From: Membranipora membranacea
Taxonomy: Eukaryota > Bryozoa > Gymnolaemata > Cheilostomatida > Membraniporidae
NCBI GenBank assembly: GCA_914767715.1
Contig: OU612073.1
Coordinates: forward strand, 23,746,001 to 23,810,000
Direction: 5' to 3'
Length of the DNA stretch: 64,000 bases
Shown one piece after another: positions 1 to 64,000 of the stretch. Both the position numbers and the translations under genes were made by a program. Positions within the stretch are counted from its first letter, which is position 1, and each line of letters begins with the position of its first letter. The notes under the pieces are model-generated. The model worked only from the letters and a program-made list of their open reading frames with translations, ran no database searches and was not told the origin of the DNA.

Positions 1-634
1 GGTGGTACAAAAGGGTGAAATTAAAATCTCAGTGTAGAGTCACTAGCTTTGCTGAGTCTTGTACACAACAGGAGCTGACAAGCATTTGCATATGTTTAAT
101 TGCTACTCTCACACTATATTTCATCACACTCTGAAACCCTGCTCTTTATAGGATGTCACAATTATTGCATTTCCAGGTAAACCAACTGATGATGAATATC
201 CAAGGTACTGGTTCAGGTTCACATTCGGGTTGAATTTTTTATATTTTATGAATTAATCTTCAGCCCTATGTAGATTGGCGATGCTCAAAAAGGCCGAGCT
301 GTCCAGTGATGATTTGTATGTCTCTTGAATCCGAATTCCAACAGAAAGAAGTGCGCAATCACCCTCCCAACCACAACATACTCGCAGACACTGAGTTTTG
401 CAGATCAGTGAGTTATGTTGTATGAGTTTTAAGCAAGTAAAATGAAATTAGAGTGGCTGTTAAAAAAACTTTATAAACAAAGATGTTACTGACCAGTTCC
501 TAACAAGGCATACATTGGTTGTTTTACATGTTGCTCGTTGGCAGTTATACATATATTGTTAAATGTTCTAGTTATTTCTATATGTTTGCGCTGAGTAAAT
601 GTCGACTGTGTCCACATGGACTATTTTTGCACAG
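1..634. other. No gene recognised; sequence upstream of the MULE exons
   Basis: I see no exon, RNA gene or repeat that I can support here. The MULE-type gene that follows must have upstream coding sequence or a start codon, because its first recognisable exon begins in phase 0 after an acceptor at 633-634. I could not identify that upstream exon in this stretch or find a terminal inverted repeat. Confidence 0.5.
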
Positions 635-3600
635 ATAAAGGAAAAAGCCAGTGACATCTTCCTTGAACCTGCTGACGTTTATGACAAAGCTGTGAATGAA
701 GCGGAGGTGGTATATCAGAAGATATCTTCTAATCAACTGAATGGCCGAATAACCAAAAAGAAAATATGGTATCACAAATCTAAGACACATCCAAGTCACC
801 CGCAGTCTCTTGACTTTGAGGTGAGACCGACCATATCCAACTTACCAAAACTATGTAAATTTACATTGTTGAAGTTTGAAATATACAGTGCTCCAACCCT
901 ACCACGCGGATTGCCAAGGCAAAAAATTGACTAATATGCATTAGCAGTAAAATAGCCCCCAGTTTGTTCAGATGGCTTTGAAATTGTTTTAGACAAACGC
1001 GTTCTTGCGATAAAGCAAGGTCCAACAATTTTCATAAAAGATTGTTGCAAAAACTAACTTTGAAAATCTCAGTATTTTAAGGTTGCCCTGAGTGCCACAA
1101 CGCGTACAGTAACTTCTCTTGTAGCTAATCATCAACCTATTGTTTCCCACAATGTTTCCTATTTAGATTCCCTTATCTTGGAGAGGATCAAAAGTTGATG
1201 TAAGTGTCGAGGATCAGAGGCACATAATATACTCTAACCCTTCACTCCTAAAATTGCTAAAAACACGCAAGCAATGGTGATGTATACGAAAAAAAGATAT
1301 ATATAAAGCCAATAATATTGCCCTTCAAAATGCTCAGAATTCCAGACTATTCAGAAGACATGCCCCTGTAACTGATCACAACTCATAACATTGATTTATG
1401 GAACAATATCACAGTCCTTGATACTATTAATATTATGAGAGAGTCTGCAGTCTGTTGATCGATAAAGATTTCTGTTACACACTTATTGATCATCATCGTG
1501 TATGCCGATATAAGTTGAACAAAACAAGCTTCTTATTGATGTACATACTTTCAACCCATAGGTATTTAGATGGAACTTTCAAGTGTGTTCGAGAGCCATT
1601 CAAACAGCTGTATACTTTACATCCATTTGTGAAGCAGGGAGAAATTATGAAGCAGGTTCCACTAGTATTTGCTCTGATGTCAAGTTCTAAGACCAATAAC
1701 TAAATTATGTATTTGAAATGTAAGTGTCAAAGTGGGGAAGGTTAAAGGATTATATACAAGGGGTTAGTTTAGTTTACTTTTGTTATCAGATCCGAAACTA
1801 CCATGTGGTAATAAAAATTGATCCCGGGTTGCTCTGGGTATAGGTGGTACTAAAAATGTTTCAGCTCACATGAAAATTTTTGTCACGGTAGGACTTAACA
1901 AAATTAAAAGATTTATGACATCGACATCGCATTGGTGTGAAATTGGTGACTCAACAAGAAGATGAGTTGATAGCCTAATGGATGCCATATCTGAATTTTC
2001 CATGCTCCATTACATATTGCCACCAATTTTTATCACTCTGCTGCCATCCAGTGTTGAGATATACACCATGTTTTGTGAGGTTGACCTCAATATATGCATC
2101 TATTCCCAACATAGAGCTGAGAAGAAAAATATCAAAAAAAAATTGCAGCCTTCAGGGATTGAAATCGGGACTCTCGTGCAGATATCAAATATGCTAACTG
2201 CTCAGCGCGAACTGGCAGGTGTTTCAATAGCTCGAAGAGCCCTGAAAATAGCCTCAGGTCTATCCATCAAAATGCAGTAATAGACAGCGATAATGGGTGT
2301 GAAAAACAAAATTTGAGGGCCTTTTATGGGAGTATCCTCAAAACTGTGACATCGATTGAGGGAGTTCCCTCTAGTTCATGGGACATACCGCGTTGAAAAC
2401 CATTAGTAATTTAGTATTTTAGTATCTATAGATAAGCCCTTGTTAAAGGCCTTTAGCTTCTAAACCCTGAAATGAGCCTATAGAAAATTATTGAAATTAA
2501 CTCACACAATCATTATAACACATGTTTATTAACCTCTATCAACGTCATGATCTTTGGATCTATTTCCACCTGACTCCAACTTTTCTTACTAAGTATGATA
2601 CTAATAGTTATGAAAAATGGTGGACAAATGTAATGGACCATAGAAATTCTATCATAGGTAGTAAAGTCATTCCTTGTCTATCAGACTTTAATGTAATAAC
2701 ATGAGTCTGCTTTGTCATTAGGTACTCAAAAAGATATTAGACATTGCTGGTGATGAAGCAGGTAGGTAATTTTTTTATATCATTATGTCTTGGAGAAGTT
2801 GGGGTGATCAAAATTTGGCTTAGGCTAGATGTGTTTGTTTTCAATATAATGTGAAATAGTATAATGCATAATTCGTTAAAATAATCACTTAGTTGATCAA
2901 TTGTTGTAGCTATGTGGGCTGCTATACTAGAGGTGCTGCCGAACGTAAATGTTCGCGGATGCCATTTCCATCACAGACAACGAATTATGAAGAAGGTGAA
3001 AGCCATTCCTGGTATGAGAGCTTAAATTATTTATATTATTTCATCTTACAGATGAATTGGTATTGCAAGTAATCTGCTTTGTTCATTTTTCTTCTACCAA
3101 ATCAATTACAATAGTTGGATGACGAATTGCTTCACATTATTAATATCTCTGATGAAGCTAAATTATTTGCAAATGCAAAAGATGTTTGCTGGCAACAATG
3201 CGCAAAAATAGGCTTTTGGTAGGTGTAGAAAGGAACATCTATTTTTAATAATTACATATCAATGTACATAATATAAATGTTGACACATGATATAAGATGT
3301 TCTATCACATGGTAATATTTAAAATCGAAATGAAGTGAAGTGGTAAAGCGCTAAGCCTTGTATTCTGGCTTTCATCCACACCACAAGGTCCAACCAAGTT
3401 GTATATGTCATGTGTCATATATGTCATGTATTGCTGCTCAAATTAAAAGGCTGCAAACTCGTGAGCTGATTCATATACTTATTTGTATAAACCATTGTGT
3501 CAGGCACATATAAGTGCAAATGACTGGGAAGTTTAAGATGCTGACGGTTTAGGAATGCCTGCTCACTTAAGCTGTGATTCTTCTTTTCTGAGTGTTCCAT

Positions 3601-4959
3601 AAGTGGTCACTATGCACATCTGTTGATCTCTAGAGTGTTGGAAAACTGGTCTTAAAAGATTAGATTTGCCAGTCTACAAAACTTTGAATTTTTGTCAGCT
3701 GGCGCCACTCTTGAAATCAGTCTACAGCTATGTAGATAATTTTACATCTAGCGAATTTCAGAGTTGTTTTCTGCACTGCTTTTGATTTTTTTCAAAATTC
3801 CTGAGAGGAACGATAATGACCTTTGCATATCAATATGCACACTGTGTACACTGCTGTTTAGGTAATCAGGTTCAAAGTAAGGCAAAATAAATCACTTAAG
3901 GACTCTGGTCTCTCTTAGCCTGTAATGTTAATAGACTCCTAAATTAACAACAACTACAATCATCAAATACATATTTGATTTGATTAGATTTCAATATCTT
4001 AGCATTTTTTAAAGTATATTTGATTCATTTGAGAAATTCGATGTGTGATATATATCTGCCTATGAAGACCGGGATCTTTCACTTTCTGTTTCACTTATAC
4101 CAAGTGGGCCACAAGCATTTATTGTGAAATTAGGCATGGGTACTATTCAGTATCTTTCTAAATGCCCATCATGTATTGTATACACACCATATATGTGTTC
4201 TATGTAATTAATTATTGGTTTAGGTTATAGGTTTGGGTTTGGGCTGACAGGTTGGTGTTCAGGTTTCAGGAAATATTACATCTGGTCGACTATGCCTCTG
4301 ATGACCTTTACATAAATTATCATTTCTGTAGCATTTAAATGTACTTTAAAATAAAAATGCCTTCACAAGGGGGTTATGTTTTTATGATAGACAGCATACG
4401 TACCAATAATGACTTGGAAGGTAGGGAAAATCCAGGGATCATCAAAGGGAATGCAACGCATGTTTACAATGCTTGTTGCGTATTTATCCACAATGCTTTT
4501 TTTGTCTTTCCAAAAAATGATTCGAGTTGTTTATTTTCTTACTGAACACCTTTCAGACCAACACAATAATAATATTTAGCATCTTTTCTAACAATGCTGA
4601 AGTAACTGAGGACCTGACAATCTGCCTGTGTGTTGGTATTGATAATTTTGTGATTCACTGCCAATTTGTATACTGTCATTTGGTTGTATTATTCTTCCAC
4701 AGGCTACCACAAACGGCTGAATGACCTAACCGAAGCAGAATCAAACACATGGAAGCTTATGGCAAGGCTTGCTTTAGAGGCCAAGGAGGCCATGAGACAG
4801 GTGCAGGTGGTGAAGGTGGGAGAGGCCACCAGGATTAGGAATAAACGTTTTCTGAAAATAAATAGGTCAATTTTTTCAGCCTTCGATAAATTTAATCGTA
4901 CGAAAACCCTCAAAGACCTTCTACATATCAGTTCAGTGCATATCAGGCTGATGAGATAG
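635..4959 (+). pseudogene. MULE-transposase-domain gene, multi-exon, with an internal stop
   Basis: Recognisable exons are 635-820, 1167-1276, 1562-1703, 2722-2761, 2910-3011, about 4339-4420 (or only 4391-4420) and 4703-4959; 3115-3218 is doubtful. Hallmarks of invertebrate MULE transposase proteins appear in order: an N-terminal block ending SLDFE, then [52 protein letters not shown] and GYHKRLN. Phases agree across 820/1167, 1276/1562 (the W codon of WYLDG is split), 2761/2910 and 4420/4703 (the G codon of LEGYH is split). A stop at 1701-1703 follows FALMS directly, no donor precedes it, and the 3011/3115 junction is out of phase. The stretch between GCHFH and IRTNND is mostly missing. I infer a decayed transposase gene, or a host gene derived from one with some exons unseen. 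No terminal inverted repeats were found. Confidence 0.72.
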
Positions 4960-5090
4960 GCATATCTGCAATTGCGATAGAAGAGACGGAATATGATTAG
5001 TGAAACTTCACTGTATGCTTGTCATTGTCTAGGTCAATCTATGTCAATATTTTATTATCCAATCATTGTTCTGTAAGTGCTCTGATAAAA

Positions 5091-5096
5091 AATAAA
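5091..5096 (+). promoter_or_regulatory. Possible polyadenylation signal (AATAAA) of the MULE gene
   Basis: A canonical AATAAA lies about 130 nt downstream of the stop codon at 4957-4959, a plausible distance for the 3' end of that transcript. In AT-rich DNA such hexamers also occur by chance. Confidence 0.4.
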
Positions 5097-5274
5097 CAAA
5101 ATATACACTGGTGTAAACTACATTGGGAAATGTACTATAAAAACAAACAAATTATGCACGTAAGTTAGACATCCTTGCATTTACATAGTATTTTATTGTC
5201 CTAAGCCATGTCAACTGTTACATTTATTTCTATCAGGTTAGAATTTACTTAACTTTGTTGACTTGTTGTTTTAC

Positions 5275-6340
5275 AGAGCTTTCAGGACTGGAAGAACTCG
5301 AAAGTAATAATTTTGTTTAAAATCAAAATTAAAAAATCAAGTTTTTTCCCAAAATATTAAGTCTGTTGATGTAACTTGTTTTATATAGGCTTTGTGACTT
5401 GGAGAGCTCAAAAATCATACTTGGCTGTTTTTTTGAAAAATTTGAAAACTTAAGTTTTTTCTCTAAAACTTAAATTATGTTGACTTAATTCGTTTTTTAG
5501 AGGTTTTGGGACTTGGAGAACTCAAAAACCAAGCTGGGTCGTTTTTTTGAAAAATTTGAAAGTTTTTTAGAGGTTTCGGGACTTGGAGAACTCAAAAATT
5601 ATGCTGGGCTGTTTTTTTGAAAAGTTTGAAAACTTAAGTTTTTTCCCTAAAACTTAAATTTGTTGACTTAATTCGTTTTTTAGAGGTTTTGGGACTTGGA
5701 GAACTCAAAAACCAAGCTGGGCCGTTTTTTGAAAAATTTGAAAACTTGAGTTTTTTTCACAAAATCTAAGTTTGTTGTCATAACTCGTTTTCTAGAGGTT
5801 TTGGGACTTGGAGAACTCAAAAATCATGCTGCATGGGCCGTTTTTATGAAAAGTTTGAAAACTTAAGTTTTTTCCCCAAAACTTAAGTTTTTTCCCTTAA
5901 ACTTAAATTTGTTGACTTAATTCGCTTTTTAGAGGTTTTGGGACTTGGTGAACTCAAAAACCAAGCTGGGCCGTTCTTTTGAAAAATTTGAAAACTTGAG
6001 TTTTTTTCACAAAATCTAAGTTTGTTGTCATAACTCGTTTTCTAGAGGTTTTGGGACTTGGAGAACTCAAAAATCATGCTGCATGGGCCGTTTTTATGAA
6101 AAGTTTGAAAACTTAAGTTTTTTCCCCAAAACTTAAGTTTTTTCCCTTAAACTCAAATTTGTTGACTTAATTCGCTTTTTAGAGGTTTTGGGACTTGGTG
6201 AACTCAAAAACCAAACTGGGCCAGTCTTTTGAAAAATTTGAAATCTTGAGTTCTTTCACAAAAAACATAAGTTTGTTTTTGTTTTTTAGAGGTTTTGGGA
6301 CTTGGAGAACTCAAAAATCATGCTGGGCCGTTTTTTCACA
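5275..6340. repeat. Tandem array, ~115-bp units with a ~250-bp higher-order period
   Basis: About nine or ten copies of a T-rich unit carry the core GGTTTTGGGACTTGGAGAAC, preceded by TTTTTTAGA and followed by a T-run and GAAAAATTTGAAAACTT. Core spacing alternates near 115 and 135 bp in the second half, because every other unit carries an internal duplication of TTTTCCCCAAAACTTAAG. This gives two nearly identical ~250-bp dimers (about 5800-6050 and 6050-6300). The most diverged copy is at 5278-5305. No open frame runs through it. Confidence 0.85.
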
Positions 6341-9300
6341 GGTCTAACAAGCATGATTCGTTAGTGCCTTTTCCTTCTTCCTCGATTGCTTTCTTCCCCA
6401 ACTTTAAACAATTCCTCAAGTTCATTCCCATCTTGGATGCGCACTGGAACAGAGAAAGGAAAAGATTAAAATAAAGTTCTACAATCACAATCCCCATTCA
6501 ATCTTAAACTAACAGTATTAATTTTTGTTATTTAATTAGGGAGAGCAAAAATAGAAGTTTTTTCTCGAATAAGCAATTATTTGGAGAAATAATTACTAGT
6601 TGTTTTTTTGTACAAGAAAAGTCAAGCATTAAACTTCCTTAAGTCGTATTAACAATTGACAACTGTCATATTCCTATTGGCTGTGGGATGAAAGCTTTCA
6701 CATTTCCAGTCAGTTGCACGCATCTTGCTAGCGTACTGATCTTTCTGAATTTGGAACATAGCCTCCTCCCCTTAACTTTCACTTCCCCAATCAGGTGATG
6801 TATTATAAATCTTGCATATCCTGAATGAATGCTGACATTGAAAGTTTTCTGTTGTGGAATCGTATCCTATTCTCTTATACATGTATTCTACTCTGATGAT
6901 ACATCAGCCTGGCCGAAGTGGTCGTCTCTTCTCTGCCAACATGTAGGTCAGGTGACCTTTACGCTCTTCTAGGCTCCGCAATGCTCTCGTACGCTCTGGT
7001 ATTTTCTGCTCGGGTATGAGGATCAAACTCTTCCCTACGATTGTGTAGGTCAGGTATGGTATGCCCGGCGCTGGTCAAGGTTGGGAACCGGGTAACGTTG
7101 GTAAGGGTCAGCGAACCTTGAAAAACTGGAGAGGTAAAATACCACTCAACTATATCTGAATCTTAGAGCGGTGGTGACTTGTTTACCAAAACTGTAAGGG
7201 TACTACATTCCCTAATTATTTATAACGTTACCAATCAACTCTGCACTGTAATTTTTTTAATATTCTAACATCTCAAATAAATATTCAATCTCAAACCAAC
7301 CGTATTTTGTTAAACAATTAGGAAGAGTAAAAAATGTGATTTTTAAAAGCTAAGATTCACGCTTACTGGGTTGATCCTTCAAAAAAAAAAGAAATTTACA
7401 AGCTTTAGAACATGCAATGCTCTGAATTTATTTCCACTCCAGTTGATATGATGCTTATCAATTTTTACTGACCAGATTAGAGTTGGTCAACAATAAAAGC
7501 ACAGCTGATTTTGATTGTGTGATTTCTTTGTTCATGATCCCCTAATCCAAATATATAGGTTAATTTAAATGAAAGGTTTTGGTTGACAAGCCATAAATAG
7601 ACTTACCAATAAACCTTGACAGAACAGCAGGAGTATTAGCGTTGGAGCACTGAGGTATTCAAGTGTGGGTGACGTTGTGGCGCTGAACATTCATTTTATC
7701 ATTTTTAGTAACTTTTCTAATTTTAACTCTTTCAAACCCATTTAGAATATTTCATCAGCCAGTATCATGATATGCTACTGATTTTAACTCTTACAAACCC
7801 ATCTAGAATTAGTCTAAGTGCTCAGACTCCAAGGCGCAGGGAGTTACTTGCGCAAACTATCAAACTCCTTTGATAGTTTGCGCAAGTGCCTTGGAGTCTG
7901 AGCACTTAGACTAATCTAGAATGTTCCCTGTTTCCTGTTCTTTCATCAGCCAGTATCATATTATATATGCTTTTAATCACTGTACATGAAAAAGTCTAGC
8001 CAGTTAGTATGTAGCAACTGAAGCAACAAGACCATGCTATGGTTGATGCATGCATCTGATTAGAGAAAGACTTGGGGAGGAGATGGAGCCACGGGGGTGA
8101 CAGAAATCAAGCAGAGGACATTTACATGGTCATTCAAAACAAGGAAAATAATGTCCACAGGAGTCACCCTCCCAATAAATTTTTTTTTAAAACCAAATAT
8201 AAAAGCATACAATATTGCAGTAACACTAGAATTTTCCAAAATGTTGTTCAAAATATTATGCCTGCAAAAAGAGGCTTTTTCTGTACATTTGTATATGAAA
8301 TAAAATAGATAAATTACTAACTAACTAACCAAATAAAAGCTCATAGTATACAACTTAACCAACTGAAGTAAGTTTCTTGAGTACTGCCTGCTGGCAGACC
8401 TCCCTGCCTTGACATAATGTTGCCTTGTTTGTAATCTGTTGTTGGACTGTAGCCTCCCTTGGTTAGTAGGTAGAGGCTAAGTTAACCCCCATTACACCAC
8501 TGCATCCATTGACCTGATTCCCAGTCCAGTTCCTCCCAGCTATCTCGCAAAGGCAGTTAAAACCCAGAGCCATTCCCTCCCACTCATTTATCTTGCCCGA
8601 TAAATATGACAATATAGTCCAGTGGCAGCCTACCAAAAATGTGGCTAGAAACGCAACTTCATTTGCGAAATTGGATGGATGAGTTTTAAGAGTGGATTTT
8701 AGGGTAGTTTTTTGAGGCGGTTGCAATGGTTATGATGTACCTTACACAAAGTTGCACAGTAGGCAGCAAATTGCCAAAAACACTGCCGAAAATGGCCAAA
8801 ATTGCTGTTTTTTTAGATTTCAAAGGTCCGTCCTGTGCCCACCTTATGAGTTGGGCTACTCAAACTCTGCAATCAGATTCATACATACCTTGGTCAGATT
8901 TTGGTATAATATCAAGATGATATCTCAAATATTGAGTGAATGACCAACCTTATAAAAAGTGATAAAGTGAAAAGCGCTGGCGACAAAAGGGAAAGTGATG
9001 AAAAAATGATATGGTTTCAAAACTCCCAAAAACTGAAAGAGCATGTCATAATTTGTGGATCTACAAGTTTACATGGGTCTGCTAGCATAAATAGCCCAGA
9101 TTTGCCCAACAACAACAGATGCAATACCCCCTTATATCAACTGTATATAACTCTCATTGAAGTGACACTACTTTTTCAATTTTTCAGACACCTTGAAAAC
9201 TGACTTCGAAAGTTCTTATTGATCTGTTTTTTTATGGTGGTTTTGTATCGACTCAATCAATGACCAAAGAGAGAAGATAAGCAGGGGCTGCCACCGGACT

Positions 9301-9680
9301 AATAGTTTGTCCATATCACTTCCCTCCCCAATTTATCTTGCCCGATAAATATGTTAATAGTTTGTCCATATCCACATTTCCACTTAGAGTCGGCGCACTC
9401 GTTTTAGAGTGTCGGCAGACTCAGCATAAATATGCAATGTGCGTGGTTGCAGTGGCAGGTATCGCCGCCTTAGGGTAACCCCCTCAAAATCCTCTACAAC
9501 GTTACGTCATCGAGTGTAGTGTTAGTGGTATCATTGAATTGAAGTCCACATAGGTGATTTATTGATAACTTTATCCGTTTTGATTGGATAAACAACACCA
9601 AATTGATAACAATATTCTGCTGCTGAATGTGATGTAATTTTCAAACTCAAAATCTGATAAAAAATGTTTGAGTTATTAAA
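6341..9680. other. Intergenic region, no gene recognised
   Basis: No open frame here has splice or motif support. About 6890-7170 is more GC-rich and contains the A-box-like string TGGCCGAAGTGG, but no clear tRNA fold or B box. A 21-bp string beginning TTTATCTTGCCCGATAAA occurs twice (about 8586 and 9330), and AATAGTTTGTCCATATC is also duplicated (about 9300 and 9356). The palindrome at 7802-7920 is listed separately. Confidence 0.6.
7802..7920. repeat. Large palindrome (hairpin-forming)
   Basis: The left arm (7802-7863) and right arm (7868-7920) are near-perfect reverse complements around the 4-nt centre CTCC. The left arm carries one extra 10-nt block (GCAGGGAGTT, about 7837-7846). Both ends read TCTAGA. 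Short direct repeats surround it: CATCAGCCAGTATCAT at about 7754 and 7945, and ATTTTAACTCTT...CAAACCCAT at about 7721 and 7781. It looks like a small foldback/MITE or a replication-generated palindrome, and no gene overlaps it. Confidence 0.85.
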
Positions 9681-10302
9681 AACTTAGTTTGAGGCTGCTA
9701 TTTTGTATCACATCTTATTCTCCATGTTTTATTCTATCATGTGAGCGATTTCCAGCTTTATAGAATCCAAACATTGAGGAAGTTATGGCCTCTCAAACTA
9801 CCAAGGTGTTCGCCTTCAATCGGCATTGGGAATCAGCGGATGTTTACCCAGTGGTACTCACAACCGTCATACTTATTATGAGTTATTCCACTAATAATAA
9901 CAGAGACAAGATGATGATCAAAATTCAGAACTAGGTGGGACTTGTACCTGCAGACAACGACGCTACCATCGCACCACTAGGTCCAGCCAAGTGAGCCTGT
10001 AGACAATATAGCTCGGCATTAGCGGCGTTGACTGCATGGCCATTTGGACCTGGGATCGAGACCCGACTAGGTCTGAAATTTGATTATTAGTGTAATAACT
10101 CATAATAAGTATGACGGTTGTGACGTACCACTGGGATTGCCCGCTGATTCTTACTGCCGATAGACTGCCGTCACCTTGGAAGTTTGAGTGGCCATAACTT
10201 CCTCAATATTTGGATTCTAAAGCTGGAAATCGCTCACATGATAGAATAAAATATGGAGAATAAGATGTGATACAAAATAGCAGCCTCAAACTAAGTCTTT
10301 AA
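9681..10302. mobile_element. Foldback element with ~215-bp inverted arms and a tRNA-like centre
   Basis: The left arm (about 9681-9898) begins CTTAGTTTGAGGCTGCTATT and is the reverse complement of the right arm (about 10086-10302), with small indels. The ~190-bp centre holds a TTAGCGGCGTTGACTGCATGG block (A-box-like, about 10018) and GGGATCGAGACCC (B-box-like, about 10052), which suggests a tRNA-derived segment. There is no coding capacity. It is a non-autonomous foldback or MITE-like element; I could not define a target-site duplication. Confidence 0.75.
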
Positions 10303-10951
10303 CAAAAAACCTTGGTCCTGGACTGCAAATCAATTATAGATTGATTGTTTTTATTTTGCATGCAGTATCATAACTGATAAATCAAACTGATAGGATCTCT
10401 TGGTCTGATTCCTTTTCCTCTTCTTGCTGGTCATTTCACATGTATCCTTTTTGCTTTCAAATCTCGCATTTAATGGCACCGGATTTCCCTCCTCCTTCAC
10501 CTAGCTCTAAAACGTTTTTTAAAGACAATTACATCTGTTACATTATCACAGCGATCAATTAAGACAAAAACTACTACAATTTTTAACTCTTTACCAAGAC
10601 AGATACGCTCAGCAACCAAACTTACAATTTCAAACGGCTACTATCAGAGCACTTTAAATCTTATTAATTTTTATCACTAGTGTATTTTTTTCTTTGTCTC
10701 TCCGTATTTCCTTATATCTAAGTTATTTGCTCTGTCACTGCATGAAATACATTCATAGAGATGATAGTAGATTGGCAATAAAAATCCGAGCATAAAATGA
10801 CTAAGTACTATAACTGTGTTACAGAGGTTGTTAAAATGGGGAAATCAGTTGAAAAATCTCTGTGTACAACATTTCTTTGGTCTAAGATATGATTGAAAGT
10901 AGATTTACATCAACATTTAAGTATCAATTTATCACAATGAGGATTGTATAG

Positions 10952-10959
10952 TATATAAG
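10952..10959 (+). promoter_or_regulatory. TATA box (TATATAAG) of the small two-coding-exon gene
   Basis: TATATAAG stands upstream of a non-coding leader exon that would start near 10985 and end at a strong donor (GAC|GTAAGTAAAG, 11095/11096). Position and downstream splice signals fit a core promoter for the gene coding from 11264. Confidence 0.55.
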
Positions 10960-11263
10960 CTCGGCGATTGCTTGCCTAAGAAGTGGATTTTCCAATATGA
11001 AACCTCTGTTTAGATCGTTCAATTAACAATACAATTGAACATGACTTCATCAGTGTTATCGGCATAAGTCCTGGTTGCTGAAATGATCAGATGACGTAAG
11101 TAAAGTAACATTCTGGAAAACACTTTATATTTCTGATTGTTATTTGTTAGTGTATATTTATCATCCTGATTGGAATAATGGTATTTTTCCTTTCGGTTTC
11201 TTTATACCAGATCACATACCAGCAAAGTCTTCGCAGCAAGGAAAAAAGAACAGAGACAGTCAA

Positions 11264-12241
11264 ATGACAGCTGTCAAGTACAAATACACAACACATGGTA
11301 TGCTATAAACAACACTTATCAAATAGTTTTGCAACATTATTAGTAGCAAGACATGCACGACACTTTAAGCCTTTTAATCCCTGATGCTGACAGTAGATAC
11401 CCGATCTGGAAGTATCTACTATATTAGATACAACATTATAGTAGTGTGCATATCACTGCACCAACCCAGCAGCATGAAGCCACCTCTGTGTTTTGATGAA
11501 CATCTCAGTCCATCACTTCCAGCCCTCAGTGCATATTGTCAGATTCTGCATTTTTACATAATCAGTGTGTTTACGCTGTTGCACAACCAGGGAGGCTGCC
11601 AACTCCTCATTGCTTCACTGTAACAATGTGATTTGCTTTCTATCAACTCATCCCCACAAACTTGAAATTGCACCTTGTGCCATAGTCCATTACTCAAATT
11701 CAACACATTGAGCATCATACCCAACACAAGTCGGGGTGCTGACTTGTTTGCGCTATAGCCAGTGGGCTGGCTGTTATCTTGCACTGCCCGCATTTTATGT
11801 GAGGGCTGAGCTAGTAAGCCTATTTTATTGCAATACTATTGATCTAACTCAGACTCACTGTGTTTCAATACTACAATGAGGCACACCAACTTTGTAGTCA
11901 CAGAGATAATCTCCATATTATGTTATGTTTTTGTCTCCGTAGATCTTGTTCTAAGAAAACACATCGGTGAGAAGGCCAAAATATTAATCCAGTCTCGGCA
12001 CAAGTGGAAGACAGAGCAAACCCTCGCTGCCACAAGCCAATACAGAAAATGTAAAGCCGCCAGTATTCATCTTATAACAGGGGCTCGCGATCATCTAAGA
12101 AAAAAGCTAATGGAAACGGAGAAAAGGAACATTGTTAAGTACGGGTTTATACGAAGTAAGGAGAACAGCGAGCAGGCAGTAGAACAGGAAGTTAAAATGG
12201 AGTTAGCGTCGCTAGAAAGATACATAAATTATCAAAAGTAA
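11264..12241 (+). CDS. Unrecognised 110-residue basic, helical protein
   Basis: Coding exons are 11264-11297 and 11943-12241. The 5' part of exon 2 (11211-11263, acceptor TTTATACCAG) and a leader exon ending at 11095 are non-coding: the frame joined through that donor would contain a stop, so the ATG at 11264 is the likely start. Both coding junctions are phase 1 (CATG|GTATGC to TCCGTAG|AT). The product starts MTAVKYKYTTHDLVLRKHIG and is rich in Lys, Arg and Glu, with a likely long alpha-helical or coiled middle and no signal peptide or membrane segment. I do not recognise the family. Upstream TATA, consistent splicing and a 99-codon open exon make it a credible small gene. Confidence 0.6.
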
Positions 12242-14026
12242 ACGGACTAACGTTATTGACTTTTGAAAGCGTCACCTGCAGAAACCTAAAAATCTCATCA
12301 TTTATAGATTATCATATTTTTGTATTTTCCTCTGCCTAGCAGTTTGAAATTGAATATTTTGTGTTTATGTTGCATCCTTTCTGCTGCCGTGCAGCCAGCC
12401 ACCCTCATGTATGAATTCAAGAAGTGTTTATGCAATGAACTGTACTCTGCTGGTTTACGGTAATCAATGAGTTACGCTGATGTCATTTAATAGGAAACAC
12501 CAATTTTTTTCACTATGGGAGCACTTGCTTTGCTCATTGAAAGGACTACAGTGTTGCTATGTCTTTCGAAAGCATACACTAGGCACTACTCACAAATATG
12601 TAACAAGTTTTTTTAACTACTTTATGACCTAACACCAAGACCAAATATACTGGTTGCTTGCGTTTTCACACAATTTCACCCAGAACTTGTGCTTGCTGAG
12701 CTGGAGTCCCCAAGTTCAAATCCCTATGCGGTCCTCTTTTTTTGTCGTAACATTTCTTATTGGGTATTGTAAACTGGAAAGGACCCAATTACAGTAGTTA
12801 CCAGGCAAAACTGATAACAAAATACAAGGAACACTGAGAAAAACATGGTGATTCCATAAAAAAGAGACTTTCTATATTCTTTGTTTTAACACAAAGCTTC
12901 CAACTTGTGCCTGTTTCAGTTTTAACAAGTCTTGATTATCCTACAGAAACATTCTTGCAATCTATATTTCTAGAAACATCCATGCTGTTAACCCAACTGG
13001 CTTCCTAATTCACATTGTTTCCCTTTGCTTATGCCTAGCCGAGCATCACTTGGTTGAATTATAAGTTGTGGTATGTTAAGCGCACTGAATTAGATTCTTC
13101 TCTTAGAATGGAAATAGTATCATAGCGTTATACGGTTAGGACACTAAACACAGGGACCCATCTGACTGTTATCTGATTGGCTGTCCCTAGTAGCGTGAAT
13201 AAATAGCCTGAGAAATTGTCTTGTTCACAAAATTGCAAACAGTAATTATACCCCTACAGCGTCGATGATTAGGGCATTTCTAGATTGCTATTTTGGCTAT
13301 TTTTGCAAGCCCTTTGTTTTGCAAAAGAAAGCTAATGATGCTATTCCAGATATGGAATTCAATGGTTAAGCGTAATACAAAGATAAGGTGAGATAACTTG
13401 GACAAGGTTGGATAACTCATAATTAATAATTTGTTTGGACAGGAGAAGATAACTCCAGACGAATTTTAAGCCAAAATACTTTTAATGAACTGAGTCCAAG
13501 GTGACTTCATAAGATAAAGAAATGAAGAAAGAAACTTGAAATCGTCCTATAAGATTGATCAGGGAAAAGTCAAGCTTATAAATAAATATATGATAATGTA
13601 AGTCATTTAGAGAATTTGGCGCTCGAAATTTTATGTTTTTGACTTAACCAGACTACCACAATTTACAAAAGAAATTCATTCTAACTTATAATTAAAACTG
13701 CAAGACTGCCTTTATCGGTTAAAGCCTTGCTGCGCAGAATTTGAAAAATGTTTGCCATCCAATGAGACCCTCAATTATTGTGTAGGAAAAGTTGTGCAAG
13801 CACCCGTTGCATGGCGGTGTGGAAAACTTTCAGCTATCCAAAACCCCTATAATTTGTGAAATAACATGTTTCATAGTGTCACTCACCGAGTCAATAACCA
13901 GCTCACTCAGGGTTAAGTGAGACTTGTCTGGACACCCAGTTGATTTGCCGAAATATATATTGGCAAACTTTGGTGAGCTTATTATTTAACACACTAGAGA
14001 TTTGGAAAGTTGATCATTCTGGGACG
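12242..14026. other. Intergenic region, nothing recognised
   Basis: No open frame with splice or motif support is visible between the small gene and the first ATP-grasp gene. A weak B-box-like AAGTTCAAATCCC occurs near 12712 without a matching tRNA fold. The promoter of the ATP-grasp gene must lie in the right-hand part, but no TATA box stands out. Confidence 0.5.
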
Positions 14027-17000
14027 ATGTCAACACAGAAGAAGATCAGAGGCATGGTTATTGAGCCTCTCTGGCGCTGGAAAGCAGCTAAGCTATCAAC
14101 TGAAGATGAGGATAAGTTAAGGAAGATGTATCCTGATATCGATTGGGTGTTCACAGATGTTAATGTACCAGATCTCGACACCGCTGGTAAAACAAAAACT
14201 TGTCTATAATAATAATAATAATTTTTAGTACTACAAACTTCAGATAGTTTATCTGATATAATTATGTGATTGGCGGAAATAGCAACATAACTTTTATCTG
14301 GTGAAGAATGTTATTATTTGCCAAATAAAAAGTGTATACTAATAATGATATTAATAATAATAATTGTGGTATTATTTCTTGTTCCTCAGCCCGTGAAGAT
14401 ATAGAGGATTTTATGGACCGATACTGTTGTCTTGTCAAGGAGCACAAAGCAGATGTTCTTTTATCGAGTTATTTTGATGGTGGAGCACTTCTTCATAGTT
14501 ATGTATCACATTATAACAAACATCTGAAGGTGAGACACACATCTGTACATCTGTACACTGATTTGTGATGCTATTTTATTTTTTTAATTCTTTATTGGCA
14601 TCTATATCACTTTCAAGAAACTGTTTTACAAAAGGTACCATTAAAAATGAAACAAACAGGTTGACAAAAACAAATGATTGAATTGTTATAGATTAACATT
14701 GTAGCATGTTATATTGAGTTATGACTTTCTTGAAAGAAAATCGTTTTCAGTGATGCTGCGTAATGTAAAAGGCAGCCAATTAAATTCAGTAGAAAATGTA
14801 CTGTTATGATCCCTTTGTCTCTAATTTTTTAATCTTGTTTCGATAAGCTTTGTATAGGTTAAGAAAGCCCCTTTTAAAATTCTCTTATCTAATTGCAATG
14901 AAGTCCAACTCCTTGTGATATTCAGTTAGAAATATGGTAAATGTGAGACTGAAATCAATGTTCAAACACTCATTTCTATATCATATAAGCAATTAGTGAA
15001 TATTTTAATTCTAAAGAAAATGGACATTGAATGTCATTAAGCATTAAGAGTATCAATAATTTAAGGAACTCCAACAGTCCTAAAAATGTCCCAATTTTGA
15101 AGTGGATGTTACATGTTTTGCACAACATATGCAATCCACATGCAAATAACCAATTCAATTTTCATGTGCTATTCTTTTAGTATCCAAGTGTCGAGGCGGT
15201 TGTGTTATGTAACTCTAAGGGCTACACTCGTCAACTGCTTATACCTGACCAGTACAATGTCAAGTACATCACAATCCCCCTCTACCCAAACCAAGAGATC
15301 AACATCGATGAGATTATTGCCGCTGTTGGGTTACCACTCATCCTGAAGCCCTCTTGTGGAACAGCTTCCAGCCTCATACAGAAATGTGAGAGCAGAGAGG
15401 AACTGATACAGGTTAGATTGTAGGACGATAGTTCAATATCATATTCATACTCACACACCCAAATCACACTGATTATGACTTGCATACATGATATGCAAGT
15501 AATAAGAAAGAATAAAAAATTGAATAGCCAGAACTGTAGCTGTAGTATATATCCTGGTATATAGATAGTACACTTTTTTTCCAAGTTTGTGACTTATTCG
15601 ATCCAGCAGACTTGGGGCTAGGTTGACAGCAATGTTTCCACAGAAGGTATGAAGTTTTCGGCTTTTAGGCTCTAGCAGTTTACGATCAGTTTGATAACCA
15701 TTTTGTCTGTACCTCCTCATTTTTGCAAACTGATATTCCAAATATCAATCTGCGCCACAATACAAAAAAGAGTATGGTTTTCTCATCTGTCATAATAAAT
15801 AATTTGTTTTCAGGCGATTCATAAAGTGACAGGACCGGGTGTAGACATGAGATGTTATTATGAAGTTTGGGGTAAGCTGTTAGTTGGATTAGAAGAGAAA
15901 TACGAAATGTTAAAGACACCATATCTACTGGCAGAAGAATGTATTGGTGTTGATACAGGGGAGGCTACAATACACACAATGGAAGTCTGTATCCAAAATG
16001 GTGAGGGCTCATATGTCGGAAGTTGCTTCCCCATTTTGTATTAAAGAGACAACTCCTAAATATTAGCTTAGCTTCGAAGTTTAGACCACTTGTACCGGTC
16101 TTCTGCTAAGATAGACCATTGACAACACGTTTGTTTTCCAGTAGCACTGTTTAGCTCAGACTATTACCACGCTCTATTTCATCTTCTTCTCATTTATCAT
16201 GAAAGAATCTGTTGCAGGGCGAGTTATAGAATGTGAACTTGCTGACAACTTATACTGGGATAAAACCCCTCAGGCCTTTGTTGCATGTGCTGCCCCGTCT
16301 CGATTACCCAGAGCTGTTCAACAGGAAGCTTTTAAGATGAGAGATGAAGTCTGTCAGCGATTGATAAGCTACGGTATGGACAACTGCCTCTTCAATATCG
16401 AGACCTTCGCCATGAGAGACGACTCTATCAAGGTATAGTTTTTAGCCTTTGATGTGTAGATCAGACAATGATGTGTAGATCAGACAATGATGTGTAGATC
16501 AGACAACACTATTTATTTCTTTTTGTGATTTTGAGCTTTTCAATTACAGGTGTTAGAAATTAACCCACGAATGTCTTACCAATATCTGGATATGGTGAAA
16601 ATGCTGTTCAACTTAGACAAAGTGAAGCTGTTGTTTGATCTGCAGCTAGGAATTCCAGTCCCAACCCCTAAACCCAGCTATTTGGTAAGAATTGTAACAG
16701 AAATTAGTCAACCTTATACAGGCGATGTGTGACTATAAGCAACTAACTTTAAATCCCATTGAAATGTAGAGTGAAACCCTGGATGTGTTTTAAGGCCATA
16801 TATTTAAGGGAGCTCCTAAGGTTCCCAGATAGTGCCCTGCAACCTGCGCTTGTGGTTATATTCTTTTGATAGATTTACATGTTGATCTTTGTAATCAAAA
16901 TAGTTATTCAAAAGCTTCTATCTCTCACCACTCAAAAAGCTTGAGCTTGTGATAAAGGTGTTTGGCTATGGACCCTACCCATCCCCCTTGGACCCTAGGA

Positions 17001-17461
17001 TGCCTACAGTCCTGATTGAGAAATAATATGCCATAACTTCATATCAGGATCTCATATAAAACCATTTCAAAGCACCTTTCTATGTCTCAGACAGTCTGGT
17101 GAGACACTGACTGAGAAAACATTATTTTACGTTTCTGTTATTACAGACAGACCAAAGTGCTCCCAGATATGCTGTAAACTTTTACTTGGTCACTCTGGAG
17201 ACGGGCAAAGCCACTGATATATTCGATTATGAGTATTTGGAGACTCTGATTGCTCAAAGAAGAGGAGACATCACTTATGAACTACTTGTCAATAAGAATA
17301 GAGTCATTGAGTTCTGCACCAACTCTGGAGTCAACTTCTGTTTTATCAATATCAGTGGGGATGATTATGAAGATTGCAAACGAAAGTTGAAACCTATTTA
17401 TCACAAACTGCTCAAGAATTCCGCAAAGTATAGCTTGTGGGAAGAGAGTAAAGAATGTTAA
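14027..17461 (+). CDS. ATP-grasp family ligase, copy A (460 aa)
   Basis: Seven coding exons: 14027-14186, 14390-14529, 15181-15411, 15814-16000, 16218-16432, 16550-16684 and 17147-17461. All phases agree and every intron is GT-AG. Exon 3 carries the nucleotide-binding segment LILKPSCGTASSL, exon 4 LLAEECIGVDTGEATIHTME, and exon 6 the metal-binding motif VLEINPRMSYQYLD. Together these define an ATP-grasp fold, which joins a carboxylate to an amine or thiol through an acyl phosphate. Substrate is unknown; carnosine-synthase-like and D-Ala-ligase-like enzymes are relatives to consider. The first ~120 residues would be a pre-ATP-grasp domain. There is no signal peptide, so it is probably cytosolic. 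The start was chosen because copy B begins at the same place relative to exon 1. An upstream in-frame extension to 13940 exists but is not shared. Confidence 0.88.
16451..16506. repeat. 19-bp triplet repeat in intron 5 of ATP-grasp copy A
   Basis: GATGTGTAGATCAGACAAT is present three times in a row. It starts 18 nt after the donor of exon 5 and is absent from the matching intron of copy B. Confidence 0.8.
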
Positions 17462-17733
17462 AACTACCACAAGTTTTTAGGCGATCTGTAGTCTGTTATG
17501 TCCCGTACATAACTCTTTTCTATCCTATATCTTCAATATTACACTACCATTTTTTGAACATGATCGGCTGCCTATTTATAGGTCCAGCAAATGAGAACAT
17601 TCTCCGACATTATACAGGCAACAAGGAATACAAGGACAGGCATTTGTTATACTTTAGGGGATCCCTATGATGTTATGTGAATTCTATCCATGTTCATGAT
17701 TTCTCACTTCGATTTTTTTTCTTGTGCAATTAA

Positions 17734-17739
17734 AATAAA
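17734..17739 (+). promoter_or_regulatory. Polyadenylation signal of ATP-grasp copy A
   Basis: AATAAA lies about 270 nt after the stop codon at 17459-17461, within AATTAAAATAAAAGG. It is a good candidate for the transcript 3' end. Confidence 0.5.
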
Positions 17740-20156
17740 AGGTTTTGGCAAATTACCGAGGGTAATATTCATACTGAGAAAATCTCTAAGAGATACCACA
17801 TTCTCTACTCGTAATGCTTGAAAAGATCACAATTGCCTCCTCTTGTCTCACAATATACAACAACAAAAACTGCAAAAACAGAGGCCTGTTACACCATTTT
17901 TCATTAGTATCATAAATAAGTCTCTAAGGGAGTAATGAAGGTAATGACTTGAGATCTTATGATCCAGGTTTGGTTCCGGGCGCCGGATATTATTTCTGAT
18001 TCGGCACTGGCAAGCCATTAATCCTAGCCAGGTCAGCTTGGAACAGGGCCATTAATACAGGAGGTCTATACCGTGTGCTAGCTTAAAGTATAAATATTCC
18101 TCTCTGCCTTTTTGAAAAAAAGAGAATCCAGCAACGGCGGGCAAGAATACAGGGTATCAACCCAAAACAAGCCACCATTACATAGGGCGGTCAAGTAAGA
18201 CCTTGTGAATAATAAATAAACCAGAGAAAAGCTAGTGTACAAAACAAAAACAAGTAAGATCTATGTGCTAACACTTCACGATCTAACTTCATAAATCAAA
18301 CGCGTATTTTTCGGCTCTATCTTACCCATATGTAGCCTGTCTTGACAAGCAAAGTAGGGCTAACCCATGCGGTAATTTATAGTCTAGGGAAGGACAATAC
18401 ATTCATGTAGCATGCTATATCACAGTATAACCTAATTACATACTATAATTTTGCAGGGTCAATGCCACACTACATTCTACTTCCAGGGTTGTGGTAAATT
18501 CTTGTGTACGTTGCTCTGAAAGTAGGACACAGTTGGTGGATCGGCTATGAATATTGATCATTTAAATTTCTGAATGCTACAAAAGTCATCTACAATCATA
18601 CACAAAAATTAAATTGAAATCATAATAATGTGTCTTCAGCTGGCGCACCAAAACTACTAGGAGATATATCATTATCATGAAGCGCTGAGGCTGACCCCAT
18701 CAGCATTCGAATATGTGAAAGGAAAGCCCTACGGCAAGGTCACACCTGGGTTCCCATGAAATCAACTTTTATCCACATCAAATTGTATATACATGGGTTC
18801 AATGTTATAAGTCTTATATGTTTAATGTATGTAAAACATCGTTTACTCCGCTATGGAAGTTTTGTGAGTGCTAGCAAGGACTAACTTTGATATGTAGTAC
18901 TTCAGTTCTGATAGCCTCATTAAGTTGTCCTTATGCTCATATTAAAGCTTATCAGCTGTAGGAACTACTGCAGGTACAAGTGAGCCCTTACTACAATTCC
19001 CTCTTCCCATTTCCCCTTGTGTTCTTATTTGTGTTTCAAATCTTTAAGAATCATGGTACCAAGTTGCATATAAATATTTGGAAGATTTTAGCCATGCAAA
19101 ACTTGCTAAAATTTCTCACAGGTTACCATCTCATGAATTCATAGCATGAAATTGTCAAATAATAAAGTATTCAAAATATTCAAAAAAAATAAAAATTCCA
19201 GGGTTTGGCTAGACAACTAGTTCACTCTACGTAGAGGTTGCGAGTTTGTTCCTGAAACATAAATTGATTCTCCTAGCAGAAATAGTACCTGCGGTAACCG
19301 GATGAATTTGAGCTATAGTCAGCTATAGTAAGTCTGACCTTACTAAAATAATTCAGTGGCAAATAAACCATTTGACGCTTCTGTTTATGGCACCGAGACT
19401 GTAACCAAAGCCTGTATCTAAATGGACCTGGATGGGTGATAACTACCAAACTAAGTTTGCTATTTTTACAACAATTAGTCAGAAGGTATCATATTGGTAG
19501 GTTAGATTGTACTCATATTTATATAATGAGCAATATGTAGCCTTGTTTCGTGGCACATTGATGACTCTAAATATTAAATGGGTGTAATGTATCTCTGCTT
19601 TTTGCAGTTTTGTTAGAGCACATAATTGTGATATTTACGACTATTACGTTAAAGACGGTGTTATATATTAGGTGTACTTATTGAGTCACTCTTCTCAGTA
19701 AGTCGCCACCAAAACTTTTGTATTTAAATTACCCTTGAAGAAATGACTTGAAGTAAGAGATTCATGAACATGCATAGAATTCATAGGCCTAAGGTTATTT
19801 AAGAACAACAGGGTTTCACATAGCTCAGAAGCCTACTTATAATGCTGTATTACAGCCTTGTAACCCAGAACAAACCAGATTGCACAATAACGGCTGTTAT
19901 TTATCAAATATATATGCATACATGCCATCAATGAGATACAATAATTTATGTCAGAAAAACAGGTGAAATAAATAAAGAGGTTTAAAATGTCTACCCTTCT
20001 TTTCATTGTTGCCTGTTGACTATGATTTCTATACTGAGTCGAAAAGTTTGCTCCAGCTTTTCCTGGTAACGGATCATGTTAAAACACAGTAGTGTATCGG
20101 TTGACATTATAGAATACGGTAAGGTATGGGCTACTACAGATTTGATCGGAGAGTGC
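17740..20156. other. Spacer between the convergent ATP-grasp genes
   Basis: No gene recognised. About 17930-18230 contains GC-richer sequence with a weak B-box-like GGTTTGGTTCCGG and could be a decayed SINE, but I could not fold a tRNA from it. The rest is AT-rich and unassigned. Confidence 0.5.
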
Positions 20157-23100
20157 CTACAAACTTGTGATAGGCTCAGCCCCAAGGCAAGTTAGACTAG
20201 GATTCTTGAACAGTTTCTGAAAAATTGGTTTTAACTTCCGTCTGCAATCTTCATAGTCATCTCCAGTGATGTTGGCGAAACAGAAGCACGCAGAGTTGGT
20301 GCCGATGACTCTATCCTTTTCGATGGCCAGTTCATAGCTGATGTCTCCTCTTTTCTGTGCACTGACTCTCTCGAAGTACTCGTAATCGAATATATCTGTG
20401 GCATTGCCCGTCTCAAGGGTTTGCAGGTAAAAGTTTACAGCAAATTTTGGAGCACTTCGGTCCGTCTGTAAGCAGAAAAAGACATCATATCATTCTATCT
20501 CAGATAGTGTCTCAGCAGGCTGTATGAGACATGAAATGGATGGAGCCTGGGGGAATGGGTACGGTATATGGACAATGGCTAAGCATCCTTCTCAAAAGCT
20601 CAAGTTGTGAGAGCTGTTTTTGAAATATGCTTAACTTTGCATTTTAAACTTCTGAAAAGATCAAACATAGTTAGTAAGGGTAGACCCAGGACTTTCAATT
20701 ATGAATTATCAAAACAGAAACCTCTAGACTTGCACGGGGATTGAATTCGTAAACCACAGACTTTTTATAACGGCACTGTACTGTATACTATTGAGTTCTA
20801 CTTTAAATTGTTTATTTCTCCGTGTGCTTAATAGACCTGCTACCATGAAACATGTAAACGCAGCATTATTTGCCCTGCCCTAATGCAGAAATAAGTAAGT
20901 TGACCGAAGTGATGTCAGAAATTCTGGTCAAACTCAATATTTTTTTACGATTTATATGCATCCATTAGATAAGGTATGAGTGTATAGATGCAGATATACT
21001 CTTGTGTGCATAGAGGAAAAACTGTTTCCTCTTCTGCAACCACTTGAATATAGCACAACACAAAAGTGTTTGGAAAACCATGGACAGTGCAACATGTTAG
21101 GCTGATGTAACACTAAATTTCATCGAAGTCATTAATAGTCACGCATAGCCCGTTATGCGTATGACTAATATCTGTTAGAATTCTTACCAAATATCTGGGT
21201 TTAGTTGGTGGGACAGGAACTCCTAGCTGCAGATCGAAGAAAAGCTTCATTTTGTCTAAATTGTAGAACATTTTCACCAGATCCAGATACTGATAAGCCA
21301 TTCGTGGGTTAATTTCTAACACCTGTAATTGAAAAGCTCAAAATCACATAAAACTACAAATAGTGCTTTCTAATTTACAACTATTAAATAAGCAAATATT
21401 CATACTCAAATTAGAATGATAAAATAGTATTAGATTGGGAACAAGCATAACTTAAAAGACTGAAAAAAGATTTAAGCGTACCTTGACAGAGTGGTCTCTC
21501 ATAGCGAAGGTCTCGATATTGAAAATACAGTTGTCCATACCGTAGCTGATCAATCGCTGACAGACTTCATCTCTCATCTTAAATGCTGCTTGTTGAGCAG
21601 CTTTCGGTAATCGAGATGGGACAGCACACGCAATGAACACCTGAGGATTGGTATCCCAGTATAGATTGTCAGCAAACTCGCATTCTATAGCTCGCCCTGC
21701 AAGAGGTAAAATTATGATAAATGAGATGAAGGAATGAAATAGAGCAGAGAATAAGTCTGACTTGAACAGTGCTACCAAAAAAAAACATGTTGTCTTTGGT
21801 CTATCTTAGTAAAAGACCAGAGAATAAAGATAATGTTGATGGTCTCCCAAGAGCTGCCTTAAAATACGAAGCAAAGCTGATATTTAGGAGTTGTCTCTTC
21901 TAACATATGAGCCCTCACCATTTTGGATGCAGACTTCCATTGTGTGTATTGTAGCCTCCCCTGTATCAACACCAATACATTCTTCTGCCAGTAGATATGG
22001 TGTCTTTAACATTTCGTATTTCTCTTCTAATCCAACTAACAGCTTACCCCAAACTTCATAATAACATCGCATGTCTACACCTGGTCCTGTCACTTTATGA
22101 ATCGCCTGAAAACAAGTTATTAAAGAATTATTTGTACAGGTGAAACAAGCATCCTTATCTCAAATGCTACTTATTGGTCAGTTTTTGGGGCCATATAAGA
22201 TTGGAGAAGGTCCCATTATTGACTTCCAAAGAAAAAGAATTCTTTGAGATGAGATTGAGTTTATTGAGTTTATTGAGTTTATTGAGTTTATTGGGTTTAT
22301 TGGGTTTATTGAGTTTATTGAATTTATTATGGATTCATTATGAATTCAAATATGATCAATTTTATTGGGTCAAAATAAATTTAAAGTGTTTCTAGTGTAT
22401 TAAAAGGATTTCAAAAATATGCTGGATCAAATGGATCACAGGAGAATATTAGAAAAAGTAATAAATACCTACAATCGACCAGCGAAAGCCTACAGACTAG
22501 ACTAAGGACAGCTATGGCTATTCAATGTTTTGATCTTTCTTCTTTGTTGCGCATGATCATGTGATCATGTGACACAACTTGTATCATCAGTCATGATCAG
22601 TGTGCTTTGGCAGGTATGAGTATAAATAACATTTAATAGATGTAGCTCGATTCTGTGTAGTTAATTCACATGGATACTAACCTCTGCCAGCTCATCTCTG
22701 GTATCACATTTCTGTATGAGGCTGGAAGCTGTTCCACAAGATGGCTTCAGGATGAGCGGTAACCCGACAGCGGCAATAATCTCATCGATGTTGATCTCTT
22801 GGTTTGGGTAAAGCGGGATTGCGATGTGCTTGACATTGTACTGATCAGGTATAAGAAGTTTACGAGTGTAGCCCTTCAAGTTACATAACACAACCGCCTC
22901 GACACTCGGGCACTGGAAAAATAGCATAAGTGTAAATTGTAGATAATTTGCACTACGATTGCCTTATAGCCAATTGGCACAATATCTCACCTCATTACAT
23001 ATGAACTCTTTACAATTTGCTAAAGTGCAAAATCATTCAGTTTCCATTTTTTTTTCGAAGATTAAAAAATTGGTCATAGTCATATGATATAGAAATAAGC

Positions 23101-24358
23101 AGTGAAAAGTATATATCAGTTTCCAAATTGACCATTTCTAATTGCAAATTGATGTGATTTGTCTTCTGTGTCATGGTAAGTTGTTATAGTATGCAGTTAT
23201 ATAAGAGAATTTCAAGATAAACTTGCTGTTTGCTAAGAAACAGAAGATTGGGCTGCCCCTAAAGAGGGACGCAAGGCGCCCTAATCCTCATACTGAGAAT
23301 GTGATACATCCTAGAAAACTAGAATGCATCCTAGAGGTGAGGCCATGGTGGACCTCCTAATCTTTGGTGTGCAGCGAGCTGCCAAAACTGAACTGGCACT
23401 AATCGGCCATTGGCAGTGACACTTTGATCTTAGCCAATAGGCCGAGAAGCTTATCGAATCAGTATAACAGAATTAGAGACGTAGGGATCATAGCATATCA
23501 GAGAAAAGTTGTGTGTCCCACCTTTAGATGTGTATTATGATGTCCTATATAACTATGGAAAAGTGCTCCACTATCAAATGCGCTCGATAAAAGTACATCA
23601 GCTTTGTGTTCTTTTACAAGACTACAGTATCGATCTGCAAAGTCTTCTATGTCTTCTCGAGCTGAAAAAAAAAGACACCATAAAGCAGAACATTCAATTA
23701 TATCAAGCTGTAACCTCAAACAAAACACATGCCGCAATTTGTGGTCAAAAACTTTTTTCTAAACAAGATAAGGATTAAGTGATAAGTGTTCCTTTCTGCT
23801 AATCAGATAACCATAACAGATCCATGGTAGAACATTAATGGGATCTAAATATTGGGGTTATTTGCTCATATTTTTGTAATATAGTCATCTATGGAGAGAG
23901 GCTTTATTAAAGACAACCCAAAGACCAATGCATGTTATAGTCAGGCGCTTACTTAGGATGAACTTTTGTCAGAATTTCTTGGTAAAAAATTCATTGCTCT
24001 ACTTGGCACGAATTATTGATAGTGGAAAAAGTGTCTCCTATAAGGGAAGGTAACTCTCATTCTCTGCATCATGATGTCACAGTCTCCCAGAAGTGCTTGT
24101 TATTTTTATTGCATATATTGAGGAGGTAGGAAAAAATAAAATTTATCATGGCTTACAGTGGTTTTGGTCAAAAAAATGGATGAAAATAAATGTTTTACCA
24201 GCAGTGTCGAGATTTGGCACATCAACGTCTGTGAACACCCAGTCAATATCAGGATACATATTCCTTAACTTATCCTTCTCTTCAGTTGATAACTTCTCCC
24301 GTATCCATGGCCGAATAGGCTCAGTAACAACACCCTTGACTCTCTCCTGTGCCGGCAT
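20157..24358 (-). CDS. ATP-grasp family ligase, copy B (458 aa), paralogue of copy A
   Basis: Seven coding exons in transcript order: 24358-24199, 23661-23522, 22912-22682, 22105-21919, 21696-21482, 21322-21188 and 20465-20157. The first six have exactly the same lengths as copy A (160, 140, 231, 187, 215, 135 nt); the last is 309 against 315. All phases agree. The same motifs are present: LILKPSCGTASSL, AEECIGVDTGEATIHTME and VLEINPRMAYQYLD. Exon 1 is about 64% identical to copy A in protein and exon 7 clearly diverged, ending GAEPITSL, while exon 4 is identical in protein. Role as for copy A, perhaps with a shifted substrate or expression. Intact frame and splice sites argue that both copies are functional. 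Confidence 0.88.
22253..22328. repeat. 9-bp tandem repeat (TTTATTGAG)n in intron 3 of ATP-grasp copy B
   Basis: About eight copies of TTTATTGAG/TTTATTGGG lie between exons 3 and 4 of copy B. No matching array is present in the copy A intron, so the array arose after the duplication. Confidence 0.8.
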
Positions 24359-24511
24359 ATTTGTAGAATGAAGGAAATCACAGCTTCCAATGGGTTAAAT
24401 AATAAATATACAAATATATCAACCTGTTGTCATAACATGCACTCCAAAATGTGAGAATAATAACCAATCAAGCAGCCCTAAATATATTGTCATTATATAA
24501 TAATGTATAAT

Positions 24512-24750
24512 AGGGAGCGGGCCGTGGCGCAATGGGTAGGCATGGGTCTTTCAATCAGGACGTCCCATGTTCGATTCTCGGCGTGTCACGGTGGTGTCAG
24601 GAAGAGCATATGACCTTAAATGCTCCTGTGCTCCATCAGGATCCAGTCCGTAGACCCGTTCTGATACAGAGACAAAAAAACCAAGCAACATCATGGTTTC
24701 TCACACGGTATCACAGGGTATCGAGACAATAAATGGACGTGATTTTTTTT
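24512..24750 (+). mobile_element. tRNA-derived SINE, 239 bp, with 18-bp target-site duplication
   Basis: The head is tRNA-like: GGCGCAATGGGTAGG matches an A box and GTTCGATTCTC a B box, with an anticodon-arm-like stretch between. A tRNA-unrelated body and a 3' T-rich end follow. The element is bracketed by perfect 18-bp direct repeats TATATAATAATGTATAAT at 24494-24511 and 24751-24768. A related sequence at 26871 onward has the same target once, without the SINE, and serves as an empty site. This is a retroposed SINE, not a functional tRNA gene: the tRNA-like part lacks a 3' acceptor strand. Confidence 0.85.
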
Positions 24751-24802
24751 TATATAATAATGTATAATTATAAGCTGATTGTTTTGGATTAAATATGCTC
24801 CT

Positions 24803-26775
24803 TAGGCCAGAAGCAGCCTAGCTGTAACTGCTCTAGCAAAAAATGGCAGGGACAATTTATGATGGCAGGAAATTGATCGCATATTATACATCATTGATGT
24901 TTCTTCTGTAAAATTCACCGGGTGTACCCAGTTGTAGTGGTCATATTTAGAAATTAAAAGGTGCTTTGGTTTTGCATTATATGTGTGTAGACATAACTCC
25001 TATTCTGTGTAATATTACTAATCTAATCTTCAGGGAATTCCAGGTTGAAACTGCATTGTGGGGATTTTGTTGACTTGCCAATTTATTTACCAAGTAAACT
25101 TGCAGAAGTCTGCTCGTGTTAGATCAAGAGAAATTTAAAATTTTCAATAGGTATATGTCAGATCTTTATGAGGTTAGTATGATACTGTCTTGCAGCAGCA
25201 TATCCGCAATATTTCTCAAAATTGCATATAATAAGAGAAATGTTAAGAATTCAATAAAAGGTGTTTCTAGGGTGGAACAACGTGCTGAATCCAATATTAA
25301 GAGTGTACCCAGCTGTAGCGATCATGTCAGCGGCAGCTCGGCAGCATATGCTCATTTCCTCTAAAAATTGCTTTTAATGAGTGAAATATTTAGAGTTTAA
25401 ATAAATGGTGTTTCAAGGGTATAATAACGTGCTGAATATAAAGAAATAAGGGTGTAACCTAGAGCAAGTTTGATCCAATTGCCTGCATGCCTGTTGCTCC
25501 CGATCCACTGGTCAAGCCGCGGCGTGACCAGTGGATTGGAAGCCACTCGGAATGCAGGCAAATGGACCATACTTGGTCTAGTGTACCCAGTCGTAGCAAT
25601 CATGTCAGCCGAAGATCGGCAGCGTGGCAGCATATCGCAATTTTTCTCAAAATCGCTTATAATAAGTGAAATGTTACGAGTTATAAACAAGGGTATATCT
25701 AGGGTAGAACAACGTGCTGAATCTAAAACTGAGAGTGTACCCGGTTGTAGCAATCATGTCAGCGGCAGCGCAGCAGCATACCTGCAATTTTCTTCACAAT
25801 CGGTTAGGTAAGTGAAATGTTAAGTGATTAATATGGTCAGCAGGAAACACGACTATATGTATGATTTTAACAAGATATTCCATCACATCATTTTAAAAGG
25901 TGGTCAGCGACAGCACTACATCTCAATGAGAACAAGACGAAAAGCAGCCTAGACGTGAGACAAATTTGATGTAGGAAAAAAGTGTGTACCCAGTTGAAGA
26001 GGTCAGCCGCAGCACTACTGCATATCCCAAATATTCACACTATCGATATGTGATTAGTGGGAAGTCAAGAGTTTGATGCAGTTGACACAAGTCAAGACTA
26101 TAGTCCTGGGTTCTACATTGTATATGTTTTATCATTGCATGAGGTGGTTGGTGAGAGACAGCGCTACCGCATATCCCCATATCATGTCATTAGGATGTTA
26201 GGAAAGTATGCGAAGCTGGCATATCTAAGTTTTTCAGACTCTGACAGTTGGGTTTCTTTGCTGAAAAGTGAGGCACTCATTGAACTCTTTGCTCATGTGT
26301 TATGCAAACGATATCCAGCCGAAAAAGGACATAAGAGGCAATTGAAACATCAAAACTGTTGTTGGTAATTGCCCCAAGACAGTGGTCTTAAGACCTCACA
26401 ATATCATACTAGTCCCATAAGAAGTTTTACATAATTCAATTAAAATTTTTCAATTTGTGCTGGTCTGATACAAGCAGACTTCTCTACAAGTTTACTTCGT
26501 GAATTAATTGCCATGTCAACAAATCCCGCAATGCAATTTCAACCTGGAATTCCCTGATGATTAGATTAGTCAGACTACACAGAATAGGAGTTATTTCCCC
26601 ACACATCTAATGCCAAAACAAAACACCTTTTAATTTCTGAGTATGACCACTACAGCTGGGTACACCCAGTGAATTTTACAGAACATACACCAATGAAGTA
26701 TAAAACGTGATCAATATCCTGCCATCAAATATTGTCCGTGCCATAACAACTTATGCTATAGCTGCTTCTGGCCTA
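24803..26775. mobile_element. 1,973-bp foldback element with ~350-bp terminal inverted repeats
   Basis: It begins TAGGCCAGAAGCAGC and ends with the exact reverse complement. The arms (about 24803-25155 and 26425-26775) match over about 350 bp with scattered differences. Flanks read ...ATATGCTCCT and CCTCCTTTGT..., while the paralogous empty site near 26910-26925 reads ATATGCTCCTCCTTTGT, so a 3-bp duplication (CCT) was made. The interior contains degenerate repeats around GTGTACCCAG and an internal palindrome. A 103-codon open frame at 26057-26368 resembles nothing I know. It is a non-autonomous DNA element. A copy of its terminus lies at about 52310-52440. Confidence 0.85.
25195..25820. repeat. 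Degenerate ~150-bp tandem repeats and palindrome inside the foldback element
   Basis: Three or four copies of a unit contain GTGTACCCAG(C/T)(T/C)GTAGC, ATCATGTCAGC, AACAACGTGCTGAATC and TGAAATGTTA, at about 25195-25460 and 25580-25820. Between them, 25459-25585 is a palindrome centred on GACCAGTGGAT / ATCCACTGGTC near 25515-25530, which explains open frames on both strands there. A further diverged copy lies near 25985. Confidence 0.7.
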
Positions 26776-26985
26776 CCTCCTTTGTCCCCCATGCAGGGAT
26801 CAGAAATCATGGAATTCGGTCACTGTATCTTACATTGCTATGTAACAATGTAATTATGTATTATATAATAATGTATAATCATAAGCTGATTGTTTTGGAT
26901 TAAATATGCTCCTCCTTTGTCCCCCATGCAGGGATCAGAAACTAGGGAATTCGGTCACTGTATCTTACATTGTTATGTAACAAAG
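26776..26985. repeat. Direct duplication holding the empty insertion site
   Basis: The 76-bp stretch starting CCTCCTTTGTCCCCCATGCA at 26776 recurs at about 26911. The second copy is preceded by TATATAATAATGTATAATC and the GCTGATTGTTTTGG stretch also seen left of the foldback (24751-24802). The second copy is therefore the uninterrupted version of the sequence into which the SINE and the foldback inserted in the first copy. Confidence 0.8.
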
Positions 26986-29900
26986 AATTGGCTTTACCGA
27001 TTCAGGATAATTAGTTTAAAACCTACTCAATCCCTAGGTTACAGCTATCGATAATACCGATAATTCAAGCTGTTGGGCCATTAATTATTTAATTTGGAGA
27101 GGAATTTCTATAGCTGAAGCTTGGATGGAGCTGGATCAGACCAGTTCTATAACTTGTGTTAATTGATTGTTTGCACTTTCTGGTAGTTGTTGTTGTGTCT
27201 ATAACTTTGGTTAGAGAACTTGATGGGGAGTAAGCCAGAGTGATTACACCTCTTGTGGGAGAAATCTAAAAGTAAATCGATCCAAAACATACACCTTTAC
27301 CTCTATCCTGGACCTTAATAATGAGTATGCCCGCACCTTCAACTTCTAACTTCTAACGCTCATACAAACATAAAATTATAATAAATTTGGCTCACCTACA
27401 ACATTTATCTCACCATTATATGTCAAAAATCATTAGGATACACTGTTGTCGCCACAGACTAGCTTAGCTTAGCTCAGAATTATATGATGCCTCCTCGATT
27501 ACTTGCCACCAATTTGCTGGATTCCAAAATACACAAACCAAATACACAGGACCTGGTCACAGATTTTTTTTGATTCAGTATCTGAACTATTGAAAACCAA
27601 TGGGGATATGATTCGGGATATAATTTTGATATTTGGATGCTCCTTTACTAATCAGCTTTGATTTAAAAAAAAACTAATCTGTGTATATTTCATATTGTAA
27701 TGCAAAAAATATTTACATATCTAGGATATATTATATACTCGAGTGTGCTGGGGGCTAAACAAACAACATTGCAAGCTTCGGGAGCTGTCAAGGTTGGTTG
27801 TTCAAGCTCCCAGCACCACGCATCAGGCGTATATTTATATCCTAAATATGTATCCTTAACTTTGTATAATTCAAATAGTAATGCAAAAAAGTTTAGATAC
27901 TAGAATATCACCTGGTTCTGGAAAACGCGGAAAGGCGGAAAATCAGTTTCATCGCGGAAAAGCGTTGTTCGCGTTTTCGAAAACGCAGAAAATCGTTTTT
28001 CACCTTGAATTTGATGATGATGCTAAGAAAAACTCCTGGAAAGACATTGAGACATCACCACTGTATCATATGAGTGTTTTTGGTAAAAATCAAGTGATAA
28101 AAATAATTTTTTTGGAAAATGCGGAAAATATTTTGTTCCTAAAAAATTGATCACAATGCATAGAAAATGAACTGTAACCCATTAAGATATCAACCCCATC
28201 TTTTAACGGCCTGAATTTCAGGTTATTTCATTTTTGGAAAACGCGGAAAATCGTTTTTCACCTTGAGGTATATATAAAATTATTCCATATAAATGGAAAT
28301 CAGGATAATATATATACTGATTCCAGGGCCAGGCTAACGCATGTCTTTCAGCATTATTACAACATATGTATGCGCTGCTCACAGTATAGCACTCATAAGG
28401 CTAGTTAAACCAAAACAGAGACATGGAAATCAAGTGTTTGATATTATGTACATCGTCCAACGGATTAAATTTTGTCGGATTGTACTCAAAGACAAGACCA
28501 GTGGATTCACAGTGAAGGTCGCTCGCTACTGCCCAACTTCCCTGTTAGAAAATATGTGTTATTCCTTTAATCTGCAGGCGTAGTAGAGTTTGACCATGCT
28601 ACGCGGTATGACCCAGCCACTTGTTTGGGCCACAGGAGCAATAATGGCTGGTTGTTCCGCCTGCCACAGTTGCAAAGTACAGAGCTACGACTGTTAAACT
28701 AGCAGAGATTTCTGAAAACAACATATTATATAATTATCTATAATATAAGTCTGTTTGTCTGTCCGGTGTACCCAGTAATTAACTGAGATATTGACACTAT
28801 AGAACCTCTCTTATTATAGGGGTGACTATTCGGTCAGTCAATGAACATGTGGATCATTTTCTCCAAGACACGCAACGGCTTCATGTGCTACAGGGGGAGG
28901 AGAGAAGGGGGTGATGTTTTCTGTGAGCTTCAATTAATGTGCAGGTAGAAGAGACTGCGTGCAAGCAGGATCCGCGTGACAGTGAGAAAACGCATCACAT
29001 CTTCACTGGCTAACATTTAACACAACTTATACCTCCATATTAAATAATATCATAATAAAACAGGTTCAATAGTGCCAACAAGCCAGTCAATAACAATCAT
29101 ACACCAGACATAGTTATATATTAAAGATTTGGAAGTCAGTCAGCTCATTCTGGGAAATGCATAATTCGTTTTCCTAGAATTATATTATTACTAATAGTCA
29201 GTATACCAGCAATTAAACATAAATCACAAATTAAATTCGGGAAGGAGAGGTACACAACCTAACTATTCCAGAACACAAACATCTGCTTTATAACTTATAC
29301 TTAACTTATAAGGTGGCGAGCAAGACCAACCTAGTATTTACAGGCCTCATCTCCTCATCACCAATTCTCAGAGAAGATAGTGAATGAGCAAATCAGAGAT
29401 TACCCAAATAATAACAAATTAATTGGTGACGGGCAGTTTGGCTTTCACTTTGGCATGTCCACTGATCAACTTTCACTACAATTAGTGAATAAAATGAAAC
29501 TTGAACAAAAAATAAGAGTCAAAATATGAAACACTGGCTGAATTGGATATCAAAAAAGCATTCGATTGTGTGAACCATGAATTTCCCATCAACAAACCTC
29601 TGTATTCATAAGGCATCTAGAAATCTCATTACATGAAACTTCCTGTGAAAAAACCTTGCATCCTAGTGGTATTCACGAAATCAAAACTGGCCCTCAATAC
29701 CACAAAAACTCATGTAATGATCATTTAGAATCATAGATCTAAAAGTCTACCCCTTCAGCCTTGAAAACCATAACTTAATTAAACATGAAAAAAAATTCCT
29801 GGTTGTACAGTAGTTCTTGACGCCTGACTTAATATGAATGGAAATATTAAGAACCTCAAATGAAACTCTTATCATGCTATCACTTGTTTAAGAAGTTCAA

Positions 29901-30886
29901 TACGTTGATCTGATCAGAGGGAGAGTATACTCCAGATGTTGTAGCCCAGAAAATCGTACACCAATATGTAGACCTGCGCTAAAGTGTTTGGTATTGGTCT
30001 TTTTCACCCACAACGTGGGTGCTTTTGGCTCAAGGTTCCATAGCAGTTAGCCATATACCCTGCTCAGTTTTATCCATGCACTTCATTGATCTTTATATAC
30101 TAACCGTCTATCTATCATGAAAGTTTGTGTCATTTAATTACTTGTTTCGTGACGAGTGGCCTGGCACCCAGGCATTACGAGATGACAACTCCAAAACTAC
30201 AGCTACAGGGACACCAAATCAATCACTAAGCTAACTGAATTCAATTTAAAATCTGGCCCATCAATAATCACCCACATTAACACTTAGCAGACTTAAAACC
30301 CCTTCAATCAACAAAATATTTATATTCGCTTTTACTCAAATTTTTATCGCACTCTAATTCTTATATTAAAAGATGTAATGGCAGTCTTAATTGTTTCATG
30401 TTAAAAAAAAACCCTGGTCGAAATAAAGCTATATATTACATGATGACTTTGGACTAAAAATACCAGTACTGTAGTTATAACTCTTTTTACATGAATACTG
30501 ATGGATTATCAGCATCAGGAGCATGACATCATCGCAAATCAACAATGAGATGGTAGCCAATATATCATAATATAATCATTTATAAAGATATGCTTTACTG
30601 GTATATACATAAAGTGTAGGTATGTATATTAATGTACATAGAGGGTAGGTATATATATACATGGTAGGCAGGTATATAGACATGTAAAATGGTTAACATG
30701 TATAACATATATGTTATACAGGTATGTATACATTATATACTACATCTTTATAAAACCAGAACTAGTAAACCTTGTTCATGTAAGAAGGTCCTGCTCGTAC
30801 CTGATTTTATGTCAAAAACGACCTTGACATTCAATCAAGCCTGCCAACTAGCATATCAATATCCTACTCGCATGTCTAAAGGTAAA
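26986..30886. other. Intergenic, repeat-derived region
   Basis: No gene recognised apart from the LINE scrap at 29365-29605. AAACGCGGAAAATCG-like motifs recur at about 27925-28010 and 28235-28262, ending TTTTTCACCTTGA in both places, which suggests a duplicated repeat. Open frames at 27881-28150 and 28341-28583 lack motif support. Confidence 0.5.
29365..29605 (+). pseudogene. CR1/Jockey-like LINE reverse-transcriptase fragment, decayed
   Basis: Conceptual frames read KIVNEQIRDYPNNNKLIGD, then GQFGFHFGMSTDQLSL, and after a stop and frameshift LAELDIKKAFDCVNHEFP. The QFGF..G.STD block and LDIKKAFD.VNH are standard for non-LTR reverse transcriptases of the CR1/Jockey type. Only about 80 codons remain, so it is a dead insertion remnant. 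Confidence 0.75.
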
Positions 30887-33800
30887 TCACCGCCGTGACC
30901 GATCTCTAGATCTTGATCGTCTCTTATGACTCTGTCTGTCATGTGATCGAGACCGTTTCCTCTCCCTGTGTCTACTGTTAGAGCGAGATCTACGCCTCTT
31001 CTCCCTAGACCGAGATCGTGACCTGCGACGTCGCTCTTTGGACCTTGTGCGTTTCCTGTCACGAGATCGATCGCGTTTCTGTTTAAATGGCTCCGACTGA
31101 AACAGACATCAACATGTTACATAAAACAGAACGGGGAATCAATTTGTCTTCTCACTGAAGGCATTATTACTGCCAGCTAATTAGTGCAAGCCAATGAAAA
31201 CTTGAGTAAAGTAATCATGGATCTAGAACAAGATCTGTTCACCAATTCATAAAACAGTCATCTCAATTTCGATATGCCTCCATTGGACATTGAGTTATCC
31301 TTTTGTGCTTGCAGATGACAACAATCCCGCAATATTGAAAAGTATCAATGCTATATTTCATGTAATTATGATAACAGCATTCCCACATTGCATTTTGAAC
31401 CAGGGTCCCCAAAAAATAAGGTCATTTCAATCACACATTATTCAAGGCCTCATATATCTGGGAATTCCCAGAAAATTGCATTGTGGGATACACATGAACA
31501 TGACTTATGGCCTAGAATTGATCCAGGAGCTGATCATCAGACATTGTAAATAATCTATTAGGACGAAAGAAAAGACAAGTAAATTTTACTGATCCAAGTA
31601 ATGGTAGATTGAATAAAAAATGATATCATATTCCAAATAGTTTAACACTCAGTTTTTCTTCACTATTTTTCAACTAATTAAGTAATAAACTGCAGCTTAG
31701 CAATCACCTGTACCCACTGCTATGAATTTATATCAGTGCCTGTGCAGTGACTGTACTAATTTATATCAGTGCCTGTGCAGTGACTGTACTAATACTGACA
31801 ACCAATATTATAGCCATGTTAATATCTGAGAGATTACCGTGCTGTCAGATTTAGATTTTCTAGATGACATCATATCCACATTGAGACCATATATGTGTTG
31901 AGAAGACCTGCCTGATGCACTAGAGTTATCTTTTTTATTGTCCATTGTTGTAACACCTTTACCTGAAATAAACACCACAGTGAGTGTCAGACAACTCCGT
32001 CATATGCCAGAAATGAATATTATGCAGGACTCATCAATAGTTATTGTAATGAGAGTTATTTCACAAACTACAGCTTAGAAATTTAGCCGATTCAGATTGG
32101 GGAGCAAGAGCGGAGGGGGTGAGCGACTGAAGCAACTCTTGTTATCACGCTGTATATGGAAAAAACGCCAATCACAACTGGTTCATATCTAGATACAGCA
32201 AGGTTTGAGGGGGAGGGGGCGTCTGTGGAAGCCTTACCAGTTTCGATCAAAACAACTTTGAACTTTAAACCTATGATCACTATCCAGAACACAAACACGT
32301 GAATAAGTATTACCTTTTCCTTTCCATTTGACTTTGGCAACAGACTGGCTGAAGTCTACATGGATACGCCGGTCATCAATTAGAACATTGTCCATCTTAA
32401 AATAAGCATTCTCACAATGATCCTTCTACAATATATAAATACACAAACAAGTTTTGACAGAGAAGTATATGTAGGGCAGAATACAGCTGATAATTCAGCT
32501 GTCATACCCGATTAATAACATGCTGTATGCACGTGGAACTTTAACAGGGATGTGACTTTACCCAATGCCCTAGGCATTAAAATCAGTCAAATTCGAAGGC
32601 TATAATTTATCTGCCCAAATTACTAGTTTGAAAAAGAAGGTTGAAGACACATCATGTCGCATGACATCATGCCATATGAAGTAATGTCAATGACCGAATA
32701 AAGTTGAAGGAACGCCCAACACTGCTAAATTAAGAAGGCCTCAAATCACATGTTATTTATCAACAGTTCACGAATTTTGTACGTGATTTTACTGCTACTG
32801 CACCACATTTTCAGTTTATTGGCATAGTCTTATTTTTTGTCTAGGCTTTGTAAATTTTTCTCCTATGTTTTGATTTATATCACTATTTGTATTGTTATGT
32901 AGTTATTAATATGTAAAAAGTCACTTTAGACTTCCCATATTTCCGTCTGAACTGTCCTTGTTTTAAGCGGCCACAAAACTAAATTGACAGAATTCAGGAC
33001 CTCTCTTTGAGGTGAGAGCTTACCTTGTCAAACTCAATAAACGCATACTGCAGAGACTCCTGTGTCTTAGTATCTCTGATTACCTCACAACTACAATACA
33101 GAAGAGCAGACAATACAGCTAATTATACAATGTACTGGATTACTGGTACCAATAGGACATAATATAAAGTATATAAATTTACCTCCCTAAATATCTGTAA
33201 TTTGAAGGTTACCTTATTAACTAATGTTCTACTACCGCCTCAAACATTAGAAGGTACGAGTCTAAATCTCCTCACCTTTTGATTGTACCGAATCTAGAGA
33301 AGATAATTTCCAGATCTTCATCAGTAGTGACAGGATTAAGTTTACATACAAAGAGAACATTCTCCTCCGGAGCAGCTTCCTGGTCGGGTAAATCTCCGAT
33401 CTAAAGATAAATATTAAAGTTTGTTAGAGTGAATACAATGTCAGCTTTAATAATCATACTAGTGTCCAGGTCCAGATTAGTGTTATGGGTTAGGCAGGCA
33501 AACCAAGAAAATCTTAGACTGAGGAGAGTTTGGACAAGACAAGCAGGTAAGTTTGTTCTGCATCTCAGGCCCTCAAAAAGTCTTCACGCTATACATCAAG
33601 ACTGGGATTTGATGATCTAGGCCACAGACAACTTACAACCTGCACCCCTTACCCACAGTAATGATCTGAGTTATAAGAGGGATAGAAGACCTCAATTACC
33701 ATAGAGTGTGTCATCCGAAAGGTGTTTTATACAAATATTTTAGAATATATTCAAGTACCGTTTTGCATCTTAATTCATCAAGTTTTAAAGTATCTTGCAC

Positions 33801-34778
33801 AAGTGAGTTTGGGATAAAATCCCTGTTTGCATAATTTGTATAATGATTTTAGGAGTTGTCCTCTCTCTGAACCTACTGTTCAATGAGGAGATGACTCCTG
33901 ATTGTTTAACTGCACTGCAAATTTTGAGAGTACTGTGGGTATGTATGTGGCTGCAGCCGTCCAAAAGCCTAGATTACAGACCAATCAACTTCCCGTTATC
34001 ATACTCATTGACAAGTATACGGAATTATCATTGATATTCTTTCTTCAAACATACACCTGTCACTCATTTCACCTTCCTAGCCAGGGTTTAAAAGGGGAGA
34101 AGAGAGTACTGTGAATTGCCCGCCCATCCTGTCTGATGAGCAGGATGACATTGACTGACTCACCATCTCTAGGATCTGAGCGTTAGCTTTAGCTTCTTTT
34201 TCTTGTTGTATCTGTTGAATTTCCTCTTCTGATTTTCCCTTAAATGGATCGATGTCTTCATCATACTCCAATCTTCCATTCTACAATACAGATAATGTAT
34301 CATTGACATTGGGGTTAACTTACAGAAGCTTCAAGCCATCAAGTCGCAATCATTTACCGCAAACGTGTGATGATCCTGTGATATAAATTCCACACCGAAT
34401 ATCTCTGTTAAAAATATTCGAGAGTTTTAGTGGTCATTTGAGATAAAAATCATTTTGGCAAATAGTTTTTACAGACTTTCCGAAAAACCTCCTGATTATA
34501 TTTTTCATCAACACGGAGAAAACCGATAGAACGACAGCTCTCGACAACAGATACAAAAGTCATTACACAGAGACCAATATCGTAATCAACAGATCCGTTG
34601 GTGCAGCATACAGCCCGCCGTAAAACATAACTGTAAGTTGTATTCATTCGTGACCGTAACATAACACATCACAACATAGTGAGGCTGTCTTTTATTTCTT
34701 CAGACATTAAGTGCCATCTTCAGTATAAAAACTCATCAAAATATAATTAAATAGGTAACATGTCTTGTACACACTGAG

Positions 34779-34833
<55 letters not shown>

Positions 34834-37800
34834 TAACCTCGTAGTCTTTTATATCGGGTACAGGTGATTGAGGAGGTATAACCAGCCCATCAGGATCATC
34901 ATATGGGTCATCCAGAACAACTGTGTGTAATATCCTACAAAGTAAGTATGAATATTACATAGAGAGAACAACTGTGTGTAATATCCTACAAAGTATGTAT
35001 GAATATTACATAGAGAGAACAACTGTGTGTAATATCCTACAAAGTAAGTATGAATATTACATAGAGAGAACAACTGTGTGTAATATCCTACAAAGTAAGT
35101 ATGAATATTACATAGAGAGAACAACTGTGTGTAATATCCTACAAAGTAAGTATGAATATTACATAGAGAGAACAACTGTGTGTAATATCCTACAAAGTAA
35201 GTATGAATATTACATAGAGAGAACAACTGTGTGTATTATCCTACAAAGTAAGTATGAATATTACATAGAGAGAACAACTGTGTGTAATATCCTACAAAGT
35301 AAGTATGAATATTACATAGAGAGAACAACTGTGTGTAATATCCTACAAAGTAAGTATGAATATTACATAGAGAGAACAACTGTGTGTAATATCCTACAAA
35401 GTAAGTATGAATATTACATAGAGAGAACAACTGTGTGTATTATCCTACAAAGTAAGTATGAATATTACATAGAGAGAACAACTGTGTGTAATATCCTACA
35501 AAGTAAGTATGAATATTACATAGAGAGAACAACTGTGTGTAATATCCTACAAAGTAAGTATGAATATTACATAGAGAGAACAAATGTGTGTAATATCCTA
35601 CAAGGTAAGTATGAATATTACATAGAGAGAACAACTGTGTGTAATATCCTACAAAGTAAGTATGAATATTACATAGAGAGAACAACTGTGTGTAATATCC
35701 TACAAAGTAAGTATGAATATTACATAGAGAGAACAACTGTGTGTAATATCCTACAAAGTAAGTATGAATATTACATAGAGAGAACAAATGTGTGTAATAT
35801 CCTACAAGGTAAGTATGAATATTACATAGAGAGAACAACTGTGTGTAATATCCTACAAAGTAAGTATGAATATTACATAGAGAGAACAACTGTGTGTAAT
35901 ATCCTACAAAGTAAGTATGAATATTACATAGAGAGAACAACTGTGTGTATTATCCTACAAAGTAAGTATGAATATTACATAGAGAGAACAACTGTGTGTA
36001 TTATCCTACAAAGTAAGTATGAATATTACATAGAGAGAACAACTGTGTGTATTATCCTACAAAGTAAGTATGAATATTACATAGAGAGAACAACTGTGTG
36101 TAATATCCTACAAAGTATGTATGAATATTACATAGAGAGAACAACTGTGTGTAATATCCTACAAAGTAAGTATGAATATTACATAGAGAGAACAACTGTG
36201 TGTAATATCCTACAAAGTAAGTATGAATATTACATAGAGAGAACAACTGTGTGTAATATCCTACAAAGTAAGTATGAATATTACATAGAGAGAACAACTG
36301 TGTGTAATATCCTACAAAGTAAGTATGAATATTACATAGAGAGAACAAATGTGTGTAATATCCTACAAGGTAAGTATGAATATTACATAGAGAGAACAAC
36401 TGTGTGTAATATCCTACAAAGTAAGTATGAATATTACATAGAGAGAACAACTGTGTGTAATATCCTACAAAGTAAGTATGAATATTACATAGAGAGAACA
36501 ACTGTGTGTATTATCCTACAAAGTAAGTATGAATATTACATAGAGAGAACAACTGTGTGTATTATCCTACAAAGTAAGTATGAATATTACATAGAGAGAA
36601 CAACTGTGTGTATTATCCTACAAAGTAAGTATGAATATTACATAGAGAGAACAACTGTGTGTAATATCCTACAAAGTATGTATGAATATTACATAGAGAG
36701 AACAACTGTGTGTAATATCCTACAAAGTAAGTATGAATATTACATAGAGAGAACAACTGTGTGTAATATCCTACAAAGTAAGTATGAATATTACATAGAG
36801 AGAACAACTGTGTGTAATATCCTACAAAGTAAGTATGAATATTACATAGAGAGAACAACTGTGTGTAATATCCTACAAAGTAAGTATGAATATTACATAG
36901 AGAGAACAACTGTGTGTAATATCCTACAAAGTAAGTATGAATATTACATAGAGAGAACAACTGTGTGTAATATCCTACAAAGTAAGTATGAATATTACAT
37001 AGAGAGAACAACTGTGTGTAATATCCTACAAAGTAAGTATGAATATTACATAGAGAGAACAACTGTGTGTAATATCCTACAAAGTAAGTATGAATATTAC
37101 ATAGAGAGAACAACTGTGTGTAATATCCTACAAAGTAAGTATGAATATTACATAGAGAGAACAACTGTGTGTAATATCCTACAAAGTAAGTATGAATATT
37201 ACATAGAGAGAACAACTGTGTGTAATATCCTACAAAGTAAGTATGAATATTACATAGAGAGAACAACTGTGTGTAATATCCTACAAAGTAAGTATGAATA
37301 TTACATAGAGAGAACAACTGTGTGTATTATCCTACAAAGTAAGTATGAATATTACATAGAGAGAACAACTGTGTGTAATATCCTACAAAGTAAGTATGAA
37401 TATTACATAGAGAGAACAACTGTGTGTAATATCCTACAAAGTAAGTATGAATATTACATAGAGAGAACAACTGTGTGTAATATCCTACAAAGTATGTATG
37501 AATATTACATAGAGAGTTGCCACATGCTAGAGGGTTTAGGAACAATACATTATTCTGAATTAGAAAAGGTTTTTACAAAAATTTACAAGATAGTGGCACT
37601 AACAGAACTCCTAAAACGAGACCCAGTTACATAATGAGGTGAGTAATATCACTCATGATCATGTTGTACCTTATATTTTGATATGGTGTGCTATTTTTAT
37701 CACAGTATATCTCATTAAGCTTATCTAGTACCTCCTCTCCCTCACTCACTTCACCAAACACAGTATGACCTTGCTGGTCCAGATAGTCAAGATTATCTGA

Positions 37801-40160
37801 CAACGTCATATAAAACTACAACAGTAACAGTACTAAAATATACCGTCACATAAAACTACAACAGGAGCAATTAGAGTATAGAAAAAAAAACCCAACATAA
37901 AACTACAACATTAACAATTATAGGGTCAAAATTAACATCATTATCAGTGAGTAATTGAGTGCAACATTCCAAGACTATAAAATTATGTGTTGCTAAATAG
38001 GGTGTAGGGCATATGGCAAAGGTATATGTGGATTATCAAACCATGAAGTTATTAAATTTTTTCTTTTTTCTATGAAACTTCTAGCTGATTTCTAATTCAC
38101 AATAGGCCTATGCTGCCTAGGCTATACTAAGTCTTTGAAGACCAGATCAAAAGACAGCAATGTCCTATCATGTGAGATGAGATCTGTTTCACTTAGAGTC
38201 AGATTTGATATACTTAGGGGGAGATTTGATATACAGGGGCGTGATCTGATATACTTGGGATGAGATATGATATACAGGGGCGTGATCTGATATACTTAGG
38301 GTGAGATATGATATACATGGGCGTGATCTGATATACTTAGGGTCAGATATGATATACAGGGGCGTGATCTGATATACTTGGGATGAGATATGATATACAG
38401 GAGCGTGATCTGATATACTTGGGGTGAGATTTGATATACAGGGGCGTGAACTAATATAGGCTACTTGGGATGAGATATGAGTTACAGGGGAGTGATCTGA
38501 TATACTTAGGGTGAGATTTGATATACAGGAGCGTGATATGATATACTTAGGGTGAGATATGATAAACAGGGGCGTGATCTGATATATCTAGAGTGAGATA
38601 TGATATACAGGGTCGTGATCTGATATACTTAGGGTGAGATATGATATACAGGGGCGTGATCTGATATACTTAGGGTGAGATATGATAAACAGGGGCGTGA
38701 TCTGATATATCTAGAGTGAGATATGATATACAGGGTCATGATCTGATATACTTAGGGTGAGATATGATATACGGGGTCGTGATCTGATATACTTAGGGTG
38801 AGATATGATATACGGGGGGTGATCTGATCAGAATTCTCCCTGATCTTATATACTTAGGGTGAGATATGATATACAGGGGCGTGATCTGCAGGTAACATCG
38901 CCTATTTTTACCTGCGAGCCATGCATACCGTTGCCATCGTTCACCATGGACACCAAGCCTCTCTTTGTATGTTTGATTCTGGGTTTGATCTCCGCTTCAA
39001 AGAACGCTGCCTGCTCACCATAGAGATGCCTGCATCAAAATGAAAATTGCCATTTGTTTGTAGCCCTAATGAGTTCAAAGCTTTTATGTCGCAACAACTC
39101 ACAACACTTTGCAGCTTCATCTTATAAGAAAGCTGGAGCTGGCATGATAACAATAATCAATTCACTCAGCATCAACTATTTGTTCAATATTTAAACATTT
39201 ACCAATGTAAATGAATCATGGACATATTAAATCTTATCACTGTCGGTCCATATCACAAACAATATATGATAATTACTCACTTGAAAATAGACTGTCCACC
39301 TTTACCAGTGCCGTCTGGATCACCTGACTGAGCCACCACATTCCTCTGTATGTTATGGAACAGGCACATGTTGTAATACTTTGTCTTGCATAACTTGAGA
39401 AAGTTTAGACTAGCTAAAAGTATGAAAAGAAGACAAACAACACCATCAAACTAGACTGAGTCATGAGCTGGTTTATTTTTCATGTACTCATAGCACAAAT
39501 AACTATTGGGTCATTGAAGAGAATAAAAAAGGCAACAATTTCCAACCCTGAACATGTGCTTAGTGCTTAATAAATGGAAACAATGTTCTTGCAGAATAAT
39601 AGGCTATCCCACTACCATCTTTTACCATTATCATCAGTCACTTGTTTGTATAGGTCTAGTTAGTTGTGCTTTTAAGCCAAGGTAATTAGGCCTACATCCT
39701 TATCTCAGAGGCCCCTTTGCTGTTTTGTTTTTGTCCAAATTTAGTACATTTTTTATGACCCAAAAAGCCTTGGACATCAGTGTTATTTCTGTCTTCACAG
39801 ACTTGGACCTCTTTAAGTCCACTCCATATGAGACCTAACTTATAGACCTTAATTCTAATATCACTGGACATGGATAGAAATCAGCATCGAGTCAAGACTA
39901 TAAGTGTAAATTCAATGGTATTGTTTTTAATCTCTTGGCAATCAATTAGAAATAATAATAAATAATATATTTAATAAATGAAAGAAGTTAATTAAAACAA
40001 GCCATTCAATTTATTATCCCTCTCTCCCAGCAATGTCTTCAATGAACTCTAGGTTTAGTCATTGCTCCCAGCTCTGATAATTAGAACTACCTCTTGGACG
40101 ATCCTCTGTCAACAAGTCAATTGTGATATCCCCTAGACTCGTCTCTAAAATCACAGCCAT
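30887..40160 (-). CDS. PPIL4: Peptidyl-prolyl isomerase-like 4 (cyclophilin with RRM and RS tail), 439 aa
   Basis: Eleven coding exons in transcript order: 40160-40091, 39413-39281, 39029-38912, 37815-37670, 34934-34838, 34280-34164, 33400-33276, 33090-33024, 32425-32314, 31962-31838 and 31096-30887. They sum to 1,320 nt and every phase fits. The cyclophilin domain covers residues ~1-165 ([41 protein letters not shown]). An acidic/Gln-rich linker follows. The RRM at ~241-322 has RNP2 LFVCKL and RNP1 QYAFIEF, and the C-terminal ~70 residues are an Arg/Ser/Lys RS tail. PPIL4 is a nuclear protein linked to splicing factors. The Asn in FHN, where classical cyclophilins have the catalytic Arg, is typical of this family and suggests weak isomerase activity. 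The protein is shorter than the ~490 residues of vertebrate PPIL4, mainly in the linker after the RRM. Introns 3, 4 and 5 carry tandem arrays touching the splice sites. Confidence 0.96.
31726..31791. repeat. 33-bp direct tandem duplication in PPIL4 intron 10
   Basis: The stretch beginning ATTTATATCAGTGCCTGTGC is repeated once, immediately adjacent, about 50 nt downstream of the exon 10 donor in transcript sense. It is exact in this sequence, so it is probably recent. Confidence 0.75.
34778..34832. repeat. (GACA)n microsatellite abutting the PPIL4 exon 5 donor
   Basis: About 13 uninterrupted GACA units (CTGT on the transcript strand) begin a few nucleotides inside intron 5, which reads GTTAGTCTGTCTG. 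The donor's own last bases merge into the repeat. Confidence 0.95.
34916..37516. repeat. 51-bp minisatellite, 51 copies, made of the PPIL4 exon 5 acceptor
   Basis: Units are exactly 51 bp; the unit reading CTGTGTGTAATATCC starts at 34921 and recurs every 51 nt to 37471. On the transcript strand each unit holds 32 nt of intron end (CTCTCTATG..., ending CTTACTTTGTAG) followed by 19 nt identical to the start of exon 5 (GATATTACACACAGTTGTT). The unit nearest the exon supplies the real acceptor. Variants (ATTATCC, AAAGTATGT, AAATGTG with CAAGGTAAG) mark individual units; the block 35788-36348 is repeated as 36349-36909 (11 units, 561 bp). Because 51 is a multiple of 3 and one plus-strand frame lacks stops, a long spurious open frame runs through it. 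Confidence 0.97.
38170..38890. repeat. 41-bp minisatellite in PPIL4 intron 3, ~17 copies
   Basis: The unit contains GATCTGATATACTTAGGGTG and AGATATGATATACAGGGGCG. Starts at 38243 and 38284 give the 41-bp period. Copies vary more than in the 51-bp array. It lies about 20-25 nt from the exon 3 donor at 38911, so this intron too starts almost directly in tandem DNA. Confidence 0.92.
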
Positions 40161-40803
40161 AACTTCACTTAGTGTCACCAGTTATATATTCTGTAGAATG
40201 ATGCTGTCATAAATATTGCAAACTTTTGTAGCCATATGAAGTGTGACATTACAATGACCTCGAGATTTTGGTATTATTGTTTGCAACCAATTAGAGCACC
40301 GTTTATGTTGCTTAAGCCAATCATATGACAGAAAATTTACTACAGCCGTTTAATTTGCACGGTTTTTAAATAACCACAAACAAGTTACTGTTGCTGCAAA
40401 TCCCATGTTAGGAGGAAAAACCTTCTTTTGTAGCACTTTTTTCCCCCCGGAACATAAATAACAATTACATGTAATACACTGCTACTATGCACAATATGGG
40501 ATAGTGCATGCACAAACTCAGTCATAAAGTGTTACTCCACAACAATACAACAGCCTCTTCACTTCCTTTGAAATGATCAATGCTGATTATAATCATATCT
40601 CGATTATTATTTTGTATGAGGTTAATTTATTAATGATTTATATAATAAAGGCTGAGTGAAGTAATCAACTGAACACAGAACAGCCACAGTGTGTGTATGG
40701 TTCAGTTACTGGAAATAGCTTAGTCCAACAAAACATCAACTGACAATCAACAATCTAATGTAAGTAAATGATGTCCTTTTCCTAACCATTAAAATTTAAT
40801 GTT

Positions 40804-40922
40804 CTAGTAAAGTGTAGTTACAGTAGTAGTATTACTATTAGAGTTCTGGTTGAAACTTTTTATATCATCAAGGATATCCATGATATCATCAATGAACCAG
40901 ACACGTAGTCTATAGTCATACT
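40804..40922 (-). CDS. Possible terminal exon of an unrecognised minus-strand gene
   Basis: On the minus strand the acceptor CTCTGGATGCAG is followed by an open 38-codon stretch (YDYRLRVWFIDDIMDILDDI near its start) and a TAG stop. The amino-acid make-up looks coding, with an amphipathic Ile/Asp-rich segment. It sits just upstream of PPIL4 on the same strand. I do not recognise the family and cannot connect it in phase to a partner exon with certainty. Confidence 0.35.
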
Positions 40923-42052
40923 CTGCATCCAGAGACAGAGAGGCACTGCGTAGTTATCATGCAGGATTGATGTATCCTGGTATCAAATATTGTATTTGAC
41001 TCTTCCCAGGCCAATGTGTCATAGGCCTACCAACTAATACTCCCTTACCGACATCACCACTTCAAAGGATAGGCGATTGTGGTGATGTGGCTTGTCGTAT
41101 GTTGCACTTTGCCGGGTCAGTACAAAGAGAATTCAGGGGATTGGACAGTTGGTTGGTGAGCTAGCCAGGTGGTAGTGTAATTTGTTCTCTGGGTCATACC
41201 TAACAGCAGGACCCTCTTTGACATTTTATCTCATTCAACAAATATACGTTGATCGAGCGCTCCATCAGTCCCTGTTATGTACACATACACAACATACTCC
41301 TTTGACCCAGAAACTTGCCAAACTTTTTGACCTTTATTTCCACCCCACCAATTTCAAAGAATGTTTCCAGGTGATGCCTAGAAATAATTTTTGTGCCTTC
41401 CGGTCCGGCAACTGGGTGATTATTCAATATTCATCAAGGCATTGTCAAGAGGAAACAAGCAAACACCTAGGGATGAATTTTAGGTAATGAAGAAGAAACA
41501 GGCCATCCAGTCCTCTGTCGTTCAGCGTTTGTAAGAAAAAACAGTGTTGGATCGTCCCTCACCTTATGAAGATCAGCTGCTGCCGGTGTATTTTGCCTTT
41601 TCAGGCCACATAGTGCCCGCTGTTTGAGAAACAATTTCTTTGTGATAGTTGGGATTAAATTAACATGATGATGATGATGATGTCATGCTGTTACATCTGA
41701 ATTAATAATCTTACATTTGGTCTCAAGCATGTCAGAGTAATATGGTTGCTGCGGCATTTGAACTCCTTTTACAAAATGCTTGCTCAGCTACGTCCTCTGT
41801 ACGAATACTAGGTTGCTATGGCCGTTGATGTGGGGTAAAATTTGTATGCATACATATCTACACATTATGCTGAGATAAGTTGAAGACTTACCCTGACATA
41901 ATTTCCCTTGCTATATTTTGACACGCTGAATATTTACTGTTTCAGATATTGCGGAGAGTATTGTGGGAGCTAGACACTGATCAAGCTCTAGCTAGTGAAA
42001 CTGACTAACCAGAAGGATTGCTAGATAATAGAGTCCAGGTAGGTCCGTCAGT

Positions 42053-42272
42053 TCAGCTTATTAAACATTGTATTAACTGGCCTTTGATGTACACAAACTT
42101 AGCAAGAAAGCTGGATATGGCAGTTAATCTGCTGTGTCCCAACAAAACATGTGACATTCTGTCGTAGATTTTGACAGCCCCAAATGCGGTCCATACACCA
42201 CCTGCTTTTGCAGCGACAGTCATTAATTTCATACTCTGCACTCTGCAGCCACTTGGTTCCTCTCCTCCGTAC
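42053..42272 (-). CDS. Possible coding exon of an unrecognised minus-strand gene
   Basis: The acceptor TGTGTAG at 42274-42273 opens a frame with YGGEEPSGCRVQ and later SMKLMTVAAKAGGVWTAF and a basic segment including HVLLGHSRLTAISSF. The frame ends in TAA at 42053-42055 unless a donor is used earlier. Composition looks protein-coding rather than random. It may belong with the exon at 40804-40922. Family and function are unknown. Confidence 0.35.
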
Positions 42273-42724
42273 CTACACAAGAACATAGAATTACATTATA
42301 TCTATTAAAGATACATTACATACATTTTAAGTGACACATTATATTCACTAATCTATCATATGATAGCCATGAGACCTCCTGGACCTGATTCTCTGCTGAA
42401 TGTTGGCCTTTTATTTCACGGCTTCTTTGTTTGCCTGTTTTTTCTGATGCCACGTGCAGATCGATTTACATCTGGTGATACCACAGTACTAGAACTATCT
42501 ACAAGTAGCCACGGCTAATTATTTACATTGTCTGCATTGAAATTAGTTTGTGATCAGAATAATGAGTTCATCTACAGACTTTATAAATTTTCCTCTGTTG
42601 AACTCAGTCTCACCGATTTTGTAGACCATTATACCATAGATTCTAGACTGACATTTAGAATTAATGTTAGTATGGTGACCATATTCTGCTGGTTCTTACC
42701 AGTAATACAGTCGACTATTCAGCT

Positions 42725-42915
42725 TAACTGAGCTGGGTACGGTGGTATTGTAACTGAGCTGGGTACGGTGGTATTGTAACTGAGCTGGGTACCGAGGTAT
42801 TGTAACTGAGCTGGGTACCGCGGTATTGTAACTGAGCTGGGTACCGTGGTATTGTAACTGAGCTTGGTACTGTGGTATTGTAACTGAGCTGGGTACAGTG
42901 GTATTGTAACTGTAA
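42725..42915. repeat. 26-bp minisatellite, ~7 copies
   Basis: The unit AACTGAGCTGGGTACGGTGG plus TATTGT is repeated seven times with changes at the ACGG/ACCG/ACAG position. It lies outside recognised genes. The open frames across it are by-products of the repeat. Confidence 0.93.
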
Positions 42916-45190
42916 TTGCACCCAGTATAACAGAATGTCAATTCATCAGTCCACGATCAGTGACACGATAACAAGCGAATCGTAATGATATATCTGTTTT
43001 GAGGGTGAGTTGTAACGTAAGAGATCACTGTTACAAATTGCCACTTATTCTGAGCATTGAAATATTAGCTATAGCCTTTCTAAAAAGCTAGTTTGTCGGT
43101 GACTTCATGTTAGTTGCCACTCAATTTCACTAGCTTAGTTGGAGTTTATATAAAATAACACTATTGAGTATACAATGCTACCTAGCCATAAATTACACTG
43201 TTGTAAATCTGTGAAAAATTGTAATACTTTCCTCCTGTAAATTCTGCACTCTAGATTAAATGGAGTGTTCATCATGTCATATAGTATTGTATAAGTAGAG
43301 GGGCTGGCTAAATCACGACTTCAATTTGAACTTTGTTAAATTCCAAACTGCACAGGGACAGCTGCTATCTGAGGTTCTATGAATAAATAAATGCTTGTAA
43401 TTATTCATAAATATGGCAGGACTGGTTCTATATTTATGATTGAAATGGTTTTAGAAAACTATAGCAGGATTTTTTTGTAAATTTGTGGACCTCTACCAAA
43501 TTATTCATGAAATATCTCAATACAATAACACCTTAGTCGATTAAATTCTCATCGCTAGTAATTGTGTTACATTAGGCCAGATACCGAAATGGATTTAATA
43601 GCTGTCATTTTTAGAAAAAAAGAACTGTTTCAGCTTGAAAAAGTGTCTCACTTGCCAAACAAATGAAATAAGTTTTCATATGAAAAGTGTCAGCAATTTT
43701 CATTATTATAATTGACCAGCTTGAAAGGCGCAAAAATAGATGCGACACTCCTTGAATGCGATAGTCTAAATTTACCAGAGAGATCGATGTGAAATATCTT
43801 CCATAAGGAATGAATTAGATTTTGCAAAACCTATTAAATCTACACTAGATTGTGACCAGACTGTTAGAAGCTTATTAATTAACAGTAGGCCTAATGATGA
43901 AGTATGTACGTTACTGAATATAAAACTTATCAAACCGGAAGACTAGGTGGCAGTGCCCTTTACCGGAATATGATGAACGGCCAACGCTCTCGGTATGGTC
44001 ATCTACAAGCTCATAGCTAGATTTGATGAGACAAAGTACAAACTCAGCTCAATATCTTGTCTGGCTGTTGGGATCTTTTTGTTGTACACTGTGGCTATGT
44101 GCAGGAAGAACAGAACTGCAGTGTTTGTTTGTTTGTTTCGTCATCTTTTCTTCACTTCTATTGCTTGTATAAAACTGAAAAGAGAAGGACAGGAAAAACC
44201 TTTCTCTTTAGCCCATTGAATAAAAGATAACTCTGTAGGAGCTGTTGAACCAACGGCAAATGACACATTTATTTTGGCTCATCAAAATCAGACAAAATAC
44301 ATTGAATGTCAAAGGTTAACTATGAGTACACACAGTTACAGAGTATACTGATGACGTGCCTTTCAGGGAAAAACATAAATATGAATTATGGGTGAAGATG
44401 TGTAGTGGGGTGTGGAATGCAGCGTAGCTTTATGTATTATGACAAACGAAAACATGACAACAATCCATTATGAAAACTAAATAGTAACTGAACCCATTGA
44501 TCACCGGTTGAAAGATTCAATATCCCCTATACAATGCAAAAAAAAAACAATGAATAAAAAATGGGCAATGTGGTTGAGTAGTCTCATAATTAACAAAGAT
44601 TAAGAATGTGGTTATAAAAGTGACAATGATGGTAATGATTCATAACTTTGTTTGATGGCGTGGTTAGACCAGAGACTATAGATATATCTATAGTCTCTGG
44701 TTAGACTACTGGCACACAGTCACACTCTATGTCTCAATGTCTATTGTCTCATTATCTCATTATCTATGGTTACACTATCCACACCAGGGCATCATCACAG
44801 CATCAGCTCTCCTCTGTTTCTGACAATAACCTCTGGCGGCGACCAATACTGCCTCAATATTTTTGTTTCCACTCTGACACTGCCATCTTCTATCTTACCA
44901 ATCATATTTACACATGGGACCTACATCAGCAATATGAGTGTTGTATGGTGAACAAATTATTTACAACAGAAAATAGCTCGATGTGTAGAACCAAGCCAAA
45001 ATTGATTTTGTTTCTGTTGACTTAACTGGTTTTACAGTATTTTATTTATGCACATATTACACAGTAAGTTCTTACCTTATTTATACTCTTCTCTTGCTTT
45101 AGATATTGAGTGATCTACTGCCCGGACTTTTAGTACAAGCTCTTCACTGGTTGTTGAGGAAGTTCTAGTTTGGAATTTGATACAAAAAAA
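42916..45190. other. Intergenic region upstream of the zinc-finger gene
   Basis: No gene recognised. An open frame at 43995-44219 (74 codons, partly hydrophobic) has no splice or motif support. The palindrome at 44668-44701 is listed separately. The promoter and 5' UTR of the zinc-finger gene should lie in the right-hand part, and TTGCTTTAG near 45103 may be a leader-exon acceptor. Confidence 0.5.
44668..44701. repeat. Perfect 34-bp palindrome
   Basis: ACCAGAGACTATAGAT is followed directly by its exact reverse complement with no loop, apart from the central AT step. GGTTAGAC occurs directly on the left edge and again across the right edge, like a short target-site duplication. Confidence 0.9.
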
Positions 45191-48100
45191 ATGACAATGG
45201 AGGAGAATGGTGAGTCTAGTTGAGCCTTCTTGCCTCTGCCTTGAGAATTAGAGATAGGCATGCGACATGCTTTTACCGAGCAATAATATATTGTTGTCTA
45301 AAATTGAAATCCACCATGTGTCTTTTATTCTGGAAGCCATTAAAGTTCTGTTAGAATAACAGCCATAAGAGGCCAGCTAAGATCAGGTGATAGATTTGTG
45401 TCAGGAAAGCCAAAACAATTAATGAGGGATAGAGCTATAATTGAAGATGAGGAAGGCTCATTGTTATGGCGGAGACGGCTAGAATTTAAGGGGATCTGTG
45501 TCTGTGAGATAAGTTCGTTCTGTAATGATTGGTACGGATAATTCTACATACTTACATACATCCTACCCTAAACTCTAAAATTGTACCACAGGAACGTGTG
45601 ATTGTAACTTTCAGAAATGGGAAGCGATGGTGAAAGGTGTTTATAGTTTTCCCCTAATGACAAAAGCTAAATGAATCGTTCATTTTTGCAGAACAATGCC
45701 AAATTTGTGAAATCAAGCTTTAGCAGTTGGGGAGGGGGGGTATCAGCTAACTGGTCGAGTAAATCCAAGAGGAAGCTGGAGCAGACCTATCAGAATAGCT
45801 CTGTTGGAAATCAGGCGTGTCTGTCGAGGGGAAGGGGAAATACCACAATGATAAATTGTTTGATAAGCTATTTTATGTGGTGTCCTTTTCTGCCCCCATG
45901 ACAGTATTAGTGACATTCTGTGTGCTCACTGGTATATATACAGACCTAACCCTATTGTTAATCTTGTCACCATTACCCGTCACTGTGATTAATGTGATTA
46001 CAAGAGCTGGATCTATTACCACAGTTGATCGACTGTTTCCTTGTTTTACAGGTAATACAAAGATAAGGACAAGTAAATACAAGCTAGGAGAAGCAGTCGA
46101 TATGTTTGACCACCTTGAGAGTGAGTATAACTAGCTAGTAAACAATTTTGAACCTGACCTGTTCCTGACCCGCCTGTCAAAAAATAGTGAGCCTAACTTG
46201 GTTACGGAATAAAAAAAAGGCACAACCGTCGGTTATTATTATCTGCTGGATGTTTGCCAACCAGAATAGCAGTTATTGGAAATCATAATTTATAACCAGG
46301 ATCATTCCTGTGTCCAAGTGACTTAGTAGCTCAAATAGTGTTACCAACACAATCTGCTGGCCAAATAATCTGGGGAGGTCTTTCAATTAGAATGAGCGAT
46401 GCAAATTACTATTACTCAAAATTATTGCTCACTTGACCTTTCAATCAGATAAGTTTGTTCCCAAATCGCTCACTCAGAATGTCTATAGTTCCATCAGTGG
46501 GTGAGCGATTTGTGAGCGAGACCCTTGGTGACTGCAGGAACGACTGCTACATAAATTCTTTCATTTTTTCACAGGTTAAGTTGGGTTAACTTAGGCAATA
46601 TTTTGTGTCAGAGTCATGATGTTGATATTCTCAACCATAAAGTATGAAAAGAATGCTCTGTGTTCATTTCATCTGTTGGTACTGGTACCATTATAGTTTG
46701 AGTACTAGCAGTGTAGATGGCCCTAACTTATATTATTATTATTCATAACTTATGCTTTGTGGTACTAAAGAGGAAGGAACTTTGGCATAAATCGAATGTT
46801 AATACAAAAAATTATCTTGTGGTGAGGGTATGAAATTCTGGGAATCAATTTCTCTTAATAACAAAGCCCTTATCCACAGACTGTTCTTAATCTGGTAATG
46901 ACTGTAGAATATGGATGGGAGTGGAATGACAGTTACAGGATCGTAGCTGCGTTATGCACTAAGTAACACTTCTATGATCAGTTTGTTAGCTGCTTGCAGA
47001 TGGTGGCTGACTTCATTAGTTGACACTCTTTCTCATTGTAGAGAAAATTACGGAGTATCTGAGAAATGGACGCGGTAAGAGCAAAATGTGGCCGTCTATC
47101 AACGCCTCTATCAATGGTAACGGTACGTGTACATCATCAGAGAAGAGTAAATCTACCGACACCCCGTCTAGACTAGACAGCGATCAGAACAGCTCTGATC
47201 CGCTCTCTATAGCTCATCTTCAGCTGGCAATGCCTCACCCACCGACAGGCCTATCCTTCCCACTGCCATTAGCTTCATCTAAGCTGGGAAGTAAAAAGGA
47301 ATCTAAACAGACAATAAAACGCGAACCACTCTCCAGACAGACTAGTACCTCAAATAGAAGTACGGAAAGTTTGTCTTCAGAACCAGAGCGTCGTCCTTAC
47401 AAGAGAAAACCAGTGGTAGGCCCAGGAGTTAAAGTCCCTGGGGTTAGCAGCCCAAGAGTTTCAGGCTCTGGACTTAAAGGCCCTGGAGCTATTGGCCCAG
47501 GAGTAAGAGGCCCAGGAGTTAAAGGCTCTGGAATGAGAGGTCGAGGAAAGAGAAGAGGGGTGGGTAGAAGATCTATGTCGGGGTCTGTGAAGAGCCAGAA
47601 ATTACGAAAGTGGCAACACAAATGTGATTACTGTGAGTATACTGATTACGCGAGGAGTAGGATTCTTCTCCACATGGTTAAGCACACAGGCAAACCGCCG
47701 TATGATTGTGAGATCTGTGATTACGCATGCTATAAAAAGTTTGAGCTGACCGATCACATGGCGGAACAGCATCCAGCCGAGTATGCTAAATCTATCACTG
47801 AAAAAACTGAAAAAGCTGAGAAGAAAAAGCTGGCTGGCTCAAATACCGCTGCAGATCTGCCCTATGTCCTGCCAATACCTCCTGTCATCGACCACCCACC
47901 CACAGGGGGGAAACAGACCCGGGACCTGAATGAGAGCCTCATACAAGGAGATATGCTTTACTGTTCTCGCTGTGATTACAGCACCGATAAGAAGTGGAAC
48001 ATGGATAGACATGTCGCTGCACTTCACCCAACCTCCATACGTCAGAAAGTCTATGTGTGCTTTGTGACAAAGTGTCGTTACCGAACGATTTACAAGGCTA

Positions 48101-49611
48101 ACTTCAATGTCCATCTGTCGACTAAACACCCCGGTGTGGATCCTAATGATGTTAACTCAACACAGCTGAAGAGGACACACAAGAGGTTCTATCTTAAATC
48201 AACTACTGGCAAAGAGCCCCAGGTTTGCACAATCTGCTGTTTCACCACCCAAAATGCATCACTATTCAAACTGCACCTCCAGAGAAAACATGGGGTTAGT
48301 GAGAAAAGCAAACCCCATAACGAGTCTAAAACTGATGTTGCTCCTACAATCGCACCCAAAGTAGTCCCTCCCAAACAAACGCCACCTTACTCATCTCAGG
48401 AACCCGGGCTAGAGGAGGAAGTCACTCACTCCTGCGGCAGACCTGGATGTGACTTCACAGCGCGTAACAGGGCTATACTGTGTTATCACATGAGGAGGTA
48501 TCACCGTGGTGCACCATCAGCTGGTGTTAAAAGGCCTCGAGGCGTCACCCCTATTGTCGATGCAGCAGCGCTCGTGCCGATTGAAGGCGTGACAGATGGA
48601 AGGAAATATGCATGTCCGCATTGTGAATTCCGTACACGCAAAAAATACAACCTACAGGTACACTTGCTGAAAGGTCACAGTGGCCCTCCTAAACCTTACA
48701 AGTGCCCTCAGTGCCCTTACACATGCAATCTACCTGGCGGTGTGCGCACTCACTGCATTAAGATACATAAAAGGGATGCCTTTGCCGTGCCTGCTCCTGG
48801 TATTGCAGCTCCGCATCACCTGAGACGTCAGAGGTGGCCGACATCTAAGACTCCCAAAAATAAAACGTCCATGTTCTCCGGAGCGCCACTGGAGATATTC
48901 TATTGTGATCAGTGCAGCTACCAGTGTAGGAGGAAAATGTGGATGACTATTCATAAAAGAAGTCACCAGAAGCAAGGAGCAGCTACCTCAGAAACCCCCA
49001 ACCCCTCCTCACCTGCCCAAACTACCGACCCTGATAACTCCTCTGTGATCTCAGCTGGTGGAGCCGCTAGCCAGCCACCCGGTGTACAGATGACAAAGAA
49101 AGCCTCACTCCACAAACGAGGACTGAGAAAGTCTACGATGTCCAGTCAGCAGTATTATGGATGTGATGAGTGTGGGTTCAGATGTAAAGGTAAATACTCA
49201 ATGGAGGTACATAAGAGATCTCATAGTATGCTGGAGGAGGAGACGGAATGTGGTACAGCCGCTGCTGCCGCCGCCGCTGACTTCTCAGAGAAAACCACCA
49301 CTACCACCACAGAGAGACCCAAGTTCTTCTGTCATCTATGCAAGTATTGGTGCTTCTCTCAAGCTTGGCTCACTATGCACCTCAGAAGGCAACACCAGCA
49401 AGGTAAGCCAGGCAAGGCAGCTACTCAGCATCGCAACATTAAGAATGTGCTGAAGTGTGAGAAATGCGAATACACCACTCATATACCTGCGATTCTCAAG
49501 CGTCATATGCTAAAGCATTCCGGAGACAACCCTTATTTCTGCCATTTGTGTGACAGGAAATTTGCTCAGCAAATCGACCTTACTGCTCATGTAAAGATGC
49601 ACGCTGCTTGA
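45191..49611 (+). CDS. C2H2 zinc-finger protein with 13 fingers, 885 aa
   Basis: Three coding exons: 45191-45209 (MTMEEN), 46052-46120 and 47042-49611. Donors AATG|GTGAGT and GAGA|GTGAGT and acceptors TTTTACAG and CATTGTAG all keep phase, giving 886 codons with the stop. The N-terminal ~200 residues are Ser/Lys/Pro-rich and include a GPGV/GPGVKG-type repetitive stretch (~150-195) ending in a basic cluster. C2H2 fingers start at about residues 223, 250, 335, 366, 423, 492, 552, 582, 649, 735, 791, 833 and 860. Most follow C-x2-C-(Y/F)...H-x3-4-H; the fourth and sixth have an extended Cys spacing. The fingers are widely spaced without TGEKP linkers, unlike KRAB-type tandem fingers. It is a probable nuclear DNA-binding regulator. 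I cannot name an orthologue. An ATG at 47020 opens the long exon but lies in the intron. Confidence 0.88.
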
Positions 49612-50146
49612 TTCCCAGAGCACCTGCCTGCTGTGTCATTGTCAGGGCACTGTATAGTGTCATATCAGAACATGTTGACTGCAGTGTACAGACAATTCCG
49701 CACTAATTTCTATGGTTTTGTACATTATATAGCATATTTTGGACTAAGACAAGATGTGTTTTAGAGGGTCATTTTACTTTTAGTGGTGGTCATTTCCTCA
49801 AGGACTATTCTAACATGAATTGTTGACTCTTTTCTTGTCAACAAATTACTCCATAACGATGATGGTACTAAGTTTTTGTTGCCAAAATTTTGTCGTTTAT
49901 TCTTCCTCCAGCATGCTATATTGTCTGATATCAGCATTATACTCTGCAGTATTGTATGTTTTTTTATTTCTCAGCCATGATATTTAGTTTTGTGAATTAC
50001 CGTTCACCTTCACCTTCATGGTCATATTTGTTCTGTTTCCTGTAACATCTAATCAATTTACAGCTTCCGACTTTCCGACTTTCCTAGCATACAAGCATTA
50101 CCATCATTATATTATATATAAATGACAATGTATTTAATTGATTTGC

Positions 50147-50152
50147 AATAAA
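50147..50152 (+). promoter_or_regulatory. Polyadenylation signal of the zinc-finger gene
   Basis: AATAAA in TTGCAATAAATATG, about 535 nt after the stop codon at 49609-49611, with no earlier canonical hexamer noticed in the 3' UTR. Confidence 0.5.
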
Positions 50153-50275
50153 TATGAAAATGCCTACCTTTATAAAACTGATTATAATTGCCTTGTGAAA
50201 GAGAAAAAGTGACCTTGGGTGACCTTTTAAAAGGATAGCTGTTACATCCTTTAATATCCAGGTGTGTTAGTGTGT

Positions 50276-51068
50276 TCAAATTCCTCTATCAGGAGATATA
50301 TAAAAGCACAGCATCATTTTCATAAGACAAAAACAATCTTGGTGAGCTTGTATGAGGGCTTCAAGTAGCTCATTAGATGGCACATAGTTGGGTAGAATTT
50401 GAGATTCACCCACATGTTGAGCATACAAGTCCATCTGTAATGTTTTTCCATTAACCAAGGAGTTCTTGGAAATGTTCAACACATTTGATTTGGGTTGTTG
50501 CCTCAAGATTTTTTGTGCATTGTAAGCAAGTTTTAAGGTTGCCGTTAGAATTCCTTCTGCAAACAAAACACTGACTTTCTGACTTAAAGGGCAACCAAGG
50601 TTTCAAACAAGTTCTCATCGATTGATAGCAGATTGCACCTTCTGCAAAGGGAAAAAGCAAAAATCTAATTTGGATGCTTATTCAGCCAGAATTTTTGTGA
50701 AACAATTCATCCATCAGGTACTCAAACTCGGCTAAAATTGAATACCACATAGCAGTTTCCTGTTCCTGTTATTATTTAGCCTGTGCTCTATCATTATTAA
50801 AGCAATGTCTTGGAACCTTCCCTAAACTCTAATAATAATAATAATTATAGAGCACAGGCTAAATAATAACAGGAACAGGAAACTGCTATGTGGTATTCTC
50901 TTTTAGCTGAGTTTGAGTACCTGATGGTAGAAATATTTCACAAGAATTCTGGCTGAATAATCATCCGAATTATATTTTGTCTTTTTCCCCATGCAGAAGG
51001 TGCAATCTGCTATTAATCAATGGCCATCAATGAGAAGTTGTTTGAAACCTTGGTTGCCCTTTAAATCC
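50276..51068. mobile_element. Foldback with inverted copies of one exon-like sequence
   Basis: Arms at about 50581-50797 and 50849-51068 are inverted repeats around a ~50-bp centre containing (AAT)n. On the minus strand the left arm carries an acceptor (CCCTTTGCAG) and a frame with RTCLKPWLPFKSE continuing to CFVCRRNSNGNLKTCLQC, a paired-Cys pattern that could bind zinc. The right arm on the plus strand repeats it as RSCLKPWLPFKSVE after CCCCATGCAG. A second minus-strand open frame runs 50566-50276. The arrangement suggests a mobile element or inverted segmental duplication that captured or carries a coding exon; the family is not recognised. Confidence 0.6.
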
Positions 51069-51114
51069 GTTGAATGCTCAGAGTCAGTACTATATACCCA
51101 ACCTTTATACCCAA

Positions 51115-51285
51115 TATACCCTATATATATATTTAAAGGTATATACCTTTATATATTTAAAGGTATATACCTTTATATATTTAAAGGCATATACCTTTAT
51201 ATATTTAAAGGTATATACCTTTATACTCTTTATACCTATATACCTTTATATATTTAAAGGTATATACCTATATACCTATATACCC
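51115..51285. repeat. 24-bp tandem repeat whose unit is itself palindromic
   Basis: Units of CTTTATATATTTAAAGG plus TATATAC are repeated about five to six times. Both TTTAAA and GGTATATACC within each unit are self-complementary, so the array can form cruciforms in many registers. GTATATACC-type motifs continue irregularly to about 51310. Confidence 0.9.
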
Positions 51286-52309
51286 AACCAAGCCAGTACT
51301 ATATACCCAACCTTTCTGATGATGACCAAGGCCGGATTGTTTGCATGCAGGGACTGTTGAATTGACTGTGAGTTGTCCCCTCAGTGATGAGTGTGGCATA
51401 ACTCCTAAATCATAATAACTGTTTGCCGGGGGGGGGGGGGGAGGGTCGGACGGTGGGCAAGAGTATAGGAGGTCAGATTAGTCTGAGTGCTTTTTGGGTC
51501 ATTAATCATCTTACATCCTGCTACAGTGAATTATACAAAAAGAAAGAAAACTTAAAGGTTATTTAATGTTGAGTGATAAATCTGTGTGTATCAAAGCCCA
51601 TAGAATTTAGCAGAGGAAAGATATCCTTTTAACAATGGAAAACTGCCAATGAAAGGTAAACTGTGTATTCGAATTCACTGATGCAACCTTTTGAGAGATT
51701 GAAGTTGGATTTGTTTGTAGATCTAGCAATACAACAAAACTGTCATGGCTAAGAGCTGCAAAATATTGAAAACCTTGACGTCAATCTTGTTCGTCTTATA
51801 ACTATTTTTGATTGTAATAACATATCTGCCAGTGATCATTATATGGCATGTTTGAGCTTCAACTCTGATTAGCCTCATCAAATGATCCAAAATCTCAGAA
51901 ATTTGGATCCATTCCATTTCTGCCAAACTTTCTCTAGAATTAAATGGTTTTCACACTAAATGTCACTGAGATAATAAATTCTCGACAGAGCAGTTTTTCA
52001 CAGGGTTTTTGACAGATATTGTGTTGAGGTTTGGCAGGCGAAGCCAGCCAAGTTATCATCACTTATCTTGCATTAACACTTATCTGATCATATTTTAGGT
52101 GTATACATTCCTGACATCTTCTAGAGGCGTTGATTTGGTCCTTATAGAAGGATACAAAAAGTATGGTAGAGTTAAAGATCAGCTGCATCATATTGTTCAA
52201 TGATTTGAACAAAGCAAACAATTGCTACCTACTTATACTAGAGCGTAACATGCCAGTGTGTGCTGAAGAAGGGCTACTTGTGCTTTTGTGAGAAGTTACT
52301 GCCAGCATA

Positions 52310-52440
52310 AGCCAGAAGCAGCCTAGCAATAAGTGCTGTTCAAAATGATGGCACGGTCAATTTTTGATGGCATGATACTAATCATGTTTTCACTTCATTG
52401 GTGTATGTTCTGTAAAATTCACCAGGTGTACTCAGTTTTA
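52310..52440 (+). mobile_element. Solo terminus of the 1,973-bp foldback family
   Basis: GCCAGAAGCAGCCTAG, then ATGGCACGGTCAATTTTTGATG and TTCTGTAAAATTCACC followed by AGGTGTACTCAG, match the outer ~130 bp of the arms at 24803 and 26775. No second arm was found nearby, so this is a truncated or rearranged copy. Confidence 0.7.
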
Positions 52441-52498
52441 GCGTGTACACTCTATTGAAATAATTGAACTGATACTAAAGCGCTTGGTCCTACTAAAC

Positions 52499-52541
52499 AT
52501 GGTGCTGAGCTGAGAGAACAAGGCGCTCAGCTCAGCACCAT
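52499..52541. repeat. Perfect 16-bp-stem hairpin
   Basis: ATGGTGCTGAGCTGAG (52499-52514) and CTCAGCTCAGCACCAT (52526-52541) are exact reverse complements around an 11-nt loop. GC content is higher than in the flanks. Confidence 0.9.
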
Positions 52542-55535
52542 ATTAAGTCATGCTGGAATTTCTAGCAGATAATCGAAGAATCAATGCTAACGGAAATCAC
52601 AATTAACAAATAATACACCTGTTTATCTAATTTCCACCATCCCACTCATAATGTTGGGATTCAGATTTTGTGAAAGTATAAGTTGAACTATTATTATCAT
52701 TTGTAAGAATAGCTCTACAGGTCCTAGTTACAACCCCTGTAGTTAGTTTTGTCAAAACGTGTCAAAATGGTTTTGACTGTCTCATTTACTTGACCAGTAG
52801 GGACAGATATTAAAGCATGTTGCTTATCAGGCAGGTCCCAATATCGCCCAGCATCCACTGGTACATATGGCTACGTGTGCAGTGTATTGGCAAATAATCC
52901 ATTTTAAACCAGCCTAATAAACTTTATGTTATGATAATACAATTCAATTTTATTCCTTCAGTACCAGTATTAAAGTGTATATGTACAGTAATTGTGAGGA
53001 TATGTGATTCAACTTTGTTTTGTTAATTTGTTTGTTTGTTAATTTTGTTTATAAATAGCAATTGACCAAAAACAAATGCTACCTTGTTGATAAATGAACA
53101 AAATACCTTGATTAGTGTTACAACGTGCCTGAAATAATAATATCTATATTTTGTAGGTGGGATAAGCACCCAATGACTAGAAATTTTTGTGTAAAAACAA
53201 AATGAGTTTTAAGGTTTACCAATTTCGCTTTGTATAAACAAAAAGCTTCTGGGACAATTATTGTTTGGCCAAAATCTGGTAAGCGTATGAAAGCAATTGA
53301 TGACAGGGTGAAATATAATATCTATTTTACAATTATCCATAAGTTTTCACCCACAAGACCTTTAGCTACATAGGCCAGCCATGATAATATTGACACGATA
53401 AGGCCTCAAGACACCACTTGACTCTTTACTCGGAACTGAACTCACCGCTGTGTGGTATGTGGTGCATACATACGGCTATATGTGAGGCCTCTCATACCAA
53501 AGCCCTCCCTACCTGTCTATATGTCTGAAAGTTGGAAAATTGAGATTGAAGTGTTGGCAACGAGCAAAATGTTTTCACTGTTCCTTAAAAATTTGACATT
53601 GAATTCCTTTCTAAACCTGAACCTTTGTGAGAAAAGAAAATTTGAGGTAACCATTGTTTTGGCTTTTCATCATCTAATGCAGCAAGGTGATTTCAACGTT
53701 CATCTCGCTTCAAATCAGGAAGCCATCCTTATAAAGATTAAAAATTACTTGCATCATTTCTCTGTGACTTTTATCAGGGATATTTGGTCGTTAAAACTTT
53801 GTTTTGTGTTCCAGATTCCTTGTCATGCTCTGAGATACTGACCAGATAAAAGTCGCACTTGATCCGTTTGTGATGATGATTCCACAGAGGTATCAGGAAG
53901 CGTTTATTGCATGAAGCCAAAAATAAATTATACACTCTTGGCATGTTGGTTGTTTGGTTTCCTTCTACCACTAAAATTGTGCAGTCTTATAAGATATGGT
54001 GTCTTGTGTCATGTTTTGTAATGGTCTGGGTTTTGACCAATGATGATGTAATTGTTAACTAATGATTTGCTTGTTTGTTTGTTTTGTTTTTTTTTGTTTG
54101 TGATTACTTTAATTTGTCGATCAAGATACAATTGAATGCATATGATCCTAGAGGCGGCTCAAAATCTAAATGCGGCTCAAAATCTAAATGCAGGCAAATT
54201 GGATCATGCTTGATCTAACTCCATTCTACTGTCTCAGTGATACTCTAAAAGCCTTCAGAAAGCATTGCCAGTCACCTCCTATCTAGCCATGCCTGCCATC
54301 TAACAACCATTAACCATCCAGTACAGCTGCATCCGTCCTCTTCACCCTGCGGAGAAGTAGCTTTATTATCCCTCAACTGCCAACTCAATATTCCCACGCC
54401 AAGTGGCTACCGGAGACAGTTTGAGATGGACAGGAGACATCATATTATGTAGTTTGTGCACTGTCATCAAGTATGATAAAATAACAGCTGCAGAGATGAT
54501 AATAAGCTGAAACACTGATGGGTTATCATAATTATTATATTATACATGCCTACTGCACAGTATTATGAGCTTCCATACTGGTCGTCAATTTAAGCTGAGG
54601 ACTAAAACTGCAGCTCACAGATTTAAAGGGCCTTCAGACTCCGTCACTGCAATTGTAGTTGATTAGCCGAAACAGGGCTATCCAAATCCCTTATCATATC
54701 TGTACCATATATTAATTTCAGATCGGTCACGTCACAGTGGTTCAGCTTCTCTAAAAAAAGAGTGGTTTGTGGTCAGCCTTGGCGCTAAAACAGGATGGCT
54801 TTTAATTTTACTTCCTGGCCAACCACAAATGATCATCAGCCACTTTCAAAATCAAAAGGCATCAGGCAATGTCAGGCGTCAATTCTGAACTTGCTCCCAA
54901 ACGAGATATATGTGTCCTCTAGTTTTAAGGCACTAACGGCAGCAGTGGACACTTTGTGGTACATAATTATCGGACGCAGCCTGTCAGAAACCTCAAGCGA
55001 AGGCACCAATGCCTCCTCCACTCACCAACAGTGGCTGCTCCATCTTACAGGAATAACAGACGTTTATTTGGTCCAATTATAGCCCCTTCTATCTAGATAT
55101 TATCTATGATATTATATATCAATGCAATGTAGTTGGGTCAAAGAGAACATATATCTTGATAACAATACTCTGTGATGGCTGAATTGAAAATATAAGCCTT
55201 TCTAGGTCTACTGATATTCATTGTTTTTTTTTTCAGCATTGCATTTAGGCTGGCTTGTCAGATCACATTAAGCACACTAAACTAAATTTACAGACATCAT
55301 GCTCGGAAACGTTAAACATTCAAAATTTAAAATTCAATAACTTGATATGTTGTGTGGCCTGAACAGGATAAAACCAATGATGATGATAGAAAGTATCAAT
55401 AAGTCTCAACAGGCGGTCCGTGAGTAGGACATGCTTATATAATAGTCTGGGGGTTAATGATTAAAGAGGTTTAAAATATATTTAAAAATCCAGCATTCTA
55501 TAGATTTCCCTGAACAATGAGCAGGTTAATGCTCA

Positions 55536-56470
55536 AAGCCTTAATATAGACTTAATATACTATGCCGGAGATACCGATGAAATTAAAGTAGAAGTTGGCC
55601 TTCATCAGGGCTCAGCATTGAGCCCACTTTTGTTTATTATAATACTGGATATCATCTCGGAAGACACAGGAGAAGATACGCCCTGGAGCATGCTGTTTGC
55701 AGACGATCTTGTTTTAAGTGACGAAGAAAGGGACAATCTAGAGGAGCGGCTAGAGGACTGGAGGAGATGACTGGAAGATGTAGGACTCAAAATGAGCAGA
55801 TCTAAAACTGAGTATCTCCCACCTATAGGAAACACAGAAGAGATCAGGTTGAAAGAGTATGACAACACGCAGCGTACAAATCTACCTCAATGCAGTGCAT
55901 TCAAGTACCTCGGGACTACCATTCACCAGGAAGGAGGATGTAAAGCAGAGGTGGAGTTGCGTGTTAGCAAAGCCTGGAATAAGTGGAGAGAGTTGATGGG
56001 AGTGTTATGCGACAAGAAAGTCCCCAAGAGGTTGAAAGTGCTCGTCTACAAAACAGTAATACGCCCAGTGCTGTTATACGGGAATGAAACATGGCCAGTA
56101 ACCGACTACCTGGAAGATAAAATTAGCGTCTGTGAGATGAGAATGTTGAGATATTGCCTCGGAATCAGCCTGGAGGAGCATAGGAAAAACGAGAGTATTA
56201 TAGAAGAAGCAAATGTTATGGCAATAGCAGACTTGATGAAAAGAAGAAGGCTTGAATGGTTTGGACATGTCTGTCGTAGAGAGGAAGATGTAGATATCAG
56301 GAGAGCTTATGACATGAAAATACAAGGGAGAAGAAAGCGTGGGCGCCCAAAGCATAGATGGTCAGATACAATCAGGAAAGACCTACATTCATGACTCATG
56401 TGGCTTGAGAGAGGAAGATGCCCAGCACAGGAGCAGATGGAGAGGTTTGATTGAGCTACCCGTACAGGAC
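55536..56470 (+). pseudogene. 5'-truncated RTE-like LINE: 3' part of reverse transcriptase
   Basis: One frame reads GLHQGSALSPLLFIIILD, then FADDLVLSDEERDNL, KTEYLPP, KYLGTTIHQEGG, RPVLLYGNETWPV, RRLEWFGHVCRREED and GRRKRGRPKHRW. These are the palm, YLG and C-terminal motifs of RTE/BovB-like retrotransposon reverse transcriptase. A single in-frame TGA at 55768-55770 interrupts it; otherwise the frame is open to the stop at 56392-56394. The 5' end is cut off before the earlier reverse-transcriptase motifs, as usual for LINE copies. The 3' tail has a duplicated GGTGAGCATA, typical of RTE 3' ends. It is inactive but relatively young. Confidence 0.85.
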
Positions 56471-58045
56471 AGAACGGTGATAGGTGAGCATAGGTGAGCA
56501 TACTATATAGTATATCAAGTCTATGGGTTTAAGTAAAGATTGATTTAAAATCCAAGGATTCCCAAGATTTTCCCTGAACTATGAGTGGGCTGTAAAGATC
56601 TGGGTTTGCAAAGTGCAAAATAAAGTCTCCCACTTGCTCGCAGTTTTACTGTGTCGGCATTGAAGAGTAACTTATCAAGTCGCGCCACGTGTTCTCGCCA
56701 TAGCTGCCGCAATCTCGACCTGCCCTGACGCTTTCCCGTGTGAGCTTCACCTTGCCCGCTATTCACCACCATAGGTCACACCTCTCAGCTATTTTAAAAT
56801 CTTGAAAATCGTCAGAATTTAAATTTGAAACTAGAGATGTTCATCATAGCTAGAAAATTTAACTCTGTTCCCGGATATCATGGTGGTGTGTGGAGAGATC
56901 AAACAGGATATCATGAAACAGTGGAAATGATATAAGGCCAATTAAATGTTTGATCTTTTGCGTAAAGTAGTAGGGCCTATTTTTGTTTGTCATGATTGAT
57001 GTGCATATAATAACTGAAAAAGAGGGTTAGATAAGGTTAAGATTATCAGCTATCAACATTTATAAGTAATCTGGCTCAATTTAAAAACTATATAATATCA
57101 TATGTATATCTTCTTTATAAGCATTTTTTTAAAACTTTATTGGCATTAATGAATGATCTTTGGGCTTCAATCCTTTCGGTCTATAGTCCATCCTTTATTG
57201 TGGACATTGTGAGGCAAATTTTATTTACAGTTATCATCTCTTTATTACACATTGATTTGATTGAATACATGCCCCCTTCTCTGGCTTCACAAGGAACTGC
57301 AAGCAGGGATGATGTTATTTTATTACATACTTAACACTCAATGATTACACCAGAATGTGCCGCAGTATGAAATGTTCTAATATTTCACTCCTGACTCATC
57401 ATTCAGGATCTGATCCTATTAAATACATTGGACATTTGTCTTGCAATGGTAACACAGTCACATTGAGTGGTAATTATTCAGAGGGTATAATGTCCCACTG
57501 AGTACTTCCATCTTATCATACTGAAAGGTATCATTAGAGTTTCTCCTCCACTGATTCTTATGCTCTACTTCCTACTTATAGATAATATGAGAGTGTCTTC
57601 TCAATGTACTCTGTTTAATGATCTATGAGCTAAAATATGTGGAATATGCTGTGAGGGATGGGGAACGTTTCCTTTCTGAGAAGTTTCGCTCAATTGGAAC
57701 AAACAATACAGATAAATTTATATGAGTTCGAAAAAGAAGTAAGTAATGGTTTTTGATCTGGTACCATATACAAAAAATATATATGTCTGTGCATGATACT
57801 TTCAACACCGAGCTAGAGAAATGCATGCCTTCAATAAGCCGTCAATGACTAGTTGTAAGATTTCTCTTTCTGATATAAAGAGTCTCTCTGTCGATACAAA
57901 TACCTACAGTCCTACACTATAACAGTCATCACATGATAATCCCTAGTCATTGGTGAGCGAGCCTAAGCAGAGATCATGTGATCACCTGATGCCTCGCCTA
58001 AAGGGAGTGGTTACAATCTATGGTGTTGATTGATAAAGAGTCTCC

Positions 58046-58219
58046 CCTATCACCCCTATCACCCCTATCACCCCTATCACCCCTATCACCCCTATCACCC
58101 CTATCACCCCTATCACCCCTATCACACCTATCACACCTATCACACCTATCACACCTATCACACCTATCACACCTATCACACCTATCACACCTATCACACC
58201 TATCACACCTATCACACCT
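58046..58219. repeat. 9-bp satellite in two blocks: (CACCCCTAT)9 then (CACACCTAT)11
   Basis: About nine copies of CACCCCTAT are followed without mixing by about eleven of CACACCTAT. The period is a multiple of three, so stop-free frames appear on both strands. It is not a telomere repeat of any common animal type (TTAGGG or TTAGG). Confidence 0.95.
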
Positions 58220-58935
58220 AATTATATTTGTAACTGAAGAACACTAGAACAACCCTTTTCTTTAAACATTTCAAACCATCGCTGAGGCCTCACTAGAGTT
58301 CACATAACTACGCTGACAGTATTTTAATAGGATTGTTACTCCATGAAGGTTAACAATAGCACCAAGGATACTAAAATGAATTGATATCATCAAATAACTT
58401 CACTTAGATATCTACACTGTGCTGAATGTGACACAACAGTGGGTGACATCATCATCCTCATCATCTCGCTGAAGGAGATGATCTACATCACTAGGCATTG
58501 TTTGTCTTGTTACATCAGCGGCCTTAGAAAATTAATAACAGTCTAATAACTTCTACCAGTGTTCACTCTATATCTAAGTAGTTTATCAGCAAACACTTTC
58601 TAGAGTAAAGCTTCCCGGTAATTAGAGTTTCTCTAATGCGACCATTTCGTAATCGCAGATTCACATTCTGATGTAATGATTAGCAGGTAAATCAAACACA
58701 CTATGGGAATCAATCATAAATCTGAAACTATGGCTGAGATTTGTTATTACATATGGCAGAAGTCTATATGGTTATTTTTTGAGTCAAGGTAGAGCGTAGC
58801 TGCGATGTCAACAATCGATTGATTCCATTTTACAGAATAGAACCTTAAAGTACTGGGCTAATGAGGTGGTGCACGGGGATTAATCATAATTAGTATTTTC
58901 TGGTGGCAAGCAAGACCATTGGCTGATCAGTGTAA

Positions 58936-58971
58936 TTAGAGGCGGAGAATGGCCTTGGTCTCCGCCTCTAA
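58936..58971. repeat. Perfect 13-bp-stem hairpin
   Basis: TTAGAGGCGGAGA (58936-58948) and TCTCCGCCTCTAA (58959-58971) pair exactly around a 10-nt loop. No T-run follows, so a pol III or bacterial-type terminator is not indicated. Confidence 0.85.
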
Positions 58972-59646
58972 CAGCCAGTCTACATTGCGTTCTCAAGTGG
59001 TCAAACGTGTTATATAAGGAATTGTGATTCGCAGATACCCATAAATAAAGTTGAATAGAGGCCTATGATATATAGTTATTGTTATGTTGTTAAATTATAA
59101 CGTCAAAATCGACCAATAAGAGCTTGTAAAATTTGAAGCGGATGATTTGAAATCATTGGAACTGGGCGATTTTGGATGACATCAGATGTATTTTCACCAC
59201 TTTCCGATGCAAATTTTGGAAGGAAAATTTATTGGGCATGTGTATCAAAAAAAATTCACTACTGCTCCTCTTAACATTGACTGGCCCTTATATACTGGTC
59301 AAGCCACTTTAACCTAAAAATCTGAAAAAAACATGGCATATATTTTGAACCAAGCAGGCATAGCCTGTTGTCTGCGTATTAACTCACCAGCCTCAACTAG
59401 TTATGTCAGGTTTCATAAGCAATTCTCGATAGGCACAGGAATGTAGCCTCAGGGCTCTATGCGTCTCACAAGACTGCCAGTCATGGTGTCACATGATACT
59501 ACTTTGTATTGACGTCAGAACAATGAAGGGAGTTCATTGGTCAGAACGTCCTTGTGATTGAAAGGGATTAATGAATGGGGTGTTATTAAAACCTATTACG
59601 CTATGACCTATCGGACCATTATAATTACATACAAAATTCTCTGGCC

Positions 59647-59654
59647 TATATAAA
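59647..59654 (+). promoter_or_regulatory. TATA box (TATATAAA) of the monooxygenase gene
   Basis: TATATAAA lies in CCTATATAAACG. A start site about 30 nt downstream (near 59680) gives a short leader before the chosen start codon at 59735. Confidence 0.7.
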
Positions 59655-59734
59655 CGATAGTATACAGAACATAAGCATTCATTCAATCAATGCTTTCACT
59701 GCTGTTAAGTCGGGAGCATCTTATCCAAATTAAA

Positions 59735-62700
59735 ATGAGGGGGACAACTTTATTCCTAACCATCTCTTTACTCTTCTCATTAGCTGCAGCAGCCACAGAG
59801 TTCACAATAACTCTAGATGGTCAGGATAAATACAACGTTACCTGGTCATACGAGGGGACAACTAAGGACGACTACGTCACGTTCACTGTGAGTTTAGTTT
59901 GCTTTCTTTCTTGTCCTTGTCTTTGATTTATTATAATTTCATTTTTGTCATGGCGCTAGGGAGAATTTTCCCTGATTGCATTTTAGATGCTAACAAGTAT
60001 TTGCTCGACAGGCGAATCAGATCTATTTATTGGGTTATCGATTGATGTTTCTTTACTCTATATCATTTAGATCTTTTTTGGGAACGTAAACAAATTAATT
60101 GTATGCAGAGCCTTAACAAGCTAATTCAAAAATTTTCAGATCACCCTTCAATATCATAAGTAATGACCCATCTATAATAATGATATGGTGTATGATGATA
60201 ATATTAATAAAAAACCTGAACTCGTAATAATAATAATATTCTGTTTTGCCATGATAAATGACTAGATTTTCACATACCCTACAGGAGTTTAATTTAGCTA
60301 GAGTTTAATTTCGCTATCTGGTACTAAATTTCACCAGTACTAAATCTCGCTAGTAGGCTTACTAGTGAAAAATAAAAAAAAGGTCCAAGCTGGGATTCGA
60401 ACCCCGGGCATAAATCTCCTTTGGATTGCAAAGCAGACACTTAAACCACTACACCACGTTACGTTAAGAATTGTACATTGTTTATGAAACTATGGTGAGT
60501 GAGTTTAATTTAAGATACACTAAATTTCGAAACCTAGGCAACAACTCGAAAAGCGAATCCTAAATGCCGCGAAAACTAAACTCCTATTCCTATAGGGTAG
60601 ACCATAACTGCCAACAACGTCACACAACTCAAAGTAATAAGCATAGAGGCGAGGTTATGTCAGAACATGGAAGGTTGTCTGTGTAGCCCGTCTGTTTGTC
60701 TGTCAGTAAATGGAAGAAGTGGATTAATGGCTGTTTAGACTCCAAGTATAAATTGACTCATTATCTTGTTAGCCAGGTTCCATAATGTCCGGAACTGCAG
60801 CTTCTAAATTAATGCTGCAAATTCCCAGCGACATGTTAAACAATTATATAAGATGTGTATGGCTTAGCTATTGTGTAAGTTATTGAGGAAAAACAAAAGC
60901 TGATTTCCATAAATTGCATGAATTAAATTAATATACAGGATTAAAAACTGCTTTCCCTTAAATATATTTGCCAGACTTTAGAGTCATGTAGGCAGAATCC
61001 ATTGACAGCAGCTCATCTAGATTTGACAGCTGACATGCATGAGAACTGCAAGTCAAACTTGCCGGCCAAATCCCAAATAACTTGCCAACAATGTCACACA
61101 ACTCAAAGTAATAATCATAGAGGCGAGGTTATGTCAGAACATGGAATGTTGTCTGTGTAGCCCGTCTGTCTGTCTGTCAGTAAATGGAAGAAGTGGATTA
61201 TACAGATGGATAATGAAATTGAGCATAATGCTTGAACTCCACCTCAGGACACAATCATTGACAGGAGTTTTCTCCGATGAAAAGGCTAAAACTTATGAGC
61301 TCTGATGAGTACCTGAGAACTTAGCCCTTGACCCTTAAAGTAAGAGAGTTAATGGATTATAGTTTTGATGGGGCAGGGGGGGATGGCAAGAGTCTTGGGG
61401 GCTCAGACTACTTATTATGACACTCAATTTTTTGCCTTATCTCCAGATAACATGCGAGACAACAGGATGGGTCGGTCTGGGTTTATCTCCTAACGGTGGA
61501 ATGGCCGGAGCGGATCTGGCTGTAGCCTGGGTATCTGCAGATGGTGAGGCTTTTCTTGAGGTGAGAATGCACAGCCCTCTCTATAAACATTTAAGTAGAT
61601 TATGCTCAGTCTTCTAATACACTTCGTATCGAAAAAGGTGAAGTAGTCAGAAATCTGACCCAACTGGGTGATATTTTATCCGGGACCATCCGTCTCTCAC
61701 AAAATTGTTGACTGTTTGTTACTGGGAGGACAATCAAGTTAACAAACTGCTGTTTGAGGTTAAAATTCTGGGATTCTTGCTTTTTCATTGAATGTTTTAG
61801 TTTCGCTCTTTCTGTCTGTCTTTTTCACAAAAAGATAAAAGGTCATTATTTTTACAGGACATGCACGCTTCTTCAAACAGCTTCCCTTCGACAGACGCAT
61901 CAAACGACCTTGAACTCTTATCATCATCAGAAACGGACGGTATCACCACCATCTCATACAAGAGAAGGATCGCTACGTGTGACGATGACGACAACATTAT
62001 AAAGGTCAGGGGTCACCTATCACCAGATATACTCATTCTAAATTTAGTTAAATCAAAGTTTGACTGCTAATTTGATATAGGATTGTTTGTCAGAATTGAT
62101 GGTCAACCAAGACAACTTATTGGCTGAAATTAGTTTCAAAAAGTTATGAATTTTTCTTGTTATAATAGACGGATCTGCTTTGGAAAATAATATCTTTAAA
62201 AATTAAGCACATGGCTGTGTTGAGCATCCTAGTTACAAATACCAAAATGTAGGCCTCTTTTAACTAAGGCATTTTCTAGGACAAGTAAATCATCAACTTA
62301 AAAATTCTAAAATGACCTGCCATGGATAGTTTTTCCTTGAAATAATATCTCTAAAAAATTACGTACATGGCTGTGTTGAGCATCCTAGTTACAAATACCA
62401 AAATGTAGGACTCTTTTAACTAGGGCATTTTCTAGGACAAGTAATTCATCAACTTAAAAATTCTAAAAGTACCTGCCATCGATAGTTTTTTCTGACTTAG
62501 ACTTTATCGTGGCATCAAATATTTTGTATCTAATTTTGAAGAGGGTTTTATAAACATAGTGTCACTTTCCCACCCATTTTCAAAAGAGAAGGCTCTTGTT
62601 TGACAAAGTATGACAGCATAGTATTATTACATCAAGTATTGATTGGGATCTAAAGTTTAATCAACTGAAATGAATTGAATGAATGACTTGATTGTGAAAC

Positions 62701-63887
62701 CATACAACAAAATGCTATGTTGTCATTGACAGCATGCCAGTTAGCCCTAGGCCTTAGTCCTCCTAGCCCTAGGTCTCTGATTCTAGCTAAACATATTTGT
62801 CCTATAAAACGAACTGCTGGTTATTCATTTGATTCCGTAACATTATAAAAATAGAATATGCCAGTAAATATAATTTTCTACAACGCACGCACGATGTTCT
62901 TTTTCTCTACCTCAAACCCAAATATCATGTGACCAAAATGACTATCATATTATCATTTCACCAACTCACTAATTGCTTTGTTCTATAATTATACAGACAT
63001 CTACTACCCGCCTGATATATGCCTACGGCTCAGCAGACCCAGTGGACAATGTACTCCAGTCCTCAGACTACCACTCCAGCAACAGAGGGGCTAAAAGTAT
63101 ATATCTGCTCGACCCTCAGACAGCAGCTAACGCTCTGCCTCAGGATTCTCTCACACATGACTTTCTCACCAACGATGTGAGTATATCAGTCTAATATGCC
63201 ACTTGTCAGCTTGCAGTATTATGACATATATGTTTCTGAGTGAGGGTAACATGGGTCTTATGATTAGAAGAGTACTTCTCTTTCCCTGAATAAGCAGCTT
63301 CAGTAACTTTTTATCACCGCAAGGAATGAGTGAGAAAATAAAAAGAAGAATCAGAAAAATAACGTATCTTGTCTGTGCAAAGTTATTTCTGTGCAATAGA
63401 AAGAACACTTGTCCATCATTGCTGTAACAATGTTAGGTTACTTTAGATCAATTTCTCTATTTTTTCTCCAGTATGAAATACCGAACCAAGACACAGAGTA
63501 TTACTGCTCCTTCCACGACCCACCAGTACTTAACGGAAAACACCACATCGTGGCAGTAAGTAATCCTTTATCGCTTTATGATTGCTCAATTTCTCATCGC
63601 ATACTTTATCCCAGTTTATTTGCTTTTTTTTTAATTTCATTACTTATTGCATTGCGTAATCAGGGTATATGTATGATTATATCCCCATCCTACCACAGGT
63701 TGAGCCTCTGGTGACACCAGGTAACGAGGGAATCGTACATCACATTGTTATCTACGCTTGCTGGGGAGTAGAAAACGAACACATCGTGGGTAACAATAAG
63801 ACAGAGGGAGTCTGCTTCACAGACGCTATGCCTGAATTCTTCGGTTCCTGTCGAAGTGTATTCTATGCCTGGGCTATTGGTGGATCG
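59735..63887 (+). CDS. DBH-like (MOXD/DBH family) copper monooxygenase, N-terminal 289 codons
   Basis: Six exons in view: 59735-59887, 61447-61560, 61858-62004, 62997-63176, 63472-63555 and 63699-63887. Each is a multiple of three, so all introns are phase 0. The last ends in a donor and the gene continues beyond the window. Residues 1-20 are a signal peptide (MRGTTLFLTISLLFSLAAAA). A DOMON domain follows, with GWVGLGLSPNGGMAGADLAV typical of it. Next comes the Cu2 monooxygenase N-domain: YEIPNQDTEYYC, the copper-ligand pair KHHIV (His 222-223) and VHHIVIYACW (His 240-241), then MPEFFGSCRSVFYAWAIGG. Enzymes of this family hydroxylate small amines or related substrates in the secretory pathway using ascorbate and O2. 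The ATG at 59735 was preferred over the in-frame one at 59690 because it has A at -3 and starts the signal peptide. I cannot choose between DBH, tyramine hydroxylase and MOXD1. Confidence 0.92.
60280..60600 (-). mobile_element. MITE-like element with a tRNA-like core and T-run, in intron 1 of the monooxygenase gene
   Basis: The ends are inverted: CAGGAGTTTAATTT on the left and AACTAAACTCCTATTCCTA on the right. TAAATTTCGCTA-like motifs repeat inside. On the minus strand 60470-60385 reads like a tRNA: A box TGGTGTAGTGGTTTAAG, then GGGGTTCGAATCCC as T-arm/B box, then a T8 run. The acceptor stem does not pair, so I call it a tRNA-derived SINE or MITE core rather than a tRNA gene. Confidence 0.65.
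60613..61205. repeat. Direct ~118-bp duplication in monooxygenase intron 1
   Basis: About 60613-60730 and 61083-61205 are nearly identical, including GTCACACAACTCAAAGTAAT and CATAGAGGCGAGGTTATGTC and ending AGTAAATGGAAGAAGTGGAT. They are about 470 bp apart, in the same orientation. Confidence 0.85.
62182..62495. repeat. Tandem ~157-bp duplication in monooxygenase intron 3
   Basis: Two adjacent copies share ACATGGCTGTGTTGAGCATC, TTTTCTAGGACAAGTAA and CCTGCCAT(G/C)GATAGTTTTT, with few differences. It lies wholly between exons 3 and 4. Confidence 0.85.
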
Positions 63888-64000
63888 GTAAGTAAATCAA
63901 TATTCTAAGAGAATTTTATGCTTTATGCTCTACCATCAAACAGGACATCACAGATATACTGGAAGTAAACTGATTCTGCACTCTGTGATTAAGGTCTATA

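Follow-up and report, generated by a model that had tools for sequence, protein, structure and literature searches.

A 51-copy minisatellite mirage across the intron 4/exon 5 boundary of PPIL4 in the bryozoan Membranipora membranacea

Analysis of 64,000 nt of Membranipora membranacea DNA (contig OU612073.1, positions 23,746,001–23,810,000; hereafter the window) showed that the 3′ splice site of exon 5 of PPIL4 stands at the end of a 51-copy array of itself. We consider the array, with a probability of about 95%, to be a mirage, i.e., a minisatellite lying across an intron–exon boundary, in this case that of intron 4 and exon 5. Most of the PPIL4 mRNA would probably still be produced from the one acceptor that abuts the exon, with little loss.

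The host gene was modelled on the minus strand as nine coding exons spliced in silico (exons 1–9, 32314..40160, with further exons toward the 3′ end), separated by eight introns of 185–2735 nt. This model and its alignment to seven PPIL4 proteins upheld the original prediction that the gene is PPIL4. Protein identity was 84% with Watersipora subatra, 82% with Bugula neritina and approximately 70% with most of the other animals listed. Exon 4 (37670..37815, minus strand) ends in the donor AAG/GTACAA, which at 3.5 bits was the weakest of the 20 donors scored, and the 97-nt exon 5 (34838..34934, minus strand) ends in GAG/GTTAGT, which at 9.5 bits ranked eighth of 20. The two exons join in frame, and the protein at their junction matches the seven aligned PPIL4 proteins; the joint lies in a conserved stretch in which R156, I157, H159, T160, L163, D164, D165, and P166 were invariant in all eight sequences. 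Intron 4 (34935..37669, minus strand) is 2735 nt long, its unique sequence being positions 37517–37669. A search of the whole assembly (339,339,785 bases in 18 contigs, the window lying on contig C9) with the PPIL4 protein returned 15 matches, namely the nine exons described here and six other cyclophilins at 33–50% identity; no second PPIL4 or spliced retrocopy was found by this protein search of the 339-Mb assembly. Tandem repeats occur on both sides of exon 5, i.e., the 51-unit array and a (CTGT)n microsatellite (34779..34833, minus strand) that begins 5 nt from the exon end, just beyond its donor. A 41-bp minisatellite with 15 copies was present in intron 3 (38202–38828), 84 nt from the donor end of exon 3.

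Other features were seen in and near the window. An inverted pair of related multi-exon genes (14090–17748, plus strand, and 19709–24295, minus strand) shared 77–90% DNA identity in eight blastn pieces; no Pfam match was obtained in the four exons of this pair that were tried, and the plus-strand copy carried an array of three 19-bp units just past an exon end (16450–16506). At 47020–49608, an open frame of 863 aa contained C2H2 zinc fingers. Open frames at 55504–56391 resembled a LINE-type reverse transcriptase by eye, and the part at 55771–56391 had no Pfam match. Related tandem repeats of approximately 110 bp, in opposite orientation as judged by eye, were located at 5325–6325 and, approximately 7 kb away across the left edge of the window, at 8933–9437 of the neighboring locus L002.

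Tandem Repeats Finder (TRF) placed the array at 34914–37516 (minus strand), with 51.0 head-to-tail copies of period 51, 98% matches, and 0% indels, so that the end originally predicted stood and the start moved from 34916 to 34914. Splitting the array on the transcript strand yielded 51 units of exactly 51 nt each, consisting of 30 nt of intron end finishing in CTTACTTTGTAG followed by nucleotides 1–21 of exon 5 (GATATTACACACAGTTGTTCT). Both analyses bore out the claim of a 51-fold unit carrying the exon's own 3′ splice site; the claimed unit length of 51 bp was correct, but not its division into 32 nt of intron and 19 nt of exon. Four unit types were distinguished (A, 35 units; B, 9; C, 4; D, 3), with B and C differing from A at one position each and D at two. 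The exon-abutting unit (34914..34964, minus strand), which bears the acceptor that preserves the reading frame, is of type A; 34 of the decoy units were identical to it and 16 had one or two changed positions. At the upstream edge, unique sequence ending in GTGGCAA is followed by the array, which opens with CTCTCTATG, and the first unit on the transcript (37466..37516, minus strand) is of type C. The array therefore has the features of a mirage: the unit spans the intron–exon boundary in tandem copies, the authentic boundary lies at an end of the array, the gene is otherwise intact over its nine mapped exons, and splice signals are retained, with an AG in 51/51 units. A 920-aa open reading frame on the plus strand across the array was dismissed because the unit reads as 17 stop-free codons in the frame concerned.

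Splicing in silico to the upstream AGs led in all 50 cases to an in-frame stop after nine new codons, as opposed to the approximately ten that had been predicted, and confirmed that the frame is preserved solely by the copy adjoining the exon. The products were one sequence or its one-residue variant, 165 aa long in all cases, which we take to correspond approximately to the cyclophilin (PPIase) domain without the RRM. The decoy stop is located at least 118 nt before the exon 5/6 joint; by the common rule, a stop so far ahead of an exon joint tends to trigger nonsense-mediated decay. Depending on the acceptor used, intron 4 would measure from 2735 nt with the authentic site down to 185 nt with the AG of the first unit.

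Acceptors were scored with a matrix built from the other 19 of the 20 acceptors of PPIL4 and a nearby MOXD/DBH-like gene (see below), and since these matrices are small, the ranks are rough: the exon 5 acceptor scored 4.2 bits and ranked 17 of 20, and units of types C and D scored 2.5 and 2.2 bits, respectively. A second AG (CAG/T), present in 48/51 units, scored −3.4 bits or less. Recursive splicing through the units, which had also been proposed, was not supported. Recursive splice sites are likewise acceptors within one long intron, but they require an AG directly followed by GT, whereas all four unit types read TAG/GATA; the donor-like TAT/GTAATA within the unit scored 1.2 bits, under all 20 real donors (3.5–11.6 bits, with a matrix built from the same 20 donors that were scored).

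Hairpins enclosing the acceptor were predicted for each unit type (−6.9 to −12.3 kcal/mol). That of type A has a 10-bp outer stem and a folding energy of −10.8 kcal/mol, equaled by 2/200 dinucleotide shuffles (z = −2.5). With mononucleotide shuffles, the hairpin at the exon 5 acceptor had the lowest z-score of the 20 acceptors (−3.66, the next being −2.57). The hairpin was rejected as the mark of the chosen acceptor, because the authentic type A copy folds in the same way and the structure therefore does not explain site choice. It may have aided the expansion of the repeat.

The folding of the unit into a hairpin (10-bp outer stem) and its splice signals would also fit a mobile or dispersed introner-like element, or a satellite, inserted at the acceptor. 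We find this explanation scarcely credible: a search of the assembly with the 38-nt unit core, allowing up to three mismatches, gave 51 matches (35 exact, 16 with one mismatch), all of them inside the array and none at other loci, and the reversed control pattern gave 0. A separate DNA search of the assembly with the unit pointed to the same single place, and the exon part of the unit encodes conserved PPIL4 residues. As all unit copies reside in one array and no second PPIL4 was found, the array must have arisen in place. The flanks and the first and last copies fit the expectation for a local duplication. The founding event would have been a single tandem duplication of a 51-bp stretch across the 3′ splice site, with 2 bp (CT) common to the breakpoints, and before expansion intron 4 would have been 185 nt long. 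Growth to 51 copies may then have proceeded by unequal exchange or slippage, including the duplication of an 11-unit block. Read in transcript 5′ to 3′ direction, the unit order is CAABAAAAAAAAAAAACBBBAADAAAACBBBAADAAADAABAAABAAAACA, in which CBBBAADAAAA is followed by CBBBAADAAAD (best-lag permutation p = 0.012, 1.2% of 20,000 trials), indicating that an 11-unit block was copied within the array. The near-identity of the units suggests a recent expansion rather than long conservation.

Homogeneous tandem arrays are generally held to be easily mis-sized, and an assembly artefact could have produced a wrong copy number. This is very improbable here: the four unit types are arranged in a block pattern that is hard to produce by error, and the 2.6-kb array is presumably shorter than a typical HiFi read. 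The Membranipora membranacea assembly is moreover described as having been made with 66x HiFi coverage (PMC10290214).

The array is not the only mirage in this region. A small, two-copy acceptor mirage was detected at exon 4 of PPIL4 itself (37804..37864, minus strand), where CTGTTGTAG/TTTTATRTGACG occurs twice, 40 nt apart. The authentic exon starts at 37815 and the upstream copy is at 37855; exon 4 CTGTTGTAG/TTTTATATGACG and the copy 40 nt upstream were identical in 20/21 columns across the boundary. The pyrimidine tract is longer in the upstream copy, whose use would shift the frame, as 40 nt is not a multiple of three. A donor mirage was located approximately 30 kb from the PPIL4 array, just right of the window (locus L003, positions 3059–3675, corresponding to C9:23813059–23813675), in a MOXD/DBH-like monooxygenase gene. 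The first six exons of this gene lie within the window (59780..63887, plus strand) and the gene continues beyond the window end; it was identified by its Pfam domains (DOMON and Cu2_monooxygen) and its homologs. A phage search with one of the MOXD exons gave no match. The end of its penultimate exon, ..CATACAGACGGGCGG.GAGGAATTTCCG/GTAAGT, is present three times, the third time with a short deletion. Each copy comprises the exon end and CCG/GTAAGT, a minisatellite of approximately 12 bp resembling GTAAGTGTATGT lies between the copies, and intron 12 contains 27 GTAAGT.

Duplicated junctions were not particularly frequent. At a score of at least 18, a local copy spanned 3/40 annotated junctions (24 of MOXD and 16 of PPIL4), a proportion biased upward because the two genes were taken up after a mirage had already been seen in them, vs. 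325/1200 positions drawn at random from these genes, or 136/1007 outside the 51-bp array. Duplication is thus not enriched at junctions, and selection is not required as an explanation. The probability that a random 51-bp window in PPIL4 covers one of the 18 mapped exon edges is 9.2%. Where a gene contains several minisatellites, mirages are to be expected even in the absence of selection. A 200-kb sample outside the window (20 loci, 18 of them across ten contigs and two beside the window) contained 26 minisatellites of period at least 10, seven with at least five copies, the longest being 505 bp; local direct repeats formed 15 clusters in it. It is the size of the PPIL4 array that is exceptional, at 2.6 kb vs. 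505 bp for the longest in the 200-kb sample. By eye, no exon assignment was made in six repeat stretches and at L018 1168–1379, genes having been called at L003 only. No local duplication was detected by blastn in twelve cyclophilin stretches (L022–L033, 19.9 kb) with unmapped exon ends, and TRF gave short matches in three of the twelve. Overall, these three cases in two bryozoan genes suggest that mirages form in regions rich in minisatellites and are tolerated by splicing.

This distribution bears on the earlier proposal that the array tunes or autoregulates PPIL4. As a selected switch, PPIL4 would contact the intron near the branch site and repress the splicing of its own exon 5 via the array. 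The hairpin at the exon 5 acceptor, the strongest of the 20, is consistent with such a role, as is the truncated product, which would presumably keep approximately the PPIase domain only. The human protein is described in the B-AQR spliceosome as binding, together with PRP2 and SKIP, the exiting intron at nucleotides 17–20 downstream of the branch-site A (PMC10208982). Even so, we regard the switch as very improbable, since mirages also occur at the MOXD donor and at PPIL4 exon 4, junctions are not enriched in duplications, and the recent expansion suggested by the near-identical units argues against long conservation. A tuning device specific to PPIL4 is not supported, as the structure is not confined to this junction.

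The Adh3 mirage of amphioxus is said to have been described by Cañestro et al. in 2002. Amphioxus mirages are reported as minisatellites on intron–exon boundaries of Adh3, the globin genes BflGb6 and BflGb9, and TnC, with like repeats in PGBD5, and are said not to disturb splicing (PMC3087553, PMC3902484). Like the PPIL4 array, they are intragenic, minisatellite-like duplications of a boundary in many copies with splice signals; both acceptor-side and donor-side cases are known there, as here, and regular mRNA has been reported or suggested for them. The reported sizes are 6 and 3 units of 150–160 bp in BflGb6 and units of 10–72 bp in Adh3 (PMC3087553), whereas the PPIL4 array comprises 51 nearly uniform copies of 51 bp and has a bryozoan host. 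No mirage report in a non-amphioxus animal was recognized in literature searches, in which the search by the word 'mirage' was confined to amphioxus. Human internal tandem repeats at exon–intron boundaries, described as variable minisatellites with 27 intron modifications, resemble the array in that they alter gene structure at boundaries, but they reportedly average four 30-bp units and occur in genes of segmental duplications (PMC2812944), as opposed to 51 units and no second PPIL4 found here.

Evidence on how splicing deals with such copies came from the MOXD donor mirage. The cDNA-type protein P0241 (598 aa), encoded by a contig of 2111 nt, was matched nearly residue for residue by the locus, where the corresponding sequence extends over more than 8 kb; because of this near identity, the contig almost certainly comes from Membranipora membranacea itself or a very close relative. 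P0241 reproduces 12/12 MOXD introns and joins SHISRCIQTGGEEFP to ENQYHDF (at GGEEFP/ENQYHDF), which corresponds to the donor of copy 1, the exon-abutting copy. Copies 2 and 3 have the identical nine-base donor CCGGTAAGT, and their use would give stops. The evidence consists of one assembled contig, in which minor isoforms are invisible. Exon definition would account for the use of the copy 1 donor, and the special spliceosome rule for the last copy that had been envisaged is not supported. By analogy, from a donor to an acceptor, the exon-abutting acceptor is likely to be used in PPIL4. Exon definition would select the last copy, because the entire exon comes after it and a good donor lies 97 nt away; behind each decoy there are just 21 nt of exon before intron sequence resumes. 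The 50 decoys would be spliced out as part of intron 4, and the array would be neutral.

Minigenes with a duplicated 3′ splice site (PMC5389562, in which Reed and Maniatis 1986 is cited) also present rival copies of one acceptor in a single pre-mRNA. These carry two engineered acceptors, compared to 51 natural ones in PPIL4, and are described as being spliced more slowly in vitro when both 3′ sites are bound at once, with one duplicated globin series spliced to the distal site only and very inefficiently (PMC5389562). For human competing 3′ sites at least 20 nt apart, the upstream site is reported to be favored, less so under exon definition, which favors the sites closest across the exon (PMC9225289). 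The two sets of findings point in different directions as to mechanism. Against the neutral reading, 50 upstream decoys should cost something given this upstream preference, and splicing to the first of them would bring back an intron of 185 nt, as long as the one separating exons 7 and 8.

A mirage that leaks, with upstream acceptors or multiple U2AF/U2 occupancy taking a sizeable share and PPIL4 mRNA falling with array length without any selected function, is a real though clearly less probable possibility. Besides the human competition and minigene data, it is favored by the decoys, 34 of which match the authentic unit exactly and 16 of which nearly do, and by the donor of intron 4 being the weakest of the 20. 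No near-identical PPIL4 protein was present among the matches listed (lengths of 180–574 and 91–289 aa), whereas the MOXD product was found in the same collection; this absence could be due to low expression, fragmentation of contigs, or a true loss of mature mRNA. On the other hand, splicing is said to proceed undisturbed in amphioxus genes with mirages, the MOXD transcript is correctly spliced, and the acceptor scores low, although this applies to the authentic copy as well. A further step would be a length-dependent brake, in which the 51 near-equal acceptors load several U2AF/U2 on one intron, splicing is slowed or misdirected, and the dose of PPIL4, which itself contacts the intron downstream of the branch site, is set by an unstable minisatellite that differs from colony to colony or among tissues; we consider this rather unlikely.

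The preferred reading remains that of a mirage which probably leaves normal splicing working, and which could slow it. The PPIL4 array represents an unusually large case of a known repeat type, in a bryozoan, and constitutes a natural experiment in which the spliceosome chooses one acceptor among 51 identical or near-identical copies.
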